Source of the DNA: Crossaster papposus
Taxonomy: Eukaryota; Echinodermata; Asteroidea; Velatida; Solasteridae
DNA: 64,000 nucleotides
Direction of reading: 5' to 3'
Assembly (NCBI GenBank): GCA_037893245.1
Contig: JBAIAA010000539.1
Span: 529,663-593,662, forward strand
Of the stretch, positions 1-64,000 are shown one piece after another (positions within the stretch are counted from its first letter, which is position 1; each line of letters begins with the position of its first letter). The notes below the pieces were generated by a model that was given only the letters and a program-made list of their open reading frames with translations, did no database searches and was not told the DNA's origin. A program made the translations under genes and the position numbers.

Positions 1-264
1 CGAATGTTTTAGACAAACCTTGATGCAATTTGTTACATGCCGGTTACATGTACAGTTAACTGTACATTCTTTAAAATAATCGACACTTTTCTGAATAGAG
101 TGACGTCACAAGAGTAGTTTAATCAACGTGAAGGGATAGATAAGAATGTTAATGGATATCATTCGACTCAACTATGCCGTATAGGGTTACGTTTACGTAA
201 GTGCGTGCAAGCTACAGCTTGCTAGCGCGTATAGTTGTGGCGCTGTGTGCCGTACACAATAGGT

Positions 265-1022
265 CGTATGAATACAAACTAGCATTTGCTTTTACTACCA
301 ATTTTGTTAGCATTTACTAGCATCTGTATGAATAAAAATGAAGCAAAAGGTTTTACTGGAAAGTATTTGCTAAAGACTAAATGTATTTACTTTTTACTTT
401 TCCGCATTTGCTAGAGTATTAGTATTTGCTTCATTTGGTATGAATACAAAATGAGTAAATGCTTTAGATTCGCAGTATTTACTCGTCAATTTTCAAAGTT
501 GTGTCGGGGCTATACCTTGAAAAGAGAAAAGCAAAGACTAGTATGCAAAATAGGAACTTTTATATATGTGTTTAGGCAGGAAAAAATATGAACATGGAAA
601 ATGAAGTGACTAGGATCAAAATACAAACAGTTGTACTGGGTTTGGGGAAAGAATTGAGATGTGGATTGCCGATCCTTTCTTGCAACATTCTGGGGTTGGA
701 AAGGGACAGCCTATAACTGCTAAGCATCATCTTGAGTTTCCGATTTCATCAAAACACCCCTTTTAGCGTACGTAACTAAATTGTCTGTGTGGGCCTGTAC
801 GTACACACAATGGAGACTCTATTGTTATAAACCGTTCGGCTGTGCAATCAACTGCAAATTAGAAGCATTTACTACTATTTCAGTCAGTAAGTGCGAAAGA
901 GTAAAACATTATTTAATTCATACGAATTGAATCATTTGCTTTTCCTTAATGCTTTTACTCCGAAGTAAATGCTTTTACTTTTTGCTTGTATTTCATAGCA
1001 TTTGCTAGTTTTTATTCATACT
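265..1022. mobile_element. Inverted-repeat (MITE-like) element
   Basis: The ends are inverted copies: GTATGAATACAAACTAGC at the left and, on the other strand, GTATGAATAAAAACTAGC at the right. Inside, short motifs such as AGCATTTGCT and AGTAAATGC recur in both orientations near both ends. No coding potential was seen, so it looks non-autonomous. A target duplication could not be fixed, and the superfamily is unknown. Confidence 0.55.
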
Positions 1023-1488
1023 ACCCACTAATCAGCTGTGCAGTAGTATCGGCCGCTCGCGCGCTCGATCGTTCAGGGAACAAGCTTGATAGCCTTGATC
1101 AAGGCTAGTAGCGCGTCCACTGTTAATCAGACACAAAAGTCAAACGCCCTGAACAAGGCCATTTCAGCTTAGAGTAGGGGCAAACGTTTGTTGACGTACA
1201 CCATACAAATATAATAAAAGCTGTGTGTCTTTAATGCCCTTGTTAAGTTAATGTTACAGCCATATTTGATTTTAAAATCAAACTATCGCGACGTTCTTAC
1301 ACAAAAGACATCCGTTGCACATAATGATATTATTGCCGTAACATTTAAAACTGAAGATCTTCTGTCGATGTTAATTAAGGTATTTTAAAGTTGATTTGAT
1401 GACTAGACTGTTCTTTTGTAATCGTTTGCTAATAAAAACAATAACAGCATAACTAACACAGTGTGTTTTGCTATGGTTAATGTAAGCT
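1023..1488. other. No gene seen
   Basis: AT-rich sequence without a credible reading frame or a repeat structure that I can define. Confidence 0.5.
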
Positions 1489-1492
1489 TTAA

Positions 1493-1866
1493 GGGATCGT
1501 ATACGTTTGGTAATTACTCCAAAAATTAATGGCAATAAAAAATTACTTGGTAAGAAGTACAGCAGCTTTAGATAGTATAATGCATTTTTAGAAACTTTTC
1601 ACTACAAAGTACTGCGGTTATGGAAAAAAGATATCACTTTTTAGCCCCAAAAATTTGAATCTGAGAAGCGTTACTGCAGTGACGTCTGTCAGATTGTGTA
1701 TTGCAATGCAGATTATTCTTCCTGCGTGGACATAACCGCTCCAGATTTTCGGCAATATCTCAAAATCGCTACCACCTTTTTACAGGTTAGTTTTGTGGTA
1801 TATATCTATAACTATATAGGATTGAAACAAACAGTGGGTTCCAATTACCAAACGTATACGATCCCT
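1493..1866. mobile_element. piggyBac-type MITE (TTAA-flanked)
   Basis: Inverted ends GGGATCGTATACGTTTGG and CCAAACGTATACGATCCC are flanked by TTAA at 1489-1492 and 1867-1870. TTAA target duplication is the hallmark of piggyBac-like elements. About 374 bp, non-coding; the open frames inside are chance. Confidence 0.7.
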
Positions 1867-2353
1867 TTAAGGAAAAAGCTGGCTGACTAGAGCTCATGAC
1901 AGCTCCTTATTTTGTATCGTTAAATACAGATCCTTGTCATTGGACGATGGAACTCACATCACGTGACACATTTATTATTGCTCCCATTTACGCCGGAGCT
2001 CAAGAAGTCCCATTTGCCAATGGGAATGGGAATGGGAATTACTATTTATTTGAAAGTAAAGATCATTCTTGTTCTCACGGCTTTTGAACTTTGAACTTTT
2101 GAAATAATTTTGAACATCAAAGCGCCGCAGACCAAAACCTGGAAAAAGGTTGCTGTGACCCGATTTGTGCTGCTTATCACCACCACAACCCTGGCGGCGA
2201 CGTATGTGCCAACGTTTGCGTCCATTTTAGACATTGTTTAAAAAGTCAGTTTTGAGTATATAAGACACTTGTCCCTGTTTAAATTACGATATTGCGATCA
2301 CTTTGAAGGTTAGTTCTGCAGCCGTAAACATGCCCCCTCCCCACAGCGTTGGA

Positions 2354-2690
2354 TCATGCTTGGACCATACAATGTGGTGACAACGCACAGACCAGCATGC
2401 CTGGGTTAATGCCGATTATGCGGCGATAAGAAACTGACCGAACACGCTGAAAACTGACGCTGAGTACCTGGCCGTACGTGCGAGCTCCGAGCAAAATGGG
2501 GCTCAGGCTGCCTGACAAAATGACGGATTTCCCATAACCTGTCGGCAAATTCACAAAGACCACGAAGAAAGGATTCTAATGGCCTTTCGCTGCTCGGGTC
2601 TAAAATCTTCGAGGGATAATATTTTTGATGCAAAATTCAAACAACACGACAGATCTTCAGACGAAAGACGACGCTGAATATCTGCCATTT
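2354..2690 (-). pseudogene. RecQ-type DEAD-box helicase N-terminal fragment
   Basis: On the minus strand an ATG near 2690 opens a peptide starting MADIQRRLSSEDLSC and reaching LEDFRPEQRKAI, which resembles the Q-motif region of RecQ helicases. In another frame the sequence continues ESFLRG and then VFVNLPTGYGKSVI, a Walker A motif (LPTGYGKS, about 2527-2549). The pieces lie in different frames and the rest of the helicase is missing, so this is a broken 5' fragment. RecQ proteins are ATP-dependent 3'-5' DNA helicases. Such fragments are often carried by mobile DNA; I see no direct proof of that here. Confidence 0.6.
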
Positions 2691-5033
2691 TGTCTTAAAT
2701 GTCATGCTGCATCAAATTTGATGACGTCGGGATTCAACCGCGTTGTGATTGGACACTTCACATCTTAGCCCCGCCTATACTTATCTGTATACTAGGTCAT
2801 GCGCTTAATGTGACGCAAAATATAGGGAAAACATAAGATTTCAAAAACCCAATGATCCAAGGCAGGGGGGGGGGGGGCGGAGGGGGGGCCCTTCGAGGCT
2901 GTGATTGCGAAACACTGGGGTACCGTCCATTTTCAAAATAGGGGGATCAATTTTCTCACGCGAAAAATTAAGAGTTTTTGGCATCCAATCTTAACATATT
3001 GTCTTTTGTAGTTGTACAACATTGTTATTTACCTTAATTTTTATCATCCAATGACAAACATTTTATTGAAAATGACAAAAGCAGTCGAAATTTGTTTACG
3101 TTGACGTACCGTTGATGCACGTAGAGATTGTGCACAAATACTCAAACGACGTTGACAAATACCTCCCCTAAAAAGGGCAATAATAATAATAATAATAATA
3201 ATAATATGGATTTATAATGCGCACTTCTCCAGAAAACCGATCAAGGCGCCTACACAAAAAGAAAACATTATACAATCGAAAATGGAAAATAAACATAATT
3301 GAACTTAAATAAAACCCAATGAAAGTCTAAGTGAACAAGTGTGTTTTTAGTGTGTTAATAATCGATAAATTGTGAAAAATCGTGCTTCGAACCCACTCAT
3401 TTATTTTCCATGGATACGTTAAAAAAGGATGTAGCAGTGATATACTGAATTTAAAAACAGTCTGCCTGTGAACCCCTCGCGTTTTATCGTGTTGTTTTCG
3501 AACGAAAATGGCAGAAAATGACATCTCCCCAAACAAATTCCGTGTAGATTGTGCCTGTGTACCTGGCTTTGCGGACGTTATATGAATCACTGATTTCGGG
3601 AAGCGATACACGGAGCAAATTTGTACGTGTTTCAATGGTGCGCTTCGCGGTAGCGATCTATACGTATTTACTGTGTGAGATGTGCGACTCATGAGCGTGG
3701 CAGAATGAATGAGATACATTTCAACGTTGGTGGCGCACTTTGTTGGCCCCCCCCCCCCCCCCCCCCCCCCCTTATCCAAGGCGGAAAAGTAGCCTCAGTT
3801 GATTTGAATAATAGTGGCCGTATGAGGTCGCTGTTCGCGCTGTATCTTTGCACGGGGCGCAAAATAGCAGCATATGCGGGGCGCGCGCACAGTGTATTTC
3901 TGGACGGATAACGACGACGGATAACGACGAACTCGCCTTGACCAAGGCTATGGTAGACACCGATGACATGACGATCTATAGCTAGACATAGTCAGTTTTC
4001 CAAATAATCCGGCTCGAAGAACCAAATTATGTAGGATTGATAAGGGGATAACTGTGGTTGGGATTTATTCGATAGTGACTGCTTTCAACAAGTCCGATTA
4101 GGCACTTGCGAACGAGTGGTGGCGTGTACTAGAGGGGGTGGTTACTGCTGGCTGATAAGGGCTAGTACTAGTAGGAAGGACGACACTCAGGAATACACCA
4201 GACGAATATCTGGGCTTGGAATTTAATGAACTCTTCCAGTTCCAAATAAAACACCAGTGAACAGCATTTAACAATGGCTGTAAACTACAGACGATTATTG
4301 GTGGAGGTGTAAGTTCACACTGTAGTTTAGCTATCACCTATTTGTCTTTCTTATGATGTTAACAAAGGAAGCAATATAACAACATATTATAATTTCAACC
4401 CTGCGTATGTGAATGATTGTGGTTAAGCTGGGGATATATGATCTCTTCTAGTTATAAAATGCACCCATTACTTTGATACGAGTTTATATTATTAAGCTGT
4501 AGACAATTAACCAGAATTTATTCAATGGTTCTTGCATTGAAGTGCATGTCTCATTTAACACAATACAGCACTATCTGATACATATCTGGTACGCTAACAC
4601 ATGACCAATCCGCCACAATAGCACCCTCAATGTTTAACCACTGATTAACTACAAGTGAAGCTTCGAGTGGCACATCGGAATAAACAAATTTGAATCAACG
4701 CCCTAAAAGTATTGGTGTCGTGGATCTTGTCTGTTCCACAAAGTTACTATTATTTACTATGATGATTATCAGTCAGGCAACGATGGCCCCATAAAGGACA
4801 ATCTTATAATTTCTCAAATATTGAACGCAGAGAGAAATTTGGCGCGAGAGCGGCAGCATGCACGCCTAACAGCGCCCTCTGTTGAGCACACGATCACTCT
4901 CTCGCATTGCAAACTTTAGTTCCAACACATGCAGGGGGTGCTAAGCTTTTTAAAACAATCAGCAAGCGAATTTCGGCGCCATTTTGGCGTGGGTTCCGGG
5001 GCCCACTCAAGGGCCCCAGAAACCCGGGGTCCT
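2691..5033. other. No gene; simple repeats and homopolymer tracts
   Basis: Contains a poly-G stretch near 2866-2890, a TAA/ATA microsatellite at about 3178-3206, and a poly-C run of about 23-25 bases near 3748-3771. Open frames across the poly-C run (poly-proline or poly-glycine) are artefacts of the homopolymer. No domain was recognised. Confidence 0.5.
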
Positions 5034-5788
5034 AATTCGTCACCGACACCACGAACTGACACCCATCCCAGTGGTCGCCGTTACAGAAATACAATTCGGA
5101 GAAAAACGCTTTTAAAGGTTTGACATGAGTTTACTCAGTCAACAAATCCGTCTACTTGAGGGGTTTTGGTATCATTAAACGTAACAATTTGTTAACTGCT
5201 GAAACACAAATTTTATATTGTGAAAATATGGTTAGTTAATTAATAATTAAATGATTAAGACGGGTGCCAGTTCGTGAAAACGAAAACTGTCGCGTTTTCG
5301 GAGAGTGCGCGCATACATTGCAGTGAGTGAGTGCCAGTTCGTGAAAACGAAAACTGTCGCGTTTTCGGGGAGTGCGCGCACACAGTGCTTGGGTGCCGCC
5401 GTGTTGACAACATCGAGTTCTATTTATTTCGTAGACAAACGTGATACGTATACACGGCGTAATACAACATTGCCCTGGGTACGTTGTATAGACAGTGCCA
5501 GTTCGTGAAATCTTTTTCACAGCGCGCCGCCGCAATTTCGTTTTCACGAACTGACACGGAGTGCAGTGTCACTTCGTGGAACCGAAAAACGACAGAATGG
5601 ACTAATTTCTGCAAAACTCCCCAATAAAAATTAGCAAATTAACATGATTTAAGAAAAAAAAAATTCGCCATGTTATACTTCATGGCACAAAATGATATAT
5701 TCAGCAATAAAAACAATTTCGAATTTTTTGAATTGTTTGTACACATGTGATGCAGAGGGTGCCAGTTCGTGGTGTCGGTGACGAATTG
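5034..5788. mobile_element. Foldback element with repeated GTGCCAGTTCGTG motifs
   Basis: The left end (5034-5064) and right end (5757-5788) are inverted copies; the right one contains GTTCGTGGTGTCGGTGACG. Between them the block GCCAGTTCGTGAAAACG is repeated directly at about 5266 and 5333, again in part at 5497, and inverted near 5540-5555. The structure fits a non-autonomous element whose subterminal repeats are transposase-binding-like. No protein is encoded. Confidence 0.55.
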
Positions 5789-5989
5789 TGCTCTGGGGCG
5801 CAATCGGAGTCATTTTCGGACACTATATCGTCTTCTTTGGGGAGAGTGATTTAATGATGAGACCAGAATGAACCATTTTTAATTAATTTTTTTCACCCAA
5901 TTAAACAAATATATATTTATATATACAAGTTTGTAAACCCATTCAACTTCAGAGAGTGCTCTACTTTACACAAGGAGCGGTACAAAGTC

Positions 5990-6110
5990 AATCACAAACT
6001 AGGATAGGTTTTAGTTCACCATATTTTATTCCGACAAATCCGTTTTGTGGATACCTCCACTCGTCAGGAAATTACAAATGGTGAACTAAAACCTATCCTA
6101 GTTTGTGATT
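5990..6110. repeat. Penelope-like 3'-end inverted repeat with hammerhead-like loop
   Basis: Arms 5990-6022 and 6078-6110 are almost perfect inverted copies (ACTAGGATAGGTTTTAGTTC and its complement). The minus strand of the loop reads CTGACGAG, then a hairpin with UGGA/UCCA stem, then AAAACGG. This resembles the hammerhead ribozyme core (CUGANGA, stem II, GAAA) known from Penelope-like elements, but the GAAA is AAAA here, so it may be inactive. Confidence 0.5.
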
Positions 6111-6129
6111 GATTTTATATTTATATTGA

Positions 6130-6522
6130 TATTCATCGGTCACCCGCAATGCCGCCATGGAACAAGCCCCTCCCAAGCAACAAGGTCGTACCCCCTTGTG
6201 CTTACCTACCAACCCCTTAACATGGCTGCCAAGAATATCCTCCTCAAGCACTTCAAGACGTTGCAGGAAGATCCAGCAACCTGCGCCATCTTCACCCAGT
6301 CTACTAACCCCCTGTGTTCCTTTAGACGTGACCGCTCCATCAGCAACCATGTTGTTCGGTCAACACTCCCCAGCACCACTTGTACCATCGAAAACGGCCC
6401 TTTCAGAACTGTTCCCTGTAAGCGTCCAAGATGCAAAACTTGTACACATGTTGACAATACATCATCCATCACTGGTTCACGAGGCCATTTCAACATCTGT
6501 AGAGCTATAATTACAAAATAAG
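6130..6522 (+). pseudogene. Penelope-like element, fragment after the RT domain
   Basis: Translates to the same protein as the region after the reverse transcriptase in the element at 8594-10096 (for example LNMAAKNILLKHFKTLQEDP and RDRSISNHVVRSTLPSTTC), with a few substitutions and a frameshift near 6190. It lacks the RT core and stops matching after HFNIC, just before the expected GIY-YIG domain. It is a remnant with no intact gene. Confidence 0.75.
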
Positions 6523-6790
6523 TTCAGGATACGAGAAGAATCGTATGTCGGGCTAACCTCCACAACATTCAAGACGAGGCTGGCGAACCACAAGCAGTTG
6601 TTCAGATGCGAGAAAGGGAGAGCAAGACAGAACTGGGCAAACACGTATGAGCCCTGAAGGACGAAGAAAATATCTTTGAGATCAAATGGGATATTTGTCC
6701 AAGGAGCGCTACCATATTCCAATGTAAACAAGAGATTCAACTTGCACATAACAGAAAATTACATAATCATATGAAAGCCCAAACTAGGTA
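6523..6790 (+). pseudogene. GIY-YIG endonuclease C-terminal remnant from another Penelope family
   Basis: The frame reads YVGLTSTTFKTRLANHKQ and, after a stop, a remnant resembling EIKWDI...KATPYSN, a pattern I know from GIY-YIG C-termini of Penelope-like elements but different from the one encoded at 8594. It directly follows the preceding fragment, so the junction near 6523 joins two families. Confidence 0.55.
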
Positions 6791-6847
6791 CACTAAATAA
6801 GAGAAGCGAAATCGTCTCTACGTGTAGGCACCGAGATGGGTGTGTGC

Positions 6848-7328
6848 CATAGAGCTATATTAAATTACTAGAGCGCTAACTCCTCATTCTTACGCGCGGA
6901 AACGCTTTGAAGCCGTCCTGCGCGCCGACATTTTGAATCCATGTGCGTGTTGTAGAACATAATAAAAATAGATGGATTTAATTTTGAAAGTGTACTCTAA
7001 ATGCAACGCGCGTGCAAGTAGAACAGACGCAAACAACTTTACGCGCGTCATGTCAGTTAAAAAAGTCACGGCAAAATCAACTGCAGCGCGCGAATACGCA
7101 CGCGCATTTGCGATGTTTGCGCTCATTTGCTGATCATGCGTTTCGGTTTTGGGCGTATCGGCTCCGGTAACGCGTTGTATAGAATACAAACGCAAGTATG
7201 CAAATAGCCGTACAGAAGCCGTACAAAATGTTGTGGTTTCCATAGGTTTGTGCACAAACATGGATGCGCCCAGCTCGCATCACTTTGTACATCCAGTCAG
7301 CGCTCTAGTAATTTAATATAGCTCTATG
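6848..7328. mobile_element. hAT-type MITE with 8-bp target duplication
   Basis: Terminal inverted repeats CATAGAGCTATATTAAATTA and its complement bound a 481-bp non-coding unit. It is flanked on both sides by the 8-bp duplication GTGTGTGC (6840-6847 and 7329-7336). An 8-bp duplication with a CA...TG end is typical of hAT transposons. Confidence 0.75.
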
Positions 7329-7522
7329 GTGTGTGCTAAGTTCAGTGACGAAATGCGGAGCGCGATCATGGTCCAATACGCGTAACGCAACCTGATTCGA
7401 TGGGTACGAAGATGCTACTTGATATTTTGTCTTTCTGCTGATGAGTGCCACATGGTACATAACAGTCTGTCCAGAAGTTAATTTAACTTGTATCCTATAT
7501 TTCATATATATATATATATAGA

Positions 7523-7717
7523 AAATGTGAAAAAATAAATATAACAGTGCTCACCGGAAATAAAACCGAGCTTTCGGTGCGAATGCACCTTCTTCAGGGA
7601 GAATTATGGCTTGTTTCTCCCTTTCTTAGCCATAATTCTCCCTAAAGAAGGTGCATTCGCACCGAAAGCTCGGTTTTATTTCCGGTGAGCACTGTTATAT
7701 TTATATTTTCACATTTT
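7523..7717. repeat. Short head-to-head palindrome of Penelope 3' ends
   Basis: Arms 7523-7613 and 7627-7717 are inverted copies of the terminal ~90 bp of the Penelope-like element further right, including ACAGTGCTCACCGGAAATA and the GGTGC/GCACC hairpin. The spacer is about 13 bp. Confidence 0.8.
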
Positions 7718-7771
7718 CTATGCTCTTCAGTGCTACGCAGCATCCCAATTGTATGTATATATATATATATA

Positions 7772-8440
7772 TATATAAAATGTGAAAATATAAATATAAC
7801 AGTGCTCACCGGAAATAAGACCGAGCTTTCGGTGCGAATGCACCTTCTTCAGGGAGAATTATGGCTTGTTGTGATGTCCCGCTGGTAGAACAAACGCGGA
7901 GAAGGTGAACTCCGCGTTCATCCCGTCAGGTTGGAGCGTGCCCAGTTGGAACATCACACGCTGTTCCAAAGATCGGCGCTGCGTGTCCGACGATGCCGTG
8001 GAAACAACGCAGACGCTCATGTCCTTGGTGGAGTGAGATGGCGCGCCGAAGTGTTGGGCGACAGCCAGGCCGGGTTGTTTCAGCCGAACGCTTCGGAGAT
8101 GCTCGGAGATGCGTTCGGCTGAAACAACCCGGCCTGGCTGTCGCCCAACACTTCGGCGCGCCATCTCACTCCACCAAGGACATGAGCGTCTGCGTTGTTT
8201 CCACGGCATCGTCGGACACGCAGCGCCGATCTTTGGAACAGCGTGTGATGTTCCAACTGGGCACGCTCCAACCTGACGGGATGAACGCGGAGTTCACCTT
8301 CTCCGCGTTTGTTCTACCAGCGGGACATCACAACAAGCCATAATTCTCCCTGAAGAAGGTGCATTCGCACCGAAAGCTCGGTCTTATTTCCGGTGAGCAC
8401 TGTTATATTTATATTTTCACATTTTCTATGCTCTTCAGTG
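7772..8440. repeat. Head-to-head palindrome of Penelope C-terminal coding region
   Basis: Arms of about 330 bp meet near 8101-8110 with almost no spacer; a short direct repeat (TCGGAGATGC) sits at the junction. Each arm encodes the last ~100 residues of the Penelope protein (HLRSVRLKQPGLAVAQHFG onward), pointing outward. Both are 5'-truncated copies. Confidence 0.85.
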
Positions 8441-8593
8441 CTACGCAGCATCCCAAATTTTTATATATATATATATATACATACAATGATATATACATAC
8501 AATGTATATATAAAATGTGAAAATATAAATATAACAGTGCTCACCGGAAATAAGACCGAGCTTTCGGTGCGAATGCACCTTCTTCAGGGAGAA

Positions 8594-10096
8594 TTATGGC
8601 TTGTTGTGATGTCCCGCTGGTAGAACAAACGCGGAGAAGGTGAACTCCGCGTTCATCCCGTCAGGTTGGAGCGTGCCCAGTTGGAACATCACACGCTGTT
8701 CCAAAGATCGGCGCTGCGTGTCCGACGATGCCGTGGAAACAACGCAGACGCTCATGTCCTTGGTGGAGTGAGATGGCGCGCCGAAGTGTTGGGCGACAGC
8801 CAGGCCGGGTTGTTTCAGCCGAACGCTTCGGAGATGCTCCGTAAAACGGTCGGCAAGTCGGCGCTTGGTTTCTCCAATATAAAGCAAGCCACAGCGAGTA
8901 CACTTAATACAGTAAACAAGATTAGTAGTGGTGCATTTGAAATGGCCGCGGATGTTGAAATGGCCTCGGGGACTAGTGATGGATGATGTATTGTCAACAT
9001 GTGCACAAGTTTTGCACCTTGGACGCTTGCAGGGAACAGTTCTGAAGGGGCCGTTGTCGATGGTACAAGTGGTGCTGGGGAGTGTTGACCGAACAACATG
9101 GTTGCTGATGGAGCGGTCACGTCTAAAGGAACATAGGGGGTTCGTAGACTGGGTGAAGATGGCGCAGGTTGCTGGATCTTCCTGCAGCGTCTTGAAGTGC
9201 TTGAGGAGGATATTCTTGGCAGCCATGTTTAGGGGGTGGTAGGTAAGAACAAGAGGAATACGACCTTGTTGCTTCGGGGGGGCTTGTTCCATGGCGGCAT
9301 TGCGGGTGACCGATGAAACTCTGCGAAGCGCACCATCAGTCACAGATGATGGGTATCCACGTCGTTGGAAAAAACCTTTCATTTCTTTGCCTCGCTGTTT
9401 AAATTGGTTATCCTCGCTGCAAATACGACGGAGGCGGAGGAATTGGCTATAAGGGATGGCATCCTTGCATTTCTTGGGGTGAGACGACTCATAATGCAAG
9501 TAGCTGTGAGAATCGGTAGCCTTGTAGTGGACTGAAGTGGAGAGAGAATTGCCATTGATTGACACACTGATGTCGAGGAAGGTGATGGTCTCATTGGAAA
9601 TCTCAGAGGTGAATTGCACAGCTGGGTGAAGGTTCTCCGCATACTGGATGAACGTATGGACGTCTTCCACTGACCCAGAAGTGGCACCGATGATGTCATC
9701 GATGTACCGTTTGTACAGCAACGGTTGAGGCCCAGGATAATTTGACATCATCTTCTCCTCGAGAAATCCAATAAATAGGCAAGCGTAACTGGGACCCATA
9801 CGCGTGCCCATTGCGACGCCAGTGGTCTGCAGGTAGTGCTTTCCGTTGAAGGTGAAGTTGTTAAGGGTGAGGACAAGTTCGGCAAGCCTGATGAGGGTAT
9901 TGGTAGGGGGGTCACGGTCTGGACGGCGGTCAAGAAAGTGACGTAGGGCTAGTAAACCATCGGCGTGGGGGATGCAAGTGTACAGTGATTTGACGTCCAT
10001 ACTGAACAGGTAGTTAGTGGAGCCCGTGAATTCAAAGTCGGCGAAGGTATGGAGAGCGTCATTGGTGTCCTTCACATATGAGGGGAGTTGGTTGAG
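8594..10096 (-). CDS. Penelope-like reverse transcriptase with GIY-YIG endonuclease (5'-truncated)
   Basis: The open frame of about 500 codons starts within the protein (NQLPSYVKDTNDAL...), so the true N-terminus is missing. RT motifs are visible: FSMDVKSLYTCIP (motif A aspartate), GVAMGTRMGPSYACLF, and YKRYIDDIIG (catalytic YIDD). After a linker with a Cys-rich patch (CKRPRCKTC) comes the GIY-YIG-like module LVYCIKCTRCGLLYIGE followed by KRRLADRFTEHL. Penelope-like elements use this enzyme pair for target-primed insertion. The stop is followed by the hammerhead-like 3' tail. The frame is intact as far as it goes, but loss of the N-terminus makes it non-autonomous. Confidence 0.9.
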   Translation of the reverse strand, partial: LNQLPSYVKDTNDALHTFADFEFTGSTNYLFSMDVKSLYTCIPHADGLLALRHFLDRRPDRDPPTNTLIRLAELVLTLNNFTFNGKHYLQTTGVAMGTRMGPSYACLFIGFLEEKMMSNYPGPQPLLYKRYIDDIIGATSGSVEDVHTFIQYAENLHPAVQFTSEISNETITFLDISVSINGNSLSTSVHYKATDSHSYLHYESSHPKKCKDAIPYSQFLRLRRICSEDNQFKQRGKEMKGFFQRRGYPSSVTDGALRRVSSVTRNAAMEQAPPKQQGRIPLVLTYHPLNMAAKNILLKHFKTLQEDPATCAIFTQSTNPLCSFRRDRSISNHVVRSTLPSTTCTIDNGPFRTVPCKRPRCKTCAHVDNTSSITSPRGHFNIRGHFKCTTTNLVYCIKCTRCGLLYIGETKRRLADRFTEHLRSVRLKQPGLAVAQHFGAPSHSTKDMSVCVVSTASSDTQRRSLEQRVMFQLGTLQPDGMNAEFTFSAFVLPAGHHNKP

Positions 10097-10097
10097 G

Positions 10098-11260
10098 AGA
10101 AGATGATGTCAAATTATCCTGGGCCTCAACCGTTGCTGTACAAACGGTACATCGATGACATCATCGGTGCCACTTCTGGGTCAGTGGAAGACGTCCATAC
10201 GTTCATCCAGTATGCGGAGAACCTTCACCCAGCTGTGCAATTCACCTCTGAGATTTCCAATGAGACCATCACCTTCCTCGACATCAGTGTGTCAATCAAT
10301 GGCAATTCTCTCTCCACTTCAGTCCACTACAAGGCTACCGATTCTCACAGCTACTTGCATTATGAGTCGTCTCACCCCAAGAAATGCAAGGATGCCATCC
10401 CTTATAGCCAATTCCTCCGCCTCCGTCGTATTTGCAGCGAGGATAACCAATTTAAACAGCGAGGCAAAGAAATGAAAGGTTTTTTCCAACGACGTGGATA
10501 CCCATCATCTGTGACTGATGGTGCGCTTCGCAGAGTTTCATCGGTCACCCGCAATGCCGCCATGGAACAAGCCCCCCCGAAGCAACAAGGTCGTATCCCT
10601 CTTGTTCTTACCTACCACCCCCTAAACATGGCTGCCAAGAATATCCTCCTCAAGCACTTCAAGACGCTGCAGGAAGACCCAGCAACCTGCGCCATCTTCA
10701 CCCAGTCTACTAACCCCCTATGTTCCTTTAGACGTGACCGCTCCATCAGCAACCATGTTGTTCGGTCAACACTCCCCAGCACCACTTGTACCATCGACAA
10801 CGGCCCCTTCAGAACTGTTCCCTGCAAGCGTCCAAGGTGCAAAACTTGTGCACATGTTGACAATACATCATCCATCACTGGTCCCTGAGGCCATTTCAAC
10901 ATCCGCGGCCATTTCAAATGCACCACTACTAATCTTGTTTACTGTATTAAGTGTACTCGCTGTGGCTTGCTTTATATTGGAGAAACCAAGCGCCGACTTG
11001 CCGACCGTTTTACGGAGCATCTCCGAAGCGTTCGGCTGAAACAACCCGGCCTGGCTGTCGCCCAACACTTCGGCGCGCCATCTCACTCCACCAAGGACAT
11101 GAGCGTCTGCGTTGTTTCCACGGCATCGTCGGACACGCAGCGCCGATCTTTGGAACAGCGTGTGATGTTCCAACTGGGCACGCTCCAACCTGACGGGATG
11201 AACGCGGAGTTCACCTTCTCCGCGTTTGTTCTACCAGCGGGACATCACAACAAGCCATAA
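10098..11260 (+). pseudogene. Second Penelope-like copy, inverted, broken
   Basis: Matches the left copy from KMMSNYPGPQPLLYKRYIDD to the end. A base change creates a stop after SITGP near 10888 (CCC TGA in place of CCCCGAGG), separating the RT part from the GIY-YIG part (CGLLYIGETKRRLADRF, 10967 onward). It begins inside the RT domain, so motif A is absent. It is a truncated and interrupted sister of the minus-strand copy. Confidence 0.85.
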
Positions 11261-11399
11261 TTCTCCCTGAAGAAGGTGCATTCGCACCGAAAGCTCGGTC
11301 TTATTTCCGGTGAGCACTGTTATATTTATATTTTCACATTTTCTATATATATATATATATATATTTCAATATAAATAATAAAATAACACAGTAAGTTTA

Positions 11400-11525
11400 A
11401 TTATATAATTTGGCTCTGCAATTATTGTTATGTTCAGTTCAAGAAGATCCTAATATTAAAGGTATTTTAGTGACAGATATCGAAATTAAGATCATTCAAT
11501 ATGCAGATGATACGATGATACAGAA
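11400..11525 (+). pseudogene. LINE reverse transcriptase scrap (YADD motif)
   Basis: Translates to ...NIKGILVTDIEIKIIQYADD..., the usual context of the YADD catalytic motif in non-LTR retrotransposons. Only about 40 residues survive before unrelated sequence begins. Confidence 0.55.
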
Positions 11526-11626
11526 ATGTGGGATAAAATGTTTCTGCGCAGAAATGTGCGAAACAAATTGCGATGTCGCAGAAATCTGCGCAGAAACGTG
11601 CGATGTCCCTTCAGGGCCACCATAGT
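11526..11626. repeat. End of a palindromic MITE family
   Basis: The segment ends in CCCTTCAGGGCCACCATA, the same terminal sequence as the palindromic element at 39146-39345. Short inverted GCGCAGAAA/TTTCTGCGC motifs fill the rest. The other terminus was not found, so this may be one end only. Confidence 0.45.
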
Positions 11627-13894
11627 ATACCTTACGAGTATGGCGAATAAACTGCTGTTGCTGGCATAGTAAACGAGTTACTTGTGCTTGTCTGCTTATC
11701 CTCTTATCCTTCAATTTCTATTACGCACTTATCATAAAAGATTTTTGATAACAAAGGTCGTGTGTTTAGCGGACCATGACTGTTAAAGGCAGACATGTGT
11801 GGGAAAATTACAAAGTTGTAAGATGAATTGCAAGTCCATTGTGTCCTTTGTATTGCCAGGGCCGTACGCCTATGGCATTCGGTATCATCGCAGTAGGTGA
11901 ATACAATGGCTTGACATAAAAAGCAACGAACCTTGGCGATGACGATGCAGCTATTGCAATGCTTACCGGCAGTTGTGGTCGCCCTATTGTTCGACTTTTT
12001 CAAAAAAAGTAATTATTTTTAAATTGCTTGGCGTAAAAAAGCAACGAACCTTGGCGATGACGATGGCATATTTTGCGAAGCTTACCGGCAGTTGTGGCGG
12101 CCCTGTTGTTCGACTTTTTCAAAAAAGGCAATCATTTTAAAACATAATTTAAACATAATCCATGAAGACAGTCTGACTCAAACAGAACATTTCATAACAA
12201 CGTATTTGAAACATAATGTTGAATTTTCTAAATTTACGTTTTACACTCAGAACAGATAACTTCAAAATAACTTTATCACGCATCGTCGTTTAATGAAATA
12301 ATTTCCCCTTTTAAAACACGAATATTTTTAGGACTAAAGTAACCTTAATCTAGAAATGCAAGACGGCAATTATTGCTTGAAACATTCTTACTTACTTGGT
12401 GTGATTGGCTTTTTTTCAAAATATCGAATTTTTTTTCTTGTGTACTTTAAAGATTATAGCCTAAATGTGTATTTTGGTTTTTATTTGGCAGGCCAGTTTT
12501 TACAGTTTTAAATGTTCACTCTAATAATTATGATTATGTATGTAAAGGCCCGTGAGGCGGAAGTGAACTGCGGAAGCGATATTACTTATGAATATTTTGA
12601 AGGCATCTCCCAAGAAAAAAAAAGCCAAAAGGTCCATTTTCTGGGGTAAATAATGGTATTTTGATGTAGAAATAACGGTACTGGCACACGAAAATGTTTG
12701 GTCCCATTGTTGGTCCCATCAAGTACAAATTCGCACCCCCCATAAAAAATCCTGCGTACGGGCCTGAGGACCGGCTGTCCTTTTGCGTGCTGCACATTGG
12801 CATTGTGCCTACAATACCACTTTTTGCATCGCTGCGACGTAGCGGTCGGAAGATCCACATTCACTTTGTGAATTTGATCAATATGAGCAAGACGTACATG
12901 TAGCCTCCGCTGATGTATACCCGGCCCGTTGACCAGCCAATTACTAGGTCGGCTGGCCATAACGGGTGCCTAAAGGGAGGACTTCGATCCTAATGGTGGG
13001 GAATTGTGCAGGTTTGCGATTCTGATGGAGGTAGAGCCTGGATTGGTGTTCGTTTTAGGAAACAAGGTAGGAGATATCTAAATTTTTGCCGGTGGTCGAA
13101 CATGACACCGGTAAGGAGGTACAATTTTATGGAGCAGCCATGTCATTTTGTCAATGTGAAATTTGATTATGGTTATTCGGCTGCGGAAGGTCATAATAAG
13201 AATTTGGGCAAGTTCTTGTTTAAAATTCGTTCTTTTGAATACCATTTGTGTGTTTTCACATATACCATGTAGGAATTCCTCAATGTATATACGTACGTTG
13301 AGGCTGACAGGGTCAGCGCGACGGGCGTGGTACATTAGGTAGGCGTACGCAGTCTTTGTATTGTACAAAGCTATTGTACAACGCTATTGCACAACGCTAT
13401 TGCACAAAGCTATATTGTACTTTGGATAATAGCACGCGCTCAAGCATGCACGACACGACACTGCGAGAAGAAGATGGCCTCGCATTCCTGCGGAATTTTC
13501 ACGAAGGCGTGGGTATTGTCCAAAGGTATGTGGATATGGGAATTTGGTTATTTATAAGTAGGCCTATGTCGGACCGGGTTTTATCATGGTTCTTATAGTA
13601 GTACTCTTTAGTAAAGAAAATGCCGGTCCGATTATCAGAGTATACCAAATCTATGAGTAATGCAAGGGTGTCTAAAATGAAGAAGACGTAAGGTGGCTTT
13701 CAAAATGCAAAGCATGTACATGTACATTTTATTTGTAATCCTTAGCGTCGCCGTGAGTATATTAGTGGTAGCTTTGGCACAGTATACAGAGGCGTGTGCA
13801 GGATTTTTTCCTGCGGGGGGCTGAATCAAAATCGTTTCGGTAGAGCGAAGCGAGCGGAGAGTCTAACAGCGTTTGGTCCAGGATCACTCTCGAA
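11627..13894. other. No recognised gene; tandem duplication and dispersed repeat
   Basis: A unit of about 110 bp starting near AAAAAGCAACGAACCTTGGC is duplicated in tandem (about 11918-12029 and 12030-12127). A minus-strand frame of 99 codons (11704-12003) has a Cys/His-rich stretch (KHCNSC, CFLC, YCDDTECH) that I do not recognise; it overlaps the duplication and I do not call it a gene. At about 12828-12880, GCATCGCTGCGACGTAGCGG begins a sequence also present near 31070. Confidence 0.4.
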
Positions 13895-15828
13895 ATGAAG
13901 GCCAAGAAAAGTATGCCTTATGTGAAAAATCTATCAGACGCTCAACTCTCCAACATTGAACTGGTAGCATTGGGCAGGGGCTTTAACTTCATCCCGACCC
14001 CCCCAAAACCAAAAAGGTCGACCATCCTTCGCCATTCCCGATCATTCTTCAGAAAGATGAGATTACGGTTAAGAATGGCAGGGAGAGTCAGACCTATAAG
14101 CAAAGCTCACACCCGTTCAAACTACCATATGCTTCAACTTGGACTCCCCAACCTACCTTCAATCTAAACCTAGAGTCATAATATATTGAAGGCACTCTGG
14201 AGGAACTGTCCAGACTAAAAATTCAAAATGTCAAACTAAATATAACAAAAGCAGAACGTGTTGCGCTATCTGGCCTTAAGAAAAGACAGGATATTATCAT
14301 CAAACAATTCGATAAAGGCCGCGGTGTGTGCGTCCTTAACAAACAAGACTACATACGTGAAGGGACACGACAATTAACAGACCCCCACTATGAAGAAATT
14401 AACAGGGACCTGACCGATAAAACCGCGGAATTAGTCTCTCAAGCCATACGCCAACTCTACGTGGACGGAGTCATATCGAAAGACATATCTGAGTTTCTTA
14501 ACCCCCGCAACCACGACATTAAAACACCTTGCCTTTACCTTCTACCGAAAGTTCACAAAAAGCACCGGAAGGAACACGGTTCATGGGGAGGCCCATCATT
14601 AGTGGTTGCGGAGGACCGACTCAATCCATATCCAAATACATAGACTATTTCTTGCTCCCAATTGTCAAACAGCAAAGCACATACACACGCGATTCTGGGC
14701 ATGTGCTTGAAAAACTAAATAACCTGACATTGGAGCAAGATAACTTATTGATAACACTGGATATATTATCCATGTATACTAACTGCCCACAAGATGAGGC
14801 AATTAAATCAGTCTGTGACGCACTTAATGCAATGGCCGACGACGGACTATACGCAATACCCAAGCCCACGACAGACCACGCGCGACGTCTCCTTGAACTC
14901 ATTATGCGCCGAAACACGTTTGAATTCAATGGCAAGTTTTTCAGACAAAAAATTGGCGTGGCCATGGGCAGCGAATGCAGTCCGGAGATTTGTGACATAA
15001 CCCTTTTCAAATACGAACAAGACACAATTCTCCCTCACAATCCCTCAATTGTAAGCTACATGAGATATAGAGACGATGTTTTTATAATCTTTAACGGAAA
15101 TGAAAAGCAGGCTGCTGACCTAGTGCAATCACTTAATATAATTCATCCCACGCTGAAGTTCACGGCTGAGATCTCGCACCGCCAAGTCACTTTTCTCGAC
15201 CTTATTATCTACAAAGGCGAACGATTCATACATGAAGGGATATTGAATACTCGAGTCGCTACCAATACATACATACATACTGATACATTTCAGTACCTAG
15301 CTCGAGATTCAGCACACCCTAAGTCGGAATTCGGCAGATTAATCAAGGGCGAAGTGACCAGATACAAACGTATATGTACCCATTCAAAAGAATTTGAGGA
15401 GAGGGTTGAATTCTTCAAAGACAAACTTCAAAAGCGCGGATACAAAAACTAAAACCTAGCCCTCCTTTCTCAAAGGGGCAAGACTCCCGCGGACCCTAAG
15501 CGTGAAAAAAACAAACCACAATATCCCACTGGTGTTCGTCCTACCATACTACCCACATGTCGCGCACCCAGCCCTCAAACGGGCTATCCTCAAACACTGG
15601 CCCATGATTAGCAAAAACGAATATCTGAATAGGCTATTTGATACCCAACCCATCCTGGCATACAAACGGCACAAAAACATAAAATATGAACTTGTTCGAT
15701 TTAGAACTAAAGCATCTCCACAATCCAACCAAGAGGAACATACCCCATGGGGATGTGTGTTTGGACTAGGGTATAAAATAGATAAGAGGGCTGGCAAGTT
15801 TTGCGGTTGGTTTTATTGTTTTCTCTAA
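13895..15828 (+). pseudogene. Penelope-like element, second family, no GIY-YIG seen
   Basis: An N-terminal block with LSNIELVALGRGFNFIPTP is typical of Penelope proteins and ends in a stop at about 14165. The RT part starts near 14190 (VALSGLKKRQDIIIKQFDKG), changes frame near 14565-14590 (KVHKKHRKEHG to GTRFMGRPIISGCGG), then runs open to 15452. It carries DILSMYTNCP (motif A), GVAMGSECSP and YRDDVFIIF, a YRDD in place of the YIDD of the other family. A third frame (15502-15828) holds the post-RT connector (IPLVFVLPYYPHV...). No GIY-YIG module follows. At least two lesions make it inactive. Confidence 0.8.
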
Positions 15829-15985
15829 CAAGTTTCATGGTAAGCCAGAGATGAACAGATGGAACAGAGGTAACCCCTCCCCCCTTCTTTTGTGGTGTTT
15901 AGTGTTTTCCGGAGTGTTGTGGTTTCTCCGAAATTCTGTTTAGATTTTTGGGGGATGCTTTAGGTAACCATGGTATAGACAGGGA
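15829..15985. other. Sequence between the Penelope remnant and the minisatellites
   Basis: No gene. The first minisatellite-like unit (GGGAAAAGCCCCGTTTATAC) begins directly after this stretch, so the remnant's 3' flank may be where the array seeded. Confidence 0.4.
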
Positions 15986-16485
15986 AAAGCCCCGTTTATA
16001 CAAAATGACATAAAAAGCCATTCATAAAAATGAAGTGAAACGCCCCGTTTATACAAAATGAGGTGAAAAGTCATTCATACAAAATGAGGTGAAAAGCCAT
16101 TCATACAAATGAGGTGAAAAACCATTCATAAAAAATTGGGGTGAAAAGCCATTTATAAGAAATGAGGTAAAAAGCCCCATTCATAGAAATGAGGTAAAAA
16201 GCCCCATTCATAGAAATGAGGTGAAAATCCCCATTCATAGAGATGAGGTGAAAAGCCCCATTCATAGAAAGGAGGTGAAAAGCCCCATTCATAGAATTGA
16301 GGTGAAAAGCCCCATTCATAGAATTGAGGTGAAAATCCCCATTCATAGAAATGAGGTGAAAACCCCCATTCATAGAAATGAGGTGAAAAGCCCCATTCAT
16401 GGAAAAGAGGTGAAAAGTCCTATTCATGGAAAAGAGGTGAAAAGTCCCATTCATAAAAATGAGGTGGAGAGCAACAGACATTGAT
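15986..16485. repeat. Minisatellite 1, about 30-bp unit
   Basis: About 16 imperfect units of the type GAGGTGAAAAGCCCCATTCA plus TAGAAAT. Because the unit is a multiple of three in its central part, both strands show long repetitive open frames; these are by-products. The core GAAAAGCCCC is shared with minisatellite 2. Confidence 0.85.
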
Positions 16486-16494
16486 GTTTATTTT

Positions 16495-18245
16495 TGACAG
16501 GTGGAAAACCTGATTTGTAGACATGAATGGTCAAAAGCACCGTTGATAGGCATTAAATAGAAAGCCCCATATACAAATATATAAATTGAGGCGAAAGGCT
16601 ATAGATGGGTGTGGGGGAAGGCTCTAGAGATCGATGTGGGGAAAATCCCCAGAGATCGATGTGGGGAAAAGCCCCGGAGATCGATGTGGGGAAAAGCCCC
16701 GGAGATCGATGTGGGGAAAAGCCCCGGAGATCGATGCGGGGAAAAATCCCCAGAGATCGATGTGGGGAGAAATCCACAGAAATAGATGTGGGGAAAGGCC
16801 CCAGGCTGAGGGGTGGGGAAAGGCCCCAGAGAAATGGGGAAAAGCCCTAATAGTTAAATGTAAGGAAAAAACCTAGATTTTAATGTGAGAAAAAGCCTCG
16901 GATATTAATGTGGGTAAAGGCCCCAGGGAGATATGTATAGAAAACCTCCAGAAATAGATGTGGGGAAAAGCCGGAAGTGGAAAACCTGATTTGTAGACAT
17001 GAATGGTCAAAAGCACCGTTGATAGGCATGAAATAGAAAGCCCCATATACAAATATATAAATTGAGGCGAAAGGCTATAGATGGGTGTGGGGGAAGGCCC
17101 TAGAGATCGATGTGGGGAAAAGCCCCGGAGATCAATGTGGGGAAAAGTCCCGGAGATCGATGCGGGGAAAAATCCCCAGAGATCGATGTGGGGAGAAATC
17201 CCCAGAGATCGATGTGGGGAAAAGCCCCGGAGATCGATGTGGGGAAAAGCCCCGGAGATCGATGCGGGGAAAAATCCCCAGAGACCGATGTGGGGAGAAA
17301 TCCACAGAAATAGATGTGGGGAAAGGCCCCAGGCTGAGGGGTGGGAAAAGGCCCCAGAGAAATGGGGAAAAGCCCTATAGTTAAATGTAAGGAAAAACCT
17401 AGATTTTAATGTGAGAAAAAGCCTCAGATATTAATGTGGGTAAAGGCCCCAGGGAGATATGTATAGAAAACCTCAAGAAATAGATGTGGGGAAAAGCCGG
17501 AGATTAATGTGAGGCAAAAACCCAGAGTTTAATGTGGAAAAAACAACAGACATTGATGTTTATTTTTGACAGGTGGAAAACCTGATTTGTAGACATGAAT
17601 GGTCAAAAGCACCGTTCATAGACATGAAATAGAAAGCCCCATATACAAAGATATAAATTGAGGCGAAAGGCTATTGATGGGTGTGGGGGGAGGCCCTAGA
17701 GATCGATGTGGAAAAAAGCCTCGGAGATCGATGTGGGGAAAAGCCCCGGAGATCGATGCGGGGAAAAATCCCCAGAAATAGATGTGGGGAAAGGCCCCAG
17801 GCTGAGAGGTGGGGGAAAGGCCCCAGGTTGAGATGGGGAAAGGCCCCAGAGAAATGGGAAAAAGCAAGGAATTAAATGTAAGGAAAAAACCTAGATTTTA
17901 ATGTGAGGAAAAGGCTCGGATGTTAATGTGGGGAAAGGCACCAGGGAGATATGTATAGAATGTGTAGATGTATAGATGTATAGATGTGGGGAAAAGCCAG
18001 AGATTAATGTGAGACAAAAACCCAGAGTTTAATGTGACAAAACCAGACATTGATGTGGGGAAAGGCCCAAGGCAGAAAGGTGGGGGAAAGGCCCCAGAAA
18101 AAAATGCGGGGAAAAGCCCCAGAGATCGATGTGGGGAAAAGCCCCAGAGATCGATGTGGGGAAAAGCCCCAGAGATCGATGTGGGGAAGAGCCCCAGATA
18201 TTGATGTTGGCGAAGGCACAAGGCAGAGGTTGGGAAAGACCCAAT
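16495..18245. repeat. Minisatellite 2, about 25-bp unit in three higher-order blocks
   Basis: The basic unit is GAGATCGATGTGGGGAAAAG followed by CCCCG. GGGG and CCCC can pair around AAAAG, so each unit is a potential small hairpin. A longer block starting with GTGGAAAACCTGATTTGTAG recurs near 16501, 16977 and 17573, each followed by a new run of 25-bp units with private variants. This is higher-order duplication by unequal exchange or slippage. Confidence 0.85.
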
Positions 18246-20640
18246 TTGTAATAATGTATTTATAAAAAGGGGAATAGCCCCAGTGAATTAAGAAGGCAGG
18301 TAAAGGTATCTGTTATGTTTTATATATTGTTTTAGTTATTCGGCCACGAATGGCAACAAACGAACAATATGCTTGTGCAGAAAGTAGGATAATGTAATAA
18401 TGTAGTAAAGCAACAAAGCAACAAACAAGGGCAAGCAAAGGGTTATGAATATTACTTAGACAGCAATAGGAAGTCAAGGTTGTTACAATAGAAGACAAAA
18501 CAGGAACGAGGCAATACCAACATAAAATAGTCAAGAAAGATGAAATGAATAATGAAGCGGGTATTTATGGTAAATTGGATCTAAAACGTATAAGGTTTGA
18601 CGCTTGTAGGTTGTAGATATTGCCTAATAAAACAGAGGCATGACAATGGGGGCAACAGCCCAAGTTTAAATAGCACGGGGTTATTAATGTGTATTCTGTA
18701 TTCCCCTTAAATGTAAGCTAGATAGGCCGATTCAGTGGCCACAGATTCTCGGGAGGTCGACAACTCGCATTGCATGATTTTGACGTCTGACCAATTGGTC
18801 GCTATGCTTCCGGCGGGATTCTTCGCCTTAGCGTGATTTTCTGCACTTGGGTTGAGTTAACGTATTTCACTTGTAGGCAAATTATACCCACTTGGTTTTA
18901 GTAATGGTTGGGGGTTTTCGTTTGTAAATGCGACCCCCATCACTGTTAATAAAGAGGAAAGGAAACATTTGAGCACTTCAAGGTTTTAGTTACCTGCTTG
19001 TATGAAATTACACGAAGGTTAAAATTGCACTGTGCAAGTGTTTGGCCATGCCCACGTCACGCTACAAGACACTCACTATGGCGGGCGTGGCCCAATCGAT
19101 GAATTTTGATGTCCACGGTTTTGTCTTGCAAATAACAGTGAAGTTTAAGAAATAAAGCAAACAACAAATGAGGGGATAAACCCCGGTTATAGCAATGAGA
19201 TAATACAACCTCTCGGGGAAATGGGACTAACAATAATAATTGGGGAATGAGTACCGTAAATAAAGGAAGCAGGCCGCAAAATGAGTTAGGCAAAGCGCAT
19301 TATCAGGAGATAAATATCAAGGCCACTGTCAGCTAATCAATCATAAGGAGGAGGTAAATCGTGATTTTGAATTCTTTGGGGCTAGCATGCATCAGTAGAT
19401 ATATTTTAAATTTTTAGCTGAGCTAACCGATTTGCATAAGAATACTTTGCAGGAAGGACCATGATGCATTGAAGTGGGAGAGTGCTGTAGCAAGCACTGG
19501 AAGGATGCAAGTCAGGTTTAGAACTTTGGCACATCAGAAGTGAAAGCACATCATTGGGTACTCTTCAAAACAATGGTCTCGTCTGGCGCACCAATTGAAG
19601 GGGTTACGATGAAGAAGGGACATCTGGAAAGTATTGGAGATTGTGAGTATTGTTTGAAACGAAATAACACGGAGATGCTGCCCAGCAGTCCAGTGAGGCT
19701 GGTAAGTAACAGGTCAGACTCATTTCGTCCACTCTGTTTTGCCGTCGAAGCTTGGTGCTCCCAAAGTTAATGGCATTGTAAAGTATTTGCATCGCTGCTT
19801 TGTTCGGACTCCAGAGTCCACATTTGATCTTAGGTATGGGTAGAAGGATTCTTCGCTCCGAACTTAGACCCCCAATCCAATCCACTATTCTCTCTTCCTC
19901 TACCCCACAACCCCCATCCCATCCCATATCTCATCCCATTTCTCAGCCCTAATCTTACCCGTGATTATCCTCGGGATACACAGCCTTTGCCACCAATAGT
20001 TTTTGTATCGATTTGTCTACCAGTTAATGGTCTTGATGTGTTGTTCCCTGCCGACAGGATTCTCTAGCCGCTAACCCTCAAATGAGGACCAGCCCATGTT
20101 TTGCAGGTACCATCCTTGTTTGCACACTACCGCAAGGCGTTTGGCAACTTTTACTATTCCTCATAGAGCCGTCTCAAGCTGCCTTACCTTTCTGCATTGT
20201 ACCTTTTCTCATTGTTCCCTTACTGCTGTAGCCGACTAATTCTTAATTTCGCTTTGTCACACGGTGTCGCCTCATCAGCCCTTGGCATGTTGCAAAAAAG
20301 TGAAGGCCTGGACTACCCCGAGATGGATTGTAGCACCTTGACCATTCTTACAATGCACATACATGTAGTTTGTCTTCGTCTCGACGACATATATACATGC
20401 TGAAATCTGAGCTGCCTAAAACGACCTCTCGTCTTGCCCGTCAGCAAATTTCGAGTGAAAACCGCTTTTTCACCGAGCCCATCCATCGGCAAAATTTGGC
20501 CGCCGTCCATTATACCTCCAGGTTGCTTCAAATTAAGGGACATCCTCATCCCAGTCGACCAGCGCTATCCGAATTCCCTCAAATGCTAAATGATATGTTG
20601 TACCATATAAATTGGACTTGTGTAAATTTAAACAAGAGCA
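18246..20640. other. No gene; scattered minisatellite-like pieces and a dispersed repeat
   Basis: Isolated GGGG...CCCC motifs (for example near 18268, 18645 and 19170) look like decayed relatives of minisatellite 2. At about 19775-19850 lies a sequence (GTATTTGCATCGCTGCTTTG...) present in inverted form near 31258-31335. No coding domain recognised. Confidence 0.4.
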
Positions 20641-20649
20641 TCATAAATA

Positions 20650-20940
20650 AATCAACCCCAACCGAATACAAGTGGATCCATTTCAATTTCCGCTGCGCCG
20701 ACTACTCACTCTATCTATTAGATCGATGAGAAATCTGAGATCACCTCTAGGTATCAACATTCAGAGTAATCTGAGCTGGAACAGTCAGACCCGACATGCA
20801 GCATTCAAAGCTACCCGCATCTTGAACTTCCTCATGCGAAACTTCTACCCAGCCTCAAAAGGCTGCCAAGGAGAAGTTGTACACTGCCTTAGTTAGACCA
20901 AACCTTGAGTAGGGGTTTCCCGCTTTGTCTGTGGTGATTT
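20650..20940 (+). pseudogene. LINE reverse transcriptase C-terminal remnant
   Basis: One frame reads LGINIQSNLSWNSQTRHAAF then KATRILNFLMRNFY, and a shifted frame continues with a remnant of LVRPNLE...FP. This is the usual post-RT region of CR1/L2/Jockey-type LINEs. It has at least one frameshift and a stop. Confidence 0.6.
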
Positions 20941-21604
20941 CTTAAGAAGAAGTAGCGTCTCAAAACATGCTGGCAAACTAATGCTGGTTATAACTGTAAG
21001 ATAGAAGGAAAGCGAACCAACTCACCTACATATACAAAATCCTCCACAACATATTGTTAAAATTAAACCTACCGTCCTGAAACCAAAACTTTACTTGACT
21101 GCGCAGGGGGAACAACGAACAAATCAATGAAAACACAGCCAACACTAACATTTACCTTTAGTCCTTTCTTCCCAAAATTGTGAGAAAGTGGAACAAGCAA
21201 CAAAAGGAAACAAGCAACAATAGGAAACAAGCAAAATGCAGCATACTGTGGCGGGAACTCCACAGGCCAATCTAAGGCTGTTAGGATAAGTCGGACACCC
21301 ATTAAACCGACGACAATCTTCCCAACCCAAGGCTCATCCCTATACGAGAGATCACTCAGAGAGCAACCTAAAGGCTAAGGGTGCAGGTCCGTTTTGGTGG
21401 ACATATACCACCGATTATGATGATGGCGATTACTCTCTGTTAATAACACAATAAACCTGTGAACAAAGACACCTTATTGTCGGTATAGGCCTACAAAGAT
21501 CAACAATGATGATTTATTCGCAACAATCAATACAATGTACGATAATTACGATTCAATTGGGGCTGTTTCATTTCCTGAGTTCTTAATTACTGGGGGGGGG
21601 GGGG
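20941..21604. other. No gene seen
   Basis: Nothing beyond short chance frames; a poly-G run lies at 21593-21603. Confidence 0.4.
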
Positions 21605-21895
21605 AACCTACTGCTTACAGCAGCAACGCGCAACCGCATCAACAATGTGCAACGCCATGCGCAACGCGCGACAGCATCAACAATGTGCAACGCCATGCGC
21701 AACGCCCAACTACGTAATGTCCAACAGCATACGCAGTGCACAACAGCATACGCAGTGTACTGCAGCATACGCAATGTACTACCGCATACGCAATGTACTA
21801 CAGCATATACAATGCACTATAGCGTACATAATGTATTATAGCATATACAATGCACCACAGCATATACAATGCACTGGTGGTGTGCGCAATGTACG
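21605..21895. repeat. Minisatellite of about 20-bp units
   Basis: Degenerate units such as AGCATACGCAATGTACTAC and AGCATATACAATGCACTAT follow each other about 10 times, preceded by longer AACGCCATGCGCAACGC-type units. Open frames on both strands are by-products. Confidence 0.7.
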
Positions 21896-22268
21896 TACAA
21901 CTCAGAACACAAGTCGTGAACCTACATGTACTGTACTTCTTTCGGTGGCGCGGCACTCCACCAACTAACCATGAACACGCATTACGTACCACCCAGGTAA
22001 ACACGTACACCATGTAAAAACACCTACATGTACATGTATACATGTAGACACTACCACACTGAGGGCATACTTGTCATTCTATCCAATGGAGGACACTTGA
22101 GTGTGTGTGAATTACACCTATCAAAGTGAGGACACTACACTAAATTGCTGGTTGTCCATTGGTTTCATATTGATGTGCATTCTAAAGTCATCATTGCGAT
22201 TGCAAATTCTAAATAGTCAAGTACTCTGACGCATCCGTACATGTATGTGAACTGACGAAACACCCTGC
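21896..22268. other. 3' flank of the minus-strand recombinase gene
   Basis: No gene. The sequence TTGAGTGTGTGTGAATTAC at about 22093 also occurs immediately next to each cassette exon at 25.85-27.95 kb, but here without the exon. Confidence 0.4.
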
Positions 22269-25200
22269 TTAGCTTTGATGAAGCTTCATTTTGTTCCGAC
22301 AAAAGTCTTTGATGTTCCTCCAGCTTCGTGTCTGCAGTGCCACAAGACAGGATGTTTCGATGTCTCGTTTGCCAGGAAGCTTCTTCAGCAGAAAGAATTT
22401 CTGCAAACCCTTCGTAACGTCTCCCTTCTCCTCGGCAGTCCAGGGACGACGTTTCACTCGTCTCGAGTTGTTCAGAGATGCCAGACTTCCAGATGGAACA
22501 CTGATAGGAGCCTGTCGAGTACCTAATGTCAAATAGGAAACAAGTCGATATCAAACACAGATATTTAGGCACTTTTAATTCAGACAGCCCAATAGCCAGA
22601 TGAACAAACAAATGGACAGACAGACAATTGTTTTTTTAAAGACAGCCCGACTTAACCAGTTTGCGCCGGGATTATTTTAACATCGCCAAGCCCACGGGCG
22701 GGATTATTTTTTACGAAACTCGATCTGAAGCGGGTTCAGGCTGATAGTGCCGGGAAGCACACCCACGCATTTCCGGCCTTGCGCGCTGCTGACATACATT
22801 TCCGAACTTGAACTTGGCAGGTTTATGCGTCATTCGTTTTGAATTTTGGAAAATTTTTGCGTTTATATACGTCATCCGGCGCGAACTGGTTAAAATACAG
22901 ACACATAAAAGCCTAAACTTACTGTTTTCACTGGGCACATCACAGGAATTGTCACTGCTGTTATCGCTGTCCTCGTCACTAGTGAAGCCTTCTGCAAGTC
23001 ACAAAGAGCAGTTTTTGTTAGATTAATGCACACATACCCGACAGTTGGTTGTTGTCCTGCATGTAAATTCAGAAAAGTGGACTCAACTCTTGTCAAATTT
23101 CTGTGGTCTGTTTCTTTCTAATTTTTCTCTATTTCTCTTTCTTGTTCTGTAATGCAGGAGCAATAGCAAAAGAAATGCACACAAACACGTATACCATTTG
23201 TTATCATATATTGTGAACTGATAACAAAATGTTATTTCTTGCATTTCTTTCGCTGTTGAAGATGTATTAGTGAATAGTAATTACTGATCAAATATTTTTC
23301 AACAAAAGCAATAATTAATGTCTTTCTTTTGCTGTTGAGTAAATAATTTAAAACAACTGTGTCCTTACCACCAGTGACATGCAGTTCATCCAGGGATTTG
23401 CCCTGCTGGGAAGGCAAGTTTCCCCTCTCCAAGCTGAGAAAAAGTCTAGAAAGTTTGGTGACCCTCTGCACAGTATCTGGCAACTGGTAGTATTCACGAT
23501 GGACACGCAAATCATGACCCATGAAGTTTGCAAGTGTTTCAAGTTGATGTTCCTTCAAGGCAAGAATTTGCGATGCGGTTGCCACGTGCTTACGAAGTTT
23601 TGTAGACCGGATGCTGGCAGCATTGTCAAGGCCCGCCATGTCTGCGTACAATCTTATACAGTCACATCCTCTTATATGACCTGTACCTCCATAAGAACAT
23701 CGTGCAAACAAGTAGGTGTTGTCGTGGGCGACTCCAGCTTCATTTCTCTTCGCAATCAGAGCACTCAACCACGCCACCACCTCATTGCTGAGAAGCACAG
23801 GAACAGTTCGACCCCTCTTGCCAACTATTTCGACAACTCTGAACATCTTGCACAGATGCCGTTCAAGATCAGTCAGCAGGCATTCCCCGTTCACACTAGC
23901 TGTTGTGTGCTTCTGAAAGTCTTCTAGTTTCATTTTTGATACCTCCCCTTGCCTTCTGCGGTTGAACATAATAAGGTGGCACAGTGCGACTTCATTCAAT
24001 CTCTTCCAAGCTGGTCCAATTTGTTCGCCCCGAGCATCCTGGACAAGTTCCACTTCTCTGTTGCCAGCTTCATGGAGGAACGCCGACATTTTCACAACAT
24101 CAGCATTTGTCGGCAGAATTTGAGGTTGGTTGCGCTTTCCTTGGTACAGTGTTCTGTGTGCATGGGTGGATACACGGTCTCGCCAGGTCAGTTCGCACAA
24201 CTGCAGAAATTCTTCAGCGTGTTGGGCTTTTTGCTTTTGGCCAGACTCTAGAGCATTTCCTTTAAGTATGAGTGCACACTTCTTGATGGAATGTCCAATC
24301 TTTAAAGCTAGAGACGGAACATCATACAACTGCTTGTCTTCATTAAAGCCAGCAATACCGTGAATAGCCTTGATGATATCATTCAGGTAGTGGGGGTGGA
24401 CAAATAATTCAAGTGATGCATTTGGTTGGTGTGTATTCTTGCGGAGTTGTATGACAAGACGACCCAATTCCCGTATCTTGTTTCGGATGTAGCCATGTTG
24501 ATCTACATCGTGCCCGAGTTTCGCGTATTCCCGCTTGGCTACTTCCACAATCAAAGTGTCATTCTTGGCCAGCAGAGTCACCTCATCTCTCTTCATCGGA
24601 ATAAGAACCTGGTTCAACTGGAAAGACACACCGACAGGTGGAGGCTTTAACAAATCACTCTTGTGAGCAACACATCTACGCAGAGGAGTTGTGGTAGTGC
24701 TACCATGCGAGTGTGCAGGGAGTGCAGGTTTCAGTGGGCACTGGTGACGCCAGAGATCACTTCGCACATAATAGCCATAACAATATATGCACGGTCCGTA
24801 TGCATGTGGAGATACCTTATGATTAGGCCTATATCCTACAATAAGTGCACCCCGGCCTTTCCGAAGGACTTGGCAATTGTGCCTATGATTACCAACATTG
24901 CGGATTTTCCACAGAAGTATCTTACGGGCACTTGGGTTGGTCTCAGACGCAATCTCTACAACTTCGCTCTCTTCTTTGTGACATGACTGGAGATGACGGG
25001 GCAACTTAGATTGAGGTACTTCACAGAAAAAGCAAAAGTGTTTCTTGTCCCATTTCCTGTGCCCACTTTCATTGCTGGTCTCCATGACCGTTATGTGACC
25101 GGTCTCAGTAGCCTCGGTTGATGATCTCTGTGACTCGGCACTTGAGGCTTCATATGGAGCAGTACAAACGGCAGGTCCTCTACCAGAATCAGCCTGTGGG

Positions 25201-28200
25201 CCATCATCCCAAATGGAACTGCTTTGTAGACTGTCTGAACCATTTAAGTGCGGATTCAAGAAACTCGGATGGGCCACCTGGCATAGAAATCAAATCAAAA
25301 TCACATTTAATTTTAAACAAATAACAATTTCTTTGGGGAGGGGTGGGAGGGCGAGGGGAGGGGTGGGTGTGTGGGGGAGGGGTGGGTGTGTGTTGGGGGG
25401 GGGGGGGGGGGGGGGTGAAGGGGGGGGGGGGGGGGGATGGTGCTTGCCAAAAACACTTTATTTACAAATTTGTTTCTGGCTTCTGGGCACCCACAGTGAA
25501 TATTTGATAGGGTTCAGAAAACAAGTTCACTAATGAATCAAAATCTTACTACTTTCTATGTTGCCGGATGCAGAAAACGTTTATGATTTAGAACGAGTGG
25601 AAAAAAACCAAAACACCACTGTTATTTTCTTTCGGGGTAGACGCATATGCCTAATTGCCTCGGACTAGTTGACCCTCTAAAGGAGAGGGAGTTGGGAGTA
25701 GGGGTGGGAGGGGTGGGGTGTGGGGTGGGGTGGGGGGGGGGGGGGTGAAAGGGGGGGGGTGCTTGCAAAAAAAACACTTGATTTATAAATTTGTTTCTGG
25801 CTTCTGGGCACCCAGAGTGAATATTTGGGTTCTGAAAACAAGTTGAGTGTGTGTGAATTACCTCATATGGAGCAGTACAAACGGCAGGTCCTCTACCAGA
25901 ATCAGCCTGTGGGCCATCATCCCAAATGGAACTGCTTTGTAGACTGTCTGAACCATTCAAGTGCGGATTCAAGAAACTCGGATGGGCCACCTGGCATAGA
26001 AATCAAATCAAAATCACATTTAATTTTAAACAAATAACAATTTCTTTGGGGAGGGGTGGGAGGGCGAGGGGAGGGGTGGGTGTGTGGGGGAGGGGTGGGT
26101 GTGTGGGGGAGGGGTGGGTGTGTGGGGGGGGGGGGGGGGGAAGGGGGGGGATGGTGCTTGCCAAAAACACTTTATTTACAAATTTGTTTCTGGCTTCTGG
26201 GCACCCACAGTGAATATTTGATAGGGTTCAGAAAACAAGTTCACTAATGAATCAAAATCTTACTACTTTCTATGTTGCCGGATGCAGAAAACGTTTATGA
26301 TTTAGAACGAGTGGAAAAAACCCAAAACACCACTGTTATTTTCTTTCGGGGTAGACGCATATGCCTAATTGCCTCGGACTAGTTGCCCCTCTGAAGGAGA
26401 GGGAGTTGGGAGTAGGGGTGGGAGGGGTGGGGTGTGGGGTGGGGGGGGGGGGGGTGAAAGGGGGGGGGTGCTTGCAAAAAAAACACTTGATTTATAAATT
26501 TGTTTCTGGCTTCTGGGCACCCAGAGTGAATATTTGGGTTCTGAAAACAAGTTGAGTGTGTGTGAATTACCTCATATGGAGCAGTACAAACGGCAGGTTC
26601 TGTACCAGAATCAGCCTGTGGGCCATCATCCCAAATGGAACTGCTTTGTAGACTGTCTGAACCATTTAAGTGCGGATTCAAGAAACTCGGATGGGCCACC
26701 TGGCATAGAAATCAAATCAAAATCACATTTAATTTTAAACAAATAACAATTTCTTTGGGGAGGGGTGGGAGGGCGAGGGGAGGGGTGGGTGTGTGGGGGA
26801 GGGGTGGGTGTGTGGGGGGGGGGGGGGGGGGGGAAGGGGGGGGATGGTGCTTGCCAAAAACACTTTATTTACAAATTTGTTTCTGGCTTCTGGGCACCCA
26901 CAGTGAATATTTGATAGGGTTCAGAAAACAAGTTCACTAATGAATCAAAATCTTACTACTTTCTATGTTGCCGGATGCAGAAAACGTTTATGATTTAGAA
27001 CGAGTGGAAAAAACCCAAAACACCACTGTTATTTTCTTTCGGGGTAGACGCATATGCCTAATTGCCTCGGACTAGTTGCCCCTCTGAAGGAGAGGGAGTT
27101 GGGAGTAGGGGTGGGAGGGGTGGGGTGTGGGGTGGGGGGGGGGGGGGTGAAAGGGGGGGGGTGCTTGCAAAAAAAACACTTGATTTATAAATTTGTTTCT
27201 GGCTTCTGGGCACCCAGAGTGAATATTTGGGTTCTGAAAACAAGTTGAGTGTGTGTGAATTACCTCATATGGAGCAGTACAAACGGCAGGTTCTGTACCA
27301 GAATCAGCCTGTGGGCCATCATCCCAAATGGAACTGCTTTGTAGACTGTCTGAACCATTTAAGTGCGGATTCAAGAAACTCGGATGGGCCACCTGGCATA
27401 GAAATCAAATCAAAATCACATTTAATTTTAAACAAATAACAATTTCTTTGGGGAGGGGTGGGAGGGCGAGGGGAGGGGTGGGTGTGTGGGGGAGGGGTGG
27501 GTGTGTGGGGGGGGGGGGGGGGGGGAAGGGGGGGGATGGTGCTTGCCAAAAACACTTTATTTACAAATTTGTTTCTGGCTTCTGGGCACCCACAGTGAAT
27601 ATTTGATAGGGTTCAGAAAACAAGTTCACTAATGAATCAAAATCTTACTACTTTCTATGTTGCCGGATGCAGAAAACGTTTATGATTTAGAACGAGTGGA
27701 AAAAACCCAAAACACCACTGTTATTTTCTTTCGGGGTAGACGCATATGCCTAATTGCCTCGGACTAGTTGCCCCTCTGAAGGAGAGGGAGTTGGGAGTAG
27801 GGGTGGGAGGGGTGGGGTGTGGGGTGGGGGGGGGGGGTGAAAGGGGGGGGGGGTGCTTGCAAAAAAAACACTTGATTTATAAATTTGTTTCTGGCTTCTG
27901 GGCACCCAGAGTGAATATTTGGGTTCTGAAAACAAGTTGAGTGTGTGTGAATTACCTCATATGGAGCAGTACAAACGGCAGGTTCTGTACCAGAATCAGC
28001 CTGTGGGCCATCATCCCAAATGGAACTGCTTTGTAGACTGTCTGAACCATTTAAGTGCGGATTCAAGAAACTCGGATGGGCCACCTGGCATAGAAATCAA
28101 ATCAAAATCACATTTAATTTTAAACAAATAACAATTTCTTTGTGTTATCTATAAAATATACTATCTATTTTAACACCATCACAAGCAACAACATTCGCCC

Positions 28201-29043
28201 TTGATGTGCAACTTAACTGACGACATACCGGTATTTATCCTCTTCATAAAAAGATATGTAATTCAAATGAGAATTTGTGTCATGTGCATTCATTATATGA
28301 CTTCTAAGACTTCTAAGGCACTTAGGGAGACACTAAAATGTCTCCCTAAGTGCCACTGTCTCCTTATTACCTAAAAAATTACGCTAGTTTGTCTCCCCAA
28401 GTGCCTATTTGGAAGAATTACGCATTTCATTGGTATTCTTCCTAACCTGTCTGTTTTTAATTAATGCATTCTATGGTAATTTTCTCACCTGGTGCTCAAA
28501 TAGGCAGCGTGTCACACCATCAGTGTATCGGACGCAGTACTTTCCTGATAAGAAAGCCACAAATTCAACTAATTAAACTTTAAAGAGATTACATGCAATT
28601 GGGAGTGGAATGTTGAAAAGTATTTGTTGTTTACAGATCATATATATTTTTGGTTCTGAAAGGGGGGGGGGGGGAGGAATCAAGTTTAGGAAAAATGGCA
28701 TTGTTTATTTACATGTGGTACATGTCATGGGGGGATGTAAGAGGGTATACAGCTGTCTTAATTTATGTGTAACAAATGGGATTCTACATTATGGATTACA
28801 TTTCTTACCTACGGAACCCACAACCCTAATGTGGGTTCACGTTAACGTGAACCCACAAATTACGAGGGCATTCCATTTGTTTTCGTCATATGTCCTTTTA
28901 GAGGCTCCGCACTTACCTTTGGTGAAGGAGATTATTACGGCAGGATACCATGATGAATCTGGAGGCCACAGTGCGATTACGTTCTCCCCTTCATGATGCT
29001 GGTGATTTGTCAAGGTTCCATCAAGACGACTACTTCGTTTCAT
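22269..29043 (-). CDS. Tudor-like / zinc finger / tyrosine recombinase / Myb-SANT protein (copy 1)
   Basis: Proposed exons on the minus strand, all with GT-AG introns and matching phases: 29043-28917 (ATG), 28544-28489, optional cassettes, 25277-23369, 22991-22923, 22522-22269 (stop). Without free cassettes this gives 804 residues. Residues ~18-61 form a Tudor-like fold (GENVIALWPPDSSWYPAVI joined by splicing to GKYCVRYTDGV). Two zinc-finger-like motifs follow: CFFC...H....H (~143-161) and CIYC...H.C (~224-241). The recombinase domain has Arg I in NRRRQGEVSKM (~503), Arg II in STKLRKHVAT (~622), GH in FMGHD, and the nucleophile as the second Tyr of HREYY (~658). A Ser/Asp/Glu-rich linker leads to a Myb/SANT-like domain (RPWTAEEKGDV...SWRNIKDFCR). 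Function is unknown: the recombinase points to a Crypton-like or domesticated origin, and Tudor plus SANT suggest chromatin binding. Confidence 0.8.
22656..22889. mobile_element. piggyBac-type MITE inside the last intron of copy 1
   Basis: Inverted ends CCAGTTTGCGCCGG and CCGGCGCGAACTGG are flanked by TTAA at 22652-22655 and 22890-22893. 234 bp, non-coding. It lies in the intron between the acidic-linker exon and the Myb/SANT exon, so it leaves the protein intact. Confidence 0.75.
25149..25277 (-). other. Fused copy of the 43-codon cassette (start of the main exon)
   Basis: The first 129 nt of the main exon encode the same peptide as the four free cassettes. It has the acceptor (CTATGCCAG before GTGGCC) but no donor: the last codon is GAA and reading continues straight into ASSAESQRSS. 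It is the only cassette copy joined directly to the zinc-finger/recombinase exon. Confidence 0.75.
25862..25990 (-). other. Cassette exon 1 (free)
   Basis: 129 nt, exactly 43 codons, with acceptor CTATGCCAG|GTGG and donor ATGAG|GTAATT, phase 0 at both ends. It encodes ...SIWDDGPQADSGRGPAVC..., identical to the fused copy at the RG position. Confidence 0.7.
26571..26699 (-). other. Cassette exon 2 (free)
   Basis: Same length, phase and splice signals as cassette 1, with SGTEPAV in place of SGRGPAV. Inclusion would add 43 residues without changing frame. Confidence 0.7.
27264..27392 (-). other. Cassette exon 3 (free)
   Basis: Same as cassette 2 in predicted protein (SGTEPAV) and splice signals. 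Confidence 0.7.
27956..28084 (-). other. Cassette exon 4 (free), nearest the Tudor exons
   Basis: Same predicted protein as cassettes 2 and 3. Upstream in the gene the 28489 donor ends on a codon boundary (GAG CAC CAG), so joining to any cassette keeps frame. Confidence 0.7.
28317..28354. repeat. Perfect intronic hairpin
   Basis: GGCACTTAGGGAGACA is followed after six bases by its exact complement. It lies in the intron between the second Tudor exon and the cassettes. A related TGTCTCCCCAAGTGCC lies about 45 bp further on. Confidence 0.6.
28829..28856. repeat. Perfect 28-bp palindrome
   Basis: The arm TGTGGGTTCACGTT is followed directly by its complement, with no loop. It lies in the first coding intron of copy 1, about 60 bp past the donor. 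Confidence 0.6.
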
Positions 29044-29118
29044 GTTTGTTATGGTAGTTCTGTCAGCCACACCTAGACTACACAACAATACAACAACAAT
29101 ATACCATTAAACTGATAA

Positions 29119-29505
29119 TAAGCCACTTTGGAGTTCCGACTGCGCATGTGCACAACAAGATTCAACAATTTTTCTCAAGGAGGTCAAGTGATACAAACAC
29201 GGCAGACAAATGCACACAAGGCTATGGGGGACGCGGTAACCAAATCCGCATTTTTTACATTTTCTTGTGAAATCGAAAAAAATAAATAATATTTGTTCGA
29301 ACAAAAGTTTGGCCACACAAAGCGGCTGAAAACACCAAAACGTAAACAAAAATATGTTACTTAGTAACTTTAAAACACGACGATCTCTTGAAATTTGCTG
29401 GTACCCCGCTATGCTTTTGCACGCAATCGATGAAATGTTTATATCGAAAGAAAAATCGTCAAGGGAAAATGTGCGCATGTGCAGTTGGAATACCAAATTG
29501 GCTTA
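29119..29505. mobile_element. MITE just upstream of copy 1
   Basis: 36-bp inverted ends (TAAGCCACTTTGGAGTTCCG on the left; its imperfect complement ending TTGGCTTA on the right, about six mismatches). The 129-codon minus-strand frame across it has no recognisable domain and is explained by the element. It ends about 75 bp before the proposed start codon, so it may overlap the promoter. Confidence 0.65.
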
Positions 29506-29762
29506 TACAATTAAATATTAATAATTGTGGCTACTTATTTGTTTTATTATTTATACAATAACTACAATTAACTATTTCTTGTTCGCACGGTGCTCAACAA
29601 CTCATGCTTGCGTTGGCAAAATAAAGCAGTTAAATTTGGTTATAACTTCTATATTATTCTGAAATTAGGCATATTCACTTCCCATATCATCCTATAGACT
29701 AGAGTAAGAGATCGAGGCCATTTAACTAAAAATTACATTACAACGTAAATGAGCACGTCATA

Positions 29763-30334
29763 TACCGTCATCTGGGGTGACTTTGATACTCAGTGTGACT
29801 TTGATAAATCACCCCGAATGTCAAAATTGAACAACAAAGTGTCCAAAACTCTGTGTAGTTGTGTTTTTATGATAGTATTTGTCTTTTCTGTCTTCGCAGA
29901 TACTGATTGAGCTCTGATGTACCGTAACAATCATGCCACGGGTCTATAAACGGAAGGCTGGGTCGAGGGGCTATCAAACCATTAAAGTTATCAGAAAACC
30001 CAAATATTTGTATTGTTTGAATAGTTTTGTAGCTTGTGTTTTTTTAAAACGAATTAAAATTATCAAAGTCACCCCAATAAGAGGGTTAATTTGATAACAT
30101 AGGCTTTATTCATTGGTTATCAATGTCACCCCGACAACGGGGTGACTTTGATATTTTGTTGTGGTTTTAAAAAAAATATGAAAACACAATCTGATGAAGA
30201 AATGATTTGGTCTATTGATAGCCAAGAGGCACATTGTTATTAGTTGAAAGAATCAAGGGTGAAAACCCCATTTATCCTACTCAAAAGATATCAGAAGTGC
30301 CAAAAACTATCAAAGTCACCCCAGATGACGGGTA
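29763..30334. mobile_element. MITE with TACCGTCATCTGGGGTGACT ends
   Basis: Terminal inverted repeats of about 26 bp (TCTGGGGTGACTTTGATA and its complement) bound a 572-bp non-coding unit. The ATCAAAGTCACCCC motif also recurs internally in both orientations. Flanking GTCATA on both sides may be the target duplication. Confidence 0.65.
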
Positions 30335-31925
30335 TGTCATACTCTGCTACATTCATACTCAGTCATACTCATAGTCATACATAGCGAGTAACATGCAAGC
30401 TTCCAAATACAATATCTCTACTTACCATTTATTCCAGCTCCATGGTACACCTAGCTAGCTGCAAATGACCACGTCTTCGCATAAACTACAATATGCACTT
30501 AGGCCAAAACAACGTTATAATAGTTAAGACATGTCTAAACGAGTATGTTGTCATGTATGTACACATGTAATTGTACATACATGTTTACATTTACGTCATT
30601 TTCACACGCGCAACCAACGGAGGGCGCTATGCCATTCAGAGTAATCCCGTTTGCGTTTTTTTTGACGGGGAAAAAAATGTGCATACTGCCTCACGTCAGG
30701 TCTTATGCGTCAACCGAGGACTCCTCCCAAACGCTTTGATATTTAACCAACAGTCAAAAACGGCCACGAAAGTGCCATTTTTCACAATATTTCATACCGA
30801 GGACGCGCTCGGTTTGCAAGGTGTCCTCAGTATGTGAGTGTGTACTTACATTAAAGCCCTCCATTTGCGGTATTGACATGTACACGCACTTACACCTATA
30901 GGCTTTGTTACACAGTCTCGTGCATTCACGCAGCGAGTCACTGAGCGGTAAGCTCCGCCCAGCCAGCGCGCGCAACTACAGGTCACGTACGCCCTGGGTT
31001 ACATTTCATTCATAAGGTTACAATTACAATAGCATAACAGCACTAAGTCATTGCACTTTCCGTCACTATTTGCATCGCTGCGACGTAGCGGTCGGAAGAT
31101 CCACATTCACTTTGTGAATTTGGTCACTACGAGAGAGAACGGTAAGTCGAAGAAGCCTTTGGTTTGTCGCTCCGAGGACAGGTAAGATCCAAAAATTTTA
31201 TCCCACCCACCCTCCCCATACTGGTTGGTCCTGCTGTTCGGATTCTATAGCCTCTACGCTCGAATCCTTCTACCCATACCTAAGATCAAATGTGGACTCT
31301 GGAGTCCGAACAAAGCAGCGATGCAAATACTTTACAAAATGGGCCCGCAGGCATGAACCACTTGGATTAGTTGACTTTGTTGAAAGGCGGCATGGTTATC
31401 AAACTATGACTCGAAACGTCCTAAAAAGGGTCATTTTACGCGAATTTTCGCCCGGAAACGGGCCCGCACTGGTTTGATCTGTAGGTGAACACAACGAATT
31501 CATATGCCCCCCCCCCCCCCCCCCCCCCCATCTTCCCAAAAAAATGCAGCCACCGCGTACGACACTGCAAATTGGTTAAAGTGATCAGAAATTGCCTCAG
31601 ATCACACAACAGAGAATCTAGAAACCATTTTTCCGGAGTTCTTCAGCAGCCCCGAACCCCACGTCGTTAATTTTGGGACCCACTTTCTAGGTGAGAAAGG
31701 AATCCAAGGCAATGCAAATCGAAATTTGCTCAAACCAATGCGTATACGTACGCAAACCAAAATTGTACTTGTCATAAAATAAATGTACTTTCTCATAATT
31801 TATTTAATATAGGACCAGCGTTGATGTATCGAAAACTGTTTAAACACTGTACCCTTCAGCCCCACCATAGATGTGTTCCAAGTGCCACAGCCAGTCTACG
31901 CCTTAAAGGGGTTATGAAACTTTAG
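30335..31925. other. No gene; dispersed repeats and a poly-C tract
   Basis: About 31067-31125 matches the sequence near 12828 in direct orientation, and about 31258-31335 is the inverted partner of 19775-19850. A poly-C run of about 23 bases lies near 31507-31529. The stretch near 30780-30840 resembles 40520-40570 in part (CGAGGACG...CTCGGTTTG). Confidence 0.4.
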
Positions 31926-31926
31926 A

Positions 31927-32445
31927 GACCGCGAAGTGATAAAACGGCTGGATGAGAAGAAAACTTGAACGAGGCAAACTGACGGATAACAAAAGAAAAA
32001 CAGACCACGATAGTCCGAAAACTGGATGAGAAGAAAGCTTGAACGAGGCGAACTGACGGATTAAAAAGAACAGGAGACCACGACGGTCAGAAGACTGGAT
32101 AGAAAGAAAACTTGAACGAGGCAAACTGACGGATAACAAAAGAAAAACAGACCACGATAGTCCGAAAACTGGATGAGAAGAAAGCTTGAACGAGGCGAAC
32201 TGACGGATTAAAAAGAACAGGAGACCACGACGGTCAGAAGACTGGATAGAAAGAAAACTTGAACGAGGCAAACTGACGGATAACAAAAGAAAAACAGACC
32301 ACGATAGTCCGAAAACTGGATGAGAAGAAAGCTTGAACGAGGCGAACTGACGGATTAAAAAGAACAGGAGACCACGACGGTCAGAAGACTGGATAGAAAG
32401 AAAGCTTGAGCGAGGCAAACTGACAGATAAAAAAAAAAAAGAGAC
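31927..32445. repeat. 147-bp satellite made of two ~73-bp half units
   Basis: About 3.5 units repeat at exactly 147-bp spacing (for example AAAACTTGAACGAGGCAAAC near 31961, 32108, 32255). Each unit is two diverged halves, one with GAGGCGAACTGACGGATTAA and one with GAGGCAAACTGACGGATAAC. Since 147 is a multiple of 3, a minus-strand frame of 182 codons stays open; it is hydrophobic and low-complexity and I do not call it a gene. Confidence 0.8.
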
Positions 32446-32516
32446 CAATACCGGTTTCACACTATGCAGTTCCCCAGGTTATCTCGGGGTTACCGAAATA
32501 AAAATTTAACCCCGAG

Positions 32517-32640
32517 ATTAAAGCAGCCATGAATCAATGCAACATCAATGTGACTAGCTGGGAAGAACATGCCCAGGATCGGACGGCATGGCGAAGATCT
32601 TCATGGCGAAGGTGCATCAAGCTTCGACTTTGTCCTGCCT
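32517..32640 (+). pseudogene. LINE 3' fragment, extra copy
   Basis: Nearly identical to about 34506-34620 of the LINE below (GTGACTAGCTGGGAAGAACA...). It lies upstream of that LINE's 5' remnant, so it comes from another insertion or a rearrangement. Confidence 0.65.
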
Positions 32641-32739
32641 CTGGCCCTAGATGTGCGATGCCGAGAGAGTGAGGTTGACTCAGCGCAAATCACCATCACT
32701 TAAATCAAAGTCACGCGCAGGTGCCGAAACATCTCAGCT

Positions 32740-34703
32740 ATGTGCGACTCATGGTGGAGCAAAAAAGCGGACGAACTCCAGTCCTACTCAGAAGGTAAGA
32801 GCACGAAGAAGTTCTATGATGCGCTGAAGGCAATTTATGGGCCAAAATCAAGTGGCTCTACTCTAGTCTTTAATTCTGATGAATCCGCACTCATAACAGA
32901 TAAGGACCATATTATGGACCGTTGGGCTTCCCACTTTGAAAATCTGCTGAACAGAGTCTCAAACATCAACACCGAGGCGATATAACAACTGCCTCAAAGT
33001 TCTGTCAATGTAGCCCTAGCTGAAGTGCCCACCATTGCCGAGACCTAGAAGGCCATTAATGTACTATCCATGGGTAAAGCAGCTGGTTCCGACTCGATTC
33101 CCGCCGAAATATACAAAGCAGGAGATGCTACGTTTGTGAAGCGCCTCACAGAGCTATTCCAGCTAATGTGGATCAAGGGAGTGCTCCCCCAAGAATTCAG
33201 AGATGCCTCTATTGTCCACATTTACAAGAAGAAACGCAACCGCTTCATGTGTGACAACCACAGAGGAATCTCCCTGTTAGTCATTGCCGGTAAGATTATC
33301 GCTAGAATCATGCTTAATCGGTTCACAACACACATTGCCAACACATTTCTACCCGACAGCCAGTGTGGCTTCAGAAAAGGAAGAGGTACAGCCGACATGA
33401 CATTTACCACCCGGCAGCTTCAAGAGAAATGCAGAGAGCATAATACCGACCTCTATTGTGTCTTTGTAGACTTGACAAAGGCATTTGACACTGTCAGCCG
33501 AAATGGCCTCTGGAAACTCTTGTCCAAGATTGGCTGCCCAGGAAAGTATATCGAGATAGTGAATCAGTTTCATGATGGTATGATGGCGCGAGTAATGGAC
33601 GACGGAAAATCTTCAACAGCCTTCCCTGTATCAAATGGAGTTAAACAAGGCTGTGTCCTTGCGCCAACGCTCTTCGGTGTCGTGTTTGCTAGCATGCTTC
33701 TTGATGCTTTCCGTGACATCAACGTAGGCGTAAAGTTGAGATTTAGGACTGATGGAAAACTCTTCAATCTCCGAAGACTTCAAGCGAAAACAAAGGTATT
33801 CGATGAACTAGTTCGTGAACTCCTGTATGCCAATGACTGCGCGCTTGTCGCTCACACACAGGAAGACCTACAACTCATCATGAACTGCTTTGCAACAGCT
33901 TGCTCACGCTTTGGAGTTTCAATCAGTCTGAAAAAGACAGAGGTGTTGTTTCAACTTACTCCACGTAAGCCGTATGTTCCACCAGTCATCACTATTGGAG
34001 ATCACACCCTTCATTCTGTGGACAAGTTCACATACTTGGGCAGCACCCTTTCAAGAGAGGTCCACATAGACGACGAAGTCGCTCACCGGATATCTAAAGC
34101 CAGCTCGGCATTCGGAAGATTTCGTGAGCGTCTGTGGAATAGAAGAGGCATAAGCTTGAAAACAAAGCTGCGTGTCTATCAAGCTGTAGTCCTGACTTCT
34201 CTGATGTATGCCTGTGAAACTTGGACAACCTACAGCCGCCACATCAGAAAGCTGAACCACTTCCACCTTTCCTGTTTGCGCAAGATTTTACGCATCAGAT
34301 GGCAAGACAAGGTCACTGACACTGATGTCCTCAAGCGAGCGGAATTGCCCAGTGTAGGTGTTTTGATCATGAGAGCTCAGCTTTGCTGGTCAGGTCATGT
34401 ACTACGAATGCCTGATGTCCAAATTCCCAAGAAGATACTCTATGGTGAACTAACATCAGGCAAAAGATCTGCTAGTGGACAATTCAAAAGATACAAGGAT
34501 TGTCTTAAAGCAGCCATGAAGCAATGCAGCACCAATGTGACTAGCTGGGAAGAACATGCCCAGGATCGGACGGCATGGCGAAGATCTTCCCACGAAGGTG
34601 CATCAAGCTTCGAAGCCCGTCGCATCAGGGAGGCTGAGCTGAAACGACAGCAACGGAAATATCTTTGGCCAGTTGCTTCCCAGTTACGTGCCCCCCCCCC
34701 CCC

Positions 34704-34740
<37 letters not shown>

Positions 34741-34826
34741 ACGATCTAGTGTGTCCAGTGTGCGATTGCAACATCCTGGCTAGAATTGGACTTATTAGCC
34801 ATCAACTTACACACAACACCAACTAG
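32740..34826 (+). pseudogene. Non-LTR retrotransposon (LINE), RT and C-terminal zinc finger
   Basis: A damaged upstream part (WWSKKADELQSYSEGKSTKKF, stops at ~32983 and ~33046) is followed by a 559-codon frame. RT signs are DSIPAEIYKAG, NHRGISLL, CGFRKGRGTADM, FVDLTKAFDTVS (motif A), NGVKQGCVLAPTLFG and LLYANDCALV. The catalytic YADD is YAND, a loss of the first aspartate. The post-RT part includes YLGSTLSREVHIDDEV and LNHFHLSCLRKILRIRWQDK. A long poly-C run (34690-34739) breaks the end, after which CPVCDCN...SHQLTH, a C2H2 finger, is visible in another frame. No endonuclease domain remains. It is dead by truncation, stops and the motif change. Confidence 0.85.
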
Positions 34827-35700
34827 TATGGAGATGTTGGCTGTCATCTTCGAGTTTCGAAGGACGAACTATATATATATATATATATATATAATTTGGA
34901 GTGTTCACACTACACTTCTCGGGGTTTGAAATTATCTGGGTTAACTGCCTCGAAACCACACTTAACCCGGGTAATTTTTAACCCTACTCGAGAGGTGGGT
35001 TAACTAATACCGTTTGCACACTACTCTGGACTTACCCGGGTTTTTTAATCACCCGGGTAGTTGGCCATACTCGGGTAGAAACTAACCCGGAGAATCGGTT
35101 TCACACTACAAAGTTAACCCCGCAATTCAGCTTACCCGCTTTAGTGCGCACCCGGCCGGGTAATTTTGAAACCGCGTTCAAACTAAGCAAACAACAACCC
35201 GTATAATGTGGTATATATGGTATATTTTATTCACATTATCACATTGTAACCCAAAGGTCAAATTGCATGATAATTTACAATATTAAAAACATCAAAATTA
35301 CAGTAAACATAAATTAAACAAATTAAGAAAAAAACATATGAGTTGGTTAAGAATCTAGAAAAAAACACATTTGTACCTTGCACATACTTGTAGATTTGTC
35401 TGTCTCAAATCATTGAAAAATAAATAAAAACAGGTTGCTCACAGAGAATACTTATTTAGATAACTGGTAAAAAGTTAACACGGGTTGTATGTTATTAATT
35501 AAAAATGCGAGTAATAATCTTGCATAGATTTGTGGTGGCTCTAATTATAAAAAGATTATTAAAAACTGTTCACAGAGCAAAAGATTCTACTTGTTCAGCA
35601 AGCTGATAAAATAGGGTATTGGGCTGTTTTTGAATCGTGATGTCCTGGTGCGTAAGTGGGAATAATAATGTGCAATACGCAGGTTGCAGACATGAGACTC
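34827..35700. other. No gene; repeat with ACCCGGGTAA motifs
   Basis: 34900-35170 holds repeated TTCACACTAC and AACCCGGG-type motifs in both orientations, like a decayed inverted-repeat element; a similar piece is at 32448-32515. An AT dinucleotide run lies at 34870-34892. The remainder is AT-rich and may be the 3' tail of the LINE on the minus strand. Confidence 0.4.
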
Positions 35701-35725
35701 CCGTCTGGTAGGAGGGAGAAGATCA

Positions 35726-36873
35726 TTAGTACGTTCTGAAGTCATTCGGAAAAGCTGAGACAATGATTCTCCCTCCTATCAGCAAGAGACTCAAGCCCGC
35801 AATGCATCCGCATACAAAGTATAGCGCTGTGCCAAAATGGTTCTGTATGCACGTTTTTGTAGGTGCTCCAGTGTCTTCTTCTGGACAGCAGTAATCGAGG
35901 AAGACCAAGTAACATCAGCATATTCAACAGCAGGCCTCACATAACTTTTATAAATTGATATGAGCTCATCATCATTGAATCCAAACCTCTTAAGCAGACG
36001 GAGCATATACAGTTTTTGATTGGCTTTCTTAGAAATTTCATTGATATTTGTCTCCCATCGGAGGTCATTCTGTAGCCAGACTTATAAGACCTTTTGCCTC
36101 AGATACAAAGTTCATAGGGACTCCCGCAATGCCCAACTCGGCTAGTGGTGGGGGTTTAGTTTTAAAACATGTTTGGATGGCCTGACACTTGGAGGGATTC
36201 AGTCTGAGTTTGTTGGTGTTGGTCCACTCAATAAAGTTTAGTTCCTTGAGGGAGTGCTCCACTGAGAACCTTGTACTTTGAGAGTGCTTGGTTGTATCGT
36301 ACACATTGGGCGCGGTTGCTGACAAAGATGGATCTACGGACTTCCAAGCGGATACATTTATCAATGAGGATGGTATGATGAATCATATCGAACGCCTTGG
36401 AGAAATCCGTCCGAACCACCGTCCCAATGTTGCCGACCTCGTCAGCACCCTGATGGCGTGAATGGAGGAGACTAACTACATAATGGGAGGTCGAAATGCC
36501 TTTGACATTGCCAAATTGCTGTGGGTCAATTTTGTCTTGAATATTCTCCCAAACCCAGTTTGTTACAAAACCCTCCCCTATCTTTGCAAAGCAGTCAGTC
36601 AAAGAAACTGGCCTGAGCTTATTAGTCGTAGGGGGCTTCGTTTTGGGTATTGGCACTACTATGGCCTTTTTTCCCATTGCTTAGGCACAACGCCCTTTTT
36701 GTACGAGTTGAAAGTGAACTCAACTCATAGGCAAATTCTTTAACAAGCTTGGGAGAAATTCCATCGGGACCAGTGGCTTTGTTGGATTTGACTTTGTTGA
36801 GCTCATTGTACACTTCCCAAGAATAGAGTGATGGTGGAGGCTCCATGGATTTGTAAGTAAGCTTCCAGAACAT
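35726..36873 (-). pseudogene. Decayed LINE reverse transcriptase
   Basis: Pieces of one RT lie in several frames: NELNKVKSNKATGPDGISPK (~36800), KLRPVSLTDCFAKIGEGFV, VVRTDFSKAFDMIHH (motif A), ALPQGTK, then LRLNPSKCQAIQTCF and the post-RT block SYVRPAVEYADVTWSSSI (~35930). Order and wording fit CR1/L2-type LINEs. The YADD region is not readable. Multiple frameshifts mean it cannot be expressed as a whole. Confidence 0.75.
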
Positions 36874-37216
36874 TAAGATCCAGAGGGGGAATAATTATGA
36901 GAAGAAATCTTCACAAACTGATAATTAATTGTGTTGGCAGTAGTCACATAATCATCATCAGTGTTTCCAGTCATTAATGCTGGTGCCACTTCCTTGGATT
37001 TGTTTCTTGTAGAAGTGAAATGTGCATTGCTTGACCTCTGCCCTCCTATAATCCATTGCGTTCACAACAGCTTGACAGAAAAATGGCGCCCGACATGGAA
37101 TTGGAAACAGTAGCGCTAATCGTACTATTTCTGAACTGTATTTCTGAATTTCGCCATTGTTATAAAAGAAAGAGGAACTCTGGATATATGCACGTGTATA
37201 AAATGACAAGCCGATA
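36874..37216. other. No gene seen
   Basis: Sequence between the LINE remnant and the tandem duplication at the Harbinger edge; nothing recognised. Confidence 0.35.
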
Positions 37217-37695
37217 GAAAAATGTGTTTCCCTACACGTGTACCTGTTAAGACTGGTGCCTAGTGTTACCGAGTTACCGAGCACTATAGACTGGTGTCTT
37301 TCAGTACGTACCACTGACCTCTACACCTGGGGCCGGTTGCACCAAACATGTCCTACATACCTGTCGTAAGATAAGAAATTTAGGACCACCCTAAGACATG
37401 TCGTAACTGCGGTTGCACCAAAATTTAGGACCACCCTAAGACATGTCGTAACTGCGAAAAATGTGTTTCCCTACACGTGTACCTGTTAAGACTGGTGCCT
37501 TGCATTTAGTGTTACCGAGTTACCGAACACTACAGACTGGTGTCTTTCAGTACGTACCACTGACCTCTACACCTGAGACCGGTTGCACCAAACATGTCCT
37601 ACATGCTTGTCGTAAGATAAGAAATTTAGGACCACCCTAAGACATGTCGTAACTGCGGTTGCACCAAAAAGCTTATAGGCTTGTCCTAAAATGCA
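37217..37695. repeat. Tandem duplication across a Harbinger end
   Basis: A unit of about 239 bp starting GAAAAATGTGTTTCCCTACA occurs at 37217 and 37456. It contains CCGGTTGCACCAAACATGTC, the terminal sequence of the element that follows, so the left end of that element is present twice. Confidence 0.7.
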
Positions 37696-39405
37696 TATCT
37701 TACGACACGTCGCGTCGTAGGACATGTCCTAGTGTATGATTATAACTGTATTTTGACCGACGCTGGTTACAATCCCGAAATTAGATAGAAACTTTACACA
37801 GCATGTTTTCAATCACTTATGTTTTATTCAGATAATTACTGATTGTTTACAAATGCATGTATGTCACCAATTCATTTCATCATAATCAGAATGGTTGTAT
37901 TCCCAGGGTCCTTTGCTATAGTTACCGTCATTCTTCAATTTATTGATCTTTAAATTCATATAACGAAGCTTTGTATCTTGGATTTTTTTTTGAAGAGTGA
38001 TCAATTCCATATAGTTGCCTCGTGTTCCTTCCTGAACATTTCCAATTACGAATACAATTGCAAGAACCAGTGTCGAAAGATGCATTGGAGTATGGAAACG
38101 TATAGTTGGACATGTCTTCGACATCTAAGACTGCAGCATATTGAAAAAGGTTTGCCAGGTAATAGTTGTAACGGCTATGCTTCACAACCTCGCCAGACAT
38201 TTGCCTCTTGAAGACGAAGATAGGCAGATGCAAAGCTGATGAATGAGCTTTCCGACGACAACGAGTGGCCTGACATTGATGATGATCCAAATCATTAAGA
38301 GATTGCAAGAATTTTTTTTTTTTTTACACTTATTGAGGGGCTGAACGATTTCCCTATTTCAACCATGAACAGAAATAACAGGTAAAAAAAGCGACCCAGA
38401 TACATTTTTTTTTTAAAGTAATTAATTTTGATACACCAATCAAGCATGTCAATAAAGAGCATGTTCTCTCTCACTCATTAAAAAAAAAATTACTTTCTTT
38501 TTGACTCGCCGTGTTCCGTTTCGATTAAAACAAATCCGAGTTGTAGATTTAACAATTTCACTTTGTTGGACCCTGTTTTTGTTTTGTTGTTTAGTTTGTA
38601 CTCATTGTTATAATTGGTGTTTTTTTAGTAGAAACAATTAAAGCATTTGAACGAAGTCTAAACGGTTAATCCCATGTGCAGTATCAGAAAACGCCTTTTA
38701 AAGTTTCTGTCTGGTTCTTCTTTTCCCTTAGCTACTGATTTTATGAAGGATTTCTTGATAACTTATTGCTTAGCCGATTTTTACACGAAATTCGTGTTAA
38801 AGTACAAAAACTCTTCTGATGTGAAGCTAAATATTTTGTTTTATAATTATTTCTTTCACAACCAAATGGTATTAAAACATGCAGAAGTATTGTTTTCAAT
38901 ATTTTCCTTAACAAAATCATAAACGTCATTGTACTTTAACCTAAAATAATTGCCGCGTATGGCTACCCTAACTATTTAAATCACCTCCCCACTAGACGTA
39001 ATTTTATGTCGTAAATCCATGTCCTACTACCGGTAATGCGTAAGTTGTGATGGTGCAACAGTTGTGTTGTAATGTCTTTCGGTTGCACGAAAGTTGTCTT
39101 ACACCACACGTAAGTCAGAATGCGTACGACAAGGAAGTTAGTACATATGGTGGCCCTGAAGGGACTACGCAGATCGTGAATATTGACGTCAATATTCACG
39201 ACAATTTTCACGACTTTCCTCAAAGTCGCGAATATTGACGTCAAATTTGACGTCAATATTCACGACTTTGAGGAAAGTCGTGAAATTTGTCGTGAACATT
39301 GACGTCAATATTCACGATCTGCGTAGTCCCTTCAGGGCCACCATAAGTACATGTCGTAAGACATCGATGGTGCAACCCATTTTCGTTCGTAACTTTAGTA
39401 CAACT
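37329..39405. mobile_element. Harbinger-like element, copy H1 (non-autonomous)
   Basis: Starts with GGGGCCGGTTGCACCAAAC. A minus-strand frame (37864-38124) ends KLRYMNLKINKLKNDGNYSK, resembling the coiled-coil end of a Harbinger Myb-like protein. A plus-strand remnant (~38170) reads MLHNLARHLPLEDED, resembling the C-terminus of PIF/Harbinger transposase. The remaining transposase and Myb domains are deleted. The right part (38997-39405) matches the right end of H2, apart from a 200-bp insertion and loss of the terminal repeat. Confidence 0.6.
39146..39345. mobile_element. Nearly perfect palindromic MITE in H1
   Basis: A 200-bp unit begins TATGGTGGCCCTGAAGGGAC and ends with the complement; almost the whole unit can fold on itself (repeated GAATATTGACGTCAA motifs). 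It is flanked by AGTACA on both sides. Copy H2 at about 49268 has the uninterrupted site (GTTAGTACATGTCG), which proves the insertion boundaries. Confidence 0.85.
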
Positions 39406-40113
39406 GGGGCCGGTTGCACCAAACATGTCCTATGCTTGTCGTAAGATAAGAAATTTAGGACCACCCTAAGACATGTCGTAACTGCGGTTGAGCCGAAAAG
39501 CTTATAGGCTTGTCCTAAAATGCATATCTTACGACACGTCGTAGGACATGTCCTAGTGTATAATTATAACTGCATTGGGACCGACGCTGGTTACAATCCC
39601 GAAATTAGATAGAAGCTGTACACAGCATGTTTCCAATCACTTATGTTTTATTCAGATAATTAGTGATTGTTTACAAATGCATATATGTCACCAATTCATT
39701 TCATCATAATCAAAATGGTTGTATTCCCAGGGTCCTTTGCTATAGTTACCGTCATTCTTCAATTTATTGATCTTTAAATTCATATAACGAAGCTTTGCAT
39801 CTTGGACTTTTTTTTCTGAAGAGTGAGTAATTCCATATAGTTGCCTCGTGTTCCTTCCTGAACATTTCCAATTGCGAAGGAAATTGCAAGAACCAGTGTC
39901 GAAAGATGCATTGGAGTATGAAAACGTAGGTGGGCATGTCTTCGACATCTAAGACTGCAGCCTATTGAAAAGGTATGCCAGGTAATAGTTGTAATGGCTA
40001 TGCTTCACAACTTCGCCAGACATTTGCCTCTTGAAGACGAAGATGGGCAGATGTATGCAGAGCTAATGAATGAGCATCCCGACGACAACGAGTGGCCTGA
40101 CATCGATGATGAT
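39406..40113. mobile_element. Harbinger-like element, copy H2, left part
   Basis: Begins GGGGCCGGTTGCACC and matches H1. The minus-strand Myb-like tail (39688-39948) is more complete here (SGRNTRQLYGITHSSEKK...). The plus strand has MAMLHNFARHLPLEDEDGQ and an acidic end (NEWPDIDDD). It is broken off at 40113 by the hAT-ended insertion and resumes at 48453. Confidence 0.65.
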
Positions 40114-40209
40114 CATGGGCGTCAATCCTGGGGGGGACAGGGGGACACGTCCCCCCCATATTTTGAAGGGTGGGGGACACAATATCAAATGTCCCCCCCA
40201 TGTTTTTGA

Positions 40210-42916
40210 ACTCGTGTATCTCATAATAGGGCAATATGTACTGTAGCGGAAACTGTCAAGAATAGCGGAGCGGTGGCGTAAGTGTGACGAATTTACACGG
40301 AGTCCATCCAAGTCCAACAACGGCTGCGGAGGCAACAGAACCTGACGTTAACGCCCTATACTGCGGGTTTGGCCGCCCTGTGGGGGTGTATGGATGTGCG
40401 CGCGCGAACTCGATCTTTACGCGTAGTTCGTACGTGTACGTGTACATGCTCTTGTCAAAGCCTGCAAATCGAGCACTTTCGTGTGATTACACACTCACAG
40501 ACCGAGGACCTTCAACATACCGAGGACGTCCTCGATTTGTTATTAGGTCAAAAATGGCATCTCCTTGGCGATTTATAATTATTGTCAAAATTTCAACGGA
40601 TTTGGAATATGTTCTCGGTTCGTCCTAATGGCAACGTGCAGTGTGTTGTATCATGGAGCATTTTGTGTTCATCCGAACAAGTCAACTTGTAATAGCGCCA
40701 CCTAGCGGCCAGATTATCGTCTCCTAGGCGCTAGGGACGCGTTAATCGCGTCTTCATGTAATTTGGGGAAAGCGTCATGTTCATCGGCTCAAGTTCAGAC
40801 CTACAGAAAGTGCCCTAATGTTATGGTACGTACATTATAATTAACAAATATGTTTAAAACTGTTCTCGTGTACAATTTACATAGGATATTGAAGGAAATA
40901 GTAATCGGGTATTGTTGAAATAATTAATTTCACATGTGGAATTCTTTTCACATCAATCGATCGTCAGCTTTCTCACAACCATTACAGTATGTTCCACCAT
41001 ACCTCCATGGTTCCACATGCCCAACCAAACCCAAAAACATTAACATAATAAATCCACCCAATTAAGAAATATTCGGTTATACTAAAAAATCATAGATAGA
41101 CACATATTTATGTGCATTTATTTTTCTCAACTGAAATTGGGCATGACATAAAAAAGTGAAAGGTTATAATTTGGGTCATCAACTCGTATCCCGAATCAAA
41201 TCGATTACAAGTACATGTAAAGTTGTCCCCTCACAAATGAAGTCGTCCACTACGTCAAGTCGTCCACTATCAAATTTTCCGAATTTCCCATGACCAGGTG
41301 GGCCCCTCGTCAAGTTGTCACCCAAGCAAAAGACAACAAATTAAAAACAAATTTTGCCTTTTTCATTAATTAATATTTTAAAACAATGATATTAATAATC
41401 ACTTTTCATATTGTTTATTTTATGCATTTAGTTTAACTTTTCTACATAAATGTACATAATGTACATTTTGAATGAGTTTTTAGTATCGTCAGACCCCCTA
41501 AATCTGCGCGGTCCTATTTCTGCGCACTCGTCTTTAATTTCAATTTGGCAACGCGCGCATCTTAAAAATGATGTACTGTCACTAGGATCGTATTCTTTGA
41601 TGCATGAACTTTCACAACCACCGAAAAATTATAGTGAATGCTTTAACGGTAAGTCGGGCAAAAATTGAAAAAAATCTGATTTTTACAGCTAATTTACTAG
41701 GTACAATTGTTGGTAGAGGCTTTCGGGCCTGCAGAAGTCGAAAAGATGACCGCACGGTAAACTCTGTTATTCGCCCTCTGTCGTCAGTATTATAGCTACC
41801 GTGTCCTATATAATTCATTAATTTTGTTAAGGGGGTTTAAGACTTGCGGTGCAACAAAGAAGACATGTTTCTTATATTATTTTGGAATTTTCTTCTGTCA
41901 TACCTATTAAAATCTGACATCTTGACAATGTTCTCTGTTGATTGGGATGATCAATATATGACATACATTCATCAAGATAATTCAGGTTACCAAATCTAAG
42001 AAGGGGTCAATTTATTAAGGCATTTAAATATTATTAGGTTTATTTGTATTTTTATTTAATTCAGGCCTAATCAACAACCGAGTTTATTGATGCACCCTTC
42101 TAAAAACTCAGCGAACCAATTGCTACTTGAAATGAACAATACAACGCACAACTTGGTCCTGGGTGTACCTTGTATAAACCATTATCATTAAGATTATTAA
42201 TATTAGAACGAGAGGCTTGGAACGTCTGAGGTGACGATTTGTAATATTGTAAAACTAATTTGTATTGCCTAAAGAACATAAAAAGCCAATTTAGTATGAA
42301 TTCAGAGCACGGCAGTCTTTAGTTTAGTTTGACTGAGAGTATGATTCGTGAACACTCGTGTAGAGCTAATCCTACTATATTTAAAGTAACAAAAATTGAA
42401 TTAATTATTTTAATATGAATGTACATTTCCAACTTTATTAATACATTTCTTCAATGATAACAATACAAACTGGGGTCTACATTAAATAGGTAAAAATGTA
42501 TAAATTGGATGTGAATTTTAAATATATGCCTTTTTGTAAAAAAAAATTAACAATTATCTATTGAGAATTAAACCATTATGGCGAATTAATCTTGAAATTA
42601 CGAAAAGTGTACTGGCATTGAAAAAAAGAAGTAAATAATTAGGTTAAAAATGTTCAAGCTAATATATTTTCCAAAATCAAGGAGTAAAAAATGTTGTTCT
42701 TAAGTTGCATGACCCGGACACCGTAGATTTTCCATGAAGCGCCCCACTGCGCAGATTTAGGCAGGATTTGTTTCTGAACGCCAAAACTGCACGCTTTGGA
42801 ATTCCCCGCTTGTCGCTACAAATAAAGAAAATTTGTCTTTGTTAATCCGCATAGTGGAAGATCGTAAGCCAACAATACAAGTTTTGTTGATGAAAAGAGT
42901 GGTTGCTCTTTTAGTT
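40210..42916. other. No gene seen in the left half of the 8.3-kb insertion
   Basis: I searched here for Tudor-like exons matching copy 1 and found none. CCTATTTCTGCGCAC at 41513-41527 has a perfect inverted partner at 43327-43341. Otherwise AT-rich. Confidence 0.45.
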
Positions 42917-42920
42917 TTAA

Positions 42921-43299
42921 AGGTAGTATACACCATTGGTAATTGCTTGAATTATCATGAATGGGTAGATTTGGGGGGTTGTATTTCATAGTAAATATCG
43001 TTTAACTGACTTTTCCGAAGTTTTACAATCATGGATGCCGAGAAAAGCACGAAAAACAGCGTTTGTTTTCAACCGGGGTCGAGCAGTTATTCTTATGTTA
43101 TCTTTGTTTTTTCGCTCTCGCCGTCCGGCGAGAGCGAATTTTTCTTTATAAAATTCATTTTTTTGGAATAATTACAGGATATCCAGCGCAATCCTTTTGC
43201 GGAATGCCGAAAATCATTATTTACTTTCAATTGAGTAAGGTATTTCTTAATAATTAAGTAGTAAATATTTTCGATTTCTGCAAATGGTGTATACTACCT
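42921..43299. mobile_element. piggyBac-type MITE, copy 1
   Basis: Ends AGGTAGTATACACCATT and complement, flanked by TTAA (42917-42920, 43300-43303). A GC-rich hairpin (CGCTCTCGCCG...CGGCGAGAGCG) lies in the middle. 379 bp, non-coding. Confidence 0.8.
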
Positions 43300-43303
43300 T
43301 TAA

Positions 43304-44016
43304 GCTACTCGGTTGCAAACCCTTATGTGCGCAGAAATAGGAAGATCGAGGATTTATGCAAATGTAGTTATTTATTAATTCTAAATAAATTGAACAGTTA
43401 ATGCCCAATTTAATTTTTTTGTAAATGCAAGTTTATTTAATGCCCCCTCCCCCCCCCCCCCCCCCCCCCTTCACGGGGTCACTCGAATACTACATGTCCG
43501 TCCGCCGGGAGGATGTGGAATCGCTAATCGCGTTGCAAAATAGACCACCTAAGGCTAATTGAACCAGGGCAGTATCCATTTAATTTTATTGACTTTTACA
43601 TCTATTGCTGGGAACAGACAAAAACAAAAGTTTGTTTAATATTTGAAAGCTGTAAACGCTTTTAATAAACGTGATATATCATGTAATATGTCCCCCATTG
43701 TCTATTAATTATTACAAATTGGCTTATTCGCGCATTTCATAGTAGCAAGGCATGTGTTATATAGCTCATAAAATTTTTTTGGGGGTAACCAAAGAACCAC
43801 AAATATTGTTTTTAAATGCGTCTCCGCAACACTTTAAGCCAACCCCTGACCAAAAACCAAATTTGTTATTTTGGGGGGGAACTTAGGCTTAAATACTAAA
43901 TAAAGCAGCTTCCTAAGCAATAAGGATGAATAGCAATCAGTCTTGAAATGTTTAACGAGTCCAACATGTACTTACTGAACCTGATTACAATAAGTATGGT
44001 TGCATTTCTCTTTGCA
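43304..44016. other. No gene; poly-C tract upstream of copy 2
   Basis: Contains a poly-C run near 43448-43470. The end of this stretch has a good 3' splice site (TTTCTCTTTGCAG) directly before GTGGCCC, like the cassette acceptor of copy 1. Confidence 0.45.
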
Positions 44017-44134
44017 GGTGGCCCCTTAGTATATCATCATTTGTGACTGTGTTGAAGTTCTTCAGAGAGGGTTTACATATGAGAGTTTGTTCACCAATAG
44101 CAGTTCCCATGGCCTTTACAGTTTGAATCCTATT

Positions 44135-46683
44135 ATGGCAGACCTTGGACACAGTGCTTGCAGCAGCACTTCCCTCTGTCCGTCCAGTTGTAACGATGCT
44201 CCAGTTCATACGGATGCCAGTGATTCTGATTGCGTTTCTCACGTCCGTTTGGATGACACATTGAATACTGCAAATGAACCGTTGAGTGTACGATCTCGCA
44301 TCCCGTCGCCCATCAGAGACTTGACAGATGAGTGTAACATCACAGTTATGCAGACTAGTAATGAAAGCGGTCAAAGAAAATGGGACAAAAAAAACTTTTG
44401 CTTCTACTGTGATGAGCCACAGGCCAAATTACCCCGTCATCTCGCGTCTTTGCATAAGGAAGAAACCGAAATAGTGCAGATATCGTCCGAAAACAACAAT
44501 TTGATCCGCAATAAATTTCTGTTAAAAATCCGCAATGCTGGTAATCACAGACACAATTGCCAAGTAATTCGCCAAGGTCACGGTGTGCTTATAGTAGCAT
44601 ATAGACCGAATCATCCCGTAAATGCAGATGCATATGGACCGTGCATGTATTGCTTTGGCTATTATGTGCGAACTGATCTTTGGAGACATCGTTGCTTACT
44701 AAATCCAGCGCTCTCTGCCCATGATAAAGGTGTTCGTGTACGTGGCCGAGTTGCTCACAAGAGTGATTTATTGAAACCGCCTCCTCCGGGTGTGTCCTTT
44801 GAGCTGAACAAGATTCTCTGCCCGATGAAGAAAGATCAGGTTGCCTTGATAGCCAAGACCGACTCGTTGGTTATTGAGTTCGCCAAACGTGAATTCCTAA
44901 AAATGGGCCATGATGTAGATCAACACGGATATATCCGAAACAAATTGCGTGAATTAGGTCGCCTCATCTTACAACTCCGGAAGAATACTGTGCAACCAAA
45001 TGCATCGCTCGAGCTGTTTGTGCATCCCCGGCATGTCATTACCATAATTAACGCTGTCCATGACATTGCTGGCTTTGACAAACGCAAACAATTGTATAGT
45101 GTTCCATCATTGGCACTAAAGATAGGACATTCCATAAAAAAGTGTGCCCTGGTGGTGAAAGGCAATGCTCTAGAGCATGGCCTCAAGCAGAAAGCTGATG
45201 ACGCAGAACAGTTTTTGGAGTTATGCAATTTGAAGTGGCGAGACCATGTATCTGTCCATGCACACCGAACATTGTACCAAGAAAAGCGGAACAAGAATAC
45301 AGTTCTCCCAACCAATGCAGATGTTGTTAAGATGTCGTCCTTCCTTAAAGAAGCTGCCAACCAGCAAGTGCAAATTCTGGAAGATGCGTCTGGTGATGCA
45401 ATCAAACTTGCATGGAAGTGTTTGAATGAAGTGACGCTGTGCCATCTCATAATGTTCAATCGCAGGCGACAAGGGGAGGTGTCAAAGATGCAATTACACG
45501 ATTTTCACAAGCGGACCACAGCACAAATTGATGGGGGCTGTGTCTTGAGTGATTTGGAACGGCATTTATGCAAAATGTTCACAGTTGTTGAAATAGTGGG
45601 TAAGAAGGGCCGGACTGTACCAGTGCTGCTGTGTACTGATGCAGTGACATGGTTGGGTGCACTTGTAGCCAAGAGAATTGAAGCTGGAGTAGCGGCAGGA
45701 AACCCTTACTTGTTTGCGCGCTGTTATGGAGGCTTGGGCCACATACGAGGAAGTGACCAGCTCCGATCCTATGCTGACATTGTGGGCCTAGATAATCCTA
45801 CAAGCATCCGGTCTACTAAGCTTCGTAAGCATGTAGCAACTGCATCACAAATATTATCATTGAAGGAGCATCAGCTGGAGACATTAGCAAACTTCATGGG
45901 TCACGACTTGCGAATACACCGTGAATACTACCAGCTACCAGACACTGTGCAGAGGGTAACACAATTGTCAAGACTGTTCCTCAGCTTAGAGAGGGGCAAC
46001 TTGCCTTCCCAGGAGGGCAGGTCCTTGAACGAATTGGATGTATTGGGAGGTAAGTACAATTTAAATGGATCTGTGCATGAGGTACACATGCCGATGACTG
46101 TTTGTAAGTTGACCTGGATACATATGCATTTAGACAATAGTGTTTTCTATGTGGTTTTTTCCCAATCACTTCAGAAGGCTTCACGAGTGAGAGCAGCGAT
46201 GGCAGTGACGATGGCAGTGATGGTAACATCGGTGATGTCAACGACACCCGCAGTGATGGTAACATCGCTGATGTCAACGACACCCGCGGTGATGGTAACA
46301 TCGGTGATGTCAGCGACACCTGTGGCAGCAGTAAGTTGAAATGTTTTATCAGTGTGTCACACTGTCAGGCGGTCATTGTATGTGTTAAAACTACTGATGA
46401 ATTCGTGTGTCTAAAGCTGTAATGTATGTGTTGTATTACAGTACAGGTTCAAGCAAACAAGGCATCAGTCACGGTGAGGCATCGGCGGATAACGGCGACA
46501 CGTCGTAGTTGGACGGAAGAGGAGAGAAGAGACGTCATGGAAAGTCTGCACAGATTCTTTGTTCTGAAGAAAATTCCTGGTAAGCGTGATATTGAAAGAT
46601 CATGTACCATAGCACTGCAGAGTCGATCATGGAAGAACATCAAAGACTTTTGCCGCAACACACTTATTCGAGAACAACGATAA
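44135..46683 (+). CDS. Zinc finger / tyrosine recombinase / Myb-SANT protein (copy 2)
   Basis: Exons 44135-46049, 46175-46330 and 46442-46683 join in frame to 770 residues. Splice positions and phases match copy 1 in all three 3' exons. Zinc-finger-like motifs: CFYC...H....H (~88-107) and CMYCFGYYVRTDLWRHRC. Recombinase: Arg I in NRRRQGEVSKM (~444), Arg II in STKLRKHVAT (~564), GH in FMGHD, nucleophile second Tyr in HREYY (~599). The acidic exon repeats DGNIGDVNDTR-like units three times. The last exon has RRSWTEEERRDV...SWKNIKDFCR. An upstream acceptor at 44017 is homologous to copy 1, but a TAG at 44027 blocks that frame, so I start at ATG 44135. The Tudor exons were not found. It lies within the hAT-ended insertion. 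About two thirds of residues agree with copy 1 by eye. Confidence 0.8.
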
Positions 46684-47647
46684 GTGGCTATCTTTAACCA
46701 CTCCACGCCGGTGGACGTGTACACACGCAGCAATTGTCCGCACCCGAGGAAATAATTCACTCGTGTTAGAAAGCATTTGTGAATGTATTTGGGCTGAAAT
46801 GGCAAACGCACCTTGATAATAAGCAAAATAGAGAATTATGTGTATGGCGTCCTCACATTGATATGATCATGTACCTCCAGAAAAATGTCCCCTATTGGAT
46901 AGACTGCTCAATAGGTCCTCCATGTGATGGTCTGCACATGTATGCATGTACATGTACTGTACACGTACATACATGTACGTGAACACATACTGTTCGCGTG
47001 AAAACAGGCGTTATCTCGTCTAGACGTAATCCCACTTTTGTCCTAAATTTATATTATTTGTTGCTGTAACATAGCCCCTGAAATCGAAAAGGTTTAAGTA
47101 CGCGTAGCAGACGACCAAATGCGCGGCGCAAGAGATCTTTGCCCGAACATTTCACTTGCATTTTAATAGTGGTTGTTCATTCATTTTACCATAACTGAAC
47201 ATTTTATTCTTCACTTCCATCACACTCGGAAACAATAACAAATAACTTCGTGGAAATTTCTACTGTTATCAGTTGGCCGTCAATCAAAGTTCAAAGACTT
47301 GGGATTTATTATTTTAATTAATTCGACGGTGAAATAAAACAAATACCGGCACCTCCGATTGAATATGGGCTTAATACTTTCAAGATACTTGATAAATACT
47401 TTTCAAGATACTTCTCCGGAACTTATTTGAAAAAGTAAACGGATAAAACCTTATCTCATTAATTTTACAGGACACCGACAAAAATGCAGATGGGAATTAT
47501 TCCAGGTTTTCTTGTGTTTCTAAACTACATTCAAAATCCTTTGCACCATTTCGTTTGCGGAAATAGTTTTCTAATAGTTTCCAGGGATAACATTTTTTGC
47601 TAATTATTTTCACCAGAAAAGTAAGAATTAAAAATACCAAGCTAGTA
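46684..47647. other. 3' flank of copy 2, no gene
   Basis: AT-rich, with ACATGTAC/TACATGTA repeats at 46935-46980. No coding domain recognised. Confidence 0.4.
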
Positions 47648-47651
47648 TTAA

Positions 47652-48062
47652 AGGTAGTTTACACCATTGGTAATTGCTTGAATTATCACGAATGGGTAGA
47701 TTTGGGGGTTGTATTTCATAGTAAATATCGTTTAACTGACTTTTCCGAAGTTTTACAATCATGGATGCCGAGAAAAGCACGAAAACAGCGTTTGTTTTCA
47801 ACCGGGGTCGAGCCGTTATTCTTATGTTATTCTTATGTAATTATTACAACAAATTGAATTTTATAAAGAAAAAATCGCGATCGCCGGACGGCGATCGCGA
47901 TTTTTTCTTTATAAAATTCAATTTGTTGTAATAATTACAGGATATCTAGCGCAATCCTTTTGCTGAATGCCTAGAATCATTATTTACTTTCAATTGAGTA
48001 AGATATTTCTTAATAATTCGGTAGTAAATATTTTCGATATCTGCAAATGGTGTATCCTACCT
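47652..48062. mobile_element. piggyBac-type MITE, copy 2, with long central palindrome
   Basis: Same family and orientation as 42921-43299; TTAA at 47648-47651 and 48063-48066. The centre (about 47846-47926) is an almost perfect palindrome of about 80 bp around CGCGATCGCCGGACGGCGAT. 411 bp. Confidence 0.8.
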
Positions 48063-48452
48063 TTAAATGCACTTTAATTCCTAAACAAATTATCCATGTT
48101 TAAATTTTTGACTTGACAATTTGTTATCGAGTAAATAGGTATGTGTTAGAGTCAGGGGAGAACGGTAAAACATGAGGTTGGTTTTCTTTTAACCAGACAT
48201 TTGAAATAGGATAAGTAAACAATCCAAAACATGAGATTTTCGAGGATTCCAAGAGTGCCCCTTTAGGTCTTCGCAGGAAGACGCTCGCCGTCTGGGCTTG
48301 TCATAATTATGCCGGCCGCATGATATGCCGGCCGTGCCAACATCTCTTGTGCACTCGCGTTGACGTTTGTATAATGTGCATGCTAAACCCCTCTAATAAT
48401 TCTTGACTTCAGTAATGTCCCCCCCACATTTGAAATGGGATTGACGCCCCTG

Positions 48453-49360
48453 ATGATGATCCAAATCATGAAGGGATTGCCCAAAGAAACCAAATTGTAG
48501 ACTTATTGAGGGCTGAACGATTACCCTATTTCAACCATGAACAGAAATAACAGTTAAAGAAATCGACCCAGATACATTTTTCTTAAAAAAGTAATTAATT
48601 TTGATACACCAATCAAGCATGTCAATAAAGAGCATGTTCTCTCTCACTCATTTAAAAAAAAATCAGAATTACTTTCTTTTTGACTCGCCAATTTGTAGAT
48701 TTAACAATTTCACTTTATTGGACCCTGTTTTTGTTTTGTTGTTCATTTTGTACTCATTGCTATAATTGTTGTTTTTTAGTAGAAACAATTAAAGCATTTG
48801 AACGAAATCTAAACAGTTAATCCCACGTGCAGTCCAGGAAAACGTCTTTTAAAATTTCTGTCTGGTTCTTCTTTTCCCTCAGCTACTGATTTTATGAAGG
48901 ATTTCTTGATAACTTATTGCTTAGCCGTTTTTTACACGAAATTCGTGTTATCTAATTACAAAAACTCTTCTAATATTTTTTTATAATTATTGTTTTCACA
49001 ACCAAATGGTGATAAAACATGCAGAAGTATTGTTTTCAATCTTTTCCTTAACAGAATTCTAAACGGCATTGTACTTCAACCTGAACATATTGCCGCGTGT
49101 GGCTACCCTAACTATTTAAGTCACCTCCCCACTAGACGTAATTTTATGTCGTAAATCCATGTCCTACTAATGCGTAAGTTGTGATGGTGCAACAGTTGTG
49201 TCGTAATGTCTTTCGGTTGCACGAAAGTTGTCTTACACCACACGTAAGTCAGAATGCGTACGGCAAGGAAGTTAGTACATGTCGTAAGACATCGATGGTG
49301 CAACCCATTTTCGTTCGTAACTTTAGTACAGCACTTAAGACCGTTGGTGCAACCGGCCCC
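48453..49360. mobile_element. Harbinger-like element, copy H2, right part
   Basis: Continues H2 after the insertion (GATGATCCAAATCATGAAGG) and ends with GGTGCAACCGGCCCC, the inverted terminal repeat. It matches H1 at 38275-39405 and keeps the sequence that the palindromic MITE interrupts there. Confidence 0.7.
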
Positions 49361-50105
49361 TGGCCCCTAGGGGTCTTTCTCGATGGTGCCCCTTGTACTT
49401 CATTTTTTGTCAGTCCGTGTGGCAACATTGTACTGTAAAATGAGAAACCTTGGCCAATATTTTCGGACGATTTGCAATATATTTCTGCATTAAACAATAA
49501 TGTAATATTTTCCGTGTATGTTTTACAATAGAGTTGGGTTTGAGCCAACAAATAGTTTTTGATTGTTAAAAGAATCCGTTTGGAAACAAGAAAACTACAA
49601 ATAATAATCGAATTTTTAGATATGTAGATTTAGGGTAACTTTGGCCACCACAGTATTTGAATAAAGCTAAAATATCGATTTGATCCCTCAAACACCCCAT
49701 ACTTTTCTGAAAAGTTGCTAAAATTGCCCACTATAATTATGAGTTGAATAAGTTCCCGGAAGGGTATTGTAAGTTTTATGTTATTTTTCAACTCTTCTTT
49801 GATCATTCACATAATAATAAAAAAAGTAAAAAAATACAAGTAAAACTACCTGCAAACAATTATTGGCATGTAGTGGCAAAGTTACCCAGCATGATAAAGT
49901 TGCCCCATTTTAAGGTATGTTTGGGGGTGGGGTGCACGTGTATTGGTTCTGATGTGAGAGTTAATATACTCCTCTTTTCATTTCGGGGTGGAAATGGAAT
50001 ACACCAGTTAAGGCATCCGTGTTTTGGTACGTCTGACGGTAATATAAAAAGAGCCTTGCGTGGACGGCACGAATAATAAACAGGGACAAACATCCCCTCT
50101 GGGAG
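49361..50105. other. No gene seen
   Basis: Non-coding flank of the DIRS-like element. The phrase GGGGCAACTTTAGC-like is not present in full; only weak short motifs were seen. Confidence 0.35.
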
Positions 50106-50268
50106 GTGGAATTTCGTTTCGTTTTCGCACGACAGGTGCGAGTGTATTGTACGCACTTACTACAATACACAATAGATCGTTATGTAACGATCATTATATA
50201 TAAAGCCGCATTCTCGGTTTTCAATTCACTCTCGGTCAAGCAGTCATCCTTGCCGGTCACACCACTTT
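50106..50268 (+). repeat. Split direct repeat A1 (promoter-bearing)
   Basis: Starts GTGGAATTTCG. Contains the inverted pair GTGCG...CGCAC and then the promoter elements listed separately. Its second copy at 53415 differs at few positions. Confidence 0.9.
50175..50205 (+). promoter_or_regulatory. Inverted repeat and TATA box in repeat A1
   Basis: GATCGTTA-TG-TAACGATC is a perfect inverted repeat, followed at once by ATTATATATAAAG, a TATA-like box about 100 bp before the gag start. It is a plausible promoter for the gag-RT ORF. Confidence 0.5.
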
Positions 50269-50307
50269 GCTCTATTTTTGCCCGTATAATCACATACCAC
50301 TCGTAAC

Positions 50308-52299
50308 ATGTCTCAAGAAGACGACCCTATGCTATCGCATCGAAGCGAAGGAAACCAAGAAATCCTGCAAGCCATTCGGGCACTTACCAACTCCTTGGAC
50401 TCCCGGGTAGAGTCCGCTTATAAGAGACAAAAACTAGCGTCAGACACCCCCACCTTCAAGAGGGAGGGTAACCAGCAACAGTTCACTCATTGCGAGAAAA
50501 TCCTTTCGTTCGTCGAGGCGGCTTTGCAAAACATCGAAGCTCTAGACATCGAAGAAGCCAAGAACAATCTGAACGAGTCCATCAAAGCCATAAAAGAGCG
50601 TCAGAAGCTGATCCGCATCGCAGATCGGTCAGATCTCGGCTGGGGCGTGGTAAAGGAATATGTCGCCGACGACCTGGCCTCTGATTCGTCCGACGAGAAG
50701 CGAATCAAGAAGGCAGAGAAAGCCGCCGCCGCCAAGAAGACCTCGTCAAAAAAGCGTCCCACCAGCACCAAGTCGCAGCCCAGTGCTAGCCCATCATTTC
50801 CGTCAAGGCCGCCCGCTTCTCTTGCTGCTGGTTATCCTTATCAGCGGCAACACAATTTTCGTCCCTACTACCGAAGTTCGGCACCTTACGACAACCGCAT
50901 TTGCTTCCAGTGCGGCATACAAGGCCACATGCGATCAGCATGCCCCGCCCTCCGAGCCCTACAGCGACGCGACAAGCACAGTCTGGACCAGCAGCACCAG
51001 CCGCTCGATATTAGGGACTGGGAGCATTGTCAAGGCCATACTTCCCCTCCGGATGGAGTTCAAGGTAGATTATTTACCTGTATAGAATATTGGAAGAGTT
51101 GTTTAAAGGCGAGTGATTTTGTTGTGGACGTTATTGAGTCCGGTTATAAGATTCCCTTTATTTTCACACCCCCGTCATTCTTTAGCAAGAACAATTGTTC
51201 TAGCCTAGAACACCCTCAGTTTGTCGAGTCCACCATTGCCGAACTTCTCGGCAAACGTTGTATTTTTCAGGTTGATAATCCCCCGCATTGCTGTAATCCA
51301 CTAACCGTTGCAATAGGCAATAAGAAACTAAGGCTCGTTCTCGACCTGCGTCATCCTAATAAGTACGTGTTAAAAACAAAGTTTAAATACGAAGATCTCA
51401 AACATATCTCCCAAGTCCTCGACCTCAATCAATATTATTTCAGTTTCGACTTGGAATCGGGTTACCATCACGTCGACATATTTCATGCTCACCACAAATA
51501 TCTCGGTTTTTCTTGGACATTTAGCCAACTAGATACCAGATACTACGTTTTTCGAGTTCTACCGTTCGGCTTATCTAGCGCCTGTTACTTGTTCACAAAG
51601 CTTACCAGACCCCTAGTGTATTCATGGCGTTCCCTCGGCATATCTTGCTTTATGTACATCGATGATGGTCTAATAATTTCCGCTGATCGTCATTCCGCAT
51701 TGCATAATTCCATTGTAGTAAAAGAATCACTCATTCGTAGTGGTTTTGTTCCTAGCAAAACCAAATGCATGTGGCAACCACAAACTGACATCAAATACTT
51801 AGGCCTCGTTATTGATTCGCGTTCTTTGACGTTTTCTGTTCCCCCGTCCAAAATTGCCAAGCTTCTTACATGCGTTGAAGACATCATAACTGATCACTAC
51901 CACCCCAGCCCGATACAAGCTAGGTCCCTCGCCAGAGTTACCGGTCAATTAGTATCTATGTCTCTTGCTCTCGGCCCAGTCACTCCACTCATGACGCGCG
52001 CCATGTATCGCGCTATCGAGGCCAGAACGGCATGGAACGATCATATCGTTATTTCCGATTCGGTTATCGCCGAGCTAAAATTTTGGCAATCTAATTTTGA
52101 GAATTTGAACGGATTTTCCATCAAACATCAGCACACACCTAATCGCGCAGTTTACTCGGACGCGAGCAACACCGGATACGGCGGTCACGTAATCGATTCT
52201 CAAGAACTGATAATTAACGGTATTTGGTCCGAAGCAGAGAAATCGCGCAGTTCCACTTGGCGCGAGTTGGCAGCAGTTTTTTTTTTTAAATGTTGCTAG
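50308..52299 (+). CDS. Gag-like, reverse transcriptase and start of RNase H
   Basis: 663 codons. The N-terminal ~190 residues are charged and Lys/Ser-rich, followed by a CCHC zinc knuckle CFQCGIQGHMRSACP at ~199. RT motifs: RLVLDLRHPNKYV, FDLESGYHHVDI (motif A), VLPFGLSSACYLFTK and FMYIDDGLII (catalytic YIDD, ~450). RNase H begins with YSDASNTGYGGHV (~615). The frame ends soon after WRELAAVFFF at an 11-T run (52277-52287). RT and RNase H copy the element RNA to DNA. The frame is otherwise intact, so the element may be young. Confidence 0.9.
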   Translation: MSQEDDPMLSHRSEGNQEILQAIRALTNSLDSRVESAYKRQKLASDTPTFKREGNQQQFTHCEKILSFVEAALQNIEALDIEEAKNNLNESIKAIKERQKLIRIADRSDLGWGVVKEYVADDLASDSSDEKRIKKAEKAAAAKKTSSKKRPTSTKSQPSASPSFPSRPPASLAAGYPYQRQHNFRPYYRSSAPYDNRICFQCGIQGHMRSACPALRALQRRDKHSLDQQHQPLDIRDWEHCQGHTSPPDGVQGRLFTCIEYWKSCLKASDFVVDVIESGYKIPFIFTPPSFFSKNNCSSLEHPQFVESTIAELLGKRCIFQVDNPPHCCNPLTVAIGNKKLRLVLDLRHPNKYVLKTKFKYEDLKHISQVLDLNQYYFSFDLESGYHHVDIFHAHHKYLGFSWTFSQLDTRYYVFRVLPFGLSSACYLFTKLTRPLVYSWRSLGISCFMYIDDGLIISADRHSALHNSIVVKESLIRSGFVPSKTKCMWQPQTDIKYLGLVIDSRSLTFSVPPSKIAKLLTCVEDIITDHYHPSPIQARSLARVTGQLVSMSLALGPVTPLMTRAMYRAIEARTAWNDHIVISDSVIAELKFWQSNFENLNGFSIKHQHTPNRAVYSDASNTGYGGHVIDSQELIINGIWSEAEKSRSSTWRELAAVFFFKCC

Positions 52300-53027
52300 A
52301 GTTGCGAGACGAATTCGCCCATCAGAAAGTCCGATGGTACACCGACAATACCAACGTCCCACGCATTCTCGCGCACGGTAGCACCAAGTTGGACTTGCAA
52401 GCTTTGTCCTTGTCAATTTTTTCACTTTGCTTGAAACACAATATCGTTATTTTGCCAGAATGGATACCCCGAAACAATAATACCATTGCCGATAGTATTA
52501 GCAGAGTGTTTGATTATGACGATTGGTCCATTGACCAAAAATCGTTCGATCTTATCGATAGCGTATGGGGTCCACATACTTGGGATCGTTTTGCATCCCC
52601 CAACAACTATAAAGTGCACAATTTCAATTCCAGATTTTGGTGTAGAGGTTCTTTAGGCGTTGATGCTTTTTGTCACATTTGGTCTGATGAGAACAATTAT
52701 TTGTGTCCCCCAGTATCTCTTATAGTGCAAACTATGAGACATTTGTCGCTTTGCAACGGTAAAGGCACTCTAATTATTCCAAGATGGCCGTCAGCTTATT
52801 TTTGGCCCACAATTTGTCCAGACGGCAAGCACTTCGCCCGTTCTGTTCACGATTGGCGATTATTGAACATTCGGTTCGAACCACCAGCATTGACCCCTGA
52901 CTCGGTTTTCAATCACTCGCCAAAATTTTTGTCGTTAGCATTGCGAATTGACCACACCGTAGCTCCCAGAAAGACAAGTAGAGGTTTTTGTTCCTCGAAC
53001 CTTGGTTACTGTGACATCTGTGTTTAA
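52290..53027 (+). CDS. RNase H end and C-terminal extension (other frame)
   Basis: Continues the RNase H domain in another frame: LLELRDEFAHQKVRWYTDNT and LPEWIPRNNNTIADSISR (the usual D...H/N-D pattern). The region after it (VWGPHTWDRFASPNN...) is typical for DIRS/Ngaro RT polyproteins. It joins the previous frame across the T run. Whether this is ribosomal slippage, a mutation or a sequencing error cannot be told here. Confidence 0.85.
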   Translation: MLLELRDEFAHQKVRWYTDNTNVPRILAHGSTKLDLQALSLSIFSLCLKHNIVILPEWIPRNNNTIADSISRVFDYDDWSIDQKSFDLIDSVWGPHTWDRFASPNNYKVHNFNSRFWCRGSLGVDAFCHIWSDENNYLCPPVSLIVQTMRHLSLCNGKGTLIIPRWPSAYFWPTICPDGKHFARSVHDWRLLNIRFEPPALTPDSVFNHSPKFLSLALRIDHTVAPRKTSRGFCSSNLGYCDICV

Positions 53028-53282
53028 CAATCATTCACGCCAGCCAATTTGACGGTATCGGGCGTTCGGGCTCTTTGCCACGATTATCGGTCATTTGGTA
53101 CCAATTACCTATCTAGCCACTTTGCGTGCTGGAGTATAGCCGATTTGCGGGCTTTCTGAGGCTCAAGCCAATGTTAAGTCCTTGGGATATTTAGAAGCAT
53201 TCACTGTATTATTATTTTTATGGTATTTATTTACCAGGTTACACTTATTACTTTTCAACCCCCCTTTCTTTGGCGAATCTCG

Positions 53283-53414
53283 AGGTAGACTCCGACCACA
53301 CCAACTGTTCACCAAAGATTAGAACAATTGTGTTTTTTGTTATTTCTTTGGTAGTTCTTTTGAGGAAGAAATAGAAAAGAAATGAATTTTCTGACGTAAG
53401 AATGAAGGAAGAAA
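53283..53414 (+). repeat. Split direct repeat B1
   Basis: 132 bp from AGGTAGACTCCGACC to GAAGGAAGAAA, identical or nearly so to 55103-55234. It lies directly before A2. Confidence 0.9.
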
Positions 53415-53577
53415 GTGGAATTTCTTTTCGTTTTCGCACGACAGGTGCGAGTGTATTGTACGCACTTACTACAATACACAATAGATCGTTATGTAACGAT
53501 CATTATATATAAAGCCGCATTCTCGGTTTTCAATTCACTCTCGGTCAAGCAGTCATCCTTGCCGGTCACACCACTTT
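53415..53577 (+). repeat. Split direct repeat A2 with second promoter copy
   Basis: 163 bp, same as A1 including the inverted repeat (53484-53501) and TATA-like box (53502-53514). It lies about 340 bp upstream of the recombinase frame and could drive it. Confidence 0.9.
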
Positions 53578-53914
53578 CCCACCCAAGCCTCTAAATCTCG
53601 GCAATTCCCCACCCATTATAATATAGCTCAAAAATGTCCCTAGGGGCCGATTTGGTCTGGAGGAGTGCACCTCCGCCGGACGTCCGGGATGCATCCACGT
53701 TTCCCCCACAGGGGGTTTTTCGTGGCCACTGTAGGCGTTCGGCACCGAATCGGTCCACTAGTTACCATCCCATTACTTCCCCCCCTCGTTAACGCCAACT
53801 GTGCGTAATAACTAAATACAAATAATTAACACTTTTCTGCCTAATTTTTTTAAAGCCATCGTTTAACTGTCGGCAGATAGCCGAAAGGATTTTGTGTAGC
53901 AAACGACGCTTTTT

Positions 53915-54955
53915 GTGCGCTCTTGCGAATGGTACTGTTGGCTGTCTTTTATCTCGTTAACAGGAACTTGGCATAAATTGACTACTTCCCTCCGTGACCC
54001 ATCATTGAGGACTCTGGCATCCGTCAACCTCCCATCTCTGCTCATGTCGGCAAAAGCCCCCACTACTACCAAGAAGTACCTGGCTTCATGGAGACGCTGG
54101 GAAGAGTGGGCTTTATCTAAGTCTGGCGTGCCTACATTTCCGGTCAGCCCTCTGCATTTTTCACTGTACATCGCACACCTCGCAACCACCGGACTTAAAT
54201 CCGTCGCCGACTCTTCAGCGGCAGCTATTAAGTGGGTCCACTCCCTGGCTGACTTGCCATCTCCTACAGACAGCGCCATGGTAAAGACCGCCCTTCAAGG
54301 CTTCAAGCGCCTGAACTCCACCCCCACTACCAGGAAGGAGCCCATCACACCAGATATCTTGGAAAGCATTTTGGCATCCCACGGACACGAGTCCGCCACA
54401 TTGGCCGAACTGCGTACTTTGTTCATATGTTTTGTTTCCTATGCGGGTTTTCTCCGCTTTGACGATCTTAGCAAGATAACACGTAAAAGCTGCACATTCA
54501 CTAACGATAGAATGACCATTTGTCTCCCCTCTTCAAAAACAGACCAGTTTCGTCAGGGCGACGAAATCATAATAGCCAGGTCATTTAAACCCACCTGCCC
54601 CGTAGCCATTGCCGAGCGATATTTTGCCGCCCTAGGCGATCCAGTAGATTGCAAATTGCCAGCAATCCGCAGGCTTGTAAGAAAGCGAGCGGGGCTCAGC
54701 CCCACAATTCACTCATTGAGTTACACACGCACTCGGGAAATCGTACTAGAAGTCCTCAGGCCCCTTGTTCCTAACGTATCAAGTTACGGGCTTCACAGCT
54801 TAAGATCAGGAGGCGCATCGGCAGCGTTTAACGCTCAAGTCCCACCTATACTTATAACCAAGCAAGGTAGATGGAAAACAGACAGCGCAAGGAATACTTA
54901 TTTTAAAGTAGATGCAGTCACATCATTACTTGCGTCCAAGTCTGTTGGCATTTAA
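53915..54955 (+). CDS. Tyrosine recombinase of the DIRS/Ngaro-like element
   Basis: The open frame has 346 codons; the likely start is the Met at 54043 (MSAKAPTTTKKYLASWRRW), giving about 304 residues. A splice acceptor-like TCTCGTTAACAG precedes it near 53961. An N-terminal SAM-like core-binding region is followed by the catalytic domain: Arg I in GFLRFDDL, HSLRSGGASAA (H-x-x-R), and GRWKTDSARNTYFK with the Trp and nucleophilic Tyr. All main residues are present. In this family the recombinase inserts a circular DNA copy without target duplication. The gene lies downstream of the B1-A2 junction. Confidence 0.9.
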   Translation: MRSCEWYCWLSFISLTGTWHKLTTSLRDPSLRTLASVNLPSLLMSAKAPTTTKKYLASWRRWEEWALSKSGVPTFPVSPLHFSLYIAHLATTGLKSVADSSAAAIKWVHSLADLPSPTDSAMVKTALQGFKRLNSTPTTRKEPITPDILESILASHGHESATLAELRTLFICFVSYAGFLRFDDLSKITRKSCTFTNDRMTICLPSSKTDQFRQGDEIIIARSFKPTCPVAIAERYFAALGDPVDCKLPAIRRLVRKRAGLSPTIHSLSYTRTREIVLEVLRPLVPNVSSYGLHSLRSGGASAAFNAQVPPILITKQGRWKTDSARNTYFKVDAVTSLLASKSVGI

Positions 54956-55102
54956 GCATTACGAATTTGTTAAATTTCGAATTTCTGTATATTAACGATA
55001 AATAATAGAAACAAAACGTAACCAAATGATTTACGATATCGTTATGTATTTGAAGTTAATTACGTATTTTGAAGCGTATTACAGTGTAATAAAAGAACAG
55101 CA

Positions 55103-55234
55103 AGGTAGACTCCGACCACACCAACTGTTCACCAAAGATTAGAACAATTGTGTTTTTTGTTATTTCTTTGGTAGTTCTTTTGAGGAAGAAATAGAAAAGA
55201 AATGAATTTTCTGACGTAAGAATGAAGGAAGAAA
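55103..55234 (+). repeat. Split direct repeat B2 (right end)
   Basis: Second copy of B. The sequence leaves the repeat at 55235 (CTTATATACTC), which sets the right boundary of the element. Confidence 0.9.
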
Positions 55235-56332
55235 CTTATATACTCTATACTTGGCGCATGGAGGAATATTCCTCCATGCTTGGTGTAAGTAATTTCCAGG
55301 CCTATGTGTTCCCTGCATTTAAAGTGGTTTGATCCTTACAATTACAACCGGCATGTTGAAAATATCGCATTGGAATTCCCGCCATGTACAGTACATGTAC
55401 AATATGTACATGTGCCCCAATTGTACCTATTAACAATAGAAGCAGGTCGTGCGTCACTGTACCTATTATTAACAATAGAAGGAGGTCGTGCGTCATTGTA
55501 AGCGTCATTGTACACATCTGGTGTGTCAATCACAGCAGGACGAGGGCGTGTATATTAGTAATAATTATAATAATCATGTAGATCGTATGCCAGGCCTTAT
55601 TACGAATAACAATGAGCTATGGTACAGTCCCTCATGAACACTTGCTAGTGAGTGCTGATTGGCTAGAATTGCGTACAACGGTAATTGCGGTCTAAAATGC
55701 AAGAACACTACTCTCTTGTAGTTGTACTAAATATACATCCACGAGGTCTACATTGCCATTGACATACCGCGACAATGTGTATGGTGCGCAGCATTAAACC
55801 CAGTTCCAGTGAGTGAGAGGGAAGTACTCCTGAAATAGCTGTAGATCAAGTAAGTCGGTAAGTAAATTTGTGACCTGCTCTGTAAAAATAAGTCTGTGTT
55901 AAAAAAATATTGTTTTGAGTTTTACTGTTGGTCAGAAAGAGCAGTAAATTAGCTTTTATTTGATATATGGCACAACTCTATGGTGCAATGCCTTTGTCTT
56001 TTACGATTTATTGAAATGTGCGCTTTATCAGTTTAATTTTTTTTTAATTTTTTGCACTGAAACAGGAATTAAAAATTCTTCATTTAACTATATGGTAAAA
56101 TAATAACCAAACCTAAATTTAATATAATTTAGGGATTGAGGTAAGCTTTTGAATTAATCAGATCAGAAAATATAGATATCACAACAAAAACATAAAAGCC
56201 AAAAAACATAAAATAAATCTTTTGAAAGAAAAATCACCTCCTAGACATTAAACAGCCCCCGTACGTGAAAGTGTATTACGCGACATCCGACTCGTTTTTG
56301 CAGAGCAGGTCATATTTTTCAAAGGCGCTGCA
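55235..56332. other. No gene seen
   Basis: Has a short tandem duplication (ACCTATT...AACAATAGAAG...GGTCGTGCGTCA, two copies at 55424-55495) and ACATGTACA palindromes. No domain recognised. Confidence 0.4.
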
Positions 56333-59300
56333 TAGTAGACCGGGAGCCCAGAGACATTTGGTTAGAAAAACTAGGTACATGTACCAATATCTGACTATGG
56401 AGTGTGTAGGGGGTCACCTGAAATGAGTGGAAATGAAACCGCCGGGTACCATCAGCTGCATTTACCACTGGGGGCCCCCAAAGGGGTAACAAAATGGGTA
56501 CTAAATAGATGAGCGAGGTATAGGGCCTATACCACTAAACAAATGATGCCAAATGAACAAGTTGAGTTCATAGAGTACAAAATGGGTTACGACAGACAAA
56601 AAGACCGCTGCACTACGCGTACCAGACACCACAAACATGGACCCTTTAGGTCATTTTCTGTAAGTATTTTTAGAAAAAAGGGGGCAAAAAGTGAAAACCG
56701 CTATATATTCAGGCAAAAAAGAACACCAATTACTGTGTTTTAGTCCCTAAAGGTGAGCTGAATCTATGAAAATGTCCACAATGTTTTCAAATGATAATTA
56801 ATTATGTTTTATGTATATAATGTCATACCACGCCCCTTTTATGGGTTTCTCTGATTTTAAGTAGTACGCATTTTTCAGCAACTATCAGTGCATGTGTTTG
56901 GGTGCAAACCAGTTTGAACTTGTAAACCAATGCCTTGCAAACATTTGACATCATTTTAACGATAAATTTGTTGTGGGCGTGGTTTTTAAATTAACTAACC
57001 ACGCCTCTTTAGGGGTTTCCCCGATTCTAAACAATACGCATTTTCACTGCGATTATTGTTGCATGTGTTTTTGGTGCAAGCCAGTAGACCAATGCCTTGC
57101 AAACCATTTTTGGAAACATTGGGCACTTTTTTCTTAGAAATTAGTTGTGGGCGTGGCTCTTAAATTAACAAACTGCGCCTATTTAGGTACATTTCCCTGA
57201 TTCTAAGCAGTAGGCCTATACGCATTTTCAGCGATTATTGTTGTATGTGTTTTGGGTGCAAACTAGTTTGAACTTGTAGACCAATGCCTTGCAAACATTT
57301 GACACCATTTTAATGAGGAATTAGTTGTGGGTGTGGCTTTTGAAAAATCCTACATTTTCTATTGTATATATAAAGAAGTATAGAATATGAATGTCGAATC
57401 ATACCGAATCAAGCAGAATGATTGCGATTGAGTGTGAAATAAAACCGAATTGTAGCAATTTTGTAAAGAATAATATACAGATAACTCCAGAATCAGCGAT
57501 TAATTTCTATTCGGGATCGGTCTCGGTATTCAGGGCAATAATTTGGGAATGTGTGAACCTGACTTATTGCTGACTGATCTTTTAATCGGTGACGTTTTGG
57601 TGAATATGACTCCACTTCGTCAGACCTACAAACGGTAACAAAATAACCGAAAAGAGCATTGTTTATGAAAGGGCAAAAGACTGAGGCATATGTTGATAGT
57701 TCTCTTAATTCGTAAAATATATTATATAAAATAGATATGCCCCAAATACGTAAAGACTTTTGTGGGATGTCGTCACAATGGCATGGGGTCGTGACGACGT
57801 CGCCACGACGTTGTGGGAGCTAGGTTGTATCAACGTCGTGGATGGTCGTAGCAAAGTCGTGGGAACCATAGGGGCACTGTGTTGGCCTAATGCCGGCATC
57901 GTGACTGACCAATTCGTGCCTGTATCCTGTCACGTTCTTGTCGTATGGCGCCCTCAAATTCGTCAAACTGGGAAATAGGATTAAACCTGCGACTACAGTG
58001 TAAAACACCTTTATAACAAAGTCCTTTGGAACTATATACAATTACCTTGTTATAACAGGTACGCTAACTTTGTATTATCAGTACTTGGATTATCATTGAG
58101 TAAAAGCCACCATCTTCAATTTACCACCGGAAGCCTTGCTTTGGCATAATAAGTATGATGTCAGCATAAATATTAAGAAAGGCGTATGCATGGGTCAGAG
58201 CATTCCGCTTACTGAGTCTGTTGATATGAATCATGCTACATTTTGACTGAACAAGTGAAATGGAATGTATGCTATACTTCTTTATATACAAACACGTGTG
58301 CGTTTGTATACAGTGCGCGTGCTTTCATATTCAAGTTCAATAGAAAATGTAGGATTTTTCAAAAGTCACACCCACAACTAATTTCTCAATAAAATGGTGT
58401 CAAATGTTCGCAATGCATTGGCCTACAAGTTCAAACTGGTTTGCACCCAAAACACATACAACAATAATCGCTGAAAATGCGTATACTGCTTAGAATCAGG
58501 AAAATGTACCTAAATATGCGCAGTTTGCTAATTTAAAAGCCACGCCCACAACTAATTCCTCAGAGAAATGGTATTCAATGTTTCCAAAAATGGTTTGCAA
58601 GGCATTGGTCTACTGGTTTGCACCCAAAACACATGCAACAGTACTCGCAGTAAAAAAAATGCGTATTGTTTAGAATCAGGGAAACCCCTAAAGAGGCGTG
58701 GTTTTTTAATTAAAAAACCACGCCCACAACTAATTTATCGTTAAAATGATGTCAAATGTTTGCAAGGCATTGGTCTAAAGGCTCAGACTGGTTTGCACCC
58801 AAACGCATGAACTGATAATCGCTGAAAAATACGTACTATATGTGACCCACTCCACAATAATGGGTATTATGTCACAAAATGGTGAAATTGAATTATATAC
58901 ATGGTTGGAAAGCCCACAGCGTAAGCTTCCATTTGATGTATAGTATAATAGAGTTCCATAGCTACTCCCGTTCTGGAGATATGATATGTTTGCCTTTGAT
59001 AACTTCCTTGGAGTTCAAATTACACAACTGAGAAAACAGGCTTTGAAAAAGGTAGGCTTTAATTGTTGTAGAAAAACAGAACGATAAACACAAAATGGGC
59101 GCGTTTCCCACTTTAATCATCAAAATCAACATTTCTTTGAATGAAACCTGAAAATATTGGTGTTAAAGATGTCATTAATGGCAACAAATGTAAATCCCAT
59201 TTTGATGAAATGTTTACCCTCTCAACTTTGAGTGGGCCCTTACATGATAATGCACAGCGCGACTTAATACCCTTTTTTTGTGGAGCCGGTCACATATATA

Positions 59301-59800
59301 CTTAGAATCAGGGAAACCCTACAATGGGCGTGGCTTGTTAATTTCAAAGTGATATTATATACATAAAACATAATTAATTATCATTTAAAAACATTGTGGA
59401 CATTTTCTCAGATTCAACTCACCGTTAGGGACTAAAAACAGTAGTTGGTGTTCATTTTTGCGTAAATATATAGCTGTTTTCACTTTTTGCCCCCCAAAAA
59501 ATGACCGGTAAAGGGTCCATGTTTGGGGTGTCTGGTACCTGTAATGCAGCGGTCTTTTCGTCTGTCGTAACCCATTTTGTACTCTATGGACTCAATTTGT
59601 TCATTTGGCATCATTTTTAGTGGTACCTCGCTCATCTATGTACATATTTGTTGACCCCTTTTGGGGTCCCCCAGTGGTAAATGCAGCTGGTGGTACCCGG
59701 CAGATTATCATTTTTCATTTTCATTCATTTCAGCTGCCCCCTACACACTCCCATAGTCGTATATTGGTACCTAGTACGTCTCTGGGCTCCCGGTCTACTA
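56333..59800. mobile_element. Giant foldback element with ~1-kb arms
   Basis: Outer ends TAGTAGACCGGGAGCCCAGA and its complement. The left arm (56333 to about 57385) and right arm (about 58271-59800) are inverted copies across most of their length; the right one is longer because of an inserted MITE. Each arm has three or four internal repeats around AACTAATTCCTCA / GCCACGCCCAC. The 0.9-kb centre has no recognised gene. Very long inverted ends are seen in Foldback and some Mutator-like elements. Confidence 0.75.
58841..59292. mobile_element. MITE inserted in the right foldback arm
   Basis: Inverted ends TGTGACCCACTCCACAA and TTGTGGAGCCGGTCACA; GGGTATTA motifs lie just inside. TATA-like bases flank both sides. 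The left foldback arm lacks it at the same point (GCGTACTACTTAAAATCAG read on the minus strand). Confidence 0.75.
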
Positions 59801-60066
59801 GTCTTGGCTCAAGACTGGGTTAATCGTTTGTTCCGATCCCGCTGATCCTTGTAAATTGCATTGACAGACGGCGCGCCCTGGGTGTTGACCTTTCTTGTTT
59901 ACTATGCCCTAATACCACACGCAGTACACAATTATTGTTGGTTATTTTGCTGTTGCCCTTAACCTAGTCTTGGTTGCAAGATGTTCTTAAATTGTGGTAA
60001 GCAGCGCGCATAGGCCACCGATGCAGCAGGCGCACTTTAACTTACGCCGTAGATGTTAATAGTATA

Positions 60067-60228
60067 CAAATATTGACTGCTTTGAGTGGTATAGTAAAAC
60101 TAGCCTCCCGAAGTGATCCATGGAGCATTCTAATTTCCCTAGGCGAAGCCGAGGGAAAATAGAATGCTCCATGGATCACCGAGGGAGGCTAGTTTTACTA
60201 TACCGAGAAATAAAGCAGTCAATATTTG
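60067..60228. repeat. Long hairpin, ~75-bp arms
   Basis: Arms 60067-60140 and 60152-60228 are near-perfect inverted copies (GGAGCATTCTA / TAGAATGCTCC) with an 11-bp spacer. No coding content. Confidence 0.8.
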
Positions 60229-60582
60229 TTTTATAACACCTCACTCACAGATTCTGCACAGATTAAGCTTTCTGAAAGTATAGTAATGACAAAAAATCTC
60301 CGAATTATACGTCTCTCGATCATACGTGTACTTTGTTGCCTTGATGAACGGGTGCGAAGGTGATAGAGCAATGTTTACACAATGCACCGAATTACACACG
60401 TCTGGGTTTCAGTCACGCTTTCGTTGCTATGCGCATAGTTCGTGTGTTGCTATGCGCATAGTCCTTTTTGCGTGGTATAGTCTTTTTGGATAGCACAAGT
60501 AAATAATAGTAAAAATAGCAAGTGACACGTGCTGCGCTCTCGGCCAATCAAGACACAGAATCTGTGAGTGAGGTGTTATAAT
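60229..60582. mobile_element. Inverted-repeat element next to the hairpin
   Basis: TTATAACACCTCACTCACAG at 60230 and its complement at about 60560-60582 bound 350 bp. It adjoins the hairpin directly, so both may be parts of one element. Confidence 0.55.
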
Positions 60583-61308
60583 CGTGTTTATAAGACGACC
60601 CAGCCTCGACTCCATGGGCACGTGCGCGTTCCTCCACTAACCCCTGGCCGTGAGGAATGCGTAAACGACGCTGACTGGCTATTTAGTGCGTATGGCGCCC
60701 GCGTTTCGTAAACTGCACGCCCTGAATGTAATGCGCGCGCGTAAGTCCTGAACGCACGTCACGTATGATTTTTGTGTAAGTCTGCGCCTTACTTAAGTTG
60801 TACAATATGGAATTTGGAAGCCTATTTTGGGGGGCCCAAAACCCGTTTTTAACGTTGTAGATGGACGACAGAGGTACGTAAATTTAATATAAATCCTTGC
60901 TAAATAACGCGACGTCAAAATATCTAAAAGGATTGATTCTTCTAAATAACAATTAAAACAGTTAAAGGAAACATGTAATAAGGTTTTTTTTTGCTTAAAT
61001 CAATAAAGTATCATATTGACAACAACATTATGTGTGAGGTTGTGTTTATTTTCTGTGATAAATGGGAGAAAATAATTTTTGAAAATGTTTAGTCATACCA
61101 CTCCGCCCCTCAAAGGGAAGCCTCATTAACATAAAACTTCGCGTGGGGTATGACAAAAATCGAGGCAGAGAATTGCCTCACTGCGGGGGGGCGCTACCCG
61201 GGCCTCGCTTGCATTATGCGCGCATTGCATGCAACAAGTCTTTATCTACGAGTTTACCATGCCGGTTTTTTATTCTAAATCAGGGTAAAAATACAACTGT
61301 TTTCAGTC
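60583..61308. other. No gene; upstream region of the THAP locus
   Basis: No coding domain. It contains GCGCGC-rich parts and may hold the promoter of the THAP gene, but I see no clear TATA box. Confidence 0.4.
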
Positions 61309-61842
61309 ATGCCGACTAGATGTGTAGCTGCTGGGTGTAGCAAAACTACCAAGGATGGAGTAAGCCTTCATTTGTTTTCGGCTGATCCTAAATATCGGAG
61401 GATTTGGACAGCCAAAGTAAATCTTACCAGAGCGAAGTGGTCCCGCCGGGCCTAGTGAATTTTCGGCCCGATCTGCAGCGACCATTTTGAGCGGTCGTGC
61501 TTCGACACTGGTCTGTACAGCAACTTTGGCATGCCCTTAAAAAACATGCTGAAGTCAGATGCTGTCCTAACGATATTCCAATCGGACGAATCTGTACTGT
61601 TTTCGTCAGATTCACTAAAAACCGACGAAGAACTTTCACGATCGTCCATGTTTAGTCCGCGCCGATTACTGTACATGTACATGTACTTTGTACGGTATCC
61701 TTTGCTTTGGACAGCGTGCGTGTGGGTGATCGCGTTTACATGTACATGTACGTACGTGTGCACAAGGCGTACGGGATTCGTTCACTCTCGTACACACAAC
61801 AATGTGTGCGTACGTGGCCACGCGAACCCGTCTCGTACCTAG
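61309..61842 (+). pseudogene. THAP-domain gene with two in-frame stops
   Basis: From ATG 61309 the frame reads MPTRCVAAGCSKTTKDGVSL, a typical THAP start (C-x4-C), then FSADPKYRRIWTAKVNLTRA. TAG and TGA follow side by side (61453-61458). The same frame resumes with GPICSDHFERSCFDTG (the C-x2-H pair) and LKSDAVLTIF (the AVPTIF-like box). It then runs open to 61842 with an acidic stretch, and finally low-complexity sequence. THAP domains are zinc-dependent DNA binders of host regulators and P-element-type transposases. The stops sit between CGGGCC and GGCCCG. It is likely a recent pseudogene, unless the stops are read through or are sequence errors. Confidence 0.75.
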
Positions 61843-62329
61843 ACGTCGCGTACCGACTATCGATAATTTGTCCGGGTTCTGACTCGATTTACGTCACTCA
61901 TTTTGAGTGGCCGCGAAATTTAAAAAGGGGGGGGTCAATTTCTGGACGGCAAATTACCACACTAAACGTACACTAGAACCAGTTTTGCTTTTTATTCACA
62001 TTTGATACACATAAATCTATTGATTTAAAACAAAAAATGCGTAATGAAGATGTTAGACTACATGTTTCCTTTAAAGCATTGCGTCGCGCGTTAAACGCAT
62101 CGACTGCAGCCCTAATTTAAATGTGCTATGGCACATTTAAATTAGACAATTCCAGGGGTTAAGATTGCGCAAGGCCTGATGGGATAAAATGGCGCAGCAA
62201 GATCGTAGCCCTGGTAACGAGGTTGAAGACGACCTAATCGCGGTATGCAGCGCGCGTAGTCCGCCGATATCATATTATGCGATGCGGGTGGATCTAAGGT
62301 ATATGGAACGCCAAAGAGGCATAAACCCT
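61843..62329. other. No gene seen
   Basis: Sequence between the THAP locus and the minisatellite. ATGGCGCAGCAAGATCGTAG at 62189 opens a frame that runs into the minisatellite; not supported as a gene. Confidence 0.4.
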
Positions 62330-62825
62330 GTTCAACGCATCGATCGGTCTTTTACATCGACCGATCGGTCTTGTACATCAATCGATCGTTTTTTTACATC
62401 GACTGATTGGTCTTTCTACCGATCGGTCTTTTACATCGACCGATTGGTCTTTCCACCGATCGGTCTTTTACATCGACCGATCGGTCTTTTACATCGACCG
62501 ATCGGTCTTTTACATCGACCGGTCGGTCTTTCTACCGATCGGTCTTTTACATCGACCGATCGGTCTTTTACATCGACCGATCGGTCTTTCTTTCTACTGA
62601 TCGGTCTTTTACATCGACCGATCGGTCTTTTACATCGACCGATCGGTCTTTCTACCGATCGGTCTTTTACATCGACCGATCGGTCTTTCTTTCTACCGAT
62701 CGGTCTTTTACATCGACCGATCGGTCGTTGCCATCGACCGATCGATGAAAAAAGACCGATGAAAAAAGACCGATGAAAAAAGACCGATGAAAAAAGACCG
62801 ATGAAAAAAGACCGATGAACGGTAC
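62330..62825. repeat. Minisatellite: 21-bp units followed by 14-bp units
   Basis: About 18 units of GATCGGTCTTTTACATCGAC-type 21-mers, some shortened, then about six 14-bp units AAAAAAGACCGATG. CGACCGATCGGTCG within the first type is self-complementary. The 195-codon frame (DRSFTST repeats) is a by-product of the 21-bp period. Confidence 0.85.
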
Positions 62826-63412
62826 ACCGCGCCAAAGAGGCATAAATCCGACCAACCTTGTTGACAAAATCATCCTGCCTGACATTACAGCCAAGCCTAA
62901 TTAGCATGCATGTGTCCTCCATTTAGATCAGGTAGACAAGTTTGGGAAAACAAATAATTATATTCCTATAATATGGCTTTCAACAAATTGTTTACGTGCT
63001 TCATCTTGAAGATTTTTGTTACAAACAGTGGTACTCAAACATGCCCCCTCCCCACTCCCGAGCAACCCAACGTGTATAGTGGTTCGTGTACAATCAAACT
63101 TCGTGTACATAGAGTTGGCATATTTGTGTACAAATTGTGTTAGCTGAGACGCTACTTATTTAAAATTAATTTATAACCTAACGTTTTAGTACTTTCAATC
63201 GAGTTTTTTTGGTCTTGGCCTATCTTTCATTGTGTATCTGAATAGTTAAAAAACCTACGGTTGTCGGGAATTTGCTTGCAAGACATGCAGTGCTCAAGGA
63301 GACCATTTCACGAGGGGACCGTGCAGTGGTCAGTCCATTTTCTTAACTGGTCGTTGATTGATAAATAGCATCACCCGACTTCTCCGACGACGCCAAAAGT
63401 GGTGGTCAACAC

Positions 63413-63449
<37 letters not shown>

Positions 63450-64000
63450 CCAGGCGTAACACAGACCATAATTATGCCAAAAACACTGAAAGGGAAACTC
63501 TACCCTTTTGGCAGTAAATATATTAAAAAAAAGGGGTTCTCCGCCAAAGTTTGTTATCATTTATTATTTCTGGTTTATTAAAAAAAAAAACACTGTCGCA
63601 GCCAAAAGCTGAATTAAAATGGCTTAAACAAAACAGAGTAAAATATCCACCATGTGATTTCTTTCTACTTCCTTGCGACACAAGCACGTAATCCGTATGT
63701 TTACGGGGATATGTACATGTACATGTGTTATGGCATACGAAGACTACGCACGTGGTGCAGTGTATACATTGTACTGCACCACGTGCAGTACAATGTATAC
63801 ATTGTGAATATGCATTGTTAATATGCATATAACGTATGATTGGCTCAACTAGATTGTGTACATGTACACGTACGTCAACAAGGTTGGTCGGATTTATGCC
63901 TCTTTGGCGCGGTGTACTTTTCATCGGTCTTTTTTCATCGGTCTTTTTTCATCGGTCTTTTTTCATCGATCGGTCGATGGCAACGACCGATCGGTCGATG
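62717..64000. repeat. Inverted repeat at the window end
   Basis: The sequence from the end of the minisatellite to about 62867 (GCCAAAGAGGCATAAATCCG) returns inverted at 63871-64000, including the 14-bp units and the GATCGGTCGATGGCAACG junction. The arms are at least 130 bp; the right arm is cut by the window end. The 1-kb centre has no gene but a poly-C run of about 35 bases (63413-63448). Confidence 0.8.

Follow-up and report, generated by a model that had tools for sequence, protein, structure and literature searches.

A probable Crypton-like tyrosine-recombinase DNA transposon with a predicted Tudor-like region in Crossaster papposus

Goodwin is said to have described Cryptons in 2003 as tyrosine-recombinase (YR) DNA transposons. 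The captain of Starship elements is a DUF3435 recombinase, and Tn916-type conjugative transposons integrate as circles through a YR; their short coupling sequences are not the same at both ends, and the target is not duplicated. In the part of the Crypton survey drawn on here (PMC3212892), animal Cryptons are described as having no terminal repeats that could be found and no C-terminal domain, and Crypton boundaries as hard to define. The same part of that source proposes a circle mechanism for Cryptons (Kojima and Jurka 2011, PMC3212892) and names KCTD1, KIAA1958, ZMYM2/3/4, QRICH1 and WOC as Crypton-derived host genes. A 2025 paper presents Gypsy-10_Ec32 of Ectocarpus, to its authors' knowledge and in the portion used here, as the first transposable element with a Tudor domain (PMC12477816).

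We analyzed a 64,000-nucleotide stretch of the C. papposus genome (1.02 Gb), referred to as the window (contig JBAIAA010000539.1 of assembly GCA_037893245.1, positions 529,663 to 593,662 of the forward strand), and identified two related elements, A and B. We judge with a probability of about 0.87 that element A is a recently mobile, Crypton-like YR DNA transposon, with one predicted five-exon gene encoding Tudor-like, zinc-finger, YR, acidic and C-terminal regions. The features assigned to element A, with the evidence for each, are as follows.

22033..30888, minus strand: element A, whole putative YR DNA transposon including both cores (8856 bp in the window copy; abrupt flank divergence at both ends among copies)
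22033..22038, no strand: left 6-bp core of the target type, CATGTA, with the letters of the empty sites (end reads and empty sites)
22039..22045, no strand: arm TACATGT, the element's 3' end (in all 28 left ends, which were found by searching for this arm)
30876..30882, no strand: arm ACATGTA, the element's 5' end, inverted relative to the TACATGT arm (end comparison among copies)
30883..30888, no strand: right 6-bp core of the element's type, CACGCA (identical core in head-to-tail junctions)
28917..29043, minus strand: predicted exon 1, with the start codon and the beginning of the Tudor-like domain (127 nt; splice sites, profiles, 12 of 12 5' ends)
28489..28544, minus strand: predicted exon 2, continuing the Tudor-like domain (56 nt; splice sites, profiles, PDB match)
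23369..25277, minus strand: predicted exon 3, zinc fingers and tyrosine recombinase (1909 nt; profile, splice sites, alignment with copy B)
22923..22991, minus strand: predicted exon 4, acidic serine-rich linker (69 nt; splice-site model)
22269..22522, minus strand: predicted exon 5, conserved C-terminal domain, SANT-like by motif only (254 nt; conserved in element B)
24978..25034, minus strand: zinc finger 1, C-x2-C-x9-H-x4-H (by eye; Cys/His kept in copy B)
24738..24791, minus strand: zinc finger 2, C-x2-C-x11-H-x-C (by eye; kept in copy B)
23373..24125, minus strand: recombinase catalytic region, with ArgI 442, Lys 487, ArgII 562, His 588 and Tyr 596/597 in exon-3 numbering (PF00589; residues by eye)
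25862..25990, minus strand: cassette copy 1, an in-frame repeat of the initial 129 nt of exon 3, preceded by AG and followed by GT (sequence)
26571..26699, minus strand: cassette copy 2 of the same 129 nt (sequence)
27264..27392, minus strand: cassette copy 3 of the same 129 nt (sequence)
27956..28084, minus strand: cassette copy 4 of the same 129 nt (sequence)

From the splice sites, we infer that the element A gene is joined from these five exons. Read at the level of sequence, the joined frame of 804 amino acids runs to a stop codon and its four introns are all GT-AG with agreeing phases, so that the open, phase-matched model of the initial annotation holds at that level. The gene is the only one recognised in element A: the seven other open reading frames of at least 120 amino acids had no Pfam match at E ≤ 1, and we found no reverse transcriptase among the frames of at least 120 amino acids within 22033-30888.

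Our searches support a Tudor-like region in joined exons 1 and 2 through profile matches that fall short of threshold. Four Pfam Tudor-family models matched the region (Agenet, E = 6e-5; Tudor_3, 1e-4; LBR_tudor, 5e-4; SGF29_Tudor, 6e-4), and a PDB search matched it to the PHF20L1 Tudor domain (E = 1.5e-4). The two-exon Tudor domain of the initial annotation is thus backed by several profiles and by PHF20L1, but each of the four Pfam scores lies about 2 to 3.5 bits under gathering. PHF20L1 Tudor (PDB 21ed, 2equ) can be aligned over 43-44 residues with its aromatic positions, which we take to be cage residues, kept in element A, although the similarity reaches only E ~1.5e-4. The alignment with these aromatics makes a chromatin-targeted recombinase possible, and the Tudor domain may help element A choose its landing site.

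The recombinase call is supported in the same way. PF00589 matched exon 3 of element A at E = 6.5e-4, with 20 bits against a cut-off of 27.1, and matched element B at E = 1.3e-3, likewise under the curated cut-off; these matches, together with element ends of the YR type, support a divergent tyrosine recombinase. The proposed ArgI, ArgII, later His (MGHD) and Tyr are all found, but the His of the HxxR box appears to be replaced by Thr (TKLRK) in both elements, read by eye where the automatic alignment was shifted three residues. Among family-specific models, DUF3504 was not listed for A or B (Pfam, E up to 10; its presence in the set is unconfirmed), GCR1_C, of CryptonF, was not listed for exon 3 or the C-terminal region, and DUF3435 was not listed (presence of the latter two models unchecked). 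As to the kind of element, the Crypton lead of the initial annotation holds up well.

The Myb/SANT domain also proposed there is unsupported by any profile, although exon 5 itself is conserved in element B. No Myb/SANT model of Pfam was listed for the C-terminal region at E up to 10 and no Myb structure matched it in the PDB, where CD55 gave the only matches. We judged the CD55 matches to be chance, along with matches to phage gateway proteins (E 0.34-0.38) and a weak match of the C-terminal domain in L009 (E 0.07-0.13).

The recombinase exon is present, full length and at 99-100% identity, at 69 scored places including the window's own, with internal stops in 0/69. Across the 30 best-scoring copies, which we fetched with the window's own among them, exon 3 diverged by a mean of 0.056%, with no differences in 14 and no stop in any. 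Exons 1 and 2 were letter-identical in all 12 of the 5' ends that we fetched, which had the highest scores among 40 and included the window's own (L043), and exon 4 was exact in 24 of the 30 fetched copies, with one difference in each of the other six. In exon 5, L037 and L038, of the 30, carry a stop, L013, L018 and L036 have no anchor, and L040 diverges short of the exon's end. Internal stops also occur at 5 of 34 A-like places in a protein search with element B. These figures overstate intactness, because scoring and fetching covered just the best candidates.

We read the left end in 28 of the 30 copies (not located in L013 and L036) and found the core CACGCA in 25, CATGTA in two and CACACA in one. 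In all 11 paired insertions, at least one end carries CACGCA. Three have it at both ends; in the other eight the second core differs, four of these eight sitting in one host repeat. In one pair (L034/L048) the right flank is one base longer than a strict 6-bp core predicts. Comparison of ends with empty sites revealed no target-site duplication at element A insertions. When we joined the flanks as a query, 40 scored host-repeat copies aligned across the joint at 93-99%, and the empty sites in all three fetched host-repeat copies were identical to the joined flanks at the joint.

Of 40 scored places, 5 have a full-length head-to-tail junction, a count that includes the query's own; we read three. 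These junctions would fit, rather than demonstrate, a circle intermediate. Spacings of 12.6 kb (A) and 12.06 kb (B) were considered as head-to-tail arrays and rejected, as no direct junctions were found where checked: L062-L064 have another repeat at the end, and in L055/L056 other sequence adjoins B. An allelic heteroduplex was considered for L018/L031, which have a common left flank and a different core, and was dropped because their right flanks differ.

Targets of element A favour alternating purine-pyrimidine tracts. Counting a single half-site for each site in the host repeat left 29 target half-sites, of which 15 showed perfect alternation over 7 bp and 9 over 13 bp; the corresponding frequencies among window positions were 1.2% and 0.16%. 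In flanks 20-40 bp away, perfect 7-bp alternation likewise exceeded the window level (15.5%, better register), and the target bias is therefore partly neighbourhood composition.

Element B lies in the same window and is about 6.5 kb long, with these features.

about 40443..46948, plus strand: element B, related to A and ~6.5 kb long, in which no Tudor is recognisable (ends deduced from two copies)
44135..46049, plus strand: element B exon 3, encoding zinc fingers and the recombinase (alignment with element A)
46175..46330, plus strand: element B acidic exon (boundaries by eye)
46442..46683, plus strand: element B exon carrying the C-terminal domain and the stop (acceptor picked by eye so that the frame is kept)

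Thirty places, the window's own included, are ~100% identical to element B across the full protein query. Between A and B, dN/dS is 0.10 for the recombinase and 0.27 for the C-terminal domain, ratios that are rough because dS is near saturation (1.1-1.55). The C-terminal domains share 57.7% identity over 71 residues, and conservation is poor at the beginning of exon 3, ahead of the zinc fingers (26% identity over 57 residues). No Tudor was recognised in element B, and conservation of this domain between divergent families is for that reason unsupported. The idea that A and B were inserted at the identical place of one repeat was dropped, with just one flank common to both. Scans for relatives in viral contigs gave 19 and 2 pattern matches, none confirmed. 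The window also contains, at 50290-54955, an element that we take to be DIRS-like.

The initial annotation had suggested either a chromatin-targeted or a domesticated recombinase. An open spliced frame and purifying selection between A and B would suit domestication of a Crypton into a single host gene that serves as a chromatin regulator, but such selection is equally expected for two working transposon families. The 69 near-identical scored places, in different flanks and with precise ends, empty sites and head-to-tail junctions, make this very improbable, and domestication is ruled out for the window copy by copy number, mobile ends, empty sites and junctions. More improbable still is a remnant of a YR retrotransposon (DIRS or Ngaro): although the DIRS-like element at 50290-54955 shares the window, element A has no reverse transcriptase among its frames of at least 120 amino acids. 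Intron 1 is also retained in 40 scored copies, which matched full length a 1951-base query containing it, so copying did not proceed via spliced RNA.

Two other readings accept a transposon and question its makeup. The Tudor exons could belong to a separate protein or an alternative isoform, with the recombinase usually made without Tudor, as would agree with an element B that lacks a recognisable Tudor and can begin at its own ATG, and with four cassette exons that could change the join. We consider this improbable, since donor and acceptor sites and phases join stop-free and exons 1 and 2 lie on the same strand of the same element, exact in 12/12 fetched copies. Element A might instead be an ordinary member of the animal Cryptons (CryptonA or CryptonI), with additional domains and ends that earlier surveys overlooked. 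The enzyme kind, the absence of target duplication and the circle mechanism proposed for Cryptons (PMC3212892, in the part drawn on here) agree with this, but DUF3504 was not listed for A (model presence unconfirmed), and that part of the source describes animal Cryptons without a C-terminal domain or terminal repeats. We regard an ordinary Crypton as rather unlikely, though the least doubtful of these alternatives.

Returning to element A as a recently mobile YR DNA transposon, we propose that the recombinase would pair the element ends and swap strands within the core, releasing a circle with the joint ACATGTA-CACGCA-TACATGT. This circle would recombine with an alternating purine-pyrimidine target, and the element's core would stay at one end, with the other end free to retain the target's core. 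A circle landing in the end of another copy would give a head-to-tail array. Further contacts with DNA would probably come from the zinc fingers and the C-terminal domain, while the Tudor domain would probably tether the complex to a methylated chromatin protein. Tentatively, and at somewhat less than even odds, element A could represent a distinct YR DNA transposon lineage with its own chromatin reader and alternating purine-pyrimidine (potential Z-DNA) core and targets, in which chromatin state and DNA shape jointly choose the site. Alternating targets offer a simple hypothesis for site choice, and the YR circle model can be tested directly on element A, whose near-identical copies have exact ends, cores and empty sites.

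Element A resembles Cryptons as a YR DNA transposon without a reverse transcriptase or long terminal inverted repeats, with a short core shared by its ends and a circle model, but its predicted five-exon gene also encodes Tudor-like, zinc-finger and C-terminal domains. Its conserved C-terminal exon and its inverted arms with a shared core set it apart from CryptonA and CryptonI, as far as the published descriptions consulted extend. Crypton-derived host genes, within the same partial account, likewise join a YR-derived domain to regulatory domains, but have lost most catalytic residues, whereas element A is multicopy and mobile and keeps most of them. With Tn916-type transposons it shares a proposed YR-driven integration of a circle, short end cores that can differ and the lack of target duplication, but these are bacterial and their gene content is unrelated. 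Like element A, Gypsy-10_Ec32 is a mobile element with a Tudor domain; in the portion of its description used here (PMC12477816), it is a brown-algal Gypsy retrotransposon with a C-terminal Tudor, whereas element A belongs to the YR DNA transposons and has its Tudor-like region at the N-terminus. Element A may be the first DNA transposon known with a Tudor domain. Its Tudor-like region would broaden chromatin-reader capture, described for a Gypsy retrotransposon, to include a recombinase DNA transposon.

Element A, a Crypton-like tyrosine recombinase (YR) transposon, carries a five-exon gene proposed in the initial annotation. At the sequence level this model holds: its GT-AG sites and phases agree, and its 804-residue frame is open. 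The Tudor-like domain said to appear after splicing has profile support below threshold: the N-terminal stretch encoded by the joined exons hits Tudor-like Pfam models (best E 6e-5), none of which reaches its gathering score. In the PDB it aligns with the Tudor domain of PHF20L1 (E 1.5e-4). The recombinase is likewise seen, in exon 3, as a PF00589 match (E 6.5e-4) that falls below the cut-off, and a sequence search of the PDB with exon 3 gave no match. The Myb/SANT label of the last exon found no Myb/SANT match in Pfam or the PDB. Similar proteins, a recombinase together with a Myb-like part, probably occur in fish and invertebrate databases. A second, related element (copy B) lies in the same window:

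22033-30888, minus strand: element A
about 40443-46948, plus strand: copy B, with zinc fingers, recombinase, and acidic and C-terminal exons in common with A

Two Cys/His clusters of element A fit zinc fingers and are kept in copy B. The His of the HxxR motif appears to be Thr in A and B alike, a change that seems to be tolerated since both families have near-identical copies.

Element A is mobile. Searching the genome with exon 3 gave at least 69 scored places, the window's own included, at 99-100% identity over the full query and with no internal stop in any; they are the top-ranking part of 1683 first-look candidates, which makes 69 a minimum and over-represents intact copies. The search with B also listed 34 places resembling A, with 72-74% identity to B; five have an internal stop and two overlap the exon 3 set. 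In the 30 fetched loci that scored best, the mean divergence of exon 3 from the window is 0.056%; 14 are letter-identical to it (window's own counted), and the distinct variants number 10 synonymous and 9 non-synonymous. A 5' query containing intron 1 (28450-30400) gave 40 scored full-length matches at 99-100%, and exons 1 and 2 were unchanged in all 12 fetched 5' loci. Retention of intron 1 in the 40 matches indicates that spliced RNA is not the route by which element A is copied.

Within A, the second intron holds a variable tandem repeat (25150-28142, unit about 705 bp), whose unit contains a 129-nt in-frame duplicate of the start of exon 3 with splice sites and a GT after it. The four extra cassette copies in the window are all open, and isoform diversity is a possible outcome. 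The 5' end could be paired with exon 3 for 31 of the 40 scored 5' ends; in 27 of these the spacing departs from the window's by an integral number of ~705-bp steps, ranging from three fewer to two more, and four are off-step, including one at 10.6 kb that is perhaps paired with another copy's exon 3. The 5' region also contains a stretch (29765-30331) that has perfect inverted repeats of 24 bp at its ends and further inverted repeats inside. It is probably a small MITE-like element nested within A, and its inverted segments are found again in the 40 scored 5' copies.

The left end, readable in 28 of 30 loci (all but L013 and L036), begins with TACATGTAGACAC directly after a 6-bp core, which is CACGCA in 25, CATGTA in two (one being the window) and CACACA in one. 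At the right end, TTTGCGGTATTGACATGTA precedes a 6-bp core, and the arms ACATGTA and TACATGT lie in inverted orientation about the core. Pairing left and right ends by contig and place gave 11 insertions, all with CACGCA on at least one end. Eight have a different second core (CGGCAA in four, all in one host repeat), and three have CACGCA at both ends, one of them (L034/L048) with its register shifted by one base.

The window copy of A sits in a dispersed repeat. Its two flanks, joined with one core into a 600-base query, matched through the joint at 40 scored places (93-99% identity, query 1, 2, 3 or 6 to 481). The predicted joint was read exactly in all three fetched empty sites, and thus no bases were duplicated or lost at insertion. 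A second host repeat is uninterrupted in L040; seven left ends (L022, L023, L024, L027, L032, L034 and L038) enter this repeat type at one place, and it continues in the right flanks that were read for five of the seven elements (L044, L046, L047, L048 and L052).

For target sites, 28 left and 14 right ends, less tandem junctions and repeated flanks, left 33 half-sites, or 29 with one per host-repeat site. Purines and pyrimidines alternate perfectly toward the core in 15 of the 29 over 7 bp and in 9 over 13 bp, against a fixed-register window background of 1.2% and 0.16%. Flanks 20-40 bp out also show raised alternation (15.5% and 4%, better of two registers), and target sites therefore also lie within RY-rich neighbourhoods. 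Matches to ACATGTA averaged 3.82 of 7 across the 33 half-sites (offset controls: mean 1.79, maximum 3.52). A's own joint alternates throughout, and this joint and the targets may have Z-DNA potential.

Three loci (L039, L060 and L061) contain a head-to-tail junction, GACATGTA-CACGCA-TACATGTAG. The natural 201-base junction of L060, used as a query, matched at full length in five of 40 scored places (C385, two on C355, C285, and the query itself on C238) and at one end only in 35. The sequences show sharply bounded ends, cores that differ, arrays, and no duplication of the target. By analogy with YR enzymes generally, the recombinase would pair the ends, swap strands inside the core, form a circle and reintegrate; a circle integrating into an existing copy would give a head-to-tail junction. 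Of the steps in this mechanism, targeting by the Tudor domain is the least secure. The coupling sequences of Tn916 resemble A's unlike cores at the two ends.

Copy B, too, is repeated in the genome, with 30 places (window's own included) that match the full query at about 100% identity. A and B share 67% identity over 727 aligned residues, and their exon phases, as assigned by hand, agree. Between them, the recombinase has a dN/dS of 0.10 and the core preceding it 0.11; for the zinc-finger region the value is 0.19, and for the C-terminal domain 0.27. These ratios are rough given a dS of 1.1-1.55; at the exon 3 start (26% identity) and the linker, synonymous sites are saturated. No Tudor was found in B's 5' region by tblastn, by eye, or by Pfam on ten ORFs, and the domain may thus be an acquisition of A, a loss in B, or present in B but unrecognised. 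Paired B copies lie about 12,064 bp apart on C792 (three times; L055, L056), C153 and C311, perhaps as segmental duplications of a single insertion and its flank. One sequence (L055:94-280) adjoins the core beside B in L055 and beside A in L018 and L031, with differing opposite flanks. It matched 12 places jointly with B's end, and 13 further matches begin in the core or at its edge (query 27-33), preceded by other sequence; a third repeat or element with the same core may end here.

Other features were seen in the window:

8594-11260: two coding stretches in inverted arrangement, presumably Penelope-like from the look of the sequence
33049-34749: 566-aa ORF, non-LTR reverse transcriptase-like by eye
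50290-54955: reverse transcriptase (PF00078, E 3e-16), weak zinc knuckle, and an ORF resembling a tyrosine recombinase but without a Pfam match; we take this to be a DIRS-like element

Elsewhere, the genome's strongest phage-integrase-type match (E 4.5e-34) lies on a 5.3-Mb contig (C8; L001-L003) that may be bacterial.

Animal Cryptons, as reported by Kojima and Jurka (PMC3212892), have the YR (DUF3504) as sole recognisable domain, with neither a C-terminal domain nor terminal repeats. A crustacean nimavirus study describes other YRs, and "Tudor" is absent from its text (PMC10871703). Listings from searches of open-access literature showed no Tudor-bearing DNA transposon. Gypsy-10_Ec32 of Ectocarpus is, to its authors' knowledge, the first transposable element reported with a Tudor domain (PMC12477816).
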